From Treponema primitia ZAS-2 (GTDB lineage Bacteria; Spirochaetota; Spirochaetia; Treponematales; Breznakiellaceae), in the NCBI RefSeq assembly GCF_000214375.1, contig NC_015578.1, positions 3,472,001-3,536,000 of the forward strand: a DNA stretch of 64,000 nt, in the 5' to 3' direction. The notes beneath the pieces were generated by a model. That model saw nothing but the letters and a program-made list of their open reading frames with translations. It had not been told where the DNA came from and made no database searches. The translations under genes and the position numbers were made by a program. Positions 1 to 64,000 of the stretch are shown in pieces (position 1 is the stretch's first letter; each line of letters begins with the position of its first letter).

Positions 1-1474
1 CCAGGGACCAGAACACGGGCTTTCCTTCGATCCACTCAAAGCCCTGTACGATGTGGGGATGAGAGCCAATGAGGAGGTCTGCCCCGGCGCGAATTATATC
101 CGTGTACCATTCCCTGGTAGCCCGATCCGGCCTGTTGGTCCATTCTTCCCCGCCATGGAAAAATACGATATTTAGATACTGTTCGGCATCCCCAGCGAGT
201 ATCCCCGGTGCGTCTTCCCCAATGGCCCCGGCGGAAAGAACCTCCTTGAGCGCCTCGACGCTTCCATAGCCGTGGAGTATCCCTGGTGTGCCCTCCCCGG
301 CTGCCATCCTTGCCCCGCTCCAGCCGCTCCGCTCAGGCGGAAAGGAGCCGATCCCGAAGGCCCGCACTGTTATCCCCTTTTTTTGGAAGACCCAGGGCGC
401 CGCCGCTGCCCCCCGATCCGGTCCCGCTCCGAGAATACCCAGCCCTGCGGCGCCGACATGCTCCAGGGTATCCAGGAATGCCTGGGGACCCCAGTCAAAA
501 ACATGGTTGTTTGCCAAAAGGACTGCGTCTATGCCCGACTTTTTGAGGGCCCCCGCGACTGGGGGAGAAAAGCGGAAGTTGTAGGTTTTTTCTTCCCGAT
601 ATCCCCGGCTGCTCACGGCGCCCTCCAAGTTTACAATTGCAAGGTCCGCTTCTTCCAAAATTTTTGCAGCCCCAAAAAAGAGGCTTTCCGGTCCCTCCCT
701 GAGAAGTATCTCCCCGGCGCCCCGGTCCAGCATCAGGTCTCCGGCGGAGGCCAGCCAGAGTATTTCCGGCTTCGGCTCCACCAGGGGATTTGCGACGGCT
801 GCGAGGGCTACTCCCAGCTTTGCCGCCAACTGCCCGGCCAGGGTTTCTGCCTTGGCACGGGCTTTTTCGGTCAAGCCCTCTTCTGCCACACCCAGCCGCG
901 CTTCGACCAGCCGAACCAGCGGGTAAGCTTCGTCATCGGCGGAAAGGCCGTCAACCCGGAGTGCCACATAGGGCGGGGCCAGTTCCCGGAGACTGAGGAG
1001 TTCCTCTTTTCCGAGAAGGCAGTCCTCCAGAGCGGCATCCTGCCGGCCATCGGGAACTTTAGTACAGGGAACCATCCAGGTTCTGGATAAAAGAAAGGGG
1101 GTATCCGGCAGCTCTGTTTCTGATAGTTGCGGGGAACCATTGGGGACAGCTCTGTCCCCATGGATAAGCTCAAAAACCCAGCGGGATGACAGTTCCAGTA
1201 CCAGGTCCGGATGCAGCTCTGTCCCCAGGCGCGGTTCCGCTGCCAGCTCTGTCCCCAAAAACTCCATCCCCAGCGGAACCAGCTCCCGGGCCAACAAACC
1301 TGCCAGGAAAGATGCTGCCGCCTGAAGTTCCACCGCCTGCTCCGGCGACAGCTCTGTCCCCGGCGTCGATAGGCCTAGATACACAGGCTGGGGTTTAGTA
1401 CAACTTGCAACGAAGTTTCCCGCGCAGGCACAGAGAAACAGGAGGAGGGTTAAAAGAAGGGGGGATTTCCGCAT
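1..1474 (-). CDS. CapA-family (PGA_cap) lipoprotein, C-terminus cut by window edge
   Basis: About 491 codons are open from an ATG at 1474 to the window edge, so the stop lies outside. The N-terminus is a signal peptide with lipobox LCAC (about residues 12-15), predicting an envelope lipoprotein. The C-terminal half carries the metallophosphatase-like CapA/PGA_cap signature: AGDLMLDRG near residue 243, IVNLEGA near 283, LANNHVFDWG near 323 and GSHPHIVQG near 470. Family members are linked to poly-gamma-glutamate or capsule synthesis, but many are uncharacterised hydrolases, so the substrate is unknown. Residues about 30-230 match no domain I recognise and contain three GTEL peptides encoded by a short DNA repeat. 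It lies 27 bp downstream of rpmB on the same strand. Confidence 0.8.
   Translation of the reverse strand, partial: MRKSPLLLTLLLFLCACAGNFVASCTKPQPVYLGLSTPGTELSPEQAVELQAAASFLAGLLARELVPLGMEFLGTELAAEPRLGTELHPDLVLELSSRWVFELIHGDRAVPNGSPQLSETELPDTPFLLSRTWMVPCTKVPDGRQDAALEDCLLGKEELLSLRELAPPYVALRVDGLSADDEAYPLVRLVEARLGVAEEGLTEKARAKAETLAGQLAAKLGVALAAVANPLVEPKPEILWLASAGDLMLDRGAGEILLREGPESLFFGAAKILEEADLAIVNLEGAVSSRGYREEKTYNFRFSPPVAGALKKSGIDAVLLANNHVFDWGPQAFLDTLEHVGAAGLGILGAGPDRGAAAAPWVFQKKGITVRAFGIGSFPPERSGWSGARMAAGEGTPGILHGYGSVEALKEVLSAGAIGEDAPGILAGDAEQYLNIVFFHGGEEWTNRPDRATREWYTDIIRAGADLLIGSHPHIVQGFEWIEGKPVFWSL
1142..1361. repeat. Four copies of a short GGGGACAG-type repeat inside the capA-like gene
   Basis: The 13-mer CAGCTCTGTCCCC (plus strand) occurs at about 1148-1159, 1214-1226, 1244-1256 and 1349-1361. 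The first copy is a full inverted repeat, GGGGACAG-CT-CTGTCCCC (1142-1159). Three copies are read as Gly-Thr-Glu-Leu; the first is read in another frame (GDRAVP). A fifth copy lies at 3544-3559 in an unrelated gene, also read GTEL. Confidence 0.75.
1400..1427. repeat. Short copy of the ACAACTTGCAACG palindromic repeat family
   Basis: Left and right ends match the longer copy at 23148-23190 (ACAACTTGCAACG and GTTTCCCGCGCAG), but the central CCGACT-TT-AGTCGG palindrome is missing. It lies in frame just after the lipobox of the capA-like gene, coding for AGNFVASC. Confidence 0.55.
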
Positions 1475-1501
1475 AAGCGTACTCTCTCTTTTCCGGCTTA
1501 T

Positions 1502-1693
1502 TTAGACCTTTTTCGTGATAAAGTCGCTCTTGAGGCAACGGGCGCAGATTTTAAGGGTGATCGTGGTACCCTGTATTTCGGTCTTTAGCTTGACCAGATT
1601 GGGCTTCCAGGTGCGGCGGGTATGATTTTTCGCGTGGCTCACCTTATTCCCGGTGATGGTGTGTTTGCCGCAAATATCGCAGGTACGTGACAT
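1502..1693 (-). CDS. rpmB: 50S ribosomal protein L28
   Basis: A 63-residue protein with the L28 pattern: N-terminal SRTCDICGK, central [11 protein letters not shown], and a C-terminal CARCLKS pair. The four cysteines in two CxxC pairs (CDIC and CARC) suggest the zinc-binding form. L28 is a component of the large ribosomal subunit that binds 23S rRNA. The ATG at 1693 is preceded by AAGGAAGG. The gene has its own promoter-like sequence upstream (1736-1764). Confidence 0.96.
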
Positions 1694-1735
1694 AATAAAC
1701 CTTCCTTTCGGAGTAAATTGCTCTTTAGGGATAGA

Positions 1736-1764
1736 ACTCTACCTGAAATCGAAAATAATGTCAA
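1736..1764 (-). promoter_or_regulatory. Probable sigma70 promoter for rpmB
   Basis: On the minus strand TTGACA (1764-1759) is followed after 17 bp by TAGAGT (1741-1736), giving a leader of about 35 nt before the rpmB start. Confidence 0.55.
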
Positions 1765-1801
1765 GCAAGCAAGGCCGAGGGCGCAAAAGACGCTTTGCCC
1801 C

Positions 1802-2389
1802 TTAGGGCTGGCCGAAAAGCTGAACCGCCTGCTCCCGGACCTGGTTAACCATGGCTTGATAATTATCCTTCAGGGCATTCATGTTCTGGTTGTAAAAGCC
1901 CACAAATTCCGGGTCCTGGAAGGGGTCAAGCTGAACCGGGCGGCCTAAGCGCCGGGTAAGCTCCTCCTCTTTCTGACGCAGTTTGGGGGCGTATTGCTGC
2001 TTAATGGCTGCATCGTACTGGGCGGTTTCGCTTAAATACCGGGAGATGCCCTGGATGAACTGTTTGTAGAGCGCCCCGAAACGGGGATCCCCAATCACCG
2101 CCTGGAGCCCTTTACCCGCAGCCTCAATGCGTTTTTCATCATCCGCAACCGCGGGGAGGGCAACTTGGGTAATAAGGGCATCAAAGATACCCTGCTTCAG
2201 GGCGGCTAACTGATCCTTGGGGGTCTTTTTCAGTTCCCCCTCCAGGCCGTCCTTGGGATCTGCAAGGAACAAATTGGCCAGCTTCTTTCCCCGCTGTTTT
2301 GCCTCAAACTGATCGATACTGCCTTTATCGCCCTTAACCGACTCGGTCCGTTCCAGGGCCAGTTCCAAGGCACTTTTTATCCGTCCCAT
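1802..2389 (-). CDS. Conserved hypothetical protein, helical, charged
   Basis: A 195-residue soluble protein with no signal peptide or membrane segment. It is rich in Lys, Glu, Gln and Ala and predicted to be almost wholly helical (for example KQQYAPKLRQKEEELTRRLG near residues 130-150). I do not recognise a named family; it looks like a treponemal lineage protein. It follows the cyclo-ligase gene by 15 bp, so the two are probably cotranscribed. The region between its end and rpmB carries the rpmB promoter. Function unknown. Confidence 0.75.
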   Translation of the reverse strand: MGRIKSALELALERTESVKGDKGSIDQFEAKQRGKKLANLFLADPKDGLEGELKKTPKDQLAALKQGIFDALITQVALPAVADDEKRIEAAGKGLQAVIGDPRFGALYKQFIQGISRYLSETAQYDAAIKQQYAPKLRQKEEELTRRLGRPVQLDPFQDPEFVGFYNQNMNALKDNYQAMVNQVREQAVQLFGQP

Positions 2390-2404
2390 TTTATACTCCG
2401 TTGT

Positions 2405-3019
2405 TTATAATATAGTAAAAAGTCCGGTCCCGGTACAAATAGCGTGCATTTTTTTATCCCAGGGTTCCACAGGAACATCGGGCAATACCTGTTGTTCCAG
2501 GCAAAATCCAACCATGCCGTAGGGGATTTTTAGGTCGTCTAGCTTGGCAAAAAAACGGTCGTAGTAGCCCTTGCCGTGGCCCATGCGGTTCCCTTGCCGG
2601 TCAAAGGCCATGCCGGGCACCACTACCAGGGCCGGGGCGCCGCCGCTTTTTCCGGTTTTCCCCGGGGCGGGGAATTCCTCAGGGGGGTTGTGCTCATCAA
2701 TCAGGGGTTCCCGGATGTCAAAGGCCCCGACGCTCCAGGGCCCTTCGGCGGAGCGGATATGGAAAAACCGCGCTATCTCCCCCTCAACCCGGGGGAGGAA
2801 AACTTTTTTCCCCTGGGAAAAGGCCAAGTCCAAAAGAGGGTCGGTTTCTATTTCCCCCGGAGCGGAAAGAAAGAGCAGCACCGTATCCGTATCCCGCCAA
2901 GCAGGATACCCGGCCATAAAGCCTGCGCCCCGCTTACCTTCATCCCGGTATGTTTCCGGGGGAAGCGCTGCAAGCTGTTTCCGCAGGGTCTTCCTCAGTT
3001 CTTGTTTTGGAGTTGCCAT
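2405..3019 (-). CDS. 5-formyltetrahydrofolate cyclo-ligase family protein
   Basis: A 204-residue cytoplasmic enzyme of the family that converts 5-formyl-THF to 5,10-methenyl-THF with ATP, rescuing folate from an inhibitory form. The N-terminus KQELRKTLRKQLAALPPE is typical, and the C-terminal nucleotide/substrate motif VVPGMAFDRQGNRMGHGKGYYDRFF (from about residue 133) is the diagnostic family signature. The length matches the family (about 180-200). It has close neighbours on the same strand: the DUF1638 gene upstream (21 bp) and the hypothetical downstream. Confidence 0.92.
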   Translation of the reverse strand: MATPKQELRKTLRKQLAALPPETYRDEGKRGAGFMAGYPAWRDTDTVLLFLSAPGEIETDPLLDLAFSQGKKVFLPRVEGEIARFFHIRSAEGPWSVGAFDIREPLIDEHNPPEEFPAPGKTGKSGGAPALVVVPGMAFDRQGNRMGHGKGYYDRFFAKLDDLKIPYGMVGFCLEQQVLPDVPVEPWDKKMHAICTGTGLFTIL

Positions 3020-3040
3020 GGGCCAATGATAGCATACTTA

Positions 3041-3634
3041 TCAGATTTTATCCAGCAGTTCCCGGCAAAGTCCCAAGACCATGTCCTTGAAGTAGTCCAG
3101 GCTGATGGGCATAAGCTCTACCGGGACCTGGGTAAATTCAAAGAAGTCGAAAAGCGCCTCATCGGTAATTTCAAAGAGGCCGCAGTCCAGGACCACGATC
3201 TTGTCAAAGGATCCGAAATTCATCCGGGCGTCTGCAGCCTCCCAGCCATGCCCCTGCTGGTAAATTTCCCGCCAGAGCTTGAGACCACTCATAGTCAGAT
3301 AGTACACATTCCCCGTGGCGTCCATCTCTTTTTTCTTTTCCGGGCTCAGGAAGGCCTCAACGCAGTTGGCCGCCTTGGGCAGCAGAGCCCCTACCTTCCC
3401 GGCTATCCCGGGCATATTGGAATGGCACATCTTTCCGTAGAGGAGCAGCCCTTTCTGCTCTTTGAAAATTCCCAGTTCCTGGGTAATGGCGTCTTCCAGC
3501 TTTTTATCCTCCACATCCAGCCCCGGGGGCAGGTAGCGCAGGGCCAGCTCTGTCCCCAGTTCTTTTTGAATCTCCGGAAGCAGCTTTTCAAGTTCCAATT
3601 GGTAGATACCGCAGGACAGTACGGGCAGGGGCAT
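3041..3634 (-). CDS. DUF1638-type protein
   Basis: A 197-residue protein that opens with the DUF1638-like strand VLSCGIYQLELEKLL and continues with RYLPPGLDVEDKKLEDAI, GLLLYGKMCHSN and, near residue 150, KIVVLDCGLFEITDEALFDFFE. DUF1638 proteins occur beside corrinoid methyltransferase genes in many anaerobes, but no such gene is adjacent here and the biochemical role is unknown. One GGGGACAG-type repeat copy (3544-3559) encodes GTEL at about residue 27. Only 9 bp separate it from the flavin-type gene upstream, so the two are likely one transcript. Confidence 0.72.
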   Translation of the reverse strand: MPLPVLSCGIYQLELEKLLPEIQKELGTELALRYLPPGLDVEDKKLEDAITQELGIFKEQKGLLLYGKMCHSNMPGIAGKVGALLPKAANCVEAFLSPEKKKEMDATGNVYYLTMSGLKLWREIYQQGHGWEAADARMNFGSFDKIVVLDCGLFEITDEALFDFFEFTQVPVELMPISLDYFKDMVLGLCRELLDKI

Positions 3635-3643
3635 AGTCTCTCC

Positions 3644-3949
3644 TTAAATAAGAATATCCGCTTTTACCGTGGTAAAGACAAGCTTTTTCTCCTTTGCCTC
3701 CGCAGTTCCTGCCAGGCGGTAACCCTTGGGACCGCCCTCCTTGGTAGCACCCACGAGCCAGGCCTTGTTGCTTTGGGCCAGGTTCTTCTGGGTCACTTCC
3801 ATCTTATAAATGCCAAAAACCACCGTGTCCCCCTCAACCTGCCCTTTCCCGGCAATAATCGGGTGGGGGGTGCCATCGGGATTTATCGTCACCAGGGTGA
3901 TAAACGCCGTTGCTTCGATAACCTTCTTAATCTCATCAGTAATAATCAT
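3644..3949 (-). CDS. Small pyridoxamine 5'-phosphate oxidase-fold protein
   Basis: 101 residues from the ATG at 3949, chosen because AAGGAGCGAAG sits just upstream; an earlier start at 4024 would run through AT-rich promoter-like DNA. The sequence IKKVIEATAFITLVTINPDGTPHPI is the typical beginning of the PNPOx-like split-barrel family, whose members bind FMN or F420 and act as small flavin reductases or oxidases. It is shorter than most members (about 130-150). It is divergent from the HxlR regulator at 4161, a common pairing in which the regulator controls a redox enzyme. Confidence 0.75.
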   Translation of the reverse strand: MIITDEIKKVIEATAFITLVTINPDGTPHPIIAGKGQVEGDTVVFGIYKMEVTQKNLAQSNKAWLVGATKEGGPKGYRLAGTAEAKEKKLVFTTVKADILI

Positions 3950-3973
3950 TCTTCGCTCCTTAAAACATATTTT

Positions 3974-3988
3974 GATAGTAAATACTAT
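3974..3988. promoter_or_regulatory. Candidate operator between the flavin gene and hxlR
   Basis: The inverted repeat ATAGTA-AA-TACTAT lies about 25 bp upstream of the flavin-type gene in the divergent intergenic region. Related TACTAT words recur at about 4010-4015 and 4114-4119. HxlR-family repressors of the YodB group bind TACT/AGTA-type inverted repeats; binding here is inference. Confidence 0.4.
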
Positions 3989-4093
3989 TTCGCTATCTGG
4001 TATGATATTACTATCGATATTCAATCATGTCAATAGTTTTTTAATATCTAGTTAAAAAAAGATATCTACAATGAAATAGGGAGTAAATAATAA

Positions 4094-4122
4094 TTGACAA
4101 AAAAGTCCGGGCATACTATCTT
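4094..4122 (+). promoter_or_regulatory. Sigma70-type promoter of the HxlR gene
   Basis: A perfect -35 TTGACA (4094-4099), a 17-bp spacer, and TATCTT (4117-4122). Predicted transcription starts near 4129, which supports translation from 4161 rather than 4140. Confidence 0.6.
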
Positions 4123-4160
4123 GAGTTGGTACGGAAAATATGACCACCGGAGAAGAACTA

Positions 4161-4523
4161 ATGGAAGCGCCTTGCAATGATAAAACCTGTGACAAATGTC
4201 CCTGCATGGAAAGCTGTCCCCTGGAAAGCGCCCTGCGTATAATCGGCGGCAAGTGGAAAATTCCCATACTCTGTTCCCTGCATCAGGACGGGGCCACCCG
4301 CTACAACGGCCTGAAACGCAAAATACGGGGCATTACCAATACGGTGCTTGCAAGCTCCCTTAAGGAACTGGAAGAAGCGGGGCTCATCAGCCGCCGGCAG
4401 TTCGCCGAAATCCCCGTGCGGGTCGAGTACTCCCTCACCCAGGCCTGCGATACCTTGCTGCCCATCCTGAACCAGCTTTCCCACTGGGGAGCGGCTTTGC
4501 AAAAAACAGGAACCGGGATCTAA
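4161..4523 (+). CDS. HxlR-family winged-helix regulator
   Basis: 120 residues from the ATG at 4161, chosen because GGAGAAG lies 5 bp before it; an in-frame ATG at 4140 would leave almost no leader. The core (ALRIIGGKWKIPILCSL, NGLKRKIRGITNTVLASSLKELEEAGLISR, then VEYSLT and LLPILNQLSHWG) is the classical HxlR fold. Five cysteines cluster in the N-terminal 20 residues (CNDKTCDKCPCMESC), more than the single sensor Cys usual in the family, so a thiol- or metal-based redox switch is plausible. It probably represses the divergent flavin-type gene. Confidence 0.9.
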   Translation: MEAPCNDKTCDKCPCMESCPLESALRIIGGKWKIPILCSLHQDGATRYNGLKRKIRGITNTVLASSLKELEEAGLISRRQFAEIPVRVEYSLTQACDTLLPILNQLSHWGAALQKTGTGI

Positions 4524-5263
4524 TCCTTTATACGCAATTCCGCCCGAAAAACAGCGCCCCCGTTCCTTCGGCCTTCTACGCCAAGGGTATAGACAGCATC
4601 TGATTCTGCCGGGAGCGGTTCTGTCCAAAGTTCAATGGGTTCATGGATCTTTACTTCGCTTAAATAGTTGATGTCCAGCCTCAGGGTCTTTGCCTGCACC
4701 AGGGCGGTAGGATCGGCGATGTCCTGCACCCACTGGACATAGCGGGCATTGTTCACGTGACCGTTGTAGTCAATATCAGAGTAGGCGGCGACCCGGTCCC
4801 CGGCCTTGAGCAGGTTTTCCAGGGGAGCAAGGCCGACACCGCCGCCGGGCAGGGCATCCCGGCCTTCGTTCAGGGGGAGTTTTTCCATGGTTGCCTGGGG
4901 GCGCAGGGGGCGGCGCTTTTCAATGTTCACAATGAGCCAGCAGCTTCTGGCCCGGACTATGGGCTTATCCGACTCATCCCGGATATCAAAATCCCGGAGG
5001 GCAAAGAGTTTTTCCCAGCCCCGTGGCCAGGTACTGACGGTGATAAGTTCCCCCTGCCGGGGACGCCGCTCTACCAGGACCGAGATCCGGGAAAGCACCC
5101 ACCCCTGCCCAGCCTGCACCATAGGTTCCTGGCCCACACCCAGGACCTCCGCATGCCGTCGGGCAGCCTCCTGAAAATAGTCAAAGGCTGCAGCCAGGGT
5201 CAGGCCTTCCGATTCATCCACCGCAGTGAAACCCACGGGATAACTTTCTTTCCAAACATCCAT
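4520..5263 (-). CDS. Acyl-ACP thioesterase (FatA/FatB type)
   Basis: 247 residues from the ATG at 5263 (AGGA 8 bp upstream); a TTG at 5284 would add seven residues. It has two hotdog folds: an N-terminal half with AFDYFQEAARRHAEVLG and WVLSRISVLVERRP, and a C-terminal half with SDIDYNGHVNNARYVQW. This is the DxNxHxNN active-site pattern of plant and bacterial acyl-ACP thioesterases. It would release fatty acids from acyl-ACP in the cytoplasm. The gene converges on hxlR, overlapping its last bases by 4 bp. Confidence 0.88.
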   Translation of the reverse strand: MDVWKESYPVGFTAVDESEGLTLAAAFDYFQEAARRHAEVLGVGQEPMVQAGQGWVLSRISVLVERRPRQGELITVSTWPRGWEKLFALRDFDIRDESDKPIVRARSCWLIVNIEKRRPLRPQATMEKLPLNEGRDALPGGGVGLAPLENLLKAGDRVAAYSDIDYNGHVNNARYVQWVQDIADPTALVQAKTLRLDINYLSEVKIHEPIELWTEPLPAESDAVYTLGVEGRRNGGAVFRAELRIKD

Positions 5264-5304
5264 AATAACAATCCTGCGTTTCAAAAATTCAAGGAACAGG
5301 CTTC

Positions 5305-6495
5305 CTAGAAGCCCAGCCGTACCCCCAGGTCAACGCCGTAACCGGCACCATTAAAGCTCTTAACAAAATCCTGGGACTGCAAGGTAAGCCCCACATCAAA
5401 TTCAATGATCCGAAAATTCAGGGCCAGGCCCAAACGCTCCTTCCATATCAAATCTTCATAATGGGTACCGGCATCCAGGACAAGAATGCTGAAGATGTTA
5501 AACTCAGCGGTAAGACCAAAGTCCGCATAAACCGGGGTATCGTAGATACTATTAAAGACCAGGCCAAGATTCGGTTTAAGAGAAAAGATACGGCGGTCAA
5601 AGGGACGATAAACCGCATCAAAACCGATCTTAAAGGGACGAAGAATTACCTTTTCAGTATCACTGGCTTCAGACTCGGGGAATTCATAGGTCAGCCCATC
5701 TCCAATGTCACTTATTATGTTTTTCATATCGCTTTTAAAGGAAAACGAGCCTGTCATGTTATATCTGTGGTCAAGCTGGGCGGGAAAAAATGGGATATGG
5801 ACCAGGGTAGCACCAACAGTAAGATTATGCCGCAGGGGGTATTCAGCCCGCAGAGTCAAATCGATCCCGCCCTTATTGAGTATGTCATCCACATTAAAAC
5901 TGCTCATATCGTCCAGGGAAGATGGAAGATATACATCGGCGCTTAAATCTCCTGAAATGTTGACGGTACCATCACGCTGAGTGATTAAGGAATATCGTGC
6001 CAAGGGACTGCTCATATATGCCAGGGGAAGATAATAGGCCGGGCGAAAGGTAAAACGTATCCGTTCAATATCCTTGGAAAACCATGCACCGGCTTCAAAA
6101 AAAGCCGCTGCTCCCAGGCCAAAGTTGTCGGAGTAGGTTTTATCTATCTTGTTGCCTTTTGAGATCAGATCCATCAGGGACTGGGGCACCAAAAATTGCC
6201 CCATCACATCAGCGTTGGCGAATAGCCCAAAGGCCCATGTTGTCCCTGAATTAAAAGTAAAATAGGCGCCTCCCTGGGAATCCATAAACATACCCAGCCC
6301 GAGATGATTAAGCTCATCCGATGTTTTTGAGAAGTCCAGGGTAAGGGTTTCCTGTAGAACATCCACCGTCCTCAGGTAACTGTTGGCAAAGGAGGCGCGG
6401 GCATTGACCCCCAATTCACCGAAACGCCGGGGCTTATCCGCAGCCTGGAGAACCGCAGCGCAGCCTAACAGAATTAATAATAAAAGCCGTTTCAT
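5305..6495 (-). CDS. Secreted beta-barrel-like envelope protein
   Basis: 396 residues with a clear signal peptide (MKRLLLLILLGCAAVLQAAD). The mature part alternates polar and aromatic/hydrophobic residues as in outer-membrane barrels and ends in VRLGF, a terminal phenylalanine typical of barrel insertion. It resembles the treponemal/bacteroidetes 'DUF5723-like' outer-membrane proteins, but this assignment is tentative. Its ATG overlaps the stop of the upstream 919-residue gene (TAATG, sharing one A), indicating translational coupling and a shared envelope role. Confidence 0.75.
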   Translation of the reverse strand: MKRLLLLILLGCAAVLQAADKPRRFGELGVNARASFANSYLRTVDVLQETLTLDFSKTSDELNHLGLGMFMDSQGGAYFTFNSGTTWAFGLFANADVMGQFLVPQSLMDLISKGNKIDKTYSDNFGLGAAAFFEAGAWFSKDIERIRFTFRPAYYLPLAYMSSPLARYSLITQRDGTVNISGDLSADVYLPSSLDDMSSFNVDDILNKGGIDLTLRAEYPLRHNLTVGATLVHIPFFPAQLDHRYNMTGSFSFKSDMKNIISDIGDGLTYEFPESEASDTEKVILRPFKIGFDAVYRPFDRRIFSLKPNLGLVFNSIYDTPVYADFGLTAEFNIFSILVLDAGTHYEDLIWKERLGLALNFRIIEFDVGLTLQSQDFVKSFNGAGYGVDLGVRLGF

Positions 6496-9254
6496 TAAAA
6501 AATATCCATATCCTCCAGCTCAAACTCATATTCTGCCACCACGGTAATGCCAAACTCAAAGTTTATGCTGCACCCCTTGTTAAGCTGGAATTTTTCAGTA
6601 GGAAATTCTAATACCAAGTCAGGCACAAAAGGATAGGTATTTTTAAGCGTATCAAGCTCCGGGGTAACATCCTGCACCAATTGACCCAAAGCAAGAATTG
6701 GTATAACCACCGGATACTGCTCATCCCTGTTAACCAGCTTAAGGTTCCCGCTGGTAAACCCGACATTGTTCATATTGATCTTCAAATTAAGGTATTTAAC
6801 ATAGTCAAAATAGGAATTGTCTTCCGGGCCGCTTCTCCAGAATAAATCATCGTCTCCCAAATCTACATCCTGCATGATCATAGATCCCGGGGCATCGCCA
6901 TTTGGCATGAATTTCAAAGGCGTATCTATGAAAATATTTACTGTGATTTTCACGTCATCCTCAATTTCCTCGTGTATTATCCAGACGCCGTCATCGCTTC
7001 CATTTGATATATTAATTTTATAGCTCAGAAACAATGCTGCGTACTGTTCTCTCAGGCTGTCATTTATTATTTCCGTAATATCCATGACGTAGGGAGGCTG
7101 CTCCGAATCCTGAAAGATGTCCCCCGCAGATCCGTTAAAAATCGGAAAAGACTCCTGGGGCGTTACCATCTGCTCTAAATCAGGAAATTTACCAACCAAT
7201 TTACCGATCACTTCCCCATACTGATCCTCTTCCGGCGTAATTGTAGGACCTTCTATTATAGTATCACTGCTGTCACGGTAGGCAGATTCAAAACTCAGGA
7301 CGGGCTCAATTGAGCTGGGGCCGCTTATGTATAGATAGGCTTTGCATATCTCAAAAAGAATCCCATTATATTGGACCGCATCGCTCAGAGGCATCCCATC
7401 GTCATCATCGGGAATTTTTCCTATAAAGTTTCCCTGATCTTCCCCGTCACCACCAGGTCGGACCAGGGCGCTATACCAGTCGAGGATAAGGCTGGCTTGA
7501 CCGACAATAGGGTCCAGTTCAACAGCCGCACCATCGCCATCGTTAACAGCAAGGTCCTTTAGGGTCAGCCATTTGTTGACCGCATCATAGTCGCCATGGC
7601 CGTCAGTCGGACTTATGGTTATTTTAAATTTTATTTTATTATCTTCAATATATTTATTGTCGGGGATTACCCATTCAAACCCCCCATAGGGGTTGTGCTC
7701 GGTTATGGGATAGTCACTACTGGTATTGGTAAAAACAATAGGAGGCTTATCCGGATGTTTTGCATAGAGGTCCTTGGTCTCTTCTATATCAAAGACCGGG
7801 ATCTCAACTTTCATTTTCATATCTTTAATACATTCATCAAATTCCAGGGATATACCCACACCTTCAGCCTCGTCCTCACCCATACCCTCGCGCTTGGGAT
7901 TAAATACAAGGGTGTGAATCCATTGGGATATTTCCCCTAAATCCTCGATCATTTCATGTTCCAGGGTGGAATGGGTTGGAGATGCGGCATCCCACACAGA
8001 CACTGTTACTGACGCAAATGTCAAAACTTCGATTTTTGCATCCAAAGGCCTCTTAATTTCTTTGCTTACTATTCCGCTGATCGCGGCTCCCGGCGTTATT
8101 TTGATTTTAATTGTCCCGGAGATCCTTATGGATTCGGCCACATTTAAATTGGTCCCATCCTGGATTTTGAGCTTAATCTCCCCCGGCTTATCAGTCGCAA
8201 CTGCGTCTTTAAGGTAAAAACCCGGGTTGGCCCTAAAATCCTTCGGTTGATCGATTGTTAAATCGTATGTTTTAATATCAAAACCTTTCCACTCTTTTGG
8301 CGGAACATCCACATTAAAATGAAAAATCCCCGTTTTAATTGTTGCACGGATAAAATCAGGCGGAAAAGACACACCAATAGGAGTATCAGGAATAACAATA
8401 GTAACATCCCCGAGATTAAGGCCGTCGGCATCAGAAATAAGGGTCTCGCGGAATTCTATTTTCATTTTTAATTTAACGGTTCCGGCGGCAGAAGAACGTA
8501 CAGTTAATCCAAGGGTCTGCAAAGTCAACCCAGCATCATTATGTATCGTTCTGCCTTTCAGGGGTATTATTAAAGCCTCATTAGTGGCAGGATTTGCAGA
8601 TCCACTTTGAGATTTAATCAATTCGTTAGCTGAGTCAACAAGTTCAACATTTGTAAGTACTATCTGAGTATTAGGAAGAGGCTCTTGCAGACTAAACGTA
8701 ATCGCTATCTCCCCCTCTTTAAACGTGGCATTAGAGAACCCGTCCAGTTTAATTTTGAGGTTTGGTTTCAAAACCGGATAGACAGGGTCCGGCCAACTTA
8801 TCACCTCAAGAGAAGGAATAGTTACCTCCCCTCGCGCTTTTTTTTCAAACTCATCAAACACGGGCTGCAAATTAAAGGCAAGATCATCCTTGGGCTTCAT
8901 TTCATTCATAGAAGGGATATTAAATTCCTGTCTTATCGCCCAAGAACTATCGTCGCTCTGTAATTGATCTTTAAAGTCAAAGCTCATGGGCTTCATAGCA
9001 TAGTGAATCAAAAAACTCTGGGCAGTATCAGAGGGGTTGTTGTAATCATATATCTTGACATCATCCCCCATGCCGTCGCTGTCAAAGGGCAAATAATCGA
9101 CCATTTTAAAATTTCCCGACCCAACCCGCACCGTGGAATTCCCCTTCAGCATCACATTGGAGGGAGCCGTGGGCATGCTGGTCGGAATACCGCAGGAAAA
9201 AGTCAAGAATACAATGAGGAGGGGTAAAACCAGAGAGGCGGCGGTTTTTTGCAT
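6495..9254 (-). CDS. Large surface lipoprotein, unknown function
   Basis: 919 residues from the ATG at 9254, which has AGGAG upstream and directly precedes a lipoprotein signal (LPLLIVFLTFSCG). Sixteen in-frame codons before it lack a signal and are probably leader DNA. The mature protein is acidic, rich in Asp, Ile and beta-strand patterns, with several repeated immunoglobulin-like stretches of the form 'sitfslqeplpnt', and no catalytic motif that I see. Composition and coupling to the barrel gene suggest an exported adhesin or barrel partner. No family recognised. Confidence 0.75.
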   Translation of the reverse strand: MQKTAASLVLPLLIVFLTFSCGIPTSMPTAPSNVMLKGNSTVRVGSGNFKMVDYLPFDSDGMGDDVKIYDYNNPSDTAQSFLIHYAMKPMSFDFKDQLQSDDSSWAIRQEFNIPSMNEMKPKDDLAFNLQPVFDEFEKKARGEVTIPSLEVISWPDPVYPVLKPNLKIKLDGFSNATFKEGEIAITFSLQEPLPNTQIVLTNVELVDSANELIKSQSGSANPATNEALIIPLKGRTIHNDAGLTLQTLGLTVRSSAAGTVKLKMKIEFRETLISDADGLNLGDVTIVIPDTPIGVSFPPDFIRATIKTGIFHFNVDVPPKEWKGFDIKTYDLTIDQPKDFRANPGFYLKDAVATDKPGEIKLKIQDGTNLNVAESIRISGTIKIKITPGAAISGIVSKEIKRPLDAKIEVLTFASVTVSVWDAASPTHSTLEHEMIEDLGEISQWIHTLVFNPKREGMGEDEAEGVGISLEFDECIKDMKMKVEIPVFDIEETKDLYAKHPDKPPIVFTNTSSDYPITEHNPYGGFEWVIPDNKYIEDNKIKFKITISPTDGHGDYDAVNKWLTLKDLAVNDGDGAAVELDPIVGQASLILDWYSALVRPGGDGEDQGNFIGKIPDDDDGMPLSDAVQYNGILFEICKAYLYISGPSSIEPVLSFESAYRDSSDTIIEGPTITPEEDQYGEVIGKLVGKFPDLEQMVTPQESFPIFNGSAGDIFQDSEQPPYVMDITEIINDSLREQYAALFLSYKINISNGSDDGVWIIHEEIEDDVKITVNIFIDTPLKFMPNGDAPGSMIMQDVDLGDDDLFWRSGPEDNSYFDYVKYLNLKINMNNVGFTSGNLKLVNRDEQYPVVIPILALGQLVQDVTPELDTLKNTYPFVPDLVLEFPTEKFQLNKGCSINFEFGITVVAEYEFELEDMDIF

Positions 9255-9407
9255 TTCAGAAGCTCCTAGATTACACTGTATAGTATCTTTTCGGAAAATC
9301 AAATCATTTAAAATAGAAATAATACAATAGTAGAAAAAAAGAGCACTTTAGGGTAAATTCCGGGGTATTTACCGGATCCGGATGCATGGGAGGATCAGAG
9401 CCGCCCC

Positions 9408-10922
9408 CTAGAGGCCCGCGCTTTCCTCCAGGGCAAGTCGCAGCGCCCCCCGGTCTATCCCCCAGTTCCGCCCAAACCGCCCCAGGAGCCGGTCCGACAA
9501 GGCCATGAAGGGGCCGAATACCGGGGCTTTTTCGGGGAAAAGCCGGGAAACCAGATCGGGAAAGGCCCCCCGGTTGACAATAAGCTCCCAAAAACGGGCA
9601 AAATTTTTGATACGGTCCAGATCAACCTTTGGCAAAGCAGCGGTTTCCATCACCTCATAGGGCGGCGTTGGGCTGTAGTGCATACCGAAGGGGCCGGTAT
9701 GGCGGCCTATGGGGGTCCCGGGGAGGAATTTCAGGATACCCAGCTGAATCTCCCCCGGACGCGCCGTCCAGAGCCGGTCAAACCCCTGGGCAAAAGAGCC
9801 CAAATCCTCCCCCGGCAGCCCGGCGATGAGGTCCGCGTGGACAATCGCATTAGTCTCCCGGCGCAAGAAATCCAGGGTTTCCAGCTCCTTTTCGGGATCG
9901 CTCTGGACCCTGCCTATCAGCGCGGCGGTTTGAGGGTTGAAGGTCTGGATGCCCAGCTCGATCCGGAGGCTGCCTGGGGGAAACCGGGCAAGCAGCTCCT
10001 GTAATTCCCGGGGAATCCGGGAAGGGACCATCTCGAAGTGGACAAACATACCCGGATCCAGATGTCTCAGAAAAAATTCCAGGATCCGGGCTGCTTTTTC
10101 CATATCCAGGTTGAAGGTCCGGTCCAGAAACTTGAAACTCCGGGCTCCCCGGGCGATCAGGTTTTCCATCTCTCCCAGGAATTTTTCCAGGGGAAATTCC
10201 CGTACCTGCCGATCCACACTGCTCAGGCAGAACTCACAACCGAAGGGACATCCCCGGGAGGCTTCCACATAGGTGAGCTTCCGCTCCAGGTCCTCGGCGG
10301 TATACAGCCGATACCCAGGATCGATACCCCCAAGCCCCGGCTGGGGGGCGTCGATAAAGGTGGTCCCCGGCAACTTGCTGCGCAAGTTGCTCGGAGTTTT
10401 GGCCCAGCCAAAACTCCACAGCGGCGGTACGGGAGCGGCCGCCGGAACGTCCGGATGGGACGCCAGAGAGTCCGGAGGGGCAGACGGGGAGCCCAGCGCT
10501 GTTTCGCAGAGTTCCCGAAAAGCCGCCTCCCCTTCCCCGCGTATAACATAATCGGCGTGGTGGAAGAGCGCCGCGTTCTCCGGTAGGGTCGATGCCTCGG
10601 GGCCGCCCAGGACGATGAGTGGCCGGGGGGTACTTTCAACGGTGGAGCCTTGGTCGGGGCTGCCCTCATCGGCCCAGGCCAGGTCCAGGGCGTCCAGCAG
10701 TTCCGCGGTGGCGGTGTGGTTCCAGATGGAGACCGAGAGGCCCAAAATGCGGGGCCGGGCCGCCAGGATGGGGCCGGTCTTTTCGGACAAAGGCTGGCGC
10801 AGGGCGAATTCCAGGATTTCACAGCGGGGCTCCAGGGCGCCCAGATTGGCCTTGAGGAGCCGCAGGGCTAGGGAGGGGTGGATCCACTTGGCGTTAATGG
10901 TGGCCAGAACGATGTCGGGCAA
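9408..10922 (-). CDS. B12-binding-domain radical SAM protein (DUF4080 type)
   Basis: About 504 residues. The N-terminal domain (IVLATINAKWIHPSLALRLL) is the cobalamin-binding-like fold; the radical SAM core follows with GCPFGCEFC near residue 225, whose three cysteines bind the 4Fe-4S cluster, then LDRTFNL and the C-terminal DUF4080 region. The start is uncertain: a TTG at 10922 has AAGGA immediately before it and follows the upstream stop (10927) closely, while the open frame extends to 10994. Substrate unknown. A 48-bp double palindrome (10370-10417) is read in frame as extra residues between the two domains (around AKTPSNLRSKLPG). Confidence 0.82.
   Translation of the reverse strand: MPDIVLATINAKWIHPSLALRLLKANLGALEPRCEILEFALRQPLSEKTGPILAARPRILGLSVSIWNHTATAELLDALDLAWADEGSPDQGSTVESTPRPLIVLGGPEASTLPENAALFHHADYVIRGEGEAAFRELCETALGSPSAPPDSLASHPDVPAAAPVPPLWSFGWAKTPSNLRSKLPGTTFIDAPQPGLGGIDPGYRLYTAEDLERKLTYVEASRGCPFGCEFCLSSVDRQVREFPLEKFLGEMENLIARGARSFKFLDRTFNLDMEKAARILEFFLRHLDPGMFVHFEMVPSRIPRELQELLARFPPGSLRIELGIQTFNPQTAALIGRVQSDPEKELETLDFLRRETNAIVHADLIAGLPGEDLGSFAQGFDRLWTARPGEIQLGILKFLPGTPIGRHTGPFGMHYSPTPPYEVMETAALPKVDLDRIKNFARFWELIVNRGAFPDLVSRLFPEKAPVFGPFMALSDRLLGRFGRNWGIDRGALRLALEESAGL
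10370..10417. repeat. In-frame double palindrome inside the radical SAM gene
   Basis: Two perfect short palindromes lie in tandem: GCAACTTGC-TGC-GCAAGTTGC (10370-10390) and GGAGTTTTGGC-CCA-GCCAAAACTCC (10393-10417). The same two palindrome types, in the same order, occur at 60884-60934. Confidence 0.8.
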
Positions 10923-10926
10923 TTCC

Positions 10927-11556
10927 TTACCTGGTCCGGAACCCCGTGGCGCCGAACAAATCCAGGGTGCCGGTGGTCCACTCTTCCTTGGCATCCATCA
11001 CCAGGCGCTCCACATCCTGCCAGGTGTCGGCCCGGGGGCCGGCGATGCGGCGGTTAGTAGAATTGGTGAAGACGATGGTGCGGCAGCCCTGGTCCCGCAG
11101 ACGGGTCACGTTGTCCGGGGAGTCGTCGATGTAGACGTGGGCTCCCACGGCGCCCTTGTCGGCCATGAAGCAGATGTCCCAGTAGGGGATGTCGTAGGAG
11201 TCCAGCCAGTCCACGGTCTGGGTAATCGAAGTTTTGTGGAAGTACTTGAGAAAAAGCCGATGGGTGATGATGCGGATCCGGATGCCGTGCATGGAGAGTT
11301 TCCGTAATACTGCGGGGGCATCTTTGATGGGGGTCATGTCCCGGAAGAGGTTGCGCTGGGTTACGGCGAAGCGGTGGAGCCGGTCGTAGCCGCCGAATTC
11401 GGCGATGCCCCACTCATCCAGGCCGAAGCCCACTTCTTCAGGCAGGGACTCCAGGGGCCTATCCAGCCATTCCGCGGCAATGCGCCGCATGGCGCCGTAG
11501 AAATCCCCTACCACGCCGTCAAGATCTACACCGATAATAAAACTGCTTTCATCCAT
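10927..11556 (-). CDS. 5'(3')-deoxyribonucleotidase (NT5C family, HAD)
   Basis: 209 residues with HAD motif I near the N-terminus (GVDLDGVVGDF, nucleophile Asp and acid/base Asp), the thumb region NLFRDMTPIKDAPAVLRKL, motif II RIITHR and motif IV AHVYIDDSPDN. These match NT5C-type nucleotidases that dephosphorylate (deoxy)nucleoside monophosphates. It is the third gene of the aat-glgX-nucleotidase-radical SAM run: 15 bp downstream of glgX and nearly overlapping the radical SAM gene. Confidence 0.82.
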   Translation of the reverse strand: MDESSFIIGVDLDGVVGDFYGAMRRIAAEWLDRPLESLPEEVGFGLDEWGIAEFGGYDRLHRFAVTQRNLFRDMTPIKDAPAVLRKLSMHGIRIRIITHRLFLKYFHKTSITQTVDWLDSYDIPYWDICFMADKGAVGAHVYIDDSPDNVTRLRDQGCRTIVFTNSTNRRIAGPRADTWQDVERLVMDAKEEWTTGTLDLFGATGFRTR

Positions 11557-11571
11557 TGCGTAAAAACCTTT

Positions 11572-13725
11572 TTAGATAACTTTTGAAAGGAGTATGGCCA
11601 TACTGCGGCTCTGCATATAGTACTCGTCCTGATCCGGCAGGGGCAGCTCGTTGCCTGCGCTGAGGATGTCATCCGGCGGGGGCAGGCTGGTGTCCATGGC
11701 GAGGTACCATCTCTTTCCCGCCAGGGGCTCGCAGATCTTAAAGTGGGCCTGCCGATCAGCGGGGTTAAACATGATGAAGAAGTCGCTGTCGTCCCGGTCC
11801 GCCAGTATATCTGCGCGGCTGCCGTCCATGCGCAGGGCCAGGCAGTACTCGGTTTTTTCCCAGTCCGGGGCATTGCCCTTTTCGTCGAACCAGATGATGT
11901 CCGGGGTGGCGTTGTAGGCGCCGTCACGGCCGGTGTAGAATTCCGGGCGCATAAAGCCGTGGTGCCGCAGGCGGAAGGCTATCATCTCTTTAACAAAGCG
12001 GAAAAGTTCCTGATTCTGCTCCATCAGGGTCCAGTCGTACCAGGAGATTTCGTTGTCCTGGCAATAGGCGTTGTTGTTCCCCCCCTGGGTCCGGGCAAAC
12101 TCGTCGCCCCCTAAAAGCATGGGGGTTCCCAGGGACACCATCAGGGTGGCCACAAAATTTTTCAGCTGCCGTTCCCGGATGCCTTCCAAAGAGGAGCTGT
12201 TAGAGGGGCCTTCCACACCATAGTTGTTGCTCAGGTTATTGTCCCCGCCGTCCCGGTTATCCTCGCCGTTTTCTTCATTGTGTTTGCCGTTGTAGGACAC
12301 CAGGTCCCGCAGGGTAAAGCCATCGTGGCTGGTGAGAAAGTTTATTGAATGAAAGGGCTTCCTGCCGTCCCGAAGGTACAGGTCCGCGCTGCCTGAAATC
12401 CGGGTGGCCAGGTGCTGTACCTGGAAGGGGTCCCCGCGCCAGTAGCGGCGCACCTCGTCCCGGTAGCGGTCGTTCCATTCGGCCCAGCGGCCCCCGGGGA
12501 ACCAGCCCACCTGGTAGGCGCCCCCGGCGTCCCAGGCTTCGGCGATAATTTTAGTGCTGCTCAGGACCGGGTCTTCGGCGATGCGTTCCAACACCGGAGG
12601 GTTCTCCATAAGCCGGCCCTGCTGGTCCCGACCCAGAATAGATCCCAGATCAAAGCGGAAGCCGTCAACGTGCATTTCCATTACCCAGTACTGGAGGCAT
12701 TCGAGAATAAAGGTGCGCACCACCGGGTGATTACAGTTCACCGTATTGCCGCAGCCGGAATAATTTTTGTAATACCGCTTGTTGCCGTCGAGCATATAGT
12801 AGATGGTGTTGTCCAGGCCACGGAACGAATAGGTGGGGCCCCACTCGTTGCCTTCGGCGGTGTGGTTGAACACAATGTCCAAAATCACTTCGATCCCCGC
12901 CTTGTGGAGCTCCCGGACCATTTCCTTGAATTCCCGGACCTGGCCACCGGGGGTTTTGTCCCAGGCGTAGGAACCCTTGGGGGCGAAAAAGGACACCGTG
13001 GAATAACCCCAGTAGTTTACCAGGGTCTTGCCGGTGCCGGGGTTTTTCCGGGAAAGCTCCCCTTCGTAAAATTCCTGGATGGGGAGGAATTCCAGGCTGG
13101 TGATCCCCAGCTCCTTGAAGAAGGGTATTTTTTCAATCACCCCCAGATAGGTGCCTGGATGCTGCACCCCCGAATTGGGGTGGGCGGTCAGGCCCCGGAC
13201 ATGGGTTTCGTAGAGCACGCTGAAACGCAGGGGGTAGTTGATGGGCCGGTCCCCCTGCCAGTCAAAGTCATCGTCAACAACAATGCACCGGGGCTGGCTG
13301 CGGATATTGTCTTTATAAGAAAAGGACAGATCGTTGAAAGCTCCCTCGGCGTTGTACCCCACCGAGGCGGCCATATCCCAGACAGAGAGATCCGTCATGG
13401 CTTTGGCATAGGGGTCCAGCAGGGCCTTGTAGGGGTTGAACCGGAATCCCTTTTCCGGGACATAGGGGCCGTCCGCCCGGTACAGGTACTGGGTACCCGG
13501 GCCAAGCCCCCGGATATGGCAGTGCCAAATATCGCCGGTACGGTTTCTGCGTTTATTCAGGGAAATTTCTTCAAAGTCGCTGTCGGGATCCGCAGACTCA
13601 AAGATGATCAGGGTCATGGCCGTGGCATGCCGAGAGAATATCGAGAAGTTTACTCCGGTCTCGGTCGGTTCCGCGCCCAAGGGAAGGGCCTTTCCGATAT
13701 CCGCGATAAAATTGCCTAATCCCAT
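11572..13725 (-). CDS. glgX: Glycogen debranching enzyme
   Basis: 717 residues, the usual GlgX/TreX length. An N-terminal CBM48-like domain (GVNFSIFSRHATAMTLIIFE) is followed by a GH13 barrel with region I VILDIVFNHT, region II DGFRFDLGS (catalytic Asp), region III IIAEAWDAGG (acid/base Glu) and region IV FLTSHDGF. It hydrolyses alpha-1,6 branches of glycogen limit dextrins in the cytoplasm. It is preceded by aat (9 bp) and followed by the nucleotidase gene. Confidence 0.95.
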   Translation of the reverse strand: MGLGNFIADIGKALPLGAEPTETGVNFSIFSRHATAMTLIIFESADPDSDFEEISLNKRRNRTGDIWHCHIRGLGPGTQYLYRADGPYVPEKGFRFNPYKALLDPYAKAMTDLSVWDMAASVGYNAEGAFNDLSFSYKDNIRSQPRCIVVDDDFDWQGDRPINYPLRFSVLYETHVRGLTAHPNSGVQHPGTYLGVIEKIPFFKELGITSLEFLPIQEFYEGELSRKNPGTGKTLVNYWGYSTVSFFAPKGSYAWDKTPGGQVREFKEMVRELHKAGIEVILDIVFNHTAEGNEWGPTYSFRGLDNTIYYMLDGNKRYYKNYSGCGNTVNCNHPVVRTFILECLQYWVMEMHVDGFRFDLGSILGRDQQGRLMENPPVLERIAEDPVLSSTKIIAEAWDAGGAYQVGWFPGGRWAEWNDRYRDEVRRYWRGDPFQVQHLATRISGSADLYLRDGRKPFHSINFLTSHDGFTLRDLVSYNGKHNEENGEDNRDGGDNNLSNNYGVEGPSNSSSLEGIRERQLKNFVATLMVSLGTPMLLGGDEFARTQGGNNNAYCQDNEISWYDWTLMEQNQELFRFVKEMIAFRLRHHGFMRPEFYTGRDGAYNATPDIIWFDEKGNAPDWEKTEYCLALRMDGSRADILADRDDSDFFIMFNPADRQAHFKICEPLAGKRWYLAMDTSLPPPDDILSAGNELPLPDQDEYYMQSRSMAILLSKVI

Positions 13726-13734
13726 TCTTCTATA

Positions 13735-14571
13735 CTACCATACTTGTCCGCTGCGGAATAGCTCAACAAACTGAAAAGGGTCGATATTCTTTGCCCCGAG
13801 AAATTCCTTGTAATCCAGGGGCATGCCCAGGTCCCAAAAGGGGGCGCCCTGTTGTTCCAGATATCGGGCGGTGAGGATCATCTGGGCGGATCCGGCGTTA
13901 TCCTCGTCATAATAACCGGAATAGCTGGTGTATACCTTCCCGGCCAGGATACCGAATTCCCCGGCCCGCAGCTTCCCGTCCCGGTATACCCCGAAGGAAA
14001 GTGGCTTTACGGGCATTTCAGGCCGGGCCCGTATTTCCCGGATAAGGTCTCGCAGAGGTTCCGTGAGCCACTCATCGTCATGGACCTCCACACAGCGGCG
14101 GAGGATATGGTCAAAGTCCGAGGCAGGGCCTGAGGGGAGGGAAAATAGGGCTTCCATACCCTGGATCTCCCCGGCAGGAATCCCGTCCACCCGCAGTTCA
14201 TACCGGGGCAGGAAACGGCGTATCGTTTTTGTCACATGCAGATCCGGAAAGAACAGCGCCGAACGCTCCAGGTGGAGTTTTGGCAGCAGGAGATACTGGG
14301 GTAACGGGTTCGCAGCGGGGCCGGCAGTGTGGGGAGCTTCACCCTCCCCCTCCGGCTCCTCCCCCAAGTTGGCGGACATGACCAGGAACCCCGCTTTCAT
14401 GAGGTCCGCAACAAAGCCCGCCTCAAAGTCCAGGGCCAGACAGAATTCCTCGTCATAGCCCGTTGCCAGCATGGCGTCGACTATCCAATCGGGATCATCC
14501 CGGGGATCGATCAGAATATGCCCTGAAGCGGTATAGCGGACTAAAGCCCGATGGGGAAAGCGGGAGGTCAT
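13735..14571 (-). CDS. aat: Leucyl/phenylalanyl-tRNA-protein transferase family
   Basis: 278 residues. The C-terminal half holds the Aat GNAT-like core: SFGVYRDGKLRAGEFGILAGKVYTSYSGYYDEDNAGSAQ and then FWDLGM and EFLGAKNI. Aat adds Leu or Phe to N-terminal Lys/Arg of proteins for N-end-rule degradation. The protein is longer than the E. coli enzyme (about 234) owing to the N-terminal region around residues 50-110, and its active-site segment 'YSGYYDEDNAGS' differs from the usual 'FSR..NASK', so substrate specificity may differ. It is probably the first gene of the glgX operon. Confidence 0.75.
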   Translation of the reverse strand: MTSRFPHRALVRYTASGHILIDPRDDPDWIVDAMLATGYDEEFCLALDFEAGFVADLMKAGFLVMSANLGEEPEGEGEAPHTAGPAANPLPQYLLLPKLHLERSALFFPDLHVTKTIRRFLPRYELRVDGIPAGEIQGMEALFSLPSGPASDFDHILRRCVEVHDDEWLTEPLRDLIREIRARPEMPVKPLSFGVYRDGKLRAGEFGILAGKVYTSYSGYYDEDNAGSAQMILTARYLEQQGAPFWDLGMPLDYKEFLGAKNIDPFQFVELFRSGQVW

Positions 14572-14683
14572 GGGAGGATTTTACACCGCATCGGGAAGGC
14601 CCGGCAAGCTTATCTTCCTGTTGTCTTTTTTACCCCCTTTCCCTATACTTTCGATACTTTACACAAGACTTAACGGGGGTATT

Positions 14684-15823
14684 ATGAACAAGGGTTCCTT
14701 ATTGATTCACAATGGCCATGAACTGGATCCGGCTACCGGGGCGTTGGGAGTAACCGTATACCAGACATCGACCTTTTACCGGAAAGACATGACCGGCAAA
14801 CAAACCCAGGAATTCGACTATTCCCGGGGGGGCAACCCTACCCGGAAGGCCCTGGAAGAGACCATCGCAATCCTGGAGGGCGGGGCAAAGGGCTATGCCT
14901 TTGGAAGCGGGATGGCGGCTATTTCTTCGGTAATAGGGCTCCTGGCCACGGGGGATCACATCATTGCACCCCAGGATATTTATGGCGGAAGCTGGGTCAT
15001 TATGGATACCTTCTATAAAAGGTGGGGCCTTGAACTGACCCTGGTGGATACCGCGGATCCGGAAAATATCAGGAAGGCCATCAAGCCCAACACTAAGGCG
15101 CTGTACCTGGAATCCCCTTCGAATCCCCTGCTCAAGATTACGGACCTCAAGGCCTGTCTGGGGATTGCCCGGGAAGCGGGGCTCCTTTCTATTGTAGATA
15201 ATACCTTCATGACCCCCTACCTTCAGCGGCCCATTGAATTGGGGGCGGATGTGGTGGTCCATTCGGCAACTAAGTTCCTGGGCGGCCACAGCGACGTAAT
15301 TTCCGGGCTGGCGGTAACCAAAACGGCGGAGCTGGGGCAAAGGCTGTATGCGGTACAGAACAGTTTCGGCGCCGTGCCCGGCCCCTGGGATACCTGGCTG
15401 GTCATCCGGGGGATCAAGACCCTCAAGGTGCGGCTGGAAACCCAGCAAGCCACGGCGAAACGTGTGGCGGAATGGCTCCTGACCCATAAAAACGTGACCA
15501 ATGTCTATTATCCAGGCCTGGAGAACCATCCAGGCGCCGAGGTCCACCGGTCCCAGTCCTCAGGTCCCGGGGCCATGCTGTCTTTCAAGACCAAAACCAC
15601 CGAACAGGCCCTCAATTTCTACAGCCGGATCAAACTGGCCGCCGCTGCCCCCAGCCTGGGTGGGGTGGAAAGCATCGCTTCCTATCCGGTCAAGATGAGC
15701 CACGTAGCCATGGCCCCGGCGGAGCGGGAGCGGCTGGGCATCACCGATACCCTGGTCCGCATTGCCATAGGCCTGGAGGATGCGGATGACCTGATCGCCG
15801 ATTTCGACCAGGCCCTGAGCTAA
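14684..15823 (+). CDS. Cys/Met-metabolism PLP enzyme (methionine gamma-lyase / cystathionine gamma-synthase family)
   Basis: 379 residues from the ATG at 14684, with GGGGGT upstream; the longer open frame from 14570 encodes an unlikely hydrophobic extension. Family hallmarks are YSRGGNPTRKALE near residue 47, DNTFMTPYLQRP (PLP-contacting Asp), and HSATKFLGGHSDVISG with the Schiff-base Lys at about residue 197. Members cleave or form thioether links in cystathionine, methionine or homocysteine derivatives. Sequence alone does not separate lyase from synthase, but the methionine importer directly downstream favours methionine or cystathionine use. Confidence 0.85.
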   Translation: MNKGSLLIHNGHELDPATGALGVTVYQTSTFYRKDMTGKQTQEFDYSRGGNPTRKALEETIAILEGGAKGYAFGSGMAAISSVIGLLATGDHIIAPQDIYGGSWVIMDTFYKRWGLELTLVDTADPENIRKAIKPNTKALYLESPSNPLLKITDLKACLGIAREAGLLSIVDNTFMTPYLQRPIELGADVVVHSATKFLGGHSDVISGLAVTKTAELGQRLYAVQNSFGAVPGPWDTWLVIRGIKTLKVRLETQQATAKRVAEWLLTHKNVTNVYYPGLENHPGAEVHRSQSSGPGAMLSFKTKTTEQALNFYSRIKLAAAAPSLGGVESIASYPVKMSHVAMAPAERERLGITDTLVRIAIGLEDADDLIADFDQALS

Positions 15824-15861
15824 GGCTTGTCCCAAAACGGCGAAAGGCCCCTAAAAAGGGC

Positions 15862-15906
15862 TTGACTTTATATTTCCTACAATTAATATATGAATAATAT
15901 TCATAT
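15862..15906 (+). promoter_or_regulatory. metQNI promoter with overlapping palindromic operator
   Basis: TTGACT (15862-15867), a 16-bp spacer and TAATAT (15884-15889) form a promoter. The perfect inverted repeat ATATGAAT-AAT-ATTCATAT (15888-15906) overlaps and follows the -10. This shape resembles ArsR/SmtB-family operators; no regulator gene is adjacent. Confidence 0.5.
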
Positions 15907-15922
15907 TATAAGGAGCGAGGAA

Positions 15923-16733
15923 ATGAAAAGAACATTACTGGTTATAGCGGCGCTGCTCATAGGTGCGTCAGCCTTTGCGGGGGGAGCTAAACAGCAGTCC
16001 AACGAGCGGGTGGTGAAGGTTGGCGTGGTGGGGGATATTACGGATATGTGGACACCCATTGCGGAGGCTCTGAAAAAAGAAGGGGTCATTATCGAACTGG
16101 TCAAATTTTCAGAATATGTGCTGCCCAACCGGGCCCTGGAGGACGGCGAGATTGATTTAAACGCCTTTCAGCATTACGCCTACCTGAACAATGAAATCAG
16201 CACCAAGGGCTACCACATTTCCCCGGTTGGAGAAACCATACTGGCGCCCCTGGGCCTGTATTTCCCGGAAAGTAAAATCCGTTTCGGAGATAAAGACCGG
16301 GGACAAGATCGCCATTCCCAATGATCTGGTAAACGGAGGCCGGGCGCTCAGGGTGCTTGAAAAAGCGGGGCTGCTTACAATCCCTGCGTCGGCGGGACCC
16401 ACTCCCCTCATCACGGATATTACCGCAAACCCCCTGAAACTGGAAATCATTGAAGTGGAAGCGGCCCAAACCCCGCGGCTCCTGGACGATGTTACCGCCT
16501 CAATCGTCAACGGGGGCCATGCGGTTGACGCGGGGCTTAATCCGGATCGGGACAGCATTGCCCTGGAGAAGCAGTCCGAAAATGGCGACAATCCCTATAT
16601 CAACATACTGGCGGTCCGTACCTCTGAAAAGGACGACCCGGTTTACAAGCGCATCGTGGAGGAATATCATACCGATGTGGTGAAGGGAATCATACAGTCA
16701 GCATATAAGGGCGCATTTACCACCGCATGGTAA
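15923..16733 (+). pseudogene. metQ: MetQ methionine-binding protein, single frameshift
   Basis: Starts at the ATG at 15923 (AAGGAGCGAGGAA upstream) with signal peptide LLVIAALLIGASAFAGG. The first frame runs to about residue 116 (GLYFPESK) and would end at 16324; the rest of a normal MetQ (SVSEIKTGDKIAIPNDLVNGGRALRVLEKAGLL to the C-terminus) continues in the next frame up to 16733. The break maps to the A4 run at 16274-16277: removing one A restores the family sequence. It supplies substrate to MetNI. The mature N-terminus lacks the lipobox Cys seen in most MetQ. It is either a real lesion, a slippage site or a sequence error, because metN and metI are intact. Confidence 0.82.
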
Positions 16734-16802
16734 ACAACGCAGAATAACTAACGCAGGGGCGCAAAAAAGCGACCCCGGGGACCGGGTGGTCCCGGGAGCA
16801 GA

Positions 16803-17852
16803 TTGACCGGCAAAATGATTCAACTTACCAATGTTACCAAAACTTTCGGCGGGAACGGAAACCCTGCCGTGGAGGCGGTCAAAAACGTATCCCTCACGGT
16901 GGAGGATGGAGAAATTTTCGGAGTCATCGGATTTTCCGGGGCCGGGAAAAGTACCCTGGTCCGCTGTATCAATATGCTTGAACGGCCCGATTCGGGAACA
17001 GTAATAGTAAACGGCCAAAACCTGACGGCCCTCCCGGACCGGGAACTCCGTTTGGCCCGCCGGAATATGGGCATGATCTTTCAGCACTTCAACCTGTTCC
17101 GATCCCGGACTGTGGCTGAAAAAATCGCCTTCCCCCTGAAGTACCGGGGGGCCACAAAAAAACAGATTGCAGACAGGGTAGAAGAACTGCTCAACCTGGT
17201 GGATCTGACGGACAAGGAAAAGGTCTACCCTTCCCAGCTTTCCGGTGGGCAAAAACAACGGGTGGGCATAGCCCGGGCCCTGGCCTCAAACCCATCGGTA
17301 CTGCTCTGCGACGAGGCCACCAGCGCCCTGGACCCCCAGACAACCCAGTCAATCCTGGCCCTGCTCAGGGACCTCAACAAAAAGCTGGGCCTCACTATTA
17401 TTATCATCACCCACGAAATGAACGTGGTGAAGTCCATCAGCACCAGAGCTGCGGTTATGGACAGGGGGGAGGTTATCGAACAGGGTTCCATTTTTGATAT
17501 TTTTTCAAACCCGTCGCACAGAATTACCAAAGATTTTGTGGCCACTACTTCCAATTTGCAAAAAATCTACGATCTGATTAGAGAAGATTCCCCCATCATC
17601 CGCCTTAAACCGAATCAGATCCTTGCCCGTTTTAGTTATACCGGGCGGAACACCGTGGAAGCCCTGATTTCCAACGCATCAATACTGTTCAATGTGAAGA
17701 TCAACATTATTTTTGGTGACCTGGATATTATTCAGGATACCCCCATGGGCGGACTTATCAATATCATTGACGGCGAACCGGAGGCTGTTGAAAAGGCTAT
17801 ACAGTGGATAACTGAAAAAGGAGTCCGGGTGGAGGTGATCAAGCATGGATGA
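16803..17852 (+). CDS. metN: Methionine ABC importer ATPase
   Basis: 349 residues. Walker A GFSGAGKST (residues 43-51), Q-loop FQHF, signature LSGGQKQR, Walker B VLLCDEATSALD and the H-loop ITHEMN are all present. The C-terminal NIL domain (about residues 270-349, ILARFSYTGRNTVEAL) is the regulatory methionine-binding domain characteristic of MetN, so this is not a generic ATPase. The start could be TTG at 16803 (GGGAG 5 bp upstream) or ATG at 16815. Its end overlaps metI by 8 bp. It powers import of L- or D-methionine with MetI and MetQ. Confidence 0.95.
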   Translation: MTGKMIQLTNVTKTFGGNGNPAVEAVKNVSLTVEDGEIFGVIGFSGAGKSTLVRCINMLERPDSGTVIVNGQNLTALPDRELRLARRNMGMIFQHFNLFRSRTVAEKIAFPLKYRGATKKQIADRVEELLNLVDLTDKEKVYPSQLSGGQKQRVGIARALASNPSVLLCDEATSALDPQTTQSILALLRDLNKKLGLTIIIITHEMNVVKSISTRAAVMDRGEVIEQGSIFDIFSNPSHRITKDFVATTSNLQKIYDLIREDSPIIRLKPNQILARFSYTGRNTVEALISNASILFNVKINIIFGDLDIIQDTPMGGLINIIDGEPEAVEKAIQWITEKGVRVEVIKHG

Positions 17853-18525
17853 AATACTGAAAAAACTGGCGCTCAACATGGTAAACAAGGTACCGGAACT
17901 GATAAAGTGTTTCTGGCAGACCCTGCACATGATGGCCCTGACCGGGATAATAGCTTTCACCATCGGCCTGGTGCTGGCGCTTATCCTGACCGTCACCCGC
18001 AAGGGGGATATCCTGGAAAACCTAAGCCTCTGGACCGTACTGGACAAGATCATCAACCTGTTCCGGTCCATCCCCTTCATCATACTCCTGGCATTGCTCA
18101 TCCCGGTGACCCGGTTTATCGCGGGCACCGCCATTGGGGTAAAGGGTTCCATCGTACCCCTGGTATTCGGCACTGCCCCCTTCTTTACCCGGCAGATGGA
18201 AAATGCCTTGGCAGAAATCGATCGAGGCTCCATCGAGGCGGCCCAGTCCATAGGGACAGGCCCCTGGGGCATCATTTTCCGGGTGTACCTCAAGGAAAGC
18301 GTTCCCGGCATCATCCGGGGGACCACCATCACTTTTATTAACCTGGTGGGGCTTACCGCCATGGCCGGGGCAGTGGGCGGCGGCGGCTTGGGAGACTTTG
18401 CCATCCGCTACGGCTACCAACGCTATCAAACCGACATTACCGTTATTACAGTAATAATACTGATACTCATCGTTACGGTCATTCAGGCTCTGGGTTCCTT
18501 CTTTTCAAAGAAAACTCTGCATTAG
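17845..18525 (+). CDS. metI: Methionine ABC importer permease
   Basis: 226 residues with about five hydrophobic membrane segments and the permease EAA-type loop IEAAQSIGTGPWGIIFRVYLKES near residue 130, which docks with MetN. The segment LFRSIPFIILLALLIPVTRFI is typical for MetI. It overlaps metN by 8 bp and is followed after 13 bp by the amidohydrolase gene, so metQNI and the amidohydrolase appear to be one operon. Confidence 0.95.
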   Translation: MDEILKKLALNMVNKVPELIKCFWQTLHMMALTGIIAFTIGLVLALILTVTRKGDILENLSLWTVLDKIINLFRSIPFIILLALLIPVTRFIAGTAIGVKGSIVPLVFGTAPFFTRQMENALAEIDRGSIEAAQSIGTGPWGIIFRVYLKESVPGIIRGTTITFINLVGLTAMAGAVGGGGLGDFAIRYGYQRYQTDITVITVIILILIVTVIQALGSFFSKKTLH

Positions 18526-18538
18526 CAAAGGAGAAATT

Positions 18539-19702
18539 ATGCCCAACAGGGATCTGCAAGGTATACTGGAATCCCATTTTGAATGGTTCCACCGCCGCCC
18601 GGAACTCAGCAATCAGGAACATGAAACCACCGCCCATATCAGGGAAATCCTGGAAGCCGCAGGGATAGAAATACTGGATGTCCCCCTAAAAACCGGCCTG
18701 GTAGCCCGGCTGAAAGGCAGCATAAGTGAAGGCCCGGTAGTGGCCCTGCGGAGCGACATTGACGCCCTGAGCATCACCGAGGTATCCCAATCCCCCTACC
18801 CTTCGGAACATCCCGGGGTCATGCACGCCTGCGGACACGACTTTCACCTCACTTCCCTGCTGGGCGCAGCGGTACTGCTGCAAAAAGAACGTGATACTTT
18901 ACCAGGAGCCATCAAGCTTCTCTTTCAGCCTGCCGAGGAAGGGGGCAATGGGGCTCAGCAGGTACTGGATTCGGGGGTCCTGGATGACGTGCAGGAAATC
19001 TACGGCCTGCATACCAGTGCGGAGCATGAAAGTGGGATCATCGCGGTCAGCCCCGGCGCTGTCAATGCGGCGGTGGGGGCCTTCCGCATACTCCTCCATG
19101 GCAAGGGCGGACACGCTGCCCTGCCCCATTTCTGCCTGGACCCCATACCGGCGGCAGCCCAGATTATCAGCGCCGCCCAGACCATTGTCAGCCGCACCAT
19201 CAGCCCCTTTGATCAGGCGGTTCTCAGTATTACCCACATAGAAGCAGGCACCACCTGGAATGTGATCCCCCCGGAAGCCCTGCTGGAAGGCACCATACGT
19301 ACCTTCAACACAGAAAGACTAAGCGAGGTTTCGGAACAGCTGGAGAAACTTGCCCGGGGCATCGGAGAAAATATGGGTCTTAAGGTGGAGTATTCCTGGC
19401 AAATCAACACAGTTGCTACGAACAACGATCCCCTGTTAAGCGGCTTCGTAGCCGACACCGCCCGAAACCTAGGATTCACAGTAGTACCCGCCGTACCAAG
19501 CATGGGAGGCGAAGATTTTGCCCTGTACCAGCAGCGCATCCCCGGGGCATTCTGGACCATCGGCGTTGGTAGCCCCCAGGCTCTTCACCACCCGGGCTTC
19601 ACTGCTGACCCTGCGGCGCTGTCCACCGCAGCGGAACTGATGGCAGCGCTTGGCGTTGCTGCACTGCGGCGCATGGCGGATAACCCGGAAAGGGCACTAT
19701 AG
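18539..19702 (+). CDS. M20-family amidohydrolase (N-acyl-amino-acid hydrolase type)
   Basis: 387 residues, the standard length of IAA-amino-acid hydrolase/hippurate hydrolase-like M20D peptidases. Metal-binding and catalytic motifs are HACGHDFHL near residue 100, QPAEEGGNGAQ near 130, GLHTSAEHES near 155 and the dimerisation domain GKGGHAALPH. It probably deacylates N-acyl amino acids such as N-acetyl-methionine or N-acetyl-diaminopimelate. GGAG precedes the ATG at 18539. Position behind metI suggests that imported acylated sulfur amino acids could be its substrate (inference). Confidence 0.88.
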   Translation: MPNRDLQGILESHFEWFHRRPELSNQEHETTAHIREILEAAGIEILDVPLKTGLVARLKGSISEGPVVALRSDIDALSITEVSQSPYPSEHPGVMHACGHDFHLTSLLGAAVLLQKERDTLPGAIKLLFQPAEEGGNGAQQVLDSGVLDDVQEIYGLHTSAEHESGIIAVSPGAVNAAVGAFRILLHGKGGHAALPHFCLDPIPAAAQIISAAQTIVSRTISPFDQAVLSITHIEAGTTWNVIPPEALLEGTIRTFNTERLSEVSEQLEKLARGIGENMGLKVEYSWQINTVATNNDPLLSGFVADTARNLGFTVVPAVPSMGGEDFALYQQRIPGAFWTIGVGSPQALHHPGFTADPAALSTAAELMAALGVAALRRMADNPERAL

Positions 19703-19744
19703 GGATTGGTTCTGGATGGGAGTTAAGGCAATCAACTATACACA

Positions 19745-19788
19745 CAGAATAGCTGCAAAGACATCATTTCGTCTTCACAGCTATTCTG
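19745..19788. terminator. Long hairpin between convergent genes
   Basis: An 11-bp perfect stem CAGAATAGCTG / CAGCTATTCTG encloses a second small stem AAGAC / GTCTT. It lies between the convergent amidohydrolase and peptide-binding-protein genes and may act as a bidirectional terminator; there is no strong T run. Confidence 0.5.
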
Positions 19789-19794
19789 CGTAAA

Positions 19795-19830
19795 GAACTC
19801 TCCAACTAAAGTCGGTGTTGCAAGTAACGC
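19795..19830. repeat. Intergenic copy of the CCGACTTTAGTCGG palindromic repeat
   Basis: Its reverse complement matches the copy at 23148-23190 over about 30 bp, including ACTTGCAAC, CCGACTTTAGT and GGAGAGTTC. It lies between the hairpin at 19745 and the stop of the peptide-binding-protein gene. Confidence 0.65.
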
Positions 19831-19837
19831 TTCTTCC

Positions 19838-21442
19838 TTACTTTGCCGCCTTCAGGTTCTGCACAGGCAGCACCCAGAGCCAGGCCGGGGTAACCTCAAG
19901 GCCGGTATACTTCTTATTCAGAGCGCTGTGCCGGTTTGAGTAGTCAAAGACGATATAGGGAACATCGCTGACCACAATATCCATGAACTGAGTCTGAATT
20001 TCAAAACGCCGGGCAGGATCGATGGTGGTCCGCTGAGCTTCGATAAGCTCGTCAATCCGGGGATTGGCGTAGGCGGATGAATTGTAGCCATCTTCCCCTG
20101 CCTGACCTGATGCGAACAGGATTTCAATATTACTGTTCAGATCCGGATAGTCCGCTTCCCAATTGCCGAAAAGCATATCGTAGTCCCGTTTCCCGTTGGC
20201 ATCCAGGATGCTCCCCATCTGATAGGTATCCTGTTCATCACCGGATACCCTGCGGATCTCAACATTGATATTGAGGGGCTTCAGGGCTTCCTGGAGGAAG
20301 AGGGCGCGCTGGTTGTCCACTGAGGAGTCGCTGACAATAACATTACAGTTAAACCCGTTTGGGTAGCCGGACTGGGCAAGGGACTGCCTGGCCTGGGCTA
20401 AATCGTAGTTGTAGGACCCGGTCTTTTGCAGGTACTGTTGCCACTTGGAAGCATCGCTGCCGTAGAGGGCTGAGCCGAAGGGAAGGACGGTTCCCAGGGT
20501 CCCGGTATTTTTGATAATGGTCCGCTGGAATTCGCTCAGGTTTAGTGCATGGGAAATGGCCTTTCGCACATTCACATCGTTAAAAGGCGCACGCTGGGTG
20601 TTCATGGACAGGAAGGAAAGCCTGTAGGAATCAACGATGGTGAGTGTAACGTTTTTATCCGAGGCTAGCTGATCCAGCTGATCCGGGGGCAGATTGGCGC
20701 TGAAGTCCACGCTGCCGGTCTGGAGGGCGATTATCCGGGTGGTGTCATCGGGGATGACCTTGTACACCAGGGTGTCAACGATATTAGAGGCCAGCTTTGC
20801 TTTGTCCCAGTAGTTGGTGTTTTTCTTCAGCACGATCTCCTGGCCGCTGGTCCAGCTCTGGTACACAAAGGGGCCGGTAGCAATAATGCCGCCCTGGGCA
20901 CTGCCAAAATCATCGGCGTGCTTTTCATAGTAAGCTTTGCTGATGATCCGGCCGGAGCCGATGGCGGGGATGTACTTGAAGATCGCCGAAGGCTGGCTCA
21001 GTTTTATGGTGAGCTGCCAGGGACCTGTGGCGCTGATGCTTGCCACATCCGCATAGAAGTCGGCAAAGTAGGTCCCGCCATCGGGGTTCCGGTACCGCTC
21101 CAGGGAGAAGACCACGTCATCCATGGTCATCTTGGTGCCGTCGGAAAAAACGATATCATCCCGCACTTCGTACACATAAGTGAGGTCGTCGGTCTGGCGC
21201 CAGCTTTTTGCCAGTTCGGGGACAATGTTGTTGCCCGCATCCAGAGTCAGGAGACCCTCAGTGATCTGGTTGGTAACCTGGTTGGTGACAAAGTTCCAGG
21301 CGACCCCGGGGTCCACCGCTCGGATATCTTCGCTTAAGGCGATGGTAAAGGTCACTCCCTTTCCCTGATCAGCCTTTCCCCCGGCAAATGCCAGGGCGGT
21401 GCAGAGAACCGGCAGTACTAAAAGACAAGGCAATTTTTTCAT
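19838..21442 (-). CDS. Peptide/dipeptide ABC transporter substrate-binding protein
   Basis: 534 residues from the ATG at 21442 (AGGAGG upstream) with signal peptide MKKLPCLLVLPVLCTALAFAGG. SBP family 5 features include the N-terminal ITEGLLTLDAGNNIVPELAKSW, VFSDGTKMTMDDVVFSLERY near residue 95 and SFLSMNTQRAPFNDVNVRKAISHALN near 280. It binds peptides in the periplasm for delivery to the BCDF transporter encoded at 23034-27025 on the same strand; the aminopeptidase gene between them is on the other strand. The last residue region is close to a palindromic repeat copy. Confidence 0.93.
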   Translation of the reverse strand: MKKLPCLLVLPVLCTALAFAGGKADQGKGVTFTIALSEDIRAVDPGVAWNFVTNQVTNQITEGLLTLDAGNNIVPELAKSWRQTDDLTYVYEVRDDIVFSDGTKMTMDDVVFSLERYRNPDGGTYFADFYADVASISATGPWQLTIKLSQPSAIFKYIPAIGSGRIISKAYYEKHADDFGSAQGGIIATGPFVYQSWTSGQEIVLKKNTNYWDKAKLASNIVDTLVYKVIPDDTTRIIALQTGSVDFSANLPPDQLDQLASDKNVTLTIVDSYRLSFLSMNTQRAPFNDVNVRKAISHALNLSEFQRTIIKNTGTLGTVLPFGSALYGSDASKWQQYLQKTGSYNYDLAQARQSLAQSGYPNGFNCNVIVSDSSVDNQRALFLQEALKPLNINVEIRRVSGDEQDTYQMGSILDANGKRDYDMLFGNWEADYPDLNSNIEILFASGQAGEDGYNSSAYANPRIDELIEAQRTTIDPARRFEIQTQFMDIVVSDVPYIVFDYSNRHSALNKKYTGLEVTPAWLWVLPVQNLKAAK

Positions 21443-21488
21443 CAAATCCTCCTCCATTTTTCCTCGATCCTTACAGACCGGGCTTTTA

Positions 21489-21520
21489 CTATATAGTATT
21501 ATACCTAAACAGGGAGACAA
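21489..21520 (-). promoter_or_regulatory. Promoter of the peptide-binding-protein gene with palindrome
   Basis: On the minus strand TTGTCT (21520-21515), a 16-bp spacer and TACTAT (21498-21493). The perfect palindrome ACTATATAGT (21489-21498) covers the -10 and could be an operator. Confidence 0.4.
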
Positions 21521-21606
21521 CTTACCAGATACCTCATCGCCCCTTTCCGCACCAGGGTTCAGGGTTCAGTGGACAGGGAGCGGCCACTCTTTCTATAATC
21601 AAACCT

Positions 21607-23016
21607 ATGGACGATACTTTGAAAAACACACTGCTTTTTCCCTGGAAAAACGCCTCCTCCTTCATGAGCGGGGAGGAAATTGCGGCGGCGGACGCCTATT
21701 GCCGGGGGTATATAGCATTTCTCAATGCGGTTAAGACCGAGCGGGAAGCGGTCCGGGAAGGGATCAGGATTGCTGAAAAAAACGGCTTTGTCCCATGGCA
21801 GACGGGCGCGGCCTTTGCCCCGGGGGACAAGGTGTACTTTAACCAGCGGGACAAGGCGTTGATCCTCTGCATTGCGGGGAAGCGACCTCTAACGGAGGGT
21901 ATTTCTATTGTGGCGGCCCATCTGGATTCCCCCCGGCTTGACCTGAAACTGCGGCCTCTCTACGAGGAAGCAGGGGCGGCTTTTTTTGACACCCACTATT
22001 ATGGCATGGTCAAAGCCTACCAGTGGACCGGCATACCCCTTGCCCTGCACGGCTACATAGTCCCCAAGGACGGGCAGGGAATCAATGTTTGTATTGGGGA
22101 AGCGCCAGAGGACCCGGTGCTGTTTATCGCAGACCTTCTGCCCCACCTGGCAAAGGCGCAGATGGAGCTCCCGGGTAAGGAAATGGTTAAGGCCGAAGAC
22201 TTGGATGTGCTTGCGGGGCTTAGCCCTTGTCCGGGGGAATCCGGGGATGGCGCAGTAAAGCTGAACATCCTGCGCATCCTTTACGAAAAATACGGCGTTA
22301 CCGAGGGTGACCTCGTTTCGGCGGAACTTTCAGTGGTGCCCGCCTTTCCTGCACGGGACCTGGGCCTAGACCGGAGCATGGTGGGCGGCTACGGGCAGGA
22401 CGACAAGGTTTGCGCATATCCTGCTATGGACGCCCTGTTCTCCCTTACGGAGCCTCCCGATTACTGTGCCTGTGTAGTCTTTGCGGACAAAGAAGAAACC
22501 GGCTCCCTGGGCATGACCGGCATGTCGTCAAATTTCTTCGACAGTTTTATTAAGGAGCTTGCAACCACCCAAGGTGGCGCCGGTTCCGGTGAGGAGAAAG
22601 GGCGGAGGGCACTAGGCAATTCCCTCTGCATTTCCGCCGACGTGAACACCGCCTTTTATCACTTGTATGCAGATGTGTTCGACCCCCACTACGAAGCGGC
22701 GCTGAACCACGGGGTGGTACTGTTCCGCTACTGGGGACAGGGGGGCAAGGACCATACCAATGACGCCCATGCGGAAACGGTAGCTGTACTGCGGAAAATT
22801 TTGGATGACAGCGGCGTACTCTGGCAGACCGGAGAAGGGGGCAGGGTTGACGCCGAAGAAAGTGGCACCCTTTCCCGGTTCTTCGCAAGCCTGAACATCC
22901 CTTCGATTGATCTGGGGGTGCCCCTGCTCTCCATGCACTCACCCTTTGAAGCCGCCGCAAAGGCGGATATCTACATGGCCTACCGGGCCTTTACGGCGTT
23001 TTTCAAAAGGGCATAG
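21607..23016 (+). CDS. M18-family aminopeptidase
   Basis: 469 residues from the ATG at 21607; the longer frame upstream (from 21388) is antisense to the binding-protein gene and not used. Zinc-ligand motifs of M18 (aspartyl aminopeptidase / aminopeptidase I) are AAHLDSPRLDLK near residue 102, GGYGQDDKVCAYPAMDAL near 260 with bridging Asp, FADKEETGS near 296, and the C-terminal MHSPFE. It forms large dodecameric cytosolic peptidases that trim peptides. Its placement between the genes of a peptide importer suggests that it digests the imported peptides. Confidence 0.9.
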   Translation: MDDTLKNTLLFPWKNASSFMSGEEIAAADAYCRGYIAFLNAVKTEREAVREGIRIAEKNGFVPWQTGAAFAPGDKVYFNQRDKALILCIAGKRPLTEGISIVAAHLDSPRLDLKLRPLYEEAGAAFFDTHYYGMVKAYQWTGIPLALHGYIVPKDGQGINVCIGEAPEDPVLFIADLLPHLAKAQMELPGKEMVKAEDLDVLAGLSPCPGESGDGAVKLNILRILYEKYGVTEGDLVSAELSVVPAFPARDLGLDRSMVGGYGQDDKVCAYPAMDALFSLTEPPDYCACVVFADKEETGSLGMTGMSSNFFDSFIKELATTQGGAGSGEEKGRRALGNSLCISADVNTAFYHLYADVFDPHYEAALNHGVVLFRYWGQGGKDHTNDAHAETVAVLRKILDDSGVLWQTGEGGRVDAEESGTLSRFFASLNIPSIDLGVPLLSMHSPFEAAAKADIYMAYRAFTAFFKRA

Positions 23017-23033
23017 AATTTCTGCGCCGCAGT

Positions 23034-24026
23034 TTAGTCCGGCAAAGCCCGGTGGCAGCTTACCAGATGTCCCGGTGCCGCCTCCTGTATACAGGGCGCC
23101 TCGGTGCGGCAGCGATCATCCGCATCAGGGCAGCGGGGTGCAAAGGCACAACTTGCAACGCCGACTTTAGTCGGAGAGTTCCCCGCGCAGCCTGTTATAA
23201 GCGCTGCCGGGCTCGGGGCTTCCCCCTTCAGGGCTATACCTCCCGCTTCCCGTGGGCCCTCGATCCTCGGAACCGCAGCTATCAGGGAACGGGTATAGGG
23301 GTGCAGTGTCCGGCGGAACAGTTCTTCTGCGGGGGCCAGCTCCACCACACGGCCCAAGTACATCACCATCACCCTATCGCAGAGATACTCCACCACGGTC
23401 ATATCATGGGAAATAAACAGCATGGACAGGGACCGGGCCGTGCGCAGATTCTCCAGAAGGTTCAGTAATTGTGCTTGGACAGAAACATCCAGGGCGGACA
23501 GGGGCTCATCCGCCACAATCAGTGCGGGCTCCGAAAGCAGGGCTCTGGTTATGGCAAGCCGCTGAAGCTGCCCGCCGGAAAGTTCCTGGGGCCGCCGGGT
23601 CAGCAGTTCTTCTGACAGGCCCGTGTCGCTAAACAGAGAAAGGATCCGATCCAGAGCTGCTTCCCGGCCCATTCCATAATACCGGCACACTTCCATCAGG
23701 GAATCGGCGATCCGCATCTTGGGGTTAAAGGACGCGAAGGGGTTTTGAAACACCATCTGCATAGCCCTCCTTACTTGGCGCAACGCCCCGTGGCGGAGCT
23801 TGCCAATCTCGGCGCCCCGGAAAAAGATCCGGCCCGCGGTGGGTTCAATGAGCCGCAGGGCCAGCCTGCCCAGGGTGGATTTTCCGCAGCCTGACTCCCC
23901 CACCACGCCGAGTATCTCGTTTTGCCTCAAGCCAAAGGAGACGCCGTCCACTGCCCGCAGGAGCTGGCCTCTACCGGCCGGAAAATATTTCTTCACCTCC
24001 CGCACTTCAAGGATTATATCGCCCAT
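23034..24026 (-). CDS. Dipeptide/oligopeptide ABC transporter ATPase, DppF/OppF type
   Basis: 330 residues with Walker A GESGCGKST near residue 44, signature LSGGQLQR near 155, Walker B LIVADEPLSALD and the C-terminal oligo_HPY region. That region normally reads 'GEAPSP...GC.FAPRCP'; here about 12 extra residues (AGNSPTKVGVAS) lie between GC and CAFAPRC, encoded by the palindromic repeat at 23148-23190. It pairs with the ATPase at 24029 to energise peptide uptake. It is 3 bp downstream of the other ATPase gene. Confidence 0.93.
   Translation of the reverse strand: MGDIILEVREVKKYFPAGRGQLLRAVDGVSFGLRQNEILGVVGESGCGKSTLGRLALRLIEPTAGRIFFRGAEIGKLRHGALRQVRRAMQMVFQNPFASFNPKMRIADSLMEVCRYYGMGREAALDRILSLFSDTGLSEELLTRRPQELSGGQLQRLAITRALLSEPALIVADEPLSALDVSVQAQLLNLLENLRTARSLSMLFISHDMTVVEYLCDRVMVMYLGRVVELAPAEELFRRTLHPYTRSLIAAVPRIEGPREAGGIALKGEAPSPAALITGCAGNSPTKVGVASCAFAPRCPDADDRCRTEAPCIQEAAPGHLVSCHRALPD
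23148..23190. repeat. Palindromic repeat inserted in frame in the OppF-type ATPase gene
   Basis: ACAACTTGCAACG, then the palindrome CCGACT-TT-AGTCGG (23161-23174), then GAGAGTTCCCCGCGCAG. Related copies are at 19795-19830 (intergenic) and 1400-1427 (shortened). Its translation is the extra peptide in the ATPase C-terminus. Confidence 0.75.
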
Positions 24027-24028
24027 GG

Positions 24029-25054
24029 CTACCCTACCCTATGGTGGCAAAAGACCACGTGCCCATCCCCCAGCTCAAGCCGCGGAGGCGCTGTCGCACA
24101 GGCCCCATCGGAGCGGCTGCACCGGGGCGCAAAGGCGCAGCCCTCTGGGGGATCGTAGAGCCGGGGCGGAAAGCCGGGGATTACCGGCAAAGGCATGCGG
24201 GCTCTGTGCACAGCAGCGATACTGTCATGGGCCAGCTCTGATGCTGATACGCCGTCCCCAGATGTGGCTAATCCCCTGGGTATACAGTTGATAAGTGCCT
24301 TACTGTAGGGATGGGCCGGGGTGGCAATCAGTTCCCCTGTGGCAGCGGTTTCCACGATTTGGCCGGCATACATCACAGAAACCCTGTCGCAAGTTTCCGC
24401 CACCACCGCAAAGTTATGGGTGATTAGTAATACTGAAAGAGAAAGTTCCCGTTGCAGGGTCTTGAGCAGGGTTAGTACCTGGGCCTGAATGGTCACATCC
24501 AGGGCAGTGGTGGGCTCGTCGGCGATGAGCAGCTCCGGCTCGCAGCTTATGGCCTGGGCAATCATCACCCGCTGCTGCATACCCCCGGAAAGCTCAAAGG
24601 GATACTGCCGCGCCGTCTCCGGGTGGAGGCCCACCCGTTCCAGGAGCGAGGCAGCGCGACTGTGCAGTTCCCCAGGGGGCAGGCTAAAGTGGTTGGCAAT
24701 AGCCTCCTCGATCTGGCTACCCACAGTTTCCAGGGGGGAAAGGGAGTTGAGGGGGTCCTGGAACACCATGGAAATGCGCCGCCCCCGGATGGCCCGCAGT
24801 TCCTTTTCGCCCAGGGCAAGCAGGTTCCGCCTATCAAACCGCACAAGCCCCCTGGCCCGGCTGCGCCTTTTGTCCAACAGCCCCAGGATGGCACGGGAAC
24901 TAACGCTTTTGCCGCAGCCTGACTCCCCCACCAGCCCGTGAATCTCACCCCGACGCAAGCTCAGGTTCATCCCACTCACGGCGTGCACGATACCCTCGAT
25001 GGTAAGAAAATCGCAGCAGAGATCCTCAACTGCCAGAACTTCGTCAGTGCTCAA
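24029..25054 (-). CDS. Dipeptide/oligopeptide ABC transporter ATPase, DppD/OppD type
   Basis: 341 residues from a TTG at 25054, chosen because GGGGAGG lies 6 bp upstream and the resulting 11-bp overlap with the permease stop is tight; a TTG at 25093 has no ribosome-binding site. Walker A GESGCGKSV, signature LSGGMQQR and Walker B LIADEPTTALD are present. The C-terminus has an unusual stretch of about 25 residues (RGLATSGDGVSASELAHDSI) between CIPR and the oligo_HPY PGFPPRLYDPPEGC motif. It partners DppF-type ATPase and two permeases. Confidence 0.92.
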   Translation of the reverse strand: MSTDEVLAVEDLCCDFLTIEGIVHAVSGMNLSLRRGEIHGLVGESGCGKSVSSRAILGLLDKRRSRARGLVRFDRRNLLALGEKELRAIRGRRISMVFQDPLNSLSPLETVGSQIEEAIANHFSLPPGELHSRAASLLERVGLHPETARQYPFELSGGMQQRVMIAQAISCEPELLIADEPTTALDVTIQAQVLTLLKTLQRELSLSVLLITHNFAVVAETCDRVSVMYAGQIVETAATGELIATPAHPYSKALINCIPRGLATSGDGVSASELAHDSIAAVHRARMPLPVIPGFPPRLYDPPEGCAFAPRCSRSDGACATAPPRLELGDGHVVFCHHRVG

Positions 25055-25982
25055 CCGGGACCTCCCCAGCGGACCGGCGCTCGATTTTTTCAAAAGAAGG
25101 AAGGATGCGATCCGAGGGATCGATAAACTGGGAGACGCAATCGCAAAAAATATTGAGGCTCACCACCGTAAGGACGATAGCTGCCCCCGGCGCCAGGGCC
25201 AGCAGGGGACTCTGGAGCAGAAAGTTCCGCCCCTCGTCAAGCATGGCCCCCCAGTCCGCAGTAGGGGGCCTGACCCCCAATCCGATAAAGCTCAGAGCCG
25301 CCAGGTCGAGGATCGCATAGGCCAGGTCCAGGGTAAGCTGCACCAGCACAGTATCCAGGCAGTTGGGAAAAATATGACGGAACATCACGTAGGGCCGGGA
25401 AAAGCCGATGGATTCTGCAGCCTCTACATAGGTCTTATTTTTTTCTATCAAAGTAAGGGAGCGCACCAGTCGGGTAAGCATGGGCACATAGACTATCCCC
25501 AGGGCGATAACCGCATTAGCCATACCCCGCCCCAGGGCGGCAACCAGGAGAAAGGCCAGGAGCAGCGAGGGAAAGGAAAGCAGCACATCGCAAAAGCGCC
25601 CCACAATGGCGTCGAACTTCCCCCCGTAATAGCCGGAGCAAAGCCCCAGAGGCGCCCCGATAAGCACCGAAAGGAGCACCACTCCCAGGGCACTCAGCAT
25701 GGTCACCCGTCCGCCGTAGAGCAGCCGGGAAAAAAGGTCCCGCCCCATTTTGTCCGCACCCAGGAGGTGTTCCCGGGACGGCGAAGCCAAAGACGCGGAA
25801 AGGTCCTGCCCAGTCTCGCTATAAGGCGCCAACACCGGCGCGAAAAAGCAGCACAGGATGATGAGAAGCAGCAATCCCCCGGATATAAGCAAAGGCGGCG
25901 TAAACCACGTGCCAACGGCCTTTTGTCCCGGACGCTTCATTGGAAAGAACAACTTGTGGCTGAACAAGGGGGCTTTCTTCAT
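25044..25982 (-). CDS. Dipeptide/oligopeptide ABC transporter permease, DppC/OppC type
   Basis: 312 residues. An N-terminal membrane helix (LLISGGLLLLIILCCFFAPVLAPY) precedes the DppC signature HLLGADKMGRDLFSRLLYGGR, followed by five more helices and the EAA loop EAAESIGFSRPYVMFRHIFPN. It overlaps the upstream DppB-type gene by ATGA (25979-25982) and the downstream ATPase gene, so the BCDF genes form a translationally coupled operon. Confidence 0.94.
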   Translation of the reverse strand: MKKAPLFSHKLFFPMKRPGQKAVGTWFTPPLLISGGLLLLIILCCFFAPVLAPYSETGQDLSASLASPSREHLLGADKMGRDLFSRLLYGGRVTMLSALGVVLLSVLIGAPLGLCSGYYGGKFDAIVGRFCDVLLSFPSLLLAFLLVAALGRGMANAVIALGIVYVPMLTRLVRSLTLIEKNKTYVEAAESIGFSRPYVMFRHIFPNCLDTVLVQLTLDLAYAILDLAALSFIGLGVRPPTADWGAMLDEGRNFLLQSPLLALAPGAAIVLTVVSLNIFCDCVSQFIDPSDRILPSFEKIERRSAGEVPVEH

Positions 25983-27025
25983 ACAGCCCTGGCATCGCTG
26001 GCCGCGCCCCCGGCGGGGGCAGTTTTTTCAAGGCCGCTCCCAGCAACGTTTCCGCCACCTGCGCCAACGGAAGCGGCAGAAGCGGCCCGAATCCGGGGAT
26101 CGATCAGCACATACACGATGTCCACCACCAGGTTAAGCAGCAAAAACAGAGCCACCAGGAACATGATAATGCCCTGCACCAGGGGATAATCCGCCGACTG
26201 GATACCCTCGATAAGTAAAGCCCCGATACCACCCAGGGCAAACACGTTTTCCACCAGCACCGCCCCTATCACCATGGACCCGATTTGTATCCCCGCCACG
26301 GTAATCACCGGGATAAGGGTGTTTTTCAGACAATGGACCGCCAGGATACGGCGCCGGGGGGTCCCCTTGGCAGTCAGGGCCAGGGCGTAATTCGATTTCA
26401 GCTCTCCAATCATACGGTCCCGGGTAATCCGCCCCATGAGGGCAACCATGTTAAGGCTCAGGGCAAAGGCCGGCAAAGCCAGGTAGTAGAGGTTCTCCCC
26501 AAAATTGTGCCCCGCCCCAAAGGCCGGAAACCAGCGCAGCCTCAGGGCAAAGATCAGCATCAGCACAATGGCGTTGAGAAACACCGGGGAAGACACACAG
26601 AAAATCATAATCCCCGACACAATACGGTCCAGGATCGAGTCCCGCTTCACCGCGCAGAGCACCCCCGCCGGAATAGCCAGCAGCACCGCAAAGACCGCAC
26701 TCATCAGCACCAACTGAATCGTGGTAGGCAGCCGGGCTGCCAGCAGATAAGCCACACTCTGGCGGTGCTTAAAACTGTCCCCTAGATTGCCCCGGAATAC
26801 ATTAGTTATCCATATAAAGTACTGCCGGGGCAAACTCTGATCCAGGTGATACTGGGCAATCAAAGCCGCCCGTGTCTCATCGCCAATCCGCCGCCCATTG
26901 GTAATAGACGCCATAGGGTCCGAAGGGGTCAGGCGGATAAGAAAAAAGATCGCCACCGACACCACCAGCAGAATGGGGATGAGGACGAGAATCCGCTTGG
27001 CTATGTACCGGACTAAAAAGGCCAT
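25979..27025 (-). CDS. Dipeptide/oligopeptide ABC transporter permease, DppB/OppB type
   Basis: 348 residues opening with the DppB hallmark FLVRYIAKRILVLIPILLVVSVAIFFLIRLTPSDP and with the EAA-like loop ALTAKGTPRRRILAVHCLKNTLIP near residue 215. Six membrane helices are expected. The C-terminus runs about 30 residues past the usual end (Ala/Gly-rich, GAGGGNVAGSGLEKTAPAGG). It is the first gene of the BCDF operon and lies next to the left edge of the AT-richer island. Confidence 0.94.
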   Translation of the reverse strand: MAFLVRYIAKRILVLIPILLVVSVAIFFLIRLTPSDPMASITNGRRIGDETRAALIAQYHLDQSLPRQYFIWITNVFRGNLGDSFKHRQSVAYLLAARLPTTIQLVLMSAVFAVLLAIPAGVLCAVKRDSILDRIVSGIMIFCVSSPVFLNAIVLMLIFALRLRWFPAFGAGHNFGENLYYLALPAFALSLNMVALMGRITRDRMIGELKSNYALALTAKGTPRRRILAVHCLKNTLIPVITVAGIQIGSMVIGAVLVENVFALGGIGALLIEGIQSADYPLVQGIIMFLVALFLLLNLVVDIVYVLIDPRIRAASAASVGAGGGNVAGSGLEKTAPAGGAASDARAV

Positions 27026-27128
27026 TCTGTTTTACTAGCATGTCTCGGGGCTTTATTCAAGGATTGGCGACAGACTACCAGGGCAAAAGGGCGCCGCAGA
27101 GTCCGGGGAGGATTTTAGAGAGTACGCC

Positions 27129-27156
27129 TTGACGTCTTAATAACTTAAAGTATATT
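27129..27156 (+). promoter_or_regulatory. Promoter of the type I RM locus
   Basis: TTGACG (27129-27134), a 16-bp spacer and TATATT (27151-27156). It predicts a start near 27163 and supports hsdM translation from 27205. Confidence 0.5.
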
Positions 27157-27204
27157 TTGTTGCATGAACTTAAGTTTCACAATTTGCCAAGAGGTCAGCC
27201 GCAG

Positions 27205-28671
27205 ATGATAACAGGCGCGATTAAGAACAAAGTCGATAAAATCTGGACCGATATTTGGGCCGGCGGCATAACCAACCCCATAACCGTCATCGAGCAGCTT
27301 ACCTATCTCATGTTCATCCGTTCCCTGGACGAAAAAGAGCTGGAGAACGAGCAGTTCGAAAACACTGCCAAAGTGAAGATGGACAAAATCTTTCCCCGGT
27401 CAAAAGAAGGCCAGTCCATGCGTTGGAGCAAGTTCAAGGAACAGGACCCCCGTGAAATCTTCGACATCATCTCCCAGCGGGTCTTCCCTTTTATCAAAAA
27501 ATTGCAGGGTAAAGAGGAAACCGCCTTCTCCCGCTATATGGAAGATGCCATGTTTCTTATCCCCACCCCCCAGGTACTGCAAAAAATCGTCACCGGCCTG
27601 GACGATCTCTATCAGAATGACCTCGCCGGTCTGGACATGCAAGGCGACCTTTATGAGTATATGCTGGGCAAACTTTCAACCGCCGGTCAGAATGGCCAAT
27701 TCCGTACCCCCAAGCATATCCGTGAAATGATGGTCCAGCTAATGGCGCCCACCCCCAATGATCTAATATGCGATCCCGCCTGTGGGACCGCCGGCTTTCT
27801 GGTGTCCGCTGCCGAATATATCCGCACCCACTATGAATCGAAGATGACCACCAAGCAATGGAATTTGTTCGCCGGTGACATGTTTACCGGTTTTGATACC
27901 GACCATACCATGCTCCGCCTATCAGCCATGAACCTCATGCTCCACTCCATCACCCACCCGCAAGTGGAATATAAGGATAGCGTTTCAAAGCAGAATAAGA
28001 TCGCCGGTACATATGATATCGTACTCGCCAATCCGCCGTTTAAGGGAACCGTGGATGAGGAAAGTATCAATGATAATCTAAAGGCAGCGACCAACACAAA
28101 AAAAACAGAGCTTCTGTTTATCGCCCTTTTCCTCAGGCTGCTGAAAAAAGGCGGGCGCTGCGCCTGCATCGTACCCGATGGCGTTTTGTTTGGCTCCTCC
28201 AACGCCCACACCGCGCTCCGCAAGGAGCTTGTGGAAAACCATCAGCTTGGGGGGGTAATCTCCATGCCCTCCGGAGTGTTCAAACCCTATGCCGGAGTTT
28301 CGACCGCCGTACTGGTGTTTACCAAAACAGGCGCAGGCGGAACCGATAAAGTCTGGTTCTACGATATGCAGGCCGATGGTTTCTCCCTGGACGATAAGCG
28401 CAGCAGCATAAACAATAACGACATACCAGACATCGTAACACGCTTCCACGCGCTTGATAAAGAAAGCAAGCGAAAACGCACCGACAAGTCCTTCCTAGTA
28501 CCAAAAAAGGAGATTGTAGATAACGGATACGACTTAAGCATCAACAAATACAAAAAGACGATTACAAAAGCGGTTGAATACCCGCCTACAAGCGAAATTA
28601 TGGCAGGTTTGTTTGACTTGGAAAAAAACATAGCCAAAGGACTAAAAGAGTTGGAGGCGATGCTGAAATGA
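27205..28671 (+). CDS. hsdM: Type I restriction-modification DNA methyltransferase subunit
   Basis: 488 residues from the ATG at 27205 (the open frame reaches back to 27157, before the predicted transcript start). The N-terminal helical HsdM domain (VDKIWTDIWAGGITNPITVIEQLTYLMFIR) is followed by the N6-adenine methylase core with SAM-binding DPACGTAGFL near residue 190 and catalytic NPPF near 276. With two HsdM and one HsdS it methylates adenine in a bipartite target and also forms the restriction complex. Its stop overlaps the next gene by ATGA. GC content is visibly lower than in the flanking dpp genes, consistent with acquisition. Confidence 0.96.
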   Translation: MITGAIKNKVDKIWTDIWAGGITNPITVIEQLTYLMFIRSLDEKELENEQFENTAKVKMDKIFPRSKEGQSMRWSKFKEQDPREIFDIISQRVFPFIKKLQGKEETAFSRYMEDAMFLIPTPQVLQKIVTGLDDLYQNDLAGLDMQGDLYEYMLGKLSTAGQNGQFRTPKHIREMMVQLMAPTPNDLICDPACGTAGFLVSAAEYIRTHYESKMTTKQWNLFAGDMFTGFDTDHTMLRLSAMNLMLHSITHPQVEYKDSVSKQNKIAGTYDIVLANPPFKGTVDEESINDNLKAATNTKKTELLFIALFLRLLKKGGRCACIVPDGVLFGSSNAHTALRKELVENHQLGGVISMPSGVFKPYAGVSTAVLVFTKTGAGGTDKVWFYDMQADGFSLDDKRSSINNNDIPDIVTRFHALDKESKRKRTDKSFLVPKKEIVDNGYDLSINKYKKTITKAVEYPPTSEIMAGLFDLEKNIAKGLKELEAMLK

Positions 28672-28892
28672 TCCATTGCGCAGAAAAAGAAATGGATTTT
28701 TGTATTTTTCTCATTCACAAACTTGCAGAATCCTGGGGCAAATCCACGCCGGAGGCTTATAAAATAATTTCGGACTCAAATATTCTGGATGAGTATATTA
28801 TCCCCTGTTTCGATACGCTACACACCCTTGGCGCCGAATATTTAGTAGAAGATGTGACCGAATTCGTCCGTGAAAAGGGTGTAGCACTATGA
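28668..28892 (+). CDS. DUF3791-type small protein
   Basis: 74 residues: a helical N-terminus (KEMDFCIFLIHKLAESWGKSTPEAY) and the DUF3791 ending FDTLHTLGAEYLVEDVTEFVREKG. Its start overlaps the hsdM stop (ATGA) and its stop overlaps the DUF3990 gene by 4 bp. DUF3791 genes are regularly found immediately before DUF3990 genes; an antitoxin or chaperone role is plausible but unproven. Its place inside an RM operon is unusual. Confidence 0.75.
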   Translation: MIHCAEKEMDFCIFLIHKLAESWGKSTPEAYKIISDSNILDEYIIPCFDTLHTLGAEYLVEDVTEFVREKGVAL

Positions 28893-29371
28893 AAGTATAT
28901 CACGGGTCATCAGCCGTGGTGAATAAACCAGATATAAAATTCTCCAGGAAAAATCTTGATTTTGGAAAAGGTTTCTATGTGACTTCATACCAGGAACAAG
29001 CAGAAAATTGGGCGAAACGAAAGGCTCTGCGGAAAGGAACGGCGCCTATTGTAAGTGCATATACCTTAAATGAAGATTTTGATAGGTTTCAAATTCTGCG
29101 ATTTGAGCAGGATAATAAAGCTTGGATTGACTTTGTATGTGCCTGTAGAAGTGGCAAAGATATATACCGGAACTATGATATTATCATTGGGAGTGTGGCA
29201 AATGACAAAGTATATACCGCAGTCGATATGTATTATCGGGGAATATGGGATATTGAGCGAACGCTTTCTGAAATAAAATATTATAAAATGAATGATCAAT
29301 ACTGCCTCATTACGCAGCAATTCATTGATGCAAAATTGTTGTTTATTGATTCCTATGAGGTTGCCCTATGA
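28889..29371 (+). CDS. DUF3990 protein, possible ADP-ribosyltransferase-fold toxin
   Basis: 160 residues starting with YHGSSAVVNKPDIKFSRKNLDFGKGFYVTSYQEQAENWA, the DUF3990 signature. The YHGS, DFGKGFYVT and Gln-Ala spacing resembles the H-Y-E/Q layout of small ADP-ribosyltransferase-like domains (comparison to that superfamily is from memory). Typical partners are the short proteins encoded on each side. I infer a toxin-like effector; no activity can be shown from sequence. It overlaps both neighbours by 4 bp. Confidence 0.7.
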   Translation: MKVYHGSSAVVNKPDIKFSRKNLDFGKGFYVTSYQEQAENWAKRKALRKGTAPIVSAYTLNEDFDRFQILRFEQDNKAWIDFVCACRSGKDIYRNYDIIIGSVANDKVYTAVDMYYRGIWDIERTLSEIKYYKMNDQYCLITQQFIDAKLLFIDSYEVAL

Positions 29372-29619
29372 GCGATACCCATCCCAAGCAGGCCGATTTA
29401 GAGAGCCTTCGTAAAGAGTCTCTTGAAAAAGACATTATTGCAATTATTGCCAACAAAGCAAATATTGATGTCAGGGTAGCGATGGACATTTATTTTCACA
29501 GTAGCCTTTCTGTCCAGATTGACGGTGGCGTATATGGCATTCAGTATCTTGATGCGCGGTATCTTGCGGATGATCTGATGGAAAACGAGAGCGAATTGTT
29601 TGCGAAATTGGTAGATTGA
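29368..29619 (+). CDS. Small partner protein of the DUF3990 cassette
   Basis: 83 residues, helical: DIIAIIANKANIDVRVAMDIYFHSSLSVQ then GVYGIQYLDARYLADDLMENE. The 'YGIQYLD..YLA.DL' ending recurs in short proteins encoded after DUF3990 genes. It overlaps the DUF3990 gene by 4 bp and stops 1 bp before hsdS, so all genes from hsdM to hsdS are likely one transcript. It is a candidate antitoxin. Confidence 0.68.
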   Translation: MSDTHPKQADLESLRKESLEKDIIAIIANKANIDVRVAMDIYFHSSLSVQIDGGVYGIQYLDARYLADDLMENESELFAKLVD

Positions 29620-29620
29620 A

Positions 29621-30736
29621 ATGAGTAAATGGGAAAAAGTACGATTGGGAGATTTAACCAAAATAAAAACTGGTAAATTGGATGCTAATGCCAGTTCCAA
29701 TGATGGGGAATACCCTTTTTTTACGTGCTCAAAAGAGCCATTAAAAATATCTTCATACAGCTATGATTGCGAATGTGTTTTAGTCGCAGGCAATGGCGAT
29801 TTAAATGTAAAATACTATAATGGAAAATTTGACGCTTATCAACGAACCTATATTATCGAAAGTATCGATAAAAATAAACTTTTTGTCCCATACCTATATT
29901 TATATTTAAGTGACTATGTTGATACACTACGTGGATTATCAATAGGTGGTGTTATAAAGTACATAAAATTAGGTAATTTAACAGATGCAGCTATACCAAT
30001 CCCACCATTGAACACGCAAAAACAGATCGTCGCTATACTAGACAAAGCAAATCTTCTGATTGAATCACGCAAACAACAGCTTGCACAGCTTGACCTACTG
30101 GTCAAATCCCGGTTTGTCGAGATGTTTGGGGACCCGGTGACTAACCCGATGGGGTGGGATGTTAAAAAATTGAAAAATTTATATAAGGTAAGATCCAGTA
30201 AACGTATTTATCAGAATGAACAAGTATCCGAGGGTATACGATTTTTACGGGTATCGGACTTAGTACGAAAAATCCTTGACGGCATTGATTCTTGTGATCT
30301 CTATATTTCCGAAGAACAGTATATGCGTTTTTTGGATAGTGGACTTGTACCTAAAGCAGAAGATATTTTAGTTACATCAAGGGGAACTTTGGGATTGTGC
30401 TATATAGTTCAGCCGTCTGATAGATTTTATTTTCAAGATGGGATGATAAGTTGGCTTGAAAAGCAAGGAATTGAAATTGAATCAATATACGTTTATTACC
30501 TGTTTGGAACATATGGGTTCAGGCAACAAATGGAACAATTACCAACAGGCACAACAGTGAGTTACTTGTCTTTAGAAACTCTAGGTAATTTGGAAATAAT
30601 GGTCCCCCCTCTCCCCATCCAAAATGCCTTCGCTGCCTTCGTCCACCAAGTCGACAAATCGAAATTTGAAATACAAAAGGGACTAAAACAGATGGAAATT
30701 CAGTATAATGCCCTTATGCAGCAGTATTTCGGTTAA
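29621..30736 (+). CDS. hsdS: Type I RM specificity subunit (expressed copy)
   Basis: 371 residues with two target-recognition domains (about 1-130 and 180-330) separated by a conserved helix (IVAILDKANLLIESRKQQLAQLDLLVKSRFVEMFGDPV) and closed by a second helix (FAAFVHQVDKSKFEIQKGLKQMEIQYNALMQQYFG). This is the normal HsdS layout that reads each half of a bipartite target. The second domain is bounded by two repeats, 30102-30159 and 30618-30667, copied further downstream around an alternative domain. It starts immediately after the DUF3990 cassette. Confidence 0.93.
   Translation: MSKWEKVRLGDLTKIKTGKLDANASSNDGEYPFFTCSKEPLKISSYSYDCECVLVAGNGDLNVKYYNGKFDAYQRTYIIESIDKNKLFVPYLYLYLSDYVDTLRGLSIGGVIKYIKLGNLTDAAIPIPPLNTQKQIVAILDKANLLIESRKQQLAQLDLLVKSRFVEMFGDPVTNPMGWDVKKLKNLYKVRSSKRIYQNEQVSEGIRFLRVSDLVRKILDGIDSCDLYISEEQYMRFLDSGLVPKAEDILVTSRGTLGLCYIVQPSDRFYFQDGMISWLEKQGIEIESIYVYYLFGTYGFRQQMEQLPTGTTVSYLSLETLGNLEIMVPPLPIQNAFAAFVHQVDKSKFEIQKGLKQMEIQYNALMQQYFG
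30102..30159 (+). repeat. hsdS recombination repeat R1, copy 1
   Basis: 58 bp identical except for one base to 31791-31848, same orientation. It codes for KSRFVEMFGDPVTNPMGW at the conserved inter-domain helix, just before the second recognition domain. Confidence 0.9.
30618..30667 (+). repeat. hsdS recombination repeat R2, copy 1
   Basis: 50 bp identical except for one base to 32298-32347, same orientation. It codes for QNAFAAFVHQVDKSKF, closing the second recognition domain. Confidence 0.9.
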
Positions 30737-30795
30737 TCTAATCATTTTCCTTCAATGGCGGTATGCCAAATATAATCACGGAAAGGAGAATGAAA

Positions 30796-31788
30796 ATGAA
30801 AGAGGCTCTTATCATCGAAATCGAACAAGGCATGATCACGGTATTGGACAATGCCCAAATGGAACACCTGCATAAAGTCCTAATCCATTGCCTGTACAAT
30901 GTCACCGTAACAAAAAATACTGGTAATCCGGTGCAGGAGGAACAGCCGAATGAGGTTATGCTTGATTCATTTCTCGCTTCCAAGCGTGTGGAGGGATGCT
31001 CTGAGAAGTCCCTGAAGTATTACCGCTCTACCATACAGAATATGCTGAATTCTGCCAGTAAAACGGTAAAACATATGACTACTGATGATTTGCGGCAATA
31101 TCTTGCGGATTATCAAAACAAAAACCGTGCCGGAAAAGTGACACTTGATAATATCCGGCGTATCCTGTCCAGTTTCTTTTCATGGCTGGAGGATGAAAAC
31201 CATATCCTCAAAAGCCCGGTACGGCGCATCCATAAGATAAAAGCGGGACAGACCGTCAAGGAAACGTACTCAGATGAAGCATTGGAATCGATGCGCGATA
31301 ACTGTGCTTCAATTCGGGATTTAGCGATTATTGACCTGTTGGCTTCTACCGGGATGCGTGTTGGCGAGATGGTGAAGCTAAACCGGAATGATATCGATTT
31401 TGCAAACCGTGAGTGCGTTGTCCTTGGTAAAGGAGAAAAAGAACGGCCGGTGTACTTTGATGCGAGAGCGAAAATACATTTACAAAACTATCTTAACAGC
31501 CGGCCTGATGATAATTCAGCCCTATTCGTTTCATTGATAAAGCCATTTAATCGGCTCGAAATCAGTGGCGTAGAGATACGACTTCGAGAGCTGGGAAAGC
31601 AATTAAATATCCCAAAAGTACATCCACACAAATTCCGGCGTACCTTGGCTACAAGGGCAATTGATAAAGGAATGCCAATTGAACAGGTTCAGCAGCTTTT
31701 AGGCCATCAGAAAATTGATACCACCCTGCAATATGCGATGGTAAGCCAGAATAATGTAAAACTGTCGCACCGAAAGTATATCGGCTGA
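30796..31788 (+). CDS. Tyrosine recombinase (phage-integrase family)
   Basis: 330 residues from the ATG at 30796 (AAGGAG 7 bp upstream). An N-terminal SAM-like core-binding domain (about 65-160) precedes the catalytic domain with Arg in TGMRVGEMVKL (about residue 187), Lys in GKGEKERPVYF, HxxR in HPHKFRRTL (about 276-281), His in LLGHQKI and nucleophile Tyr in TLQYAMVS (about 312). Its stop is 2 bp before repeat R1 copy 2. Located between an hsdS gene and a spare hsdS half, it is the obvious catalyst for recombination that changes RM specificity. Confidence 0.93.
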   Translation: MKEALIIEIEQGMITVLDNAQMEHLHKVLIHCLYNVTVTKNTGNPVQEEQPNEVMLDSFLASKRVEGCSEKSLKYYRSTIQNMLNSASKTVKHMTTDDLRQYLADYQNKNRAGKVTLDNIRRILSSFFSWLEDENHILKSPVRRIHKIKAGQTVKETYSDEALESMRDNCASIRDLAIIDLLASTGMRVGEMVKLNRNDIDFANRECVVLGKGEKERPVYFDARAKIHLQNYLNSRPDDNSALFVSLIKPFNRLEISGVEIRLRELGKQLNIPKVHPHKFRRTLATRAIDKGMPIEQVQQLLGHQKIDTTLQYAMVSQNNVKLSHRKYIG

Positions 31789-31790
31789 TC

Positions 31791-31848
31791 TCAAATCCCG
31801 GTTTGTCGAGATGTTTGGGGACCCAGTGACTAACCCGATGGGGTGGGA
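31791..31848 (+). repeat. hsdS recombination repeat R1, copy 2
   Basis: Matches 30102-30159 with a single G/A difference. It starts directly behind the recombinase stop codon and opens the alternative recognition domain. Confidence 0.9.
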
Positions 31849-32440
31849 GCATGGCACTATTCGAGATATTGTCACTGAAGTCAAGTATGGTACAAGTAAA
31901 CCATCAGTAGATGGGGGGAGCTACCCATATTTACGAATGAACAATATAACCTTTGGAGGGCAACTCGATATAACCGATATGAAATACATAGATTTACCCA
32001 ATAATGAGATTGAAAAATATATTGTTCGGAAAGGTGATGTCCTTTTTAACCGTACAAATAGCAAGGAACTGGTAGGAAAAACTTGTGTATTTAATCTTGA
32101 TGAACCGATGGTTATTGCTGGCTATATTATCCGCATAAGACTCAATGATAAAGCTATCCCGATATACCTTTCCACTGTCCTCAATTCAGATTATGGTAAG
32201 TTAACTTTAAACTTGATGTGTAAGAAAATTATTGGTATGGCTAACATCAATGCTCAAGAGCTACAAGATATAGCGATACTAATACCGCCCAAAGACCTCC
32301 AAAACGCCTTCGCTGCCTTCGTCCACCAAGTCGACAAATCGAAATTTTCTGATCGGAAATGGGTGGAAACTTTTGCTCCCTCGCATACACTGCTGTCCGA
32401 TTTAATCGGTAAGCATCAAAAAATCCATTTGCCTGAGTAA
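31811..32440 (+). pseudogene. hsdS: Silent hsdS half gene with alternative recognition domain
   Basis: An open frame from an ATG inside repeat R1 codes for MFGDPVTNPMGW, a target-recognition domain unrelated in sequence to domain 2 of the expressed hsdS (VTEVKYGTSKPSVDGGSYPYLRMNNI to LQDIAILIPP), and the closing FAAFVHQVDKSKF helix from repeat R2. It then diverges for about 30 residues (SDRKWVETFAPSH onward) and stops. There is no N-terminal domain and no good ribosome-binding site, so it is most likely a storage cassette expressed only after recombination with the hsdS upstream. Confidence 0.85.
32298..32347 (+). repeat. hsdS recombination repeat R2, copy 2
   Basis: Matches 30618-30667 with one T/C difference; similarity ends sharply at 32347. 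Confidence 0.88.
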
Positions 32441-32552
32441 AAATGACCCGTTTTTGGAATATTTGGTCGATTTTCAGTAATTTGTTCTTTAACCAAAGCA
32501 TCAAACATGGTATAACTATAAGGTATTTGGGCTACCGAGTGATAAAGGATGG

Positions 32553-35500
32553 ATGGCTGTGTCGAACTTTGAGTTCCTTCGGCAACAAAACGAATACACC
32601 CTGTTTTCGCCTGCAGCAATAGAGGCCGAGAAGGTTTATGCTACATCCTCAGCCATGTGCGCTGTTGGCTGCCGGAAAGCCCTCGAATTGGCAGTAAAGT
32701 GGGTTTACTCAGCCGATAAAAACATTAACATGCCCTATAAGGACAACATCCAGTCCCTCATCCATGAGCCGTCCTTTCGCTTTGCCGTGGATAGTAAAAC
32801 ATGGGGCAAACTTTCCTACATCATTAAGCTGGGTAATCTCGCTGTGCATACCGAACGAGCGGTAGATTCAGGCGATGCGTTAACCGCGCTGAAAGGTCTT
32901 TTTGAGTTTATCGATTGGATTGATTATTCCTATGGTTCAAAGTATGCAGAACGCCGTTTTGATGAGGCCCTCATTCCCAAAGGCAAAGTGGTTATTGTCA
33001 CCAAGAAAATCAAGGAAACTCAGAGCCTTCTGGACGAGAAAGATTCTGAAATTAAGCGGCTGCAAAAGATCATAGAGGACATGGCCCCCCAATACACCGC
33101 CGGGAAAGAACAGCACCAGCAAGATCGAACATTCAAGGCCGATGATATTTCCGAGTTCAAGACCCGTAAAATCTACATTGATGTGGATTTAAAACTTATG
33201 GGCTGGCGTTTTTCCGGCGCCGATGCCGATGTCATTGAAGAATATGAAGTTAACGGTATGGCGGACGTATTGGACCAGAAAGGCTATGCCGACTATGTCC
33301 TGCTGGGTAAAGATGGGCTTCCTCTTGCGGTAATCGAAGCTAAACGTTCCAGCAAGGATGCGAATACCGGACGCAAACAAGCCTCATTATATGCCGACTG
33401 TCTGGAGCGGCAGTTTAAGCGTCGCCCAATGATTTTCACTACCAATGGCTTCGAGACCTACTTCTGGGACAATCAATCATCTCCCCAGCGGAAGGTGAGC
33501 GGCATATTTAGCAAGGACAATCTGCAAAAGCTGATGAACCGCCGGATTGATCGTAAAAACCTTGATGAGATTCCTATTAATCCGACAATAGCAGGACGGC
33601 CGTATCAAATAGCTGCCATTCGAGCCGTCGGCGATAGTATCAAAGCGGGCTTCAGAAAACAATTGTTGGTTATGGCCACCGGATCGGGAAAGACGAGAAC
33701 TGCTGCGGGGCTGGTAGATGTCTTAAGCCGTGGGGGTCACGTTACAAACACCCTGTTTCTGGCTGACCGTAGGGCCTTGGTCAAACAAGCAAAAGATGCA
33801 TTCAAAAACTACTTGCCCGATATGTCTCTGTGCAATCTGCTTTCCAACAAGGATGACAGAACAGCGCGGATTGTTTTCTCCACCTATCCAACCATACTCA
33901 ATGCAATCGACACCGCGAAGAATGCCGATGGCTTGAAACTTTTCACTCCCGCCCATTTTGATCTTATCATCGTGGACGAAAGCCACCGAAGCATTTTTAA
34001 GAAATACCGTGCCATCTTCGAATATTTTGATGCCCTCACCCTCGGTTTGACAGCCACCCCAAAAACCGATGTGGATAGGAATACCTATGAATTTTTCGAA
34101 ATGGAGCATGGTGTGCCAACCTATGCCTACGACTATGAGACTGCCGTGTATACTGACCATGTTTTGGTACCCTACTATAATATCGAAGTGAAAACAAAGT
34201 TTTTGGAAGACGGCATTGTGTACGATGAGCTTTCCGATGAAGACAAAAAACGATATGAGGATGATTTCACGGAAGATGATACCTTGCCCGATTTCATTCC
34301 TGCGCCCGCGCTCAACAAGTTCGTCTTCAACCAGCAAACCGTGGATACCGTGTTGCAAGACTTGATGGAGCGGGGTATTAAGATTGAGGGTGGGGACCGC
34401 GTTGGTAAATCTATCATCTTCGCCCAGAGCAAGCTTCATGCCGAATACGTTCTGGAACGTTTCAATAAATTGCATCCGAATTTTAAAGGCGGATTCGCCC
34501 AGCGGGTAATTTGCGATGATAGCTATTCACAAGAAATTATCGAAGATTTCAAAGTTCCTGAAAAAGAGCCACGTATTGTGGTGTCGGTTGATATGATGGA
34601 CACTGGCATTGATGTGCCGGAATGCGTTAACCTGGTCTTTTTCAAAAAAGTGCGTTCAAAAACAAAGTTCTGGCAGATGATCGGCCGCGGCACCCGCATT
34701 TGCATCGGTTTGGAATGCCTGGACAATAAAGATGGCGCTTACACCGACAAGCGGCGATTTTTCATTTTTGACTATTGCGGCAACTTTGAATATTTCCGCG
34801 AGCATACCGAGGGCTTTGAAAGCACGGATACAAAATCCCTTTCAGAATCCATATTCAGCAAAAAAATTCGCCTTGCCGTGTGTTTGCAGGATAGCATTTA
34901 TGCAGGAGATGACTATCAGTCTTTTAGAAACAACCTGACTGCTGGCTGCCAATCCCAGATAGCCGCGCTCAACCAGGAGCTGGTATCCGTTAAACTCAAA
35001 CGGCAATATGTGGAAAAATACAAACTCCCTTCTGCGTATGTATTTATAAGTGAAGGCGATAAAGGCGACATCATAAAACACCTTGCACCCCTAGTGCTCC
35101 TGGATGACGCGGACGCAGGAGGTTCGTCCGACGAAGCCGCCAAACGGTTCGATAATTTTATGTACGGCATGATGCTGGCGGATATAGAGCATCTACCAAG
35201 CTTCAACTATGCCCGGAAACAGCTTTCCGATATTGCGCTCCTGTTTGAGAAAAAGATCAGCATACCACAGGTAAAGGCAAACATTGCTCTCATCAAAACT
35301 ATCAACACCGATGATTTTTGGGACAGCAACAATATCCTGGCCCTTGATGAAGTGCGCCAAACATTGCGCGGTTTAATGAAATTCCTCGTGGAAACGAGCG
35401 GCCCTAAAACAATCATCACAAACTTAACTGATCCAGTGATTTCCTGGGACGTAGGTGAGCCCATGCCCCCGGCATACGATTTTGAAGATTACAGGAAGAA

Positions 35501-35948
35501 GGTCAATCGCTACATCGAAGAACACGCCGCCTCCATGTCCATACACAAGCTAACCCACAATATCCCCCTGGGCTCAAAAGATTACCAGGAATTAGAGAGG
35601 GTCCTAACCATCGAACTCGGCAGCCGCGAGGACTACCAGCGTGAATATGGCGATACCCCCTTCGGCCTGCTCATCAGAAAAATTGCAAAACTCAATCACG
35701 AGGCCGCCATGCAAGCCTTCTCTCAATTCATCAATGACCAATCACTTAATCATAACCAGATTGAGTTTATCCAAAAGGTCATTAACCATGTCGAGCAAAA
35801 CGGTTATATGGAAGATTTGAAAGATTTAACCAAGCCGCCTTTTGACAAACCGATAAGCTTCGTGAAGCTTTTTGACCCAAAGCGGCAGTCGCAGTTGATG
35901 GATATCATACGGACAATTAAGGAAAATGCCGTAACAGTTGCAGCGTAA
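32553..35948 (+). CDS. hsdR: Type I restriction endonuclease subunit
   Basis: 1131 residues. The N-terminal region (about 1-130, CAVGCRKALELAVKWVY) is DUF4145-like, followed by a coiled coil. The HSDR_N nuclease has a D-ExK centre (YADYVLLG and AVIEAKRSS, about residues 246-264). The translocase motor has Walker A MATGSGKT near 374, DESH near 474, LGLTATP and motif VI MIGRGTRICIG. The C-terminal EcoEI-type region binds HsdM. It cleaves unmodified DNA after ATP-driven translocation. GGA precedes the ATG. About 110 bp separate it from the silent hsdS cassette, so it may have its own promoter. Confidence 0.95.
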   Translation: MAVSNFEFLRQQNEYTLFSPAAIEAEKVYATSSAMCAVGCRKALELAVKWVYSADKNINMPYKDNIQSLIHEPSFRFAVDSKTWGKLSYIIKLGNLAVHTERAVDSGDALTALKGLFEFIDWIDYSYGSKYAERRFDEALIPKGKVVIVTKKIKETQSLLDEKDSEIKRLQKIIEDMAPQYTAGKEQHQQDRTFKADDISEFKTRKIYIDVDLKLMGWRFSGADADVIEEYEVNGMADVLDQKGYADYVLLGKDGLPLAVIEAKRSSKDANTGRKQASLYADCLERQFKRRPMIFTTNGFETYFWDNQSSPQRKVSGIFSKDNLQKLMNRRIDRKNLDEIPINPTIAGRPYQIAAIRAVGDSIKAGFRKQLLVMATGSGKTRTAAGLVDVLSRGGHVTNTLFLADRRALVKQAKDAFKNYLPDMSLCNLLSNKDDRTARIVFSTYPTILNAIDTAKNADGLKLFTPAHFDLIIVDESHRSIFKKYRAIFEYFDALTLGLTATPKTDVDRNTYEFFEMEHGVPTYAYDYETAVYTDHVLVPYYNIEVKTKFLEDGIVYDELSDEDKKRYEDDFTEDDTLPDFIPAPALNKFVFNQQTVDTVLQDLMERGIKIEGGDRVGKSIIFAQSKLHAEYVLERFNKLHPNFKGGFAQRVICDDSYSQEIIEDFKVPEKEPRIVVSVDMMDTGIDVPECVNLVFFKKVRSKTKFWQMIGRGTRICIGLECLDNKDGAYTDKRRFFIFDYCGNFEYFREHTEGFESTDTKSLSESIFSKKIRLAVCLQDSIYAGDDYQSFRNNLTAGCQSQIAALNQELVSVKLKRQYVEKYKLPSAYVFISEGDKGDIIKHLAPLVLLDDADAGGSSDEAAKRFDNFMYGMMLADIEHLPSFNYARKQLSDIALLFEKKISIPQVKANIALIKTINTDDFWDSNNILALDEVRQTLRGLMKFLVETSGPKTIITNLTDPVISWDVGEPMPPAYDFEDYRKKVNRYIEEHAASMSIHKLTHNIPLGSKDYQELERVLTIELGSREDYQREYGDTPFGLLIRKIAKLNHEAAMQAFSQFINDQSLNHNQIEFIQKVINHVEQNGYMEDLKDLTKPPFDKPISFVKLFDPKRQSQLMDIIRTIKENAVTVAA

Positions 35949-36055
35949 GCCCCATAATAGCTTCCAAAAAGTGTCGCCACTTCTGTTATCATCACCGTTT
36001 TTTGGTGATTTTCAGGGTTTCTGGTCAAAATGGGTTTGCCAGGGAAAAACGGGGC

Positions 36056-36084
36056 TTGACTTCTCTGCAAATTTGTGTATACAC
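36056..36084 (+). promoter_or_regulatory. brnTA promoter with palindromic operator
   Basis: TTGACT (36056-36061), a 16-bp spacer and TATACA (36078-36083). The perfect palindrome GTGTATACAC (36075-36084) lies over the -10, as expected for autoregulation by a ribbon-helix-helix antitoxin. Confidence 0.6.
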
Positions 36085-36100
36085 TATTGTAGGGCATTGA

Positions 36101-36424
36101 ATGGGTAAAACTGTCACCAGTACAGATGGGCTTTTTGAGTGGGATGAAGACAAGAGTAGGATCAATAAGGAACTACATGGTTTATATTTCAATGAAATAT
36201 TGCCCGCTTTTAATGATCCCTATATTCTTGAATTATATGACGAAGCCCATTCAACTGTTGAAGAGATCCGGTATAGGGGGTTAGCGGAGTTGTAGGATTT
36301 TATTATTCTGTACCTGTCATATACAGAACCGGGCAGTGGCCGAACAAGGATCATTTCGGTACGGTCTGCTGAGCCCTTTGAGGAGAGAATGTATTATGAA
36401 TGGCGTAAAAACTTTAACACCTGA
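36101..36424 (+). pseudogene. brnT: BrnT-family toxin with in-frame amber codon
   Basis: The open part (64 residues) has the BrnT start FEWDEDKSRINKELHGLYFNEI and NDPYILELYDE. It ends at a TAG (36293-36295), but the same frame goes on with DFIILYLSYTEPG and TRIISVRSAEPFEERMYYEW, the conserved C-terminal strands of BrnT, to a TGA at 36422-36424. A single-base change (CAG or TGG to TAG) would explain it. BrnT is an RNase-like toxin. Translation to the TAG would lack the catalytic C-terminal Arg residues, so the toxin is probably dead unless the codon is read through. It overlaps brnA by 29 bp. Confidence 0.8.
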
Positions 36425-36671
36425 AAGGATTGCCGAAATAAAGGCATTTAAGAACACCGATTTTTCTGATTGTCCGGTATTAACCGAGGAAGAACTGAAA
36501 AAGATGCGGCCGAAGCATCCTGAGTATTTCAAGCCGGTTAAGAAGGCCGTTCAGATTCGCTTGGATGCCGATGTTTTGGCTTGGTTCAAAGCTTATGGAA
36601 AAGGGTATCAAAGCCGGATTAATGCGGCGCTTCGGGAGCTCATGTTACAGACCATCGAAAGGCATGAATAG
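36396..36671 (+). CDS. brnA: BrnA-family antitoxin
   Basis: 91 residues from the ATG at 36396 (GAGGAG upstream). The C-terminal part, KKAVQIRLDADVLAWFKAYGKGYQSRINAALRELM, is the BrnA ribbon-helix-helix DNA-binding region; the N-terminus (EIKAFKNTDFSDCPVLTEEELKKMRPKHPEYF) wraps the toxin in known pairs. It neutralises BrnT and represses the operon. The gene begins inside the 3' end of brnT and appears intact although the toxin carries a stop codon. Confidence 0.88.
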   Translation: MNGVKTLTPERIAEIKAFKNTDFSDCPVLTEEELKKMRPKHPEYFKPVKKAVQIRLDADVLAWFKAYGKGYQSRINAALRELMLQTIERHE

Positions 36672-36932
36672 GACAAAAATTGGTGGACGAATGTAGGCGC
36701 TATTGACTAGGTGAGCTAATTTCCTCAACACCCAGACACTACCCTTTGCCGGGAGTATTTGACTAATGATACACAAACGTAGCAAAAAGATGTCTGGTAC
36801 TCTTTCTTCTGTTATAAACACTTTTCCTACAGCCTCATTATGTGTCTTGCTCGTATCGCTTAAAATATGTTGCATGGAAAAACATATGTCCGGTATGTTT
36901 GGTTTCACAATCCTAGGTTTCCGGGCCGGGGT

Positions 36933-37052
36933 TCAGCCCTGACGGGGTATAACTTTTGCGACACTTGCCTGGGGAGATGTTGCCGGAGCCCCCTGTGTAG
37001 CCTTAGTCACCAATGATGGTTGGTAGCTTTTTATATTGGCATTATTGTCCAT
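36933..37052 (-). CDS. Possible 39-residue peptide
   Basis: A short ORF with AAGGAG 9 bp before an ATG, coding a small Ser/Ala/Gln/Pro-rich peptide (starts MDNNANIKSYQPS, ends VAKVIPRQG). An upstream open stretch in another frame (37149-37042, containing RINYEDVEFIELVEKK) overlaps its start and lacks an ATG. No family recognised; it could be a chance ORF or remnant. Confidence 0.25.
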   Translation of the reverse strand: MDNNANIKSYQPSLVTKATQGAPATSPQASVAKVIPRQG

Positions 37053-37281
37053 TTGTGCTTTCTCCTTCGACTTTCTTTTCAACGAGTTCAATGAACTCTA
37101 CATCTTCATAATTTATTCGTGTTGAGGGGTGTAATACCCAAGAACCCGTTTACACGAGGGAGCTTTAGGGCGTTTAAAGGGGTATTAAACCCCGAATACA
37201 AATACCTTGTGAAAACAACATACCTCGCCCTTTATTAGGCTAAAATAATGAAATATGGGTGATTTTTCGATATTTTTGTCA

Positions 37282-37303
37282 GGGGCGCCATGAATTGACA
37301 CTC
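37282..37303 (+). repeat. 22-bp repeat, copy 1
   Basis: GGGGCGCCATGAATTGACAC then TC. It matches the reverse complement of 39943-39964 and 41726-41747 at about 19 of 22 bases, so copy 1 faces the other two. Confidence 0.65.
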
Positions 37304-37481
37304 TTGGCTGGTAGGATGTCTTGATTTTGGAATGACGCTGACAATACTTGCAGTATTATCAAACACTGTTTATTCGCGTACCAATTAGTGTATCCAATAC
37401 TGCAATGCGAGGGCTTGCGTTTCACAGGGAAACAGTTTATGATACCAGAAGACAAGGTACCGTTAAACCAAGGAGGATTGT

Positions 37482-38456
37482 ATGGGTAACATTACTCAAT
37501 TTGAAAAAGCGATTGCCGATTCACAGGGGAAACCCGGGGGCTTTCCGCGGGATATCCACATTTCATTTACCGGAAACGGCAAGGAACTCCATGCCGAACT
37601 TGTCGGCAAATTCAGCAAAAAGGATTTTAGGCGCTTTGACCCGTGGATACTTGCCTGTATTGCCGAGGCGAAACAAAAATATGACACAGAAGTTTTGCGC
37701 GTAAATTTCAGAATAGACAAACCGAAAAAAGCGGAAACGCTTTTTGATTTAAATTTTGAATCCCTGCGGCGGCGCATTTCTTTTTTAAGCATCAACAATC
37801 CGAATATCACATTTACATTATCGCTTAATAAACAGGATATTGTTTTATATGATGAAACCACACTGTTTCACCGGCCCGATAATGAGGTAATTCACACCAA
37901 AGTAGCTAAGCGCAGTGATGATGATAAGCCGGGACTTTTAGAAAAATCTTTCCAGGCTTTCTTGTATGGAAAGGGATTAGAAACCAGAACCAATGACCGC
38001 CTTGCAATTCTGGGAGAGGATTTTTACCAAATGAAAGGAAAAGATGTGGGGGTTCTTCGTGAATTTCCTACAGGCGTTTTTAACAGCAAGGTAAGTGAAT
38101 CTACCCGTATAATGCCTACCGAAGCAGTTGATATTGTAACCCTCAATAAATTGGGAAACCTGGCAGTTATTGAATTGAAACTTGATAATTCTGAATTGGA
38201 AGTAATCTCGCAGATATTGGATTACGGTCTTTATTTTAGCTGCTATCGTGATTTAGTGTTGAAAATGCCATCTATAACTGAAATCTTTGATGCGGCTCAA
38301 ATAACCAAATTACGAAAGGTGGGCATTTCCTGTTATGTCGTAAACAACTATTTTCATCCTCGCTTTGATGATATTCTTCGATTCTATAGTATTAAAACAA
38401 AGGATTACGGATTTTATCTGAAAAAGGTTGTTTTAGGAGCAACCACTGAAATTTAA
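37482..38456 (+). CDS. PD-(D/E)XK-type nuclease, accessory
   Basis: 324 residues, AAGGAGG before the ATG at 37482. The C-terminal half reads like a PD-(D/E)XK domain of the DUF91/NucS or Shedu kind: PTEAVDIVTLNKLGNLAVIELKLDNSELEVISQILDY, with Asp at about 217 and Glu-x-Lys at about 231-233. The N-terminal half (about 1-150) is unrecognised and begins with FPRDIHISFTGNGKELHAELVG. The gene is 10 bp upstream of the metallo-beta-lactamase gene, so the two form an operon. Likely a DNA- or RNA-cutting defence effector; the family assignment rests on the motif only. Confidence 0.72.
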   Translation: MGNITQFEKAIADSQGKPGGFPRDIHISFTGNGKELHAELVGKFSKKDFRRFDPWILACIAEAKQKYDTEVLRVNFRIDKPKKAETLFDLNFESLRRRISFLSINNPNITFTLSLNKQDIVLYDETTLFHRPDNEVIHTKVAKRSDDDKPGLLEKSFQAFLYGKGLETRTNDRLAILGEDFYQMKGKDVGVLREFPTGVFNSKVSESTRIMPTEAVDIVTLNKLGNLAVIELKLDNSELEVISQILDYGLYFSCYRDLVLKMPSITEIFDAAQITKLRKVGISCYVVNNYFHPRFDDILRFYSIKTKDYGFYLKKVVLGATTEI

Positions 38457-38466
38457 TCAGTAATGA

Positions 38467-39777
38467 ATGGTTATGACCTTTAAAATTCACCGGGGCACAA
38501 AAGAAATAGGCGGTTCCTGCGTGGAAGTGTGGACAGACACCACCCGCATAGTTATCGACTTTGGTATGCCCCTGGTGAATGTTGATGGTTCCCCATTTTA
38601 TTCAAAGAAGATACAGAACATACCGCCGGATGAATTAACCACCCAGGGGATTTTACCCGATATACCCGATTTGTTCAGTGATAGTCCAAAGACTGCCCTG
38701 ATAATATCCCATGCCCATCAGGACCATTATGGACTGATTAACCATGTATCTAATAAGTGTAAGGTCTACCTGGGGAAGGCAACCCATAGGTTGATTGAAT
38801 TAACCAATACTTTTACTAATCAACAGTGGGCTATACAGAATCCCTGTTATTTTGAATCGGGTAAACCCTTTGCCATTGGGGACATTACCGTCATTCCCTA
38901 TCTGATGGATCATGCCGCCTTTGATGCTTATGCGTTTATGATACAAGCAGATGGGAAGTCCCTGTTTTATAGCGGCGATTTCCGTATTCATGGCAGGAAA
39001 ATGAAAGCCTTTGACTGGTTCAGCTATCATGTGGATAAGGGTGTTGACTACCTGTTGCTCGAAGGGACTTCCCTTAGCAGAAAGGGTGTAAGCTTCCCTA
39101 CAGAATCCGAAATTGAATCCGCCTTGGTGGAGACGTTTAAGGAAACCGATGGAATAAACCTTGTGTATTGCTCAGGGCAAAACATCGACCGGCTTGTATC
39201 AGTTTACCGGGCCTGCAAACGAAGGGGGAAAACATTTGTAATGGACTTTTATATTGCAAACATTCTGGCGGATTTAGCCGCCCTGGGATACAATCTGCCC
39301 TATCCGTCTGAAAACTTCCCGGAAATAAAAGTACGGTTCCCCTTTCGCCTTACCAAATTGGTCATTGCCCAGGGGAAGGGGGAATTGGCGTACCGGTTCA
39401 AGGAATATAAAATAACCACACCGGAAATCAAGGCCCAATACAAAAATGTGGTGGTAACTGTCCGCCCGAGTATGACAAGCGACATCACCAATTTCAAAAA
39501 CCTGTCCGGCGGGGTCCTTATCTATTCACAGTGGGATGGATACAAAAAAGAGAAGGCCGTAAAGGATTTTCTTGAGTACCTTGAATACAAAGGAATGACT
39601 ATCAAGGATATTCATACATCCGGCCACGCTGACCTTGAGGGTCTCAAGAAAATGGTAGAAGTATTACAGCCAAAACACATCGTCCCAATTCATACCTTTG
39701 AGGGCAATGAATATGCGACAGTTTTTGAGAGTTTCGCGGTGCAGATTGTGAATGATAAGGAAGAAATTGTACTGTAA
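38467..39777 (+). CDS. Metallo-beta-lactamase fold hydrolase, RNase J/CPSF-like
   Basis: 436 residues. Metal-binding motifs are SHAHQDHYG (HxHxDH, about residues 81-89), a later His in MDHAAFDAYAF, Asp in YSGDFRIHG, and the C-terminal RMMBL-like segment HTSGHADLEGLKKMVEVLQPKHIVPIHTFEG. This is the layout of RNase J-like exonucleases. It is shorter than RNase J (about 550) and lacks that enzyme's C-terminal domain, and it contains an unusual insert around KVRFPFRLTKLVIAQGKGELAYRFKEYK. Paired with the nuclease gene just upstream; an RNA- or DNA-degrading role is inferred. Confidence 0.8.
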   Translation: MVMTFKIHRGTKEIGGSCVEVWTDTTRIVIDFGMPLVNVDGSPFYSKKIQNIPPDELTTQGILPDIPDLFSDSPKTALIISHAHQDHYGLINHVSNKCKVYLGKATHRLIELTNTFTNQQWAIQNPCYFESGKPFAIGDITVIPYLMDHAAFDAYAFMIQADGKSLFYSGDFRIHGRKMKAFDWFSYHVDKGVDYLLLEGTSLSRKGVSFPTESEIESALVETFKETDGINLVYCSGQNIDRLVSVYRACKRRGKTFVMDFYIANILADLAALGYNLPYPSENFPEIKVRFPFRLTKLVIAQGKGELAYRFKEYKITTPEIKAQYKNVVVTVRPSMTSDITNFKNLSGGVLIYSQWDGYKKEKAVKDFLEYLEYKGMTIKDIHTSGHADLEGLKKMVEVLQPKHIVPIHTFEGNEYATVFESFAVQIVNDKEEIVL

Positions 39778-39942
39778 AGTATTTTGGCGTTTTTGGGCTG
39801 GTTAATAAAACTGTTACTTTCAAGACCTGAAATTGCTTCATCAAGGGTTAATAAATCATGTACAGAAAGTCAGGATGGCAAACAACAATTCTGCTTCCTG
39901 GCTCTATAAAGCGTACCGGAAAGGAACTTTCCCACCCCTTCA

Positions 39943-39964
39943 GGGTGTCAAAACATGGCGCTCC
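39943..39964 (-). repeat. 22-bp repeat, copy 2
   Basis: On the minus strand GGAGCGCCATGTTTTGACAC then CC. It spans the stop codon of the leucine-rich-repeat gene (coding SAMF-stop) and is inverted relative to copy 1 and direct relative to copy 3. Confidence 0.7.
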
Positions 39965-41660
39965 CGAAATCATAATCGTCGTCCAAAAAAGACGAACCCC
40001 TGAATAATTTTTCCTCTTCAAAGGCTCCATTTGAAAACCGGAATGATGCGAGGGTCGATAATTTGCTGATACATTCGGGAAAATGTGTAATTTTTGTGCC
40101 GCTTAAATCCAATTTTTCAAGGGATGAAAGATATACAAAAGAATCCGGCAGAGAACTTATATCAGTATCCTTCAAGAGCAATATTTTAAGTGATTTCATA
40201 TTGCCTATAGACAAGGGTAATTCAGTAATTTTAACCCCATTCAAATTAAGTTTTTCCAGCGAACAAAGCTTCTCCATGGATTGGGGTAATTCAGTAATGG
40301 GGGTATCATTCAAATATAATATTTTTAGTGATGATAATTCACCAATGCTTTCGGGTAATGATGAAATATCGGAGTCATTTAACAGAAGTACCTTAAGGGA
40401 TCGAAGCCTGCCTATCGTTTCAGGCAGAATAGTAATAGTTTTTTCGTTGTGCAAGCTGAAAAAAGAACCAATATCCAAAACCTGTAATGCTGAAAGGTCA
40501 CCAATAGTTTCCGGAAGAATTCTGAGATTTCTGGTATTATTTAAATTTAATTTTTTCAGTGATGCAAGATTTCCAATAGACTCAGGTAATGCCATTATAG
40601 ATGAGTAGCTTAAATCAAGATTTGTGAGATTTGTGAGCCTGCCTATGGAATCCGGAAGTACCTCTATTTTTGATCCCGATAAATCAAGGGTGATAAGCTG
40701 CGAGAGCTTTCCGATACTCTCGGGCAGAACCTTTATTTCCGTTGATCTCAAATCAAGATTAGTAAGCTGTGTAAGATTGCTAATATCCGGCAATTCGATT
40801 ATCGGACATTCATGTAAGTCTATTTCTCTTAGGGACGTACAATCATTTATTGAATACGGCAAAGACACTGTAAAATTACGAAAAGCTGCAAGGCTTTCTT
40901 CTGATGAATACCGGCCTATACAAGGTTGAATAATACGCAGTTTCTTTAACATTCCAAGTTTGCCAATTGATACCGGGAGATCCGATATCGGACACAGATT
41001 TATTGACAATGTTTCAAGTTTGTTCAGATTTCCAATCCACTCCGGTATTTTGGTTATTTTTAGATTGTAAAGATCCAATTCTTTTAGGCAAGGAAAATTT
41101 GCAAGCCATTCCGGCAGCGTGCGTATTTCAGCTACACCAATACTTAGTTTTTCCAGCAGCTTAAGGCTTTGAATCCAAACCGGGATTTGTGTTATCCCGG
41201 TATTCCATAGGTATACTATTTTTAATTTGTTCAGTATTTTCAGGCGGTCAGGGAATACTGTCAGGCCTTCCCCATGTAAAGTAAGTTCGGTTATACTTGT
41301 AGTGGTGAACCATAAATCGTCGAAGGATTCAAATAAAGATGCAAGCGATTCATTGGTTAGGTCATAAAAATTCAACGAAGATAATTTTCCTGTCCATTCA
41401 GGCATTTTTTTTATTCCCGTTGATCTAATGGTCATGCTGTTTAATGCAGGAAGGTTTTTAATACAATCCGGAATTATTGTTATATTTTCTCCGCACAATT
41501 CTATATGGGTAAATTGCGCCAGTTCATCCCAATGCCCTTCGTAGGGTTTAAATTCAGCCGCCAGGGACTCATCGGTCTTGGAAAATAAATTCAAGTTTGC
41601 AGTGTTTTCCTTAAGATATTCACTAATTCCCATCCGGGCAGAAAAATCAACACCCTTCAT
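39948..41660 (-). CDS. Leucine-rich repeat protein, cytoplasmic
   Basis: 570 residues from the ATG at 41660 (AGGAGG 8 bp upstream). After a 30-residue N-terminal segment it consists of about 20 leucine-rich repeats of 23 residues with the plant/bacterial-like consensus LxxLPxSIGxLxxLxxLxLxxT (for example residues around LPESIGKLSQLITLDLSGSKI). There is no signal peptide or membrane anchor, so it is probably a cytosolic protein-binding scaffold or sensor. It is followed by a copy of the 22-bp repeat, and another copy lies 65 bp before its start, at the end of the regulator gene. Confidence 0.88.
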   Translation of the reverse strand: MKGVDFSARMGISEYLKENTANLNLFSKTDESLAAEFKPYEGHWDELAQFTHIELCGENITIIPDCIKNLPALNSMTIRSTGIKKMPEWTGKLSSLNFYDLTNESLASLFESFDDLWFTTTSITELTLHGEGLTVFPDRLKILNKLKIVYLWNTGITQIPVWIQSLKLLEKLSIGVAEIRTLPEWLANFPCLKELDLYNLKITKIPEWIGNLNKLETLSINLCPISDLPVSIGKLGMLKKLRIIQPCIGRYSSEESLAAFRNFTVSLPYSINDCTSLREIDLHECPIIELPDISNLTQLTNLDLRSTEIKVLPESIGKLSQLITLDLSGSKIEVLPDSIGRLTNLTNLDLSYSSIMALPESIGNLASLKKLNLNNTRNLRILPETIGDLSALQVLDIGSFFSLHNEKTITILPETIGRLRSLKVLLLNDSDISSLPESIGELSSLKILYLNDTPITELPQSMEKLCSLEKLNLNGVKITELPLSIGNMKSLKILLLKDTDISSLPDSFVYLSSLEKLDLSGTKITHFPECISKLSTLASFRFSNGAFEEEKLFRGSSFLDDDYDFGSAMF

Positions 41661-41725
41661 AAAATAATCCTCCTGAAGCATTCTCGGGAATAAGTTTGAT
41701 TCCCATTATATAATATATCCTCCAG

Positions 41726-41747
41726 GGGTGTCAAAACATGGCGCCCC
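41726..41747 (-). repeat. 22-bp repeat, copy 3
   Basis: On the minus strand GGGGCGCCATGTTTTGACAC then CC. It covers the stop codon of the HTH regulator (coding GAMF-stop), exactly as copy 2 covers the stop of the LRR gene. Confidence 0.7.
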
Positions 41748-42150
41748 TATTAGTAAGTTTATCCAGCCCTTTCGGTATTAATGCCATAATCTTTTGACGT
41801 ATAGCGTTAATTGTCGAAGCCTTTTCAAGTTTCTGCAATTTTTCATGGTACTCAAGGAGTGTCAATAATGTCTCAATCTCCTGGGCTGTCAGGCCCGGAT
41901 TGAGGATAGCCATATTGGGAAGCTTAAGAACGTAGGAATCCATGAGCCGGTATACCTTTTCAACCCTCGGCCCTGATTGCTCGTCAATGAGGGGAAGCCC
42001 GAGTTCTTCCAGAGCCTCCAGGAGCCGGAAGGCGGTGCGCCGGGAGATACTGAGGTGTTCCATGAGGGTTTTGATAGTCGCCCCTTGAGGAGAAGCCAGG
42101 AGATTAATTGCGGCAAGGAATTTTATGGAGTTGGCAAAGGGGTTAGCCAT
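41731..42150 (-). CDS. HTH regulator, WYL-type N-terminus, probably truncated
   Basis: 139 residues from the ATG at 42150 (GGAG upstream). Residues about 8-75 form a winged helix (FLAAINLLASPQGATIKTLMEHLSISRRTAFRLLEALEELGLPL) like those of WYL-domain regulators; the remainder (NPGLTAQEIETLLTLLEYHEKL, IRQKIMALIPKGLDKL) matches the linker that normally leads into a WYL domain. Family members are about 300 residues, so the sensory half is absent. The end coincides with a 22-bp repeat copy, which suggests that insertion or rearrangement cut it. It lies behind one copy of the 145-bp leader and may control the AAA+/vWA pair. Confidence 0.72.
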   Translation of the reverse strand: MANPFANSIKFLAAINLLASPQGATIKTLMEHLSISRRTAFRLLEALEELGLPLIDEQSGPRVEKVYRLMDSYVLKLPNMAILNPGLTAQEIETLLTLLEYHEKLQKLEKASTINAIRQKIMALIPKGLDKLTNRGAMF

Positions 42151-42235
42151 GGCGGGTCTCCAGGGCATAATATGATGATAGTGTATAGGGTAAGATTGAG
42201 AATTTAGCATAGACTGATGAAGGCAATAAAATACC

Positions 42236-42382
42236 CATATATAATATAAGTAGGGAGCAGATCGGTAATAGTGAACGAGAATTTGAAAATTCTTAAAGAA
42301 AATGCAAATATTTTACTTAACTAACGTTAAACGCTATAGGTATAGTGCAAATGCGCAGGTAGAACGCCATATATAGTGTACC
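42236..42382 (-). repeat. 145-bp conserved leader, copy A
   Basis: About 85-90% identical to 45295-45439 by eye. It lies upstream of the regulator gene. Conserved internal inverted repeats are AGAATTT-GA-AAATTCT and TTAAC-TAAC-GTTAA. It could hold a promoter, operators and a structured 5' leader. Confidence 0.8.
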
Positions 42383-42418
42383 AGAAACACCTGGGATGAA
42401 CACACACCATGGCGTTCT
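42361..42418 (-). terminator. Inverted repeat at the vWA gene end
   Basis: AGAACGCCAT (42361-42370) and ATGGCGTTCT (42409-42418) pair perfectly across a 38-bp loop, starting at the vWA stop codon. Position fits a terminator or processing hairpin, but no T run follows. Confidence 0.35.
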
Positions 42419-44091
42419 TAAAAGGGGAAATCAGACATTTTTACAAACCTGTCATGCTCAATCGATCGTGTTTTCATCTGGGATACCAGGAAGTGTTGAA
42501 TGTCCTGAAAAACCCGGTCTTTTAACTCGTCAAGGTTATTCAGATTGATCCCCCCAGGATAACACCGGGAGATAGCGGGATTCTCAAGGCCGATGCCAAG
42601 TACCGGGTGTATCCGGGAAACCTCCTCGATGTAGGATTTGAGAAGGTGTGTCCCCCTTGCTATGTTTGATGCCGGAATCCCATCTGAAAGAACAATAAGA
42701 AGCTTGCGATTTGTAGGGGGCATTTGGCGGAGGCGGCGGGAAGCGAGACAGACAGCTCCAATATCAAAATTATTTCTCGCTATGCCATACCAGAAATGAT
42801 AAGAAGGAAAATAGGGAAGCGCACCGGACGAAAGATTGGCAAAGGATTTTAATACAAAGAGTTGATTGTTACAACTGTCGAACCGTGCATGGGCCATGCC
42901 CGGTGTATAAGAAGAATCGGCAGTGAAAGCCAGGATTTCAAGGTTAATATCAGGAAGCCCCTGTAACGCTTCCGCAAAAATGACCAAGGTTTCATAGGCT
43001 TTAGTTATTTTAGTCGAATAACCATCGCCCATAGGGAAACCGCCCATCGAATGGGAGCAGTCCATGAGTAGGGATACATCATAGCTGAACTGGCGGCCAG
43101 TAACCCTGCTGGTGAAGATGCGGGGATTAAGAGATGCGGCGACCAGGGCAACTTCACGGTGGTTAAATTTACCCTGGAAGGTTTTTAAGGTCCGGCAATG
43201 GGTAGTGGAAACCAAGAAGGCGCCGAACATATTACGGTATGCGGAAATGACCTGGGCCTGCTTTCGCTTGATGTGTTCATACCGCTCCGTGTTGACGTAA
43301 TTATAGAGACAGCGGGGATCGGACAAATCGGCAATAGTGTCATGATAGGGTTTAATGGTGTTTTCTTCCTCGGGAATAACGGTACTATCCTGCTCAATGT
43401 GTTTTGTCATTTGGAAAGAAATATCACATCCCTTAACCTCATCAGGTTTTATACTATCCAGAAAATCACGAATAGCGGAAATAATCTGTTCGGCGGTTTG
43501 CAAAGTATCGGGATGCTTGTGAGCAAGATACCGATCAATCATAGGGAAAACCTTCTGCTCCAGAAAATCAGATACTTCAGAATTGTGCGCCTCACTATGG
43601 CGGATTCCGAAATAGGTAGTAGCGATGGTCCCCATGATGGATGGGAAAGACTTTTCCGGAAGCTTATCACGATTGAAAGCCCTTTTCTCGTCATAAAACA
43701 ATTGGTTCAGATACTGAAAATCCTCGCCCACTCCAACATAGGATTTTGCATAAAGGGTCTCGATCCTGATGTCGTCAATCAGGTGTGCCATATTAACGAG
43801 CATTTCATTATTCTGTATGCCGAGATAAGAGGTGTCGGGGTAGAGCATATGCGCTATTTCATGATCGATGTACCCTTTGGTTATCCGGTAACGGTCGCGG
43901 GTCATTGGTTTGGAATAATCAATCGCCGGAATGATGATGGTTTTTGTTTCAATATTCACCGAAGCGGTTCCCGCTTTGGAAGATTCAATGATCCGTATGT
44001 TTGAATCGGCGGTCATGCCGGTGGTATACTCTTTCAAAGAAAAGGCCGAGTATCGTCCTGAGCCATAGTCAAGATCAATGTGTTTTGCCAT
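42418..44091 (-). CDS. CobT-like protein: HExxH metallopeptidase motif plus vWA domain
   Basis: 557 residues. An N-terminal zincin-like region has HEIAH at residues 77-81 followed by DDIRIE at about 106-111, a likely third ligand. The C-terminal vWA domain has a full MIDAS start DCSHS (344-348) and later LSDGIP. This combination is seen in CobT-like / vWA-metallopeptidase proteins that work with a CobS- or MoxR-like AAA+ ATPase. No cobalamin or chelatase genes are nearby, so chelatase function is unlikely. It lies 17 bp downstream of the AAA+ gene and is cotranscribed with it. Proposed role: ATPase-driven protein remodelling or cleavage in a conflict system (inference). Confidence 0.82.
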   Translation of the reverse strand: MAKHIDLDYGSGRYSAFSLKEYTTGMTADSNIRIIESSKAGTASVNIETKTIIIPAIDYSKPMTRDRYRITKGYIDHEIAHMLYPDTSYLGIQNNEMLVNMAHLIDDIRIETLYAKSYVGVGEDFQYLNQLFYDEKRAFNRDKLPEKSFPSIMGTIATTYFGIRHSEAHNSEVSDFLEQKVFPMIDRYLAHKHPDTLQTAEQIISAIRDFLDSIKPDEVKGCDISFQMTKHIEQDSTVIPEEENTIKPYHDTIADLSDPRCLYNYVNTERYEHIKRKQAQVISAYRNMFGAFLVSTTHCRTLKTFQGKFNHREVALVAASLNPRIFTSRVTGRQFSYDVSLLMDCSHSMGGFPMGDGYSTKITKAYETLVIFAEALQGLPDINLEILAFTADSSYTPGMAHARFDSCNNQLFVLKSFANLSSGALPYFPSYHFWYGIARNNFDIGAVCLASRRLRQMPPTNRKLLIVLSDGIPASNIARGTHLLKSYIEEVSRIHPVLGIGLENPAISRCYPGGINLNNLDELKDRVFQDIQHFLVSQMKTRSIEHDRFVKMSDFPF

Positions 44092-44108
44092 AAGTCCTCC
44101 CTTGTACC

Positions 44109-45284
44109 CTATGTGGTACTTGCCGTATCTGCGGCAGTATCTTTAACCTTTCGCCACTTATTGGTGAAAACATTTGAAATGAAGGATTCCACCAACGATC
44201 GTCCGGCGCTGGAGAACCGGCCCAACAATTCAAGTTCGATTGTCATTTCAAGATCCCCCAGGCACTTGAAAGCAAAAGCAAGGGCGATAAGGCGGCGGGT
44301 GGAAAAGGGAGAACCGGTTAGACGTCCATCCATCATTGCCTGCCTGACCAGTTTGGCAACTTTGACTAAACGGGTAGACATATCCTTATCGTGCAGGATG
44401 TCATTGATGATGGCAGGTTCATCGGGAGGGTAATCAACCTGTAAGATGGCAAACCGATCCTTGAATGCGGCGCTCATGGGAGATGAACCATAGTACCCGA
44501 GGGAGATGTCCTCCATGTTGCCCAAGGTATTGGCGGTAGCTAAAATACGGAAATCCTTATGGGGTTTAATAGTTTTGCCTCCGTCATCATTAAGAACGAT
44601 TGGGTTATGAATATCCTCGATCATGGCATGAAGGGCGGCGGCGTATTCCGGCTGGGCTTTGTCGATCTCGTCCAGGAGAAGCCATGCGCCCTCTTTAGCG
44701 GCTTTGACAACCGGGCCTTCCAGAAAGTAGGTCTCCTGAGTGGCGGTCCCATCGGGATTTTTAACCGACCGGAGGCGAACACCACCGATAAAGGCATCCG
44801 GGGTCATGCCGCCGTCAAAGTTGACCCGGTAGATATTCTTCCGGGCTTTCTGGGCAATGTCATAGAAAAGCCGGGTCTTGCCACACCCTGCGGGGCCTAC
44901 CAGCAAGATAGGATGGCCGGCCTCAATGAGCTTGGCAACCGGTTGTGCGTATTTCGGCTCCCTGAATTTAATCAGCGGTACGGCGGGTGTGGCGGCCTTA
45001 GGGCGTTTAACAGGAACACTACCTATCGCAATCGGTTCCGTTACCGACAGGATAACAGATAATACTTCCGGGAAGGGCTGGTAGATTGCCGTAAGGGCGT
45101 CAACCGCCGGCGGTGAACGATCCGGGACATACTGGGAGTTACCCCCCGCTGTAGCGTCAAGGGAAATATACGTCATCCGGCATAAAGCTTTGCCGAGCCG
45201 TTCCGGGATAGCCTTTCCCTGCATTATGCGGGTTTCAACCTGTTTCTTCCAATAAGCTGCGCGGGTAGGTGATATTGCGTTCAT
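44109..45284 (-). CDS. CobS/MoxR-like AAA+ ATPase
   Basis: 391 residues. A unique N-terminal segment of about 110 residues precedes an AAA_5-type ATPase with Walker A GPAGCGKT (130-137), Walker B WLLLDEID (about 201-208), sensor-1 RILATANT and arginine-rich sensor 2 SPFSTRRL. The insertion FDGGMTPDAFIGG after Walker A is typical of the CobS/MoxR group. Such ATPases load or remodel a vWA partner, here encoded directly downstream. Upstream lies copy B of the 145-bp leader. Confidence 0.88.
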   Translation of the reverse strand: MNAISPTRAAYWKKQVETRIMQGKAIPERLGKALCRMTYISLDATAGGNSQYVPDRSPPAVDALTAIYQPFPEVLSVILSVTEPIAIGSVPVKRPKAATPAVPLIKFREPKYAQPVAKLIEAGHPILLVGPAGCGKTRLFYDIAQKARKNIYRVNFDGGMTPDAFIGGVRLRSVKNPDGTATQETYFLEGPVVKAAKEGAWLLLDEIDKAQPEYAAALHAMIEDIHNPIVLNDDGGKTIKPHKDFRILATANTLGNMEDISLGYYGSSPMSAAFKDRFAILQVDYPPDEPAIINDILHDKDMSTRLVKVAKLVRQAMMDGRLTGSPFSTRRLIALAFAFKCLGDLEMTIELELLGRFSSAGRSLVESFISNVFTNKWRKVKDTAADTASTT

Positions 45285-45294
45285 GATAAACCTC

Positions 45295-45439
45295 CATATA
45301 TATAAGTAGGGAGCGGATCGGTAAGAGTGAACGAGAATTTGAAAATTCTTAAAGAAAATGCAACTATTTTACTTAACTAATGTTAAACGCTATAGGTATG
45401 GTATAAATCTGCAGATAGGACACCCTATAAAGTGTACTG
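45295..45439 (-). repeat. 145-bp conserved leader, copy B
   Basis: Second copy of the leader, immediately upstream of the AAA+ gene, same orientation as copy A and keeping both internal inverted repeats (the loop of one differs, TAAT versus TAAC, while the arms are unchanged). Confidence 0.8.
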
Positions 45440-45804
45440 GATTTCGGGGAGCATGGTTTCCAGCTTGGCAAGGTATTTTTTCCGTTTTGATTCATCACAC
45501 CCTACCACCCCTTGTTTCGCCGTATTTTTAACCGAAGGTGATGGATACATTATTGGCATACTAACCTGAGGCCAATGGTAGGAATGCAGGTAATCGTTCG
45601 TCAGTATCCGATTTTGAGAAGACCACTAAAAACTCTCCCGAATTAACAATATTGATAAAGCTATCAAGATTAATCACTGCTTTATTGCATTTATAGTACG
45701 CTTCCCTCAGGGCCCTCCATGGCCCCTTTTCCTCCCGTAAAGAAGCCGCTCCCACTTGGTCGCGGCATTTAGAGAGGCGGGCTGAACCTTTCAAACCCGC
45801 CTGG
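45440..45804. other. Island edge without a clear gene
   Basis: An 87-residue open frame (45561-45824, minus) exists but has no ribosome-binding site and runs through the terminator hairpin. A CG-rich hairpin (GGCGGG / CCCGCC) lies near 45778-45801. Nothing else is supported. Confidence 0.4.
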
Positions 45805-45833
45805 CAAAAAAAACGGCGTTCCAAAGGAACGCC
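45805..45833 (-). terminator. Rho-independent terminator of tRNA-Asn
   Basis: On the minus strand the stem GGCGTTCC-TTT-GGAACGCC is followed by G and eight T, 8 bp after the tRNA 3' end. Confidence 0.85.
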
Positions 45834-45840
45834 ACATTTA

Positions 45841-45913
45841 CTCCCCCGCGCGGGTTTGAACCACGGACCCAGTGGTTAACAGCCACTTGCTCTGCCAACT
45901 GAGCTACAGGGGA
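45841..45913 (-). tRNA. tRNA-Asn (GTT)
   Basis: 73 nt that fold as a cloverleaf: acceptor TCCCCTG with CGGGGGA, D-arm AGCTCAGTTGGCAGAGC, anticodon stem AGTGG / CCACT with loop CTGTTAA (anticodon GTT), and T-arm with GGTTCAAAC. The discriminator is G and the CCA end is not encoded. It stands at the right edge of the accessory island with its 3' end facing the island. Confidence 0.95.
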
Positions 45914-46100
45914 ATGATACGAATAATATACTCGTTTTGGCAAAAAATTGTCAAGGAGTATATGAACTTTTTCAAATTTTTACAGGCCCGGCGCTGAAGT
46001 CGCCGCTATGGTGTTTCAAGGGGGGTATATACCCGCACCCCCCTTTTATAGTATACTTAAGGGGTATTTCAGGTTAAAAAGCGGTTCAGACGGGGTTTTT

Positions 46101-47222
46101 GTGGCAAAGGAAAAGCGTAAATACTGGATCATTTTAGGTTTGTTCATCTTTTTTGTCTATATTTTTGTCGCCGCCGAGCCCATCCCCCTGGAGACGGTTC
46201 TGTTGCCCCGGTGGCTCAGTTCCCTGGAATCCGACTATTCTACCTTTCTTGGAGATGATACGCCCCTGTCCGAAGACTACCTGGTTCCTTTTAAACTGGG
46301 AAATCGGTTCGGCTATGTGGATACCAAGGGGCAATTCACCATAAACCAGGTTATGAAGGGGACGGTCAGCCTTTCGGACGAGGGTTGGTCAGAATTTGAG
46401 GCGATTCCCGAACCGGTAAGCATACGCAGCCCCGCCGGAGAGGAGCTGACCCTTATTGAAGGTGGCCGGGGCTATCCCCTGTTCTTGGACGGAAAGATAC
46501 TCCTGGTCGGGGAGCAACAGAATTCCCTTTCCCTGGTGAATGAGCTGGGTGAACTGCTCTGGACCTACGATTTTGCCGCGCCCCTGACCAGTATCGACGC
46601 CGGGGCGGGGCTTATCCTCACGGGATCCCTGGATGGCACGGTGGAACTTCTGGACTCATCCGGCAAAAGGGTGTTCTTTTTTGAACCCGGGGGGTCCCGG
46701 CTTTCGGTGATCGCCGGCTGTCGCATTTCCCGGGACGGGTCCCGGATTGCCATCGTTTCAGGCTACGACGATCAACGTTTCCTCATGCTGGAACGGTTCG
46801 GGGATTCCTACAAGGTGGCCTACCACGAATTCCTGGAGGACGGGTTCAGGCATGCGGTGCATATCGCCTTTGTGGATAACGATAACCGGGTTGCCTTTGA
46901 ACGGCAGGGGGGGCTGGGGATTTACGAAGTTGAAACCCGGCGCAGCCTTAAGGTGCCCCTCCTGGGAACCATCAGGGCCCTGGATGAAATGGGTAGCCAT
47001 GGGCTGCTCTTTGTTATCACCGCTAACAGTGGAGACGTTTCGAGTTACAGCGACAGTCCTATGAGGGGACGGGAAAAAACCCTGGCTGCCATACGGCTGC
47101 CGGGGGTCATTGTCATGCAGGCTCCATTTAGAAGCGAAACCGCATTTCTCAGTCGGCGGGGACAGGAACTCTATGTAGGTGGGGGTATGACCTTGGCCTC
47201 CTTTGAACTGGAAAAGAGGTAG
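46101..47222 (+). CDS. Membrane-anchored beta-propeller-like protein
   Basis: About 373 residues from a GTG at 46101; the frame is open back to an ATG at 46008, but that part is Pro/Gly-rich and lacks a ribosome-binding site, so the start is uncertain. A single hydrophobic anchor (YWIILGLFIFFVYIFVAAEP) is followed by WD/PQQ-like blades: SLVNELGELLWTYDFAAPLTSIDAGAGLILTGSLDGTVELLDSSGKR. No catalytic residues were recognised. Its neighbour 2 bp downstream encodes a secreted degenerate M23 protein, so the pair probably acts together in the envelope. Confidence 0.75.
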   Translation: MAKEKRKYWIILGLFIFFVYIFVAAEPIPLETVLLPRWLSSLESDYSTFLGDDTPLSEDYLVPFKLGNRFGYVDTKGQFTINQVMKGTVSLSDEGWSEFEAIPEPVSIRSPAGEELTLIEGGRGYPLFLDGKILLVGEQQNSLSLVNELGELLWTYDFAAPLTSIDAGAGLILTGSLDGTVELLDSSGKRVFFFEPGGSRLSVIAGCRISRDGSRIAIVSGYDDQRFLMLERFGDSYKVAYHEFLEDGFRHAVHIAFVDNDNRVAFERQGGLGIYEVETRRSLKVPLLGTIRALDEMGSHGLLFVITANSGDVSSYSDSPMRGREKTLAAIRLPGVIVMQAPFRSETAFLSRRGQELYVGGGMTLASFELEKR

Positions 47223-47224
47223 CT

Positions 47225-48088
47225 ATGAAAGCAAAACTGTGTATCCCAATCCTGGTCCTGCTTGCCCTCGGTGTCTATGGCATGGACTGGCCCACCCAGG
47301 AGGGGATCATGAGCCGTAACTTCGGCTGGAACGATAAGGGTAAACCTGTCCTGGGGGTGTGCTTTGAGGTCCAGGGTCCTATACGGGCAGCGGACGCCGG
47401 GGAAATTCTCTTCTACAATGATCCTGACAATGACGCCTCCCGCATCCCTTCGCCCCTGGGGGCCTGGATCGCCATGGATCACGGGGACGGCATGGTGAGC
47501 ATCTACAGCCGCTTTGACGGCCGCCGTCTGCCGGAGACCCTTTCCCTGGTGGAAAAGGATACGGTTATCGCCGATTCGGGGAAATCCGGGTGGACCGAAA
47601 ACGAGGGATTCTACTTTTCCCTCTTCGACCGGCGGGAACGGCGTTGGGTTAACCCTTCCATGATCATCTCCCCAAAGCCGGATACCAGGCCGCCAGTAAT
47701 ACTGTCAGTTACTTTGAGCAATTCGGATAACAGAAATATTAATCTTGCCCAGGCCAAAACCATCAGCCAGGGGCGGTATACGGTTTCTGTGGAAGTTTCG
47801 GATACCCGGGAAGATAACGGCGAACGGCCCCTGGCGCCCTTCCGGATTATCTGTTCCCTGAACGGTATCGAACTGGGAGGCCTCTACTTCGAGACCTTTT
47901 CTGTCCGGGACGGGATCGCCATGGCCTACCGCAGCAGCCTGGTGCCGGTACGGCAGGTGTACGCCCCCTACCCGGCCTTTGAGATCGGGGATATAGCCTT
48001 TACCCGGGGACAGGCCACCCTGGAAATAATCGCCCAGGATATGGCCGAAAATTTCCGGAATGTAACCTACCGGTTGCAGGTTGATTAA
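47225..48088 (+). CDS. Secreted M23/LytM-like protein, probably non-catalytic
   Basis: 287 residues with signal peptide MKAKLCIPILVLLALGVYG. The M23 core is recognisable (GPIRAADAGEILFYND, then WIAMDHGDGMVSIYSRFDGRRLPETLSLVEKDTVIADSGKSGWTENEGFYFSLFD), yet the usual HxxxD and HxH zinc ligands are replaced (YSRF instead of YxHL; FYFSLFD instead of LHFEI). It is likely a degenerate LytM domain that regulates or anchors rather than cuts peptidoglycan. An Ig-like C-terminal domain of about 130 residues follows. Confidence 0.72.
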   Translation: MKAKLCIPILVLLALGVYGMDWPTQEGIMSRNFGWNDKGKPVLGVCFEVQGPIRAADAGEILFYNDPDNDASRIPSPLGAWIAMDHGDGMVSIYSRFDGRRLPETLSLVEKDTVIADSGKSGWTENEGFYFSLFDRRERRWVNPSMIISPKPDTRPPVILSVTLSNSDNRNINLAQAKTISQGRYTVSVEVSDTREDNGERPLAPFRIICSLNGIELGGLYFETFSVRDGIAMAYRSSLVPVRQVYAPYPAFEIGDIAFTRGQATLEIIAQDMAENFRNVTYRLQVD

Positions 48089-48094
48089 GGTTCC

Positions 48095-48979
48095 ATGACG
48101 ACGATCCTTGGGAGGAATCGGGCCGTAAAAACCTGGTCCACCCCTGCGGGGGAGGAAAAGAGCCGGACCATTCCCTGCGCCCTCTGCGGGCAAAATCAAT
48201 TCCGGCCCCGGCTTTCCTGCGAAGGCTTTTCCTACGTTTCCTGTACCCACTGCGGCCTGGTACAGATGAACCCCCAACCGGAACAGGCCGAAGTTACCCG
48301 CCGCTACCGGGAAACCAACGGAAACGCCTACCTTTCCTACGAAACAGAAAACGAAGCAGCGTTTCTGCGTCTCCAGGAACTGGCCTTGCAAGATGCGGGA
48401 CTGGAGGAACTGAAAAAAATCCTTCCGGGCCGCAGGGTTCTGGATATAGGCTGCGCCACCGGGGCGCTGTTAGAAAAACTGCGGGGTTCCGGTTGGGAAA
48501 CCCGGGGGGTTGAAATCTGTACCCCCTCGGCAGATTATGCCCGGCAGCAGCGGGGGCTGGATGTTTCTGAGCTGCCCCTGGAGGAAAACTGCTACCCCGG
48601 GGAGGAATTTGATCTCCTCCTGGCCTCCCACCTGATCGAACACCTGAACGATCCCGCCTCTTTTGTCACCGAGGCCCATCGGCTCCTCAGTCCCGGAGGA
48701 CGGTTTATGGTGACCACCCCGAATATAGACGGCTTCCAGGCCCGGCTCTTCCGGGGCCGCTGGCGTTCCGCCATCTTCGACCACCTCTACCTGTTCTCGG
48801 TGAAGACCCTGCAGGCTTTGCTGGTTAAAGCGGGGTTCACCATTGAAAAAATCGTCACCTGGGGCGGCCTTGCTGCGGGAATCGCCCCGCAGCCGGTTAA
48901 GCGCCTGGCGGACAGGACGGCGAAACGTTTCGGCGCAGGGGATGTGATGCTGATCAGGGCTTGCAAAGCGGGCCCTTAA
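48095..48979 (+). CDS. Class I SAM methyltransferase with N-terminal zinc ribbon
   Basis: 294 residues. Cysteines CALC near residue 28 and CTHCG near 51 form a zinc ribbon, followed by a Rossmann methyltransferase with motif I VLDIGCATGALLEKL, LLLASHLIEHLNDP and LSPGGRFMVTTPN. This architecture is common in sugar- or polysaccharide-associated methyltransferases. AAGG precedes the ATG. Its substrate is unknown. It converges with the MATE gene. Confidence 0.85.
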   Translation: MTTILGRNRAVKTWSTPAGEEKSRTIPCALCGQNQFRPRLSCEGFSYVSCTHCGLVQMNPQPEQAEVTRRYRETNGNAYLSYETENEAAFLRLQELALQDAGLEELKKILPGRRVLDIGCATGALLEKLRGSGWETRGVEICTPSADYARQQRGLDVSELPLEENCYPGEEFDLLLASHLIEHLNDPASFVTEAHRLLSPGGRFMVTTPNIDGFQARLFRGRWRSAIFDHLYLFSVKTLQALLVKAGFTIEKIVTWGGLAAGIAPQPVKRLADRTAKRFGAGDVMLIRACKAGP

Positions 48980-48994
48980 AAATCGTTAGAAATA

Positions 48995-50365
48995 TTATCT
49001 AAACTGTTGTTGGACAAGCTGCTTTTTCTCTGCCAGGGATTTGCGCAGCAGCTTTTTCATACCCAGAGCCAGGGCTATAGCAAGGGGCACGCAGGCGCCC
49101 ACCCATGCCAGGGGGGAGGCAAAACAAAGTCCTGCAAACCCAAAAAAAGCCGGCAGGAAAACCGCCGCCAGGGTACGCATAACCAGTTCCAGGATCCCCG
49201 CAATGGTAGGAATAAAACTGTTCCCCAAGCCCTGAAGGGTCTGCCTGAAAATAAACAGAAACGCTAAAACAATATAACTGGAACCATTTATCTGAAGGTA
49301 GATATGGGCCAATCTGACCGCCCCGGGATCGGAACCGATAAAAATCGCAGCCAACTGACTACCGGTGAGAAAAAAGAGTATTCCCATAAAAATGGCAAAT
49401 GAACCGGAGATGATCGAACTCTGGATGACCCCCTGCCGTATGCGGTCATATTTCCGGGCGCCGTAATTCTGTGCAGTATAGGTCGCCATGGTGATCCCAA
49501 AGGAAGCCATGGGCATGGTTGCCACGGTATCTATTTTCTGGGCAGCGGTAAAGGCCGCCACTGCCATGGTTCCCATGCCGTTCAGGGCAAATTGCAGGAC
49601 CACCACCCCAATGGCAATGATGCTCATCTGGAAACCCATGGGCAGAGCCACGGCGATATGTTTCTTAATGTCCTCCGCCTTCAGCTTCCAGTCCTCTTTA
49701 GCGAGGGTCAGTATGGGTATCTTTTTGACCATTACCAGAACACACATCAGGCTGGAAAGAAGCTGGGCGATCACCGTGGCATAGGCCGCCCCCTCAACTC
49801 CGGTATGAAAGACCAGAATAAAAACATAATCCAGGATAATATTAATGATGCAAGCCACCACCAGTACGATCAGGGGGGTACGGCTGTCGCCAACGGCCCG
49901 CATGACATTGGACAGGAGGTTAAACATCACCACCACAGCGCCGGCCCAGAATATTATTATTATATAAAGGTAGGCGCCATCAAAAATTTCCGCCGGTGTA
50001 CGGAGTAATTTCAGGAGGGGTCGGGTAAAAACCACGCTTATGGCTGTCAGGATCAGGGTCATAATTACGCAAAGAACGATACTTACCGCAAAACTCCGGC
50101 GTACCCCCGGCTCATCCCCGGCGCCGAAGCGCTGGGCGGTGATTATTGCGGTCCCTGAGGTAAAGCCCATGACAAAGCCCAGGATAAGGAAACTGAGGCT
50201 CCCGGTACAGCCCACCGCCGCTAGGGCAGATACCCCAATGGTACGGCCCACAATTAAGGTATCCGCCATATTATAAAATTGCTGGAATAGATTTCCTATA
50301 AGCAGAGGAACGGTAAAGGAAATGATCAACAATGCGGGATTACCCACGGTAAGGTTTTTTGTCAT
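48995..50365 (-). CDS. MATE-family multidrug/metabolite exporter
   Basis: 456 residues with twelve predicted membrane helices and the MatE repeat hallmark in each half (SFTVPLLIGNLFQQFYNMADTLIVGRTIG; LPMGFQMSIIAIGVVVLQFALNGMG). It is in the DinF/NorM-like clade common in clostridia and treponemes and exports cationic compounds using an ion gradient. Divergent from the HAD phosphatase gene with 58 bp between them. Confidence 0.93.
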   Translation of the reverse strand: MTKNLTVGNPALLIISFTVPLLIGNLFQQFYNMADTLIVGRTIGVSALAAVGCTGSLSFLILGFVMGFTSGTAIITAQRFGAGDEPGVRRSFAVSIVLCVIMTLILTAISVVFTRPLLKLLRTPAEIFDGAYLYIIIIFWAGAVVVMFNLLSNVMRAVGDSRTPLIVLVVACIINIILDYVFILVFHTGVEGAAYATVIAQLLSSLMCVLVMVKKIPILTLAKEDWKLKAEDIKKHIAVALPMGFQMSIIAIGVVVLQFALNGMGTMAVAAFTAAQKIDTVATMPMASFGITMATYTAQNYGARKYDRIRQGVIQSSIISGSFAIFMGILFFLTGSQLAAIFIGSDPGAVRLAHIYLQINGSSYIVLAFLFIFRQTLQGLGNSFIPTIAGILELVMRTLAAVFLPAFFGFAGLCFASPLAWVGACVPLAIALALGMKKLLRKSLAEKKQLVQQQFR

Positions 50366-50423
50366 GATTTATATCATTCTCTTTCAAACTATCATAGTTG
50401 CTTTTCATGTTCAATCCATTACA

Positions 50424-51098
50424 ATGAAGAATATGAAGTTTAAATGCATTATCTTCGACCTTGATGGAACCCTGGTGGATACCATTAAGGATATCGCCGC
50501 CTCAATGAACTATGGGTTGGAAAGCCGGGGCTTCCCTGCCCCCAGCCTGGAAAAGTATACCAAAATTGTCGGCCAGGGTATAAGAAAACTGGCATCCCTG
50601 GCCCTTCCCCCTTCTGCACAGGATGATCAAACCGTGGATGCCGTAACTAAGGAAGCCCTGAGCTACTATAAGGACCATCCGGCAGTATACGCTGCGCCCT
50701 ATCCCGGGATAGTGGAGGTGGTGACGGAATTACGGATGAAAAAAGTAAAAACCGCCGTATTATCCAATAAGGCAGATTCTATTTCAAAAATCATAATAGC
50801 AAAACTGTTCCCCCCCAATTCCTTTGACATGGTTATTGGAGAACAGCCCAATGTTCCCCGCAAACCGGATCCTACCTCCACCTGGGATATCCTCACAGAA
50901 ATGGACGTAAGCCCCCGGGAAGCCCTGTTTGTGGGGGATTCGGAAATCGATGTCGCAACCGCCCATGCGGCGGAATGCAGCGCCCTGGGGGTCAGCTGGG
51001 GCTTCCGGGGTCGGAAAATCCTGGAAAACGCAGGGGCGGACCGGATCATTGATAGCCCGGCAGAAATAATAGAATTGATGAATATTCGGTATTCGTGA
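50424..51098 (+). CDS. HAD phosphatase, phosphoglycolate phosphatase-like
   Basis: 224 residues from the ATG at 50424 (a second ATG at 50433 is possible). HAD motifs: FDLDGTLVDT (nucleophile Asp), LSNKADS (motif II), RKPDP (motif III Lys) and FVGDSEIDVATAHAA (motif IV). A helical cap lies between motifs I and II, as in Gph/PGMB. It probably dephosphorylates 2-phosphoglycolate or a small sugar phosphate. Confidence 0.88.
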   Translation: MKNMKFKCIIFDLDGTLVDTIKDIAASMNYGLESRGFPAPSLEKYTKIVGQGIRKLASLALPPSAQDDQTVDAVTKEALSYYKDHPAVYAAPYPGIVEVVTELRMKKVKTAVLSNKADSISKIIIAKLFPPNSFDMVIGEQPNVPRKPDPTSTWDILTEMDVSPREALFVGDSEIDVATAHAAECSALGVSWGFRGRKILENAGADRIIDSPAEIIELMNIRYS

Positions 51099-51105
51099 AT
51101 CCCTA

Positions 51106-51417
51106 TTAAAGAGTCCGCTCCGCCGGCTTTTTAACCATTCCCAGGAAGCGCCGGAATGCGGATTTTTCTTTTTTCAGTTCCCGGGAGCCCCGGGTAATTT
51201 TGCAGAGCGAAAGCCCCAGGTTTTTCGCGATTTCCCGCTGGGGCATGCCCCGATCCAGGGCTTTAACCAGGGCCCACCGGGCTGCGATATCTGCGGTCTC
51301 CCCAGGGGTGAGGAGGCAGCGGAGGAAAGATTCGATAAGCTCGGGATCCCCTGCATCCGCCAGGGTCCGGGACAGCTCACCAAGGTTTTCCGCAACACGG
51401 GGATCATCTATGTTCAT
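51106..51417 (-). CDS. TrpR-family repressor
   Basis: 103 residues with the TrpR/YerC signature: LRCLLTPGETADIAARWALVKALDRGMPQREIAKNLGLSLCKITRGSRELK, which holds the helix-turn-helix (about residues 63-85). Such proteins bind tryptophan (TrpR) or other ligands; no trp genes are adjacent, so the ligand and targets are not known. It is 38 bp downstream of the AMMECR1 gene on the same strand. Confidence 0.88.
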   Translation of the reverse strand: MNIDDPRVAENLGELSRTLADAGDPELIESFLRCLLTPGETADIAARWALVKALDRGMPQREIAKNLGLSLCKITRGSRELKKEKSAFRRFLGMVKKPAERTL

Positions 51418-51455
51418 GGTTATAGTTTACAACAGAACAGAGAAAAAAGAAACCG

Positions 51456-52031
51456 TTACTTTTCCCCAAACACCGCCGCCGTGAAGGTATAGAGCTTCGC
51501 CTCGGGGTTCGCAAATGAGCCCGGGGGCAGCCCCGCTTTGACACAGATATAGTCCAGGTATTCCTCCCGGTTCCAGCCCTGTTCCACCGGCACCTGGGGG
51601 AGGAGTACCCCGGAACGGCCCCGGAGGCTGAGGTAGAGTCCATGGACGCCGACCTTAACCGTACGGGGGTCCGGGCAGAGTTCCATGGGGGAGAGGGCAG
51701 AGATTTCCAGGTCGCAGTTAGGCCATTCGTCCCGGCGCAGGGGCGGGAACCGGGGGTCCTCAAAGGCGGCCTCCCCTGCCATAATGCGGACAGTTCTTTC
51801 CAGCGGGTCCGGAGAAGACATCCTGCCTATGCAGCCCCGGAGCTTGCCCTTGAGGTGAAGGGTCACAAAGGCACCGCAGGGTTGGAGCAGGGCGGAGGAA
51901 CCGTCCCCCGGAGATTGAAGCTCCGGAATGCGGGTATATACGGGAGGGCGGTTTTCCAGCCTGGCGGCGATAGTTTCCCGGGCATCCCCTAAAAGGGCCT
52001 TACGTTCTTCAGAATTTATAGTAAAATCCAT
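51456..52031 (-). CDS. AMMECR1-domain protein
   Basis: 191 residues from the ATG at 52031. Diagnostic segments are FVTLHLKGKLRGCIGRMSSPDPLERTVRIMAGEAAFEDPRFPPL and CDLEISALSPME. AMMECR1 domains accompany Memo and radical SAM partners in the 'AmmeMemoRadiSam' gene set; those partners are not seen here. Its molecular role is unknown. Divergent from azlC, 41 bp apart. Confidence 0.9.
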   Translation of the reverse strand: MDFTINSEERKALLGDARETIAARLENRPPVYTRIPELQSPGDGSSALLQPCGAFVTLHLKGKLRGCIGRMSSPDPLERTVRIMAGEAAFEDPRFPPLRRDEWPNCDLEISALSPMELCPDPRTVKVGVHGLYLSLRGRSGVLLPQVPVEQGWNREEYLDYICVKAGLPPGSFANPEAKLYTFTAAVFGEK

Positions 52032-52072
52032 AAAATTAGTGTACCATGGATCCGAGAATTTGAGAACCATCT

Positions 52073-52807
52073 ATGACGAATGAGCAAAACAGCAAAAGAT
52101 CCTTCACCGATGCCCTGAAATACTCCTTTCCAGTCCTCCTGGGTTATCTGGCCATAGGCTTTGCCTTTGGGCTTCTCCTGGTCGACGCGGGCTATCCCTG
52201 GTGGCTTGCCCTGGTCATGAGCCTGGTCATGTATGCCGGGGCCGGGCAGTACATCGCCGTGGGGCTCTTTGCCGCCGGGGCCGGGCTTTGGGAGGCTGTG
52301 CTGGTGCAACTGGTGGTAAATGCCCGGCACATGGCCTATGGACTGACCATGCTTAAGCGCTTTAACGCCGCAGGCCTGTATAAATACTACCTTATCTTCG
52401 GCCTTTCGGACGAAACCTTTGCCCTCCTCTCCTCTCTTGAGGAAGAACAGGATGCGGAAGCCAGAAAGATACAGAGCCGGTTCATGTTCATGGTTGCCCT
52501 CCTGGACCAGGCCTACTGGGTCGCCGGTTCGGTGATAGGCGCCGTGGCGGGGGCGCTGATCCCCTTTAATATGGAGGGAATCGGCTTTGCCCTGACTGCC
52601 ATGTTTGTGGTCCTCATGACCGAACAGATACTCCGGGTCAAGCGGCCCGGCCCCTTCATCATTTCCGCCCTGGCGGCGCTCCTGGGAGTGGCCTTTCTGC
52701 CCTCCCGGCTTTCCCTGCTTACAGCCCTGGTGATTGCCCTGGGTACCACACAATTACTAACCGGAAACCAGAGCCGTGCCGGGCAAAAGGAGGACGGAAA
52801 TGGTTAG
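52073..52807 (+). CDS. azlC: AzlC-family branched-chain amino acid exporter subunit
   Basis: 244 residues, about seven membrane helices, starting with the AzlC motif FTDALKYSFPVLLGYLAIGFAFGLLLVDAGYPWW and containing QLVVNARHMAYGL. With AzlD it forms a small exporter for branched-chain amino acids or analogues. It overlaps azlD by 8 bp. Confidence 0.93.
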   Translation: MTNEQNSKRSFTDALKYSFPVLLGYLAIGFAFGLLLVDAGYPWWLALVMSLVMYAGAGQYIAVGLFAAGAGLWEAVLVQLVVNARHMAYGLTMLKRFNAAGLYKYYLIFGLSDETFALLSSLEEEQDAEARKIQSRFMFMVALLDQAYWVAGSVIGAVAGALIPFNMEGIGFALTAMFVVLMTEQILRVKRPGPFIISALAALLGVAFLPSRLSLLTALVIALGTTQLLTGNQSRAGQKEDGNG

Positions 52808-53159
52808 CCTTGGGCAGGCGGCGATTATGACCGCCCTGATGGGTCTGGTGATCTTCTTTTGCCGGGTGTTTCCCTTCTTTTTCTTTCGGGGAGATCTTAG
52901 GGCCGATCAGAAGACTGGTAAAAAGGGGAAAGCCCAGGCTGCCTTCCTTTCCCTGGTGGAGAAGACCGCCCCCCCGGTGGCCATGACAGTACTGGCCTTC
53001 AATGCCATCGGAGGTCCCATACGGGAGAATCCCCAGGGCAGCATCCCGGTACTTGCCGCGGCGGCCTTCACTGCCCTAGTCCATCTCTGGAAGCGGAATT
53101 CCCTGATCAGCATTATCGGCGGGACCGCAGTGTATATGGTCCTGAGCCGGATTATGTGA
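52800..53159 (+). CDS. azlD: AzlD-family exporter subunit
   Basis: 119 residues from the ATG at 52800, with AAAAGGAGG upstream inside azlC. Three to four hydrophobic helices (IMTALMGLVIFFCRVFPFFFF near the N-terminus) and the conserved order after azlC identify it. Partner of AzlC. Confidence 0.88.
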   Translation: MVSLGQAAIMTALMGLVIFFCRVFPFFFFRGDLRADQKTGKKGKAQAAFLSLVEKTAPPVAMTVLAFNAIGGPIRENPQGSIPVLAAAAFTALVHLWKRNSLISIIGGTAVYMVLSRIM

Positions 53160-53200
53160 GGAACCAGAGATCGATACTATATAAAATCGCAAATTTATAA

Positions 53201-53206
53201 TATAAT
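53201..53206 (+). promoter_or_regulatory. Possible -10 of the mla operon
   Basis: TATAAT 11 bp before the mlaE ATG, without a good -35 or any ribosome-binding site; the transcript may be nearly leaderless. Confidence 0.3.
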
Positions 53207-53216
53207 TTATAAATAG

Positions 53217-53987
53217 ATGAAGATACGCTTCGTTAATCTGGATGACGCATTTTATACTCTGGGCTTTTTTGCCAGAACCATCAGGGGCATAGGGAATTTT
53301 GTCCTCCGGGGGGGGGCGGCTTATAAGGTTCTCACCTTGCAGATACTCTTTACCTTTGTGGAGGCCCTGGGGATTGCCTCTCTCCTGGCCTTGGGCATAG
53401 GTGCGGCAGTATATGTGATCGGTATGCCCCTGTTGCTGAACCTTTCCCAACCCCGGCTTATCTACAGTCTGCTGATCATCATCATTACCCGTGAACTGGG
53501 GCCCCTGCTGGCGGCCTTTATCATCATTGCCCGTTCTGCCACGGCTATCGCCACCGAAATCGGGGGGATGGTGATTTCCCACGAGGTGGAGGCCTATATT
53601 GCCGTTGGGGTGGACCCCATTGAATACCTGGCAGTACCCCGTTTCCTGGGGGTCACGGTTTCCATGTTTTTACTGAATATCTATTTTTCCGTATTCGGCC
53701 TGGCCGGGTCCTATGGGGTGGTCCGGATTTTCAACCCCCTGCCGGCAGAGTACTATTTTAGCAGCCTGTTCCAGGCCCTTACCATCCATGATATATCTAT
53801 CTCAATAATAAAAAGCATCTGTTTTGGGATGATCATCGCGGTTCTGGCGATCAGTAACGGGTTCTCGGTTGAACGGGCCAGTACGGAGATCCCCATTGTG
53901 GGGCTTAAATCCGTGGGCTCTTCCTTTGCATGGTGTATCATTGTGGATATACTGTTATCGGCCCTGTATTATACGGCCCTGAGCTGA
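53217..53987 (+). CDS. mlaE: MlaE-family ABC permease
   Basis: 256 residues of the MlaE/TrbB permease family with the conserved LITRELGPLLAAFIIIARSATAIATEIGGMVISHEVEAY segment and about five membrane helices. In the Mla system the permease dimer sits in the inner membrane and moves phospholipids between membranes. No Shine-Dalgarno sequence precedes the ATG. The ATPase gene starts 8 bp downstream. Confidence 0.93.
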   Translation: MKIRFVNLDDAFYTLGFFARTIRGIGNFVLRGGAAYKVLTLQILFTFVEALGIASLLALGIGAAVYVIGMPLLLNLSQPRLIYSLLIIIITRELGPLLAAFIIIARSATAIATEIGGMVISHEVEAYIAVGVDPIEYLAVPRFLGVTVSMFLLNIYFSVFGLAGSYGVVRIFNPLPAEYYFSSLFQALTIHDISISIIKSICFGMIIAVLAISNGFSVERASTEIPIVGLKSVGSSFAWCIIVDILLSALYYTALS

Positions 53988-53994
53988 GGATACC

Positions 53995-54732
53995 ATGGTA
54001 GAACCCATTATCGAAATAAAAGACGTATCCTTCTCCTCCCAAAATGTGGAAATAGTCAGGAATATTTCCCTGAAAATTGATGAAGGAAAAACCCTTGCAC
54101 TGGTGGGCCCTTCGGGGGGTGGCAAAAGTACGGTACTCAAGCTGGCTGCAGGCCTCCTGGTCCCCACGGGGGGGAAAATTCTTTTCAAGGGGAAGAGCAT
54201 CGCCGCCATGAACCGGGTCCAGAACCTGGACTTTCGCCGGGAAGGGGCGGTGGTTTTTCAGGATTCAGCCCTTTGGTCAAACCAGAACCTGTACCAGTGC
54301 CTGGAACTGCCCCTGAAGGTACACTTCCCAAAAATGAGCCAGGCGGATCGCGAGAAGCGTATCCGGGAGGTCCTGAACGAGGTGGGTTATAAAAAGGATA
54401 CCAATATCCGGCCGGCCATGCTTTCCACGGGGGAACAAAAACTCATCGCCTTTGCCCGGGCTATGATCTGTAAACCCGAGCTCCTCTTCCTGGATGAGTG
54501 GACTGAATCCCTGGACGATACCGCCGCCCAACGGCTTATTACCCTGGTCAGGCGCCAGCAGGAAGAACAGCGCACCATCATCTTTGTAAGCCACGATTTC
54601 AGGATCATCAAAAGCCTGGCGGATCATATTGTGATGATCATAGGAGGACAGCTATATCTCAAGCTGACCAGAGATCAGATAGCGGAAAATGAAAACCTGT
54701 CTCAGATGATTGAGAAAGGAATTGCTTCATGA
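53995..54732 (+). CDS. mlaF: MlaF-type ABC ATPase
   Basis: 245 residues with Walker A GPSGGGKST near residue 39, a Q-loop FQDSALW, Walker B LLFLDEWTESLD and H-loop SHDFRI. The signature motif is degenerate (LSTGEQKL), as in several Mla-type ATPases. It energises MlaE. Its last 4 bp overlap mlaD. Confidence 0.9.
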   Translation: MVEPIIEIKDVSFSSQNVEIVRNISLKIDEGKTLALVGPSGGGKSTVLKLAAGLLVPTGGKILFKGKSIAAMNRVQNLDFRREGAVVFQDSALWSNQNLYQCLELPLKVHFPKMSQADREKRIREVLNEVGYKKDTNIRPAMLSTGEQKLIAFARAMICKPELLFLDEWTESLDDTAAQRLITLVRRQQEEQRTIIFVSHDFRIIKSLADHIVMIIGGQLYLKLTRDQIAENENLSQMIEKGIAS

Positions 54733-55772
54733 AGTTCAGGATACGTTTTGCGGATCAGATTGTAGGGCTCCTTATTATCCTGGCCCTGGCCATCCTGGTG
54801 TTTGCTATTTTTATGCTCGGCTCACAGCAACGCTGGTTCGCCAAGGATCAGACCTACCGTTCCCATTTCGATTCCGCCTCAGGCCTCAGTGCCAATATGC
54901 CAGTACAGTACAAAGGTTTTACCATCGGAAATGTAAAGTCCTTTGACCTGACCGATGATGATAAGGTGGAGGTCCGGTTCACCATCTACGACACTTACCT
55001 TGACCGGGTCAGGGTGGGTTCCCTGGTGGAACTCCGGGTGAACCCCATCGGCATCGGGGGAGGACAGTTTATCTTTCACCCCGGCCTCCCGGAAGAATCC
55101 ATGGAAGGGGATTTTATACCCACGGTTAATTCCGAAGAAGGCAGGGAGTACCTTGAAAAAGGCCTGGTCGTCATTTCCAGTAATGATGACAGTATTACTG
55201 TTATCATTACCAGGGTAAATAACCTGCTGCAGAATGTTAACGGCGCGGTAACCCAGCTCCGGGACGCCATCCGGGGAACCGAGGCTACCACCCTGGGGCG
55301 CACCATAACCGGGATAGAGGCAACCGTCAAAGGCGTTTCTACCCTGGTGGGGGATGTGGACCAATCCCTTCCCCCGGTGCTGGGTGATATCAGGCAAATT
55401 GCCGCGGAGATACAGGGAATTACCGCTGAGATACGTTTGATTGCAGGGGATTTGAAAAAAGTTTCCGGGGAACTGGCAAATCCTGACAGCCTGGTGATGA
55501 CTGCCCTGGATACCCAAGGTGCGGTGTACACCAACCTTGAGCGCTCCCTTTCCGCCCTTTCGGGAACCCTGGAAAGCGTAGAGGTCACCGCCGCCGCCTT
55601 CCCGGCCATGGCGCCCCAGATTGGGGCTATCCTTTCGGAACTTCGGGAAGCCCTGGGGGAGGCGGCGGATGTGATGGTCGCCCTCAGAAATAACCCGCTT
55701 CTGAAAAACGGGGTCCCCCAAAAAATTCAGTCCGGGACCGGGGGCGTCAGCCCAAGGGATGTTTCTTTTTAA
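54729..55772 (+). CDS. mlaD: MlaD-type MCE-domain protein
   Basis: 347 residues with a single N-terminal membrane helix (IVGLLIILALAILVFAIFML) and an MCE domain (FDSASGLSANMPVQYKGFTIGNVKSFDLTDDDKVEVRFTIYD, about residues 45-115), then a long helical tail. MCE hexamers form a periplasmic channel that shuttles lipids. It overlaps mlaF. Confidence 0.92.
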   Translation: MKFRIRFADQIVGLLIILALAILVFAIFMLGSQQRWFAKDQTYRSHFDSASGLSANMPVQYKGFTIGNVKSFDLTDDDKVEVRFTIYDTYLDRVRVGSLVELRVNPIGIGGGQFIFHPGLPEESMEGDFIPTVNSEEGREYLEKGLVVISSNDDSITVIITRVNNLLQNVNGAVTQLRDAIRGTEATTLGRTITGIEATVKGVSTLVGDVDQSLPPVLGDIRQIAAEIQGITAEIRLIAGDLKKVSGELANPDSLVMTALDTQGAVYTNLERSLSALSGTLESVEVTAAAFPAMAPQIGAILSELREALGEAADVMVALRNNPLLKNGVPQKIQSGTGGVSPRDVSF

Positions 55773-55799
55773 TTCGAGGCGAGGAGTGAGGAATTGGGA

Positions 55800-56732
55800 A
55801 TGATCAGAGCAGGAAAGACGGAGCTTTACCGGAGGGCCGGGCAATCAGCGTTGGTGGCAGCAGTGATACTGACAACACTGCTGTCGGCAACAGCGTTGCT
55901 GACGGGGTGTTCCTCTGCGCCCAAAGGCCAGCCTGAAATCCGGTCCCAGCGGCGGGGCGCCCTGGATCAGCTTGAAGCTGCCAACAGGGAAGCGGATCGG
56001 GGCAATTATGAAAACGCCCTTCTCCTGATCAACGAATCCCGGCGGCAGGCAATCAGCGCGGATGATCCTTCCCTGATCATCCGCTCAGGCCTTTCCAGGG
56101 GGAATATCCTGGCCTACATGAACCGGGATGCCGAATCCCGGGCCGACTTTGACGCAGCCCTGTCTGAGGCACAGCGTATCGGCGACCCGGAACTGGCGGC
56201 CCTGAGCAGGGTGTATATTGCCAGAAGCCGCCTCCTCTCTGCCCAAGCGGAGGAGCCCGGCGCGGCGAACAGCATTGCTGCGGAAATCCGGACTCAGGTA
56301 CGGAAGGACCTGGATCTAATAAAAAAAGAGCAGAACGGCGCCGCCCTGGGCTGGACCGTTGTCGCCCTGGCTGAGAAAGAACTGGGCCGCTGGTCCGAGG
56401 CAGAGAATGCCCTGAAGCAGGCCCTGGGAATTCACCTCAAGGGGGGCTACCTGGAACTGGCGGCCTACGACTGGTACCTTACCGCCTCGGTCCGATCCGT
56501 GGCCGGGCAATACCTCCCCGCCCTCTCAGCCCTGGAAGAAGCCCTGGGTCTGGACCGCCGGGCGGAAAATTCCTACGGCCTGGCTATGGATTGGCGGGTC
56601 ATGGGGGATATCTACAAGAAACAGAGCAACAGCGTTGCTGCGAATATTGCCTACCGCCGTGCAGCGGATATTTTTGCAGCCATAAATATGAAAAAAGAAG
56701 CGGCTGATGCGGAAAGCAGGATAGGGCAGTAA
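55800..56732 (+). CDS. TPR lipoprotein of the mla operon
   Basis: 310 residues from the ATG at 55800 (GAGGAGTGAGG upstream; a TTG at 55794 is also in frame). Lipobox LLTGCSS, then four to five TPR units (for example LEAANREADRGNYENALLLINESR; WSEAENALKQALGIHLKGG). In position it replaces the MlaA/MlaC-like partners of other Mla operons and may be their functional counterpart in this lineage (inference). Next gene starts 1 bp after its stop. Confidence 0.82.
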   Translation: MIRAGKTELYRRAGQSALVAAVILTTLLSATALLTGCSSAPKGQPEIRSQRRGALDQLEAANREADRGNYENALLLINESRRQAISADDPSLIIRSGLSRGNILAYMNRDAESRADFDAALSEAQRIGDPELAALSRVYIARSRLLSAQAEEPGAANSIAAEIRTQVRKDLDLIKKEQNGAALGWTVVALAEKELGRWSEAENALKQALGIHLKGGYLELAAYDWYLTASVRSVAGQYLPALSALEEALGLDRRAENSYGLAMDWRVMGDIYKKQSNSVAANIAYRRAADIFAAINMKKEAADAESRIGQ

Positions 56733-56733
56733 G

Positions 56734-57123
56734 GTGAAGCTTATCCGGTTTGATCAGGTGGCGATAACCGCCAGTAATATTGTTGAATCCGTTCACTTTT
56801 ATGTGGACATACTCGGCATGGAGCTGGACCGGACCAATGACCGCTATTCGCTTGTGTTCGGTAACCAGCGGATCAATATCCGCAGAATCGGTGATGAGGA
56901 TATCCCTGCGCCCCGGAATGAAACCCTGGGCAGCGCCGGCATCTGCCTGGTAGCGGAGGGCAAAATCGCATCGATCTACGAAGAATTGCGGGGAAAGAAC
57001 GCCCCCTTTGCGGGGGATTTAGGCATAGTCAGCCGCACAGTGGGCGAAACCCAGGTGGACAGCGTATACCTCCAGGACCCGGACGGGAACCTGGTGGAGA
57101 TCAGGGTATACAGCCCGGGTTGA
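56734..57123 (+). CDS. VOC-family (glyoxalase fold) protein
   Basis: 129 residues, GTG start directly after the TPR gene. Two beta-alpha-beta-beta-beta units: FDQVAITASNIVESVHFYVDILGM and VDSVYLQDPDGNLVEIRVY. The first metal-ligand His of glyoxalase I/fosfomycin-type enzymes is replaced (VAIT) while the C-terminal Glu is kept, so a metal-independent or different activity is likely. Substrate unknown. Confidence 0.85.
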   Translation: MKLIRFDQVAITASNIVESVHFYVDILGMELDRTNDRYSLVFGNQRINIRRIGDEDIPAPRNETLGSAGICLVAEGKIASIYEELRGKNAPFAGDLGIVSRTVGETQVDSVYLQDPDGNLVEIRVYSPG

Positions 57124-57317
57124 AGGCGGCGCCACAAACCCGCCCCCGACAGTTCCTGGCCGCCCTGTCGGCTGGGGCAAAGCCGGAGGCCGTTTCAGGA
57201 ATCTTTTTGGCTATACCCCGTTTACAGGGCCAGGCTTTTTGAAAATTTTTTTGCAATTTTTCTTCCAAACCCAAGCAAATTAACCCCTTCGCCCCCTAAT
57301 AGTGACGGAGGCGCCAA

Positions 57318-58232
57318 ATGGCTCAAACCAAAAATAAGATCTTCGATGAGCTCTTCAAAGCCCTGATGCGGCTTTCGGACATCGCGGTGATAAGCTTCAT
57401 CAATGCCTTATTCGACACCACCCACCCCCTGGACAGCAAGGTAACCCGGCAGAATACCGAGTTCCCCAAACGGGGCGGGGGCAAACTATTCTCCGACATG
57501 GTGATCACCATTACCAGCCCCGACGGCCGGGACGCCAGGTCCTATCTCATTGAATGCCAGATAGACGATGACGATACCATGGCCTTCCGGGTCTTTGAAT
57601 ACGCCTTTGCCTTCGGTAAACAGGACCTGCAGGAAAAGGACGGGGTCCTCACCCTCCGCTTCCCCCAGGTCCGGGTGATTTACCTGGAACCCACGTCCCA
57701 AACCCCGGATGTGCAGACCCTGCGGCTGGAGTTTCCCGATGGATCCTGGGATTACCAGGTAAAGACCGTCAAAGTCCTGGACCTCAGCATTCGGGAACTG
57801 ATGGACCGCAAGCTGGGATTACTGCTTCCCTTCTACGTCCTCAAGATACGGAAACGGCTGCGGAAGGCAAAAAGCCCCGCAGCGAGGAAACAATTAGCGG
57901 AAGAGCTGAAGGCCATCTACGGGGAACTGGCGGCAGCATTCAAGCGCGGAGAGGCGGAGGGAAGCATCACCTATCGGGATCGCGAAAAATTGTTTGAAAT
58001 GACCGAACAATTGCACGATCGTTTATATTTGGGATATACTGAATTCGAGGAGGCCCATATGCTATTGGATTTGACCAAAATCGAGAAAATTGACGCGCTG
58101 TATGATGAACTGGAAGCTGCCAGGGAGGAAAAGCAGGAAGCACTGCGCAGGGCGGAGGCCAGAGAGCGGGAAAAGCAAGAGATGGCCCGCAGGATCCGGG
58201 AGCTGGAAGAACAACTTTCCCGGAAGGGCTAA
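57318..58232 (+). CDS. Rpn/PD-(D/E)XK-family nuclease ('putative transposase')
   Basis: 304 residues, GGAGG before the ATG. The N-terminal nuclease domain has FDELFKALM, FSDMVITITSPDGRDARSYLIECQIDDDD (Asp and Glu-x-Gln instead of Glu-x-Lys) and FPQVRVIYLEP. The tail is a charged coiled coil (EAAREEKQEALRRAEAREREKQEMARRIRELEEQ). Rpn proteins promote recombination in E. coli; these genes are multi-copy in treponemes. The 3' end is duplicated in tandem downstream. Confidence 0.85.
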   Translation: MAQTKNKIFDELFKALMRLSDIAVISFINALFDTTHPLDSKVTRQNTEFPKRGGGKLFSDMVITITSPDGRDARSYLIECQIDDDDTMAFRVFEYAFAFGKQDLQEKDGVLTLRFPQVRVIYLEPTSQTPDVQTLRLEFPDGSWDYQVKTVKVLDLSIRELMDRKLGLLLPFYVLKIRKRLRKAKSPAARKQLAEELKAIYGELAAAFKRGEAEGSITYRDREKLFEMTEQLHDRLYLGYTEFEEAHMLLDLTKIEKIDALYDELEAAREEKQEALRRAEAREREKQEMARRIRELEEQLSRKG

Positions 58233-58434
58233 AAAGATACCTGAATTCGAGGAGGCCCATATGGTATTGGATTTAACCCGGCTCGAGAAAATAGACGCGC
58301 TCTATGATGAACTGGAAGCTGTCAAGCGCCAGGCAGAGGCCAGAGAGCGGGAAAAGCAGGAGATGGCCCGCAGGATCCGGGAGCTGGAAGAACAAATTTC
58401 CCGGTATAGCCAAAAAGATACCTGAATTCGAGGA
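58041..58434 (+). repeat. Tandem duplication of the Rpn gene 3' end
   Basis: Copy 1 starts with GAATTCGAGGAGGCCCATAT at 58041; copy 2 starts at 58243 and lacks about 21 bp; a third start (GAATTCGAGGA) is at 58424 but diverges at once. Confidence 0.85.
58261..58425 (+). CDS. 54-residue ORF from the duplicated Rpn tail
   Basis: ATG with GAGGAGG upstream, codes LDLTRLEKIDALYDELEAVKRQ and a coiled coil ending ISRYSQKDT. It is the second copy of the upstream gene's C-terminus. It could be translated, but is most simply a duplication by-product. Confidence 0.5.
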   Translation: MVLDLTRLEKIDALYDELEAVKRQAEAREREKQEMARRIRELEEQISRYSQKDT

Positions 58435-58603
58435 ACCTGATGGCATCGCCATGAAGGCCCGTAAGGCCCTTCTGGCAAACCCCGCTCCGTCCCCTTCCGC
58501 CCCTGCTTCCTCACCCGCCCCCTTTCAAATCCGCCCCCCAGTGTGCTATCCTATAGCCGTTCGGCCCCTGTAGACCGTTACCAGTCACTAAAGGAGACAC
58601 GCC

Positions 58604-59943
58604 ATGCAAACCGCTTTTGATAAGTCATTGTATAGTAACGAATTATACCCCCCCACACGCGTTTCGGCGTAACCTAAGTCTTGCGCTTATAGCCCTGCTG
58701 CTTGTTGGCTTTGGCGCCTGCCAATACCCCACCGGTCCCAGCGGCACCAACGGCGTGGGCATCACCTGGAAGGGCAGTTTGGCAAGCGCCCCCGAAAACC
58801 CCCAAACCAACTGGGCGTACTATAACACCACTGACAAGAAGTCATACATCTATGCCGACGGCGCCTGGACCATCTTCAGCCAGGATGGAAGTGATGGAGT
58901 CGATGGAAAAGATGGCGACAAAGGCGATACCGGAGCCACCGGCGCCAAGGGCGATACCGGCGATGCGGGCGCCCCCGGCGGTAACGGCGTGGGCATCACC
59001 TAGAAGGGCAGTTTGGCAAGCGCCCCCGAAAGCCCCGTGACCAACTGGGCCTACTACAACACCGATGACAAGAAGTCCTACATCTATGACGGCACATATT
59101 GGCAGATACTGGCACAGGACGGCGAGGACGGAGCCACCGGAGAGAAAGGCGACAAAGGCGACAAAGGCGACAAAGGCGACAAGGGCGACTCCGTCTACGC
59201 TTCCGTTGCCACTCTTTTCAGCTACCTGGAAGACCTTCCGGACAACGACGCAGACAATCCCATCGTCGCAACATTAATCGGCAGTGTAACCCTGGCTGAC
59301 CTGTACGCCGCTCTTAATACCGCCGGGAAGTTTGTTGTCCTGGACCTGGAAAGCGCAACAACAACGGATACTTTCGCCAATGGCGTAACACCGGGGAAAG
59401 AGAAGATTGTCTCCCTGGTGCTGCCCGCTACGCTCACTGAGATACCGAGTGGCACCACCCTTGACGCGGGCACTTTTGCTAATTTTTCGAACCTGAAATC
59501 CGTGTACGGCGCGAATGCCGTGACCGTGGGCAGCGAAGCCTTCTACAACTGCACCAGCCTTACGTCGGTGGACCTCCCGGAGGCCACCTCCATCAACAAC
59601 AACGCCTTCCAGAAATGCACCAGGCTTACATCAGTGAGCCTCCCGAAGGCCACCACCATCAGAGTAAGCGCCTTCGAGGCCTGCACCAGCCTTACGTCGG
59701 TGGACCTCCCGAAGGCCACCACCATCAACAACAACGCCTTCCAGGAATGCCCCAGCCTTGCGTCGATAACCTTGGGCGAAACGCTGCCTACCGTCGGCTT
59801 CTATATATTCAATGGGATTCCCCTTAAAGACATTGCGCTCAAAGTACCCGCCGGATCGGTTTGGTGCCTACGACACGTGGCGGGGAAATAACAGCAGCAA
59901 GTTCGGGAATGTAAATCTGGTTATAACCCCACTAGACCCCTAA
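58604..59943 (+). pseudogene. Collagen-like / BspA-type LRR lipoprotein, multiply broken
   Basis: AAAGGAG precedes an ATG at 58604, which reads out of frame unless one C is removed from the C7 run at 58648-58654. The restored product has signal peptide and lipobox VGFGACQ, a repeat module (SLASAPENPQTNWAYYNTTDKKSYIY), Gly-X-Y collagen-like runs (GDTGATGAKGDTG), an amber TAG at 59001-59003 where the sister module has Trp (TGG), a second module, a second collagen-like run, and BspA-like leucine-rich repeats (CTSLTSVDLPEATSINNNAFQKC). A further one-base slip near 59857 hides the normal end, which would be DTWRGNNSSKFGNVNLVITP to the TAA at 59941. A surface protein, now decayed or phase-variable. 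Confidence 0.8.
58648..58654 (+). repeat. C7 homopolymer tract controlling frame
   Basis: Seven C near the start of the lipoprotein gene. Six C would join the ATG at 58604 to the signal peptide frame. Confidence 0.7.
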
Positions 59944-60305
59944 CCGACCCCTCCTGCACTCCGCGAGACCAGCTCCCGGAGTGCAGGCGCCGTGCCCGGC
60001 GCCCATAGAGCCGGGTATCGGGCCCAAGCGTGGGGGGGGGAAAGGGGAAGAAACGGCGCCTGGCACCAAAATTACCTAGTGTCCCCCCTCCATAGGGGAC
60101 ACTAGACGTGGGGCAACAACGCGTAGCCCACGAACGTCGACGCGTAGCCCACGAACGTCGACGCGCAGCCCACGAGCGTCGACGTTTAGGGCAATAGTGG
60201 CAGTATCGGACCCATCACCGGGTTCGTTCAGACCCTCGTCGGAGGGGCTGATAGTATGAAAAAACCGGGGGGTGAAAAGGACATACCCCGGAAAAGGAGC
60301 AGAAA
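59944..60305. other. Repeat-rich gap
   Basis: No gene is convincing. It holds an inverted repeat CTAGTGTCCCC / GGGGACACTAG (60076-60086, 60095-60105) and a 21-bp tandem repeat. A minus-strand open frame (60076-60396) translates the repeat as VDVRGLR units but overlaps the next gene's start. Confidence 0.5.
60121..60183. repeat. 21-bp tandem repeat, three units
   Basis: Unit GCGTAGCCCACGAACGTCGA plus C at 60121, 60142 and (two changes) 60163. The period is a multiple of three. Confidence 0.85.
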
Positions 60306-60910
60306 ATGGCACATAACAAAGATTGGATACCCGCCGCCCAGGAGGTATTCGTCGCTTGGTCCCAACAGTACGTTGCGGGGATCGACAACTACGCAACCCA
60401 GCTGAGCCTCCCCACCCTGGCGGTCTCCACCCTGAAGACCGTCCAGGCCACCTTCCTGGCCGCCTGGAACGAACTGGTGATCCAGGAAGTAAACACCTCG
60501 GTCAGCGCCGCCAAGAAGGCGCTGGTCAACGGCCGCAAGGCTGCCATCCGGAAATTCCACAACCAGTACATCCGCTACAACCCCAACCTGACCGACGAAA
60601 TCCTCGCCGCCCTGGAGGCCCCCATCCCGGACCACACCCACACCCACATCGTGGCCAGGTGGTCTTCACCCTGGAGCCCAAGGGGGTGCTCCAGGTCGAA
60701 ATGAAGTGCCGGGACAAGGATACGGGGGGGAAAAAAATTCTCTACGGCATGAGCGGCATCGTGGCGTTCTTCGCCATCGCTGATGCGCCCATCACGGACA
60801 GCGCCCTGCTCGTCGAATCGGTGCTGCTCACCAATCCTACCCACACCTTCCGCGCCGCCGCCACCCAGCGGGGCAAGTGGCTTGCAACTTCCCTACGGGA
60901 AGTTGCTTAG
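60306..60910 (+). pseudogene. Frameshifted treponemal protein (MAxxKDWIP family)
   Basis: ATG at 60306, AAAGGAG upstream. The first frame gives MAHNKDWIPAAQEVFVAW and a helical domain to about residue 118 (PIPDHTHTHIVARW). A one-base loss near 60655 moves the rest (VVFTLEPKGVLQVEMKC to TQRGKWLA) to another frame. The end then runs into a palindrome array, losing the usual C-terminus. Related proteins in termite-gut treponemes have an N-terminal four-helix part and an Fn3-like C-terminal part (from memory). Function unknown. Confidence 0.7.
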
Positions 60911-60996
60911 GAGTTTCGGCTGCGCCGAAACTCCACCCATTTTTGGCGTGCAGTTTGCGTAGCAAACTGCCAAGCAACTTGGCTACGCCAAGTTGC
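60884..60996. repeat. Array of four short palindromes
   Basis: GCAACTTCCC-TAC-GGGAAGTTGC (60884-60906), GGAGTTTCGGC-TGC-GCCGAAACTCC (60910-60934), GCAGTTTGC-GTA-GCAAACTGC (60950-60970) and GCAACTTGGC-TAC-GCCAAGTTGC (60974-60996). All have three-base loops. Confidence 0.9.
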
Positions 60997-61015
60997 CGGA
61001 CACAAAGGGGAAGAG

Positions 61016-61045
61016 GAAGAGGTCCAGTCCATTTTGGACCTCTTC
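61016..61045 (+). terminator. Hairpin after the palindrome array
   Basis: Perfect 10-bp stem GAAGAGGTCC / GGACCTCTTC with a 10-base loop. Terminator-like, no T run directly after it. Confidence 0.35.
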
Positions 61046-61185
61046 CCCGTCCTTTCCTTCCCGTCCCTTGGTGTCCTTGGTGGTTATTAAATCTTATAGT
61101 AAATTGTGGTTAGACCTTTTTCCTTTTTTCCTCCCCATTAAAGCGCAATACCCCCCAACCCCATACCATGTGCAGGGGGCAAAGT

Positions 61186-62048
61186 ATGGCTATCTACCAC
61201 GCCAAGGACAATTCCTTCAAACTCATCCTGGGCAACCACGAACTATTCGTCGAATTTCTGCGGGACTTCATCAGCATCGACCGCGGCGCCGAAACTATTT
61301 AAACCTATTATCTTGCCGATAAGATCCCGTGGGGTTCGGATACCGCTGCTTTCCAAAGCATATAAACCGGTGGTCGTCTTTTCATCACTGCCAAGGGAAC
61401 CAATGATGCTTATCAATTTTCCATTAGCGGGATCAGCCTCCGATGCAAGCAAGTTAATAATTCCGGTCATGGGTAATCTTCTACGATGGCCCGGCGCCCT
61501 GGACCGCGGAAAAAAACTTTCTGAACCGCACCGCCCTGAACAGCCCCTTCCACAAATACATCCCCAAGTTCGAGTACGAGCTGGTAGAGCTGAACCGCTA
61601 CACCCAGGAGGACATCCTCCGGTTTAACGACGTCCTCTCCTTCATCATGCTGGTTGATACCCTGGAAACCCACAACGGCCTCTCTGCTCTGAGCAAATTA
61701 CCCCGGGATTACATAGAGCGCTGGGCATTGAAAATCCCGGAAAACCTGCGTAAACTATTACAGGATGTCGTAACGGTCCTATTAGACCGCCTGGAAGTCC
61801 CCAGGGACGAATTACGGGAGATAACCCGGCACATTACCGGCAAGGAGGATCAGATGCTTTTTGACCGATTGGTGAACTCAATACTGGAAGAACGCCGCCA
61901 GGATAGGGAAGAGGCCCTGGTTATAGGCCGGAATGAAGGCCGGGAAGAAACCAGAGAACAGGACCGGAAATATTTTCTTGACCTTTTGGAGCGGTATACC
62001 CCGGAACAGATTAAGGCAAAATTGCAAGAGGGCCTGCAAAAAACCTAG
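61186..62048 (+). pseudogene. Second Rpn/PD-(D/E)XK gene, interrupted
   Basis: The start MAIYHAKDNSFKLILGNHELFVEFLRDFI (61186 to about 61285) matches an Rpn/YhgA-like N-terminus, and from 61473 the family sequence resumes in another frame (VIFYDGPAPWTAEKNFL, FHKYIPKFEYELVELNRY, MLVDTLE) to a normal C-terminal tail ending at 62048. The catalytic middle is replaced by about 180 bp of foreign sequence (61290-61470). A downstream ORF from 61647 (133 residues) could still be translated. Not functional as a nuclease. Confidence 0.78.
61290..61470 (-). pseudogene. Fragment of a NMT1/THI5-like ABC substrate-binding protein
   Basis: Read on the minus strand it codes TGIINLLASEADPANGKLISIIGSLGSDEKTTTGLYALESSGIRTPRDLIGKIIGLNSFGA, resembling the 'GLxALxxSGI.. 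PxDLxGKxIGxxxxGA' segment of NMT1/THI5 or SsuA-type binding proteins. It sits inside the interrupted Rpn gene, with no remainder of a transporter gene nearby. Confidence 0.65.
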
Positions 62049-62186
62049 CAAAGAAAAGCCAGAGTAGCTTGTAAGCGGTCTCAGTGCCTAGGAAATTGCC
62101 CCCCTATTGCCCCGGCAATATCTTTTAATTATCCCGTATATGTTGTAAGATACCGATATTTCCATTACCAGCAAACGGAGCAGCTT

Positions 62187-63977
62187 ATGAACGCCCAGGA
62201 ACTTAGGTCCAAATATGTAGAGTTTTTCAAGTCAAAGGCCCATGCCCAGATTCAGGGCAAATCCCTGCTTCCCGACAATGACCCCACGGTGCTTTTTACC
62301 ACTGCGGGTATGCACCCCCTGGTGCCCTACCTCCTGGGGGAGCCCCACCCGGCGGGGAACCGTTTAGTGGATTACCAGAAGTGTATTCGCACCGGGGACA
62401 TCGATTCCGTGGGGGACCCCAGCCACCTGACCTTTTTTGAGATGCTGGGAAACTGGTCACTGGGGGACTATTTCAAGGACGGGGCCATCAGGATGAGCTT
62501 TGAATTCCTCACCTCAGCGGAATGGCTGGGCATACCCGTGGAAAAGCTGGGGGTTACGGTGTTTGAAGGGGACGATACAGTGCCCCGGGACGATGAATCC
62601 GCCGCGATCTGGAAAGCCCTGGGGATTCCTGAAAGCCGCATCTCCTACCTGCCCCGGGCGGACAACTGGTGGGGCCCTGCAGGAACCACCGGCCCCTGCG
62701 GCCCGGATTCGGAGATGTTCTACGACATCGGGAAGGAGCCCTGCGGCCCGAAATGCGGCCCGGGCTGTTCCTGCGGGAAGTGGCTGGAAATCTGGAACGA
62801 CGTGTTCATGCAGTACAATAAGGCCGCCGACGGGAGCTATGAGCCCCTGGCCCGGAAGTGCGTGGATACCGGCATGGGCATTGAACGGACCGTCACCATC
62901 CTAAACGGCAAAAAGTCGGTCTACGATACGGAGATCTTTGCCCCCATTATCGCTGCGGTTGAGAAGGTTTCAGGCTATACCTATGGCAGCGACCCTGAAA
63001 AAGACAAGTCGGTACGTATCATCTGCGACCATGTCCGGACCGCCACCTTCATCCTGGGGGACCCCAAGGCGGTGAGCCCCTCCAATGTGGGTGCTGGCTA
63101 TGTGCTGCGCCGTCTCATACGCCGGGCGGTGCGGCACGGGCACAAGCTGGGCATTGAGGATCGGCAGATTCTTTCCCCCATTGCCGCGGTGGTGGTGGAA
63201 AAGTTCAAGGGGCCCTACCCGGAGCTTGAGGAAAACTGGAAGTATATAAAGACGGAGCTCGATAGCGAGGAAGAGAAATTCCTGGAAACCCTCCAGAAGG
63301 GGGAGCATGAATTTGAAAAACTCCTCCCCAACCTCATCAAGGATCCCCGGAAGATCATGTCCGGCCGTATGGCCTTCAAACTCTACGATACCTACGGCTT
63401 CCCTATTGAGCTGACCGACGAGCTTGCCCAGGAGCAGGGCCTCAAGGTGAACCGGGAGGAATTTGACGAGGCCTTCAAGAAGCACCAGGAGCTTTCCCGG
63501 GCCGGGAGCGAGCAGATCTTCAAGGGAGGGCTGGTAGATCAGGGGGAAATTTCCACCAAATACCACACCGCCACCCACCTGCTCCACAAGGCTCTGCGCA
63601 TGATTTTAGGGGATCATGTGGCCCAGAAGGGGTCCAACATCACCGCCGAGCGTATGCGCTTCGACTTTTCCCACGGCTCCCCAATGAGCCCCGAGGAAGT
63701 ACAGAAGGTGCAGGACATTGTGAATGAGCAGATCCAGCGGGACCTGCAGGTTACCATGAAAGTTATGAACCTGGATGATGCCAAGGCTTTAGGCGCCATG
63801 GCACTTTTCGGGGAAAAGTACGAATCCCAGGTCAAGGTCTACAGCATCGGTGATTTTTCCACGGAAGTATGCGGGGGCCCCCATGTGGAGCATACCGGCA
63901 CCATGGGGAAATTCAGGATACAGAAGGAACAATCTTCCTCCGCCGGGGTGCGGCGCATCCGGGCGGTACTTGAATAG
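62187..63977 (+). CDS. alaS: Alanyl-tRNA synthetase, short form
   Basis: 596 residues. The class II catalytic domain (LRSKYVEFFKSKAHAQIQGKSLLPDNDPTVLFTTAGMHPL), motif 2 region, a Cys-rich zinc-like segment CGPKCGPGCSC near residue 192, tRNA-recognition GAGYVLRRLIRRAVRHG near 308, and the editing domain with HTATHLLHKAL near 458 and CGGPHVEHTGTMGKF near 570 are all present. The oligomerising C-Ala domain of the usual enzyme (about 870 residues) is absent; short AlaRS of this kind is known from spirochaetes. Charges tRNA-Ala. Confidence 0.94.
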   Translation: MNAQELRSKYVEFFKSKAHAQIQGKSLLPDNDPTVLFTTAGMHPLVPYLLGEPHPAGNRLVDYQKCIRTGDIDSVGDPSHLTFFEMLGNWSLGDYFKDGAIRMSFEFLTSAEWLGIPVEKLGVTVFEGDDTVPRDDESAAIWKALGIPESRISYLPRADNWWGPAGTTGPCGPDSEMFYDIGKEPCGPKCGPGCSCGKWLEIWNDVFMQYNKAADGSYEPLARKCVDTGMGIERTVTILNGKKSVYDTEIFAPIIAAVEKVSGYTYGSDPEKDKSVRIICDHVRTATFILGDPKAVSPSNVGAGYVLRRLIRRAVRHGHKLGIEDRQILSPIAAVVVEKFKGPYPELEENWKYIKTELDSEEEKFLETLQKGEHEFEKLLPNLIKDPRKIMSGRMAFKLYDTYGFPIELTDELAQEQGLKVNREEFDEAFKKHQELSRAGSEQIFKGGLVDQGEISTKYHTATHLLHKALRMILGDHVAQKGSNITAERMRFDFSHGSPMSPEEVQKVQDIVNEQIQRDLQVTMKVMNLDDAKALGAMALFGEKYESQVKVYSIGDFSTEVCGGPHVEHTGTMGKFRIQKEQSSSAGVRRIRAVLE

Positions 63978-64000
63978 GAGCGTCCGAATTTCCGCCGGAA

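Follow-up and report, generated by a model that had tools for sequence, protein, structure and literature searches.

How might a type I restriction-modification (RM) system exchange its recognition domains when the alternative domains lie in the same direction, with a recombinase gene between them? The question is raised by a locus of Treponema primitia ZAS-2, lying in a window of 64,000 nucleotides (contig NC_015578.1, positions 3,472,001 to 3,536,000), the whole stretch of DNA that we analysed and to which all coordinates refer. The evidence discussed below makes it very probable that this is a tvr-type type I RM locus of the "2+1" form, in which the recombinase would swap two domains, 2a and 2b, through the excision and re-entry of a circle.

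The Operon and Its Genomic Setting

According to the ORF list and Pfam matches, the repeats lie within a complete type I RM operon with every gene on the + strand. The gene for the methyltransferase subunit, hsdM (27157..28671, +; N6_Mtase 1.9e-63, HsdM_N 1.9e-15), precedes hsdS (29621..30736, +; Methylase_S 1.2e-40 in two stretches, Specificity_I), which codes for a fixed TRD1, then domain 2a, and then the conserved tail. Judging from gene order, this hsdS presumably occupies the expressed slot. Downstream are a tyrosine recombinase homologous to TvrR (30796..31788, +; 330 aa, Phage_integrase 1.8e-33, catalytic motifs present), a stored hsdS half made of domain 2b and a foreign tail (31811..32440, +; Methylase_S 4.2e-10), and hsdR, coding for the restriction subunit (32553..35948, +; ResIII, EcoEI_R_C, HSDR_N). 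A first-pass annotation, made from the DNA letters, had placed hsdS, recombinase, and alternative half in one direction, and the matches to the three (Methylase_S, Phage_integrase, Methylase_S) are indeed all on the + strand.

The recombinase most likely starts at 30796, rather than at 30763 where a longer ORF could begin, because AGGAGA lies just upstream and alignments to the relatives begin at residue 12 of the longer ORF. A gap of 59 bp separates it from the end of hsdS. No terminator-like site was found on the + strand of this gap, and the recombinase may be co-transcribed with hsdS. A genome-wide search for second copies of the recombinase, of R1 (see following), and of domain 2b returned none that was close.

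Between hsdM and hsdS lie the genes of a DUF3990 protein (28889-29371, +; DUF3990 7e-51) and of its 83-aa partner (29368-29619, +). The pair (28889..29619, +) corresponds to the PADLOC candidate module PDC-M13 (PDC-M13B 2.2e-55, PDC-M13C 8.6e-7), is inserted outside both predicted circles, and was not found between hsdM and hsdS in the closest relatives, L005 and L006. From the RM operon on, GC content drops within 27000-44000 to 0.37-0.49 (0.37-0.48 in the operon), against about 0.58-0.60 beside it, and a close recombinase was found in none of 58 sampled relatives. Because of these two observations the RM locus was probably acquired from elsewhere, and the low-GC stretch (27000-44000) suggests an acquired island. 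The genes 3′ of hsdR (36336-39777, +) include one for a BrnA-type antitoxin (2.2e-19), one for a 324-aa protein weakly matching PDC-S11, and one for a metallo-beta-lactamase-fold protein with an RMMBL domain; these are possibly further defence genes.

Two Direct Repeat Pairs on One Kind of Core Site

Two pairs of direct repeats are by a wide margin the longest in the interval 28.0-34.5 kb. The copies of R1 (30102..30159 and 31791..31848, +) are 58 bp long and identical at 57/58 positions, the second beginning 2 bp past the stop codon of the recombinase gene, and the copies of R2 (30618..30667 and 32298..32347, +) are 50 bp long and identical at 49/50. The repeat search thus returned exactly the positions and single mismatches given in the first-pass annotation. 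The same is true of the lengths of the bracketed domains, 458 bp for 2a (30160-30617) and 449 bp for 2b (31849-32297), and their description as unrelated holds, since significant protein similarity between them is absent (E 0.16). Inverted repeats in 28.0-34.5 kb are limited to short imperfect pairs, the longest of 21 nt at 81%. A 19-mer of R1 (≤3 mismatches) has two matches in the window versus 0.01 expected, and the 15-bp end of R2 has two versus 0.16 expected. The 24-bp start of R1 (≤3 mismatches) has no further match in the 4.06-Mb genome.

R1 and R2 do not form separate, independent repeat systems; both are attached to one kind of core site. The start of R1 and the end of R2 share CAAATC-N4-TTT (general form CAAA-N6-TTT), present four times in the locus, always in one direction (30103, 30655, 31792, 32335). 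In the first copy of R1 the core is CAAATCCCGGTTTG (30103-30116), and in the first copy of R2 it is ACAAATCGAAATTT, at the right end. AAA and TTT enclose the hexamer TCCCGG in both copies of R1 (30107-30112 and 31796-31801) and TCGAAA in both copies of R2 (30659-30664 and 32339-32344). R1 is the downstream half and R2 the upstream half of the domain cassettes, each joined to one core. R1 and R2 also have an 8-bp inverted match, TTTGTCGA, which we set aside.

Predicted Products of Recombination

Tyrosine recombinases in general require matching crossover sequences (e.g., Cre, Flp, and lambda Int), which makes exchange of like with like the natural inference. The resident recombinase would pair R1 with R1 and R2 with R2, with strand exchange within the hexamer of the CAAA-N6-TTT core. 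One exchange would produce a circle of 1689 or 1680 bp with one C-terminal recognition domain and the recombinase on it. If the circle re-entered at the same site, the original locus would be restored, and if at the other, 2a and 2b would be swapped. HsdS would consist of the fixed TRD1 and either domain, and therefore the targets of modification and restriction would change together.

In silico, exchange between the R1 copies gives a circle of 1689 bp (30107..31795) with domain 2a, the hsdS tail, and the recombinase, and leaves an hsdS of 376 aa in which domain 2b is followed by a foreign 30-residue tail instead of the normal one. Exchange between the R2 copies gives a circle of 1680 bp (30659..32338) with the hsdS tail, the recombinase, and domain 2b, and leaves an hsdS of 379 aa with domain 2a and, again, that foreign tail. 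When the circle re-enters at the other site, the length of the locus is unchanged and the result is an hsdS of 368 aa with 2b and the normal tail, 2a being then stored. Every like-with-like product has an open hsdS frame and an intact recombinase, whereas a mixed exchange of R1 with R2 produces a half HsdS of 187 aa and a 552-bp circle devoid of recombinase. From the like-with-like products, the locus would therefore be, if active, a two-state target switch with excised intermediates. The first-pass annotation suggested that re-entry at R1 or R2 could give more arrangements; two C-terminal domains allow one new stable arrangement, because entry at the same site recovers the original and entry at the other swaps the domains. 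No alternative arrangement of the locus was seen in the one genome available, and the same-genus and related genomes looked at for one carry no close recombinase. We infer that the recombinase acts on the R1 and R2 sites, that the locus switches in T. primitia ZAS-2, and that methylation changes with it.

A locked or relic locus, having inherited the anatomy of switching but with a silent recombinase or dead sites in this strain, would present the same organization. Some natural tvr variants fail to shuffle (RMV1, without full TERs), and a locus that was probably acquired, as the GC fall and the 0/58 relatives with a close recombinase indicate, may lack the regulation of its source. However, the recombinase is open, with its catalytic motifs and with AGGAGA before its start, both repeat pairs have identical hexamers, and hsdM, hsdS, and hsdR are complete. 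Such a relic is thus unlikely.

Locus Layout Follows Recombinase Ancestry

We fetched 80 relatives by their recombinase, located the hsdS genes and repeats in each, and built a maximum-likelihood tree of the 81 recombinases. One branch splits this tree by layout (bootstrap 100, SH-aLRT 98). On one side are 33 rows, among which 27 are same-strand, 5 incomplete, and 1 inverted (L007). On the other are 48 rows, 41 of them inverted, 3 incomplete, and 4 scored direct, these last (L041, L042, L054, and L064) being truncated by contig ends. Layout therefore follows the ancestry of the recombinase. The same-strand side spans Bacillota, Bacteroidota, Spirochaetota (Treponema bryantii, L034), Deferribacterota, and Synergistota, and the closest kin of the window recombinase among the 80 relatives are those of L005 and L006 (81-82% identity). 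In most direct loci R1 lies 2-8 bp behind the recombinase gene. The sole inverted locus of the direct clade, L007, has direct-type cores, and its recombinase-hsdS unit is flipped relative to hsdM-hsdS.

Comparison with the Pneumococcal tvr Locus

The departure of the recombinase with its circle had been presented as an unusual self-limiting design, but it is not undescribed. The mechanism of the tvr locus (SpnIV) was proposed in 2014 (PMC4263131), and excision and reintegration via recombinase-carrying circles were shown experimentally in 2018 (PMC6265443). In pneumococcus, outward-facing PCR revealed the circles, the 5′ domain was not exchanged, shuffling was largely dependent on TvrR and on two direct repeat types with a common core, and switching was reversible in culture (PMC6265443). 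By analogy, these experiments and the open frames of the predicted products support what the first-pass annotation had suggested, namely that the recombinase circle would be excised at R1 and would re-enter at R1 or R2. Part of pneumococcal excision is independent of TvrR (PMC6265443), and the window recombinase need not, therefore, be the sole agent.

The two systems are one-strand type I operons of the "2+1" form, in the order hsdM, hsdS, recombinase, stored TRD, and hsdR, with two direct repeat types on a shared core, all in one orientation. Identity between the window and Streptococcus tvr loci is 60.5-67% for the recombinase, 56-59% for HsdM, and 40-41% for HsdR. The window recombinase and those of three Streptococcus loci (L108-L110) belong to the same direct clade (support 99/94). 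These loci contain on one strand hsdM, hsdS, a TvrA-like gene, a Doc-like gene (Fic/DOC 3.1e-14), the recombinase, and the stored TRD, with hsdR seen in two of the three. L108 and L110 have two repeat types, of 30 bp and 69-70 bp, both with the window-type core. Locus layout and gene families indicate that L108-L110 are tvr loci and their recombinases TvrR.

There are also differences. The tvr locus has the TvrAT pair and an attenuator, whereas the window lacks TvrAT and has neither an attenuator between hsdS and the recombinase nor room for one, so that regulation differs between the two. Neither the window nor the 80 fetched relatives have a TvrA or TvrT homologue; such genes were seen only in L108-L110, with a lone TvrT-like ORF in L106. 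We counted TvrAT as a regulatory accessory, not as part of the defining mechanism. The DUF3990 pair, between hsdM and hsdS and outside the circle, is another feature in which the window differs from tvr. In conclusion, homology to tvr, a system established by experiment, gives the mechanism good support, but the mechanism is not new. What is new here is the core hexamer, the split between direct and inverted clades, and the signs of circle-sized units among relatives. In the literature found, excision and reintegration of hsdS are described for pneumococcus alone.

Hexamer Conservation and Traces of Movement

In the curated direct-type loci, whose sites were chosen by protein-motif pattern and then by hand, a procedure that favours look-alike sites, both copies of a repeat have the same hexamer in 30/30 loci (R1) and 26/26 loci (R2). 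Across loci there are nine distinct hexamers for R1 and seven for R2. The triplet on the fixed side, in contrast, differs between copies in many loci (16/30 left of R1, 14/26 right of R2). The identity profile rises to 1.00 at the R1 hexamer and drops past the R2 hexamer. One would expect identical hexamers and drifting flanks if the DNA between hexamers moved and the DNA outside stayed, which points to exchange in the hexamer.

The R1 hexamer is different from the R2 hexamer in every direct locus. There is about an even chance that this reflects a two-key register code, with common recombinase-binding arms and different hexamers allowing only like sites to recombine. Domain swaps would then be confined to the correct half of hsdS, no domain would be lost on a recombinase-free circle, and the direct-site recombinases would make up a cross-phylum branch distinct from the inverting one. 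Active avoidance of equal R1 and R2 hexamers has no statistical support, as chance alone would produce few coincidences and the residues encoded at the two sites are not the same.

Relatives also bear traces of movement. The same cassette occupies the expressed and the stored slot in L022 and L051 (582 bp at 99.8% and 567 bp at 100%), the TRD stored in L108 is the one expressed in L110 (98.6% identity), and several further related cassettes are in opposite slots across different species. L126, a contig from a viral collection, has all hsdS parts on one strand and its recombinase in the direct clade. It has two recombinase copies within positions 3421-6781 of that contig, in a direct duplication of 1,688 bp at 99.94%. 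The repeat unit of 1,673 bp is one circle's worth and begins exactly where the R1 hexamer begins. Such a tandem unit would result if one circle had inserted into an intact sister copy; it may also have arisen as an artefact of assembly or by ordinary tandem duplication between R1 copies.

Could domains be swapped by RecA-dependent recombination or gene conversion at the 58- and 50-bp repeats, with the recombinase playing little part? Repeats of this length suffice for homologous exchange, their edges coincide with the ends of homology in either model, the step at the hexamer included, and gene conversion would also be expected to duplicate cassettes as in L022 and L051. Yet a recombinase gene is present, with R1 close behind it in most direct loci, and layout tracks the recombinase clade. 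Furthermore, many relatives have repeats of only 18-30 bp and yet identical hexamers, and tvr circles arise in recA mutants and mostly require TvrR. This makes the RecA route very unlikely. One-way capture, in which the recombinase and 2b are an inserted element by which domains are gained or replaced in the course of evolution, would fit the related cassettes in different slots of distant species and the extra tandem unit in L126. Matched sites at both ends, however, make excision and re-entry symmetrical, and tvr is reversible in culture (PMC6265443); we regard capture without a reversible switch as extremely unlikely. Circle excision and re-entry by the resident recombinase is thus the reading that we retain.

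Inverting Systems and the Extent of Switching by Excision

The ivr/cod systems (PsrA) and the surveyed inverted loci have in common with the window a tyrosine recombinase inside a type I locus and the reassortment, in the window predicted, of hsdS halves. The core of the surveyed inverted loci, TAAACGATAATTTAG, is of the same AAA-N6-TTT form. In inverting systems, however, the stored hsdS is on the opposite strand, the cores are inverted, and the switch is by inversion, whereas the hsdS parts of the window are all on the + strand. The recombinases of the surveyed inverted loci are across the 100/98 branch from that of the window. Assignment of the locus to the inverting ivr/cod type was ruled out by the common strand of its hsdS parts and by its having only short imperfect inverted pairs.

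A large survey of type I systems that switch was based on a search for inverted repeats (PMC7394358). The present data indicate that direct-site loci occur in several phyla with a recombinase clade of their own, and epigenetic switching by excision is therefore probably undercounted. The mapped hexamer provides a search pattern for more such loci and a handle for bench tests of site choice, and the window locus helps to show that the tvr mechanism is widespread and where exchange happens. The annotated plasmid records that we retrieved are either fragmentary or of inverted type, and hence uninformative on alternative states of the direct type. Among them, the Lactococcus plasmids pJM2A (L149) and pJM1A (L150) share the recombinase gene and hsdM but differ in how the hsdS parts are arranged, and are apparently two states of one inverted-type locus.
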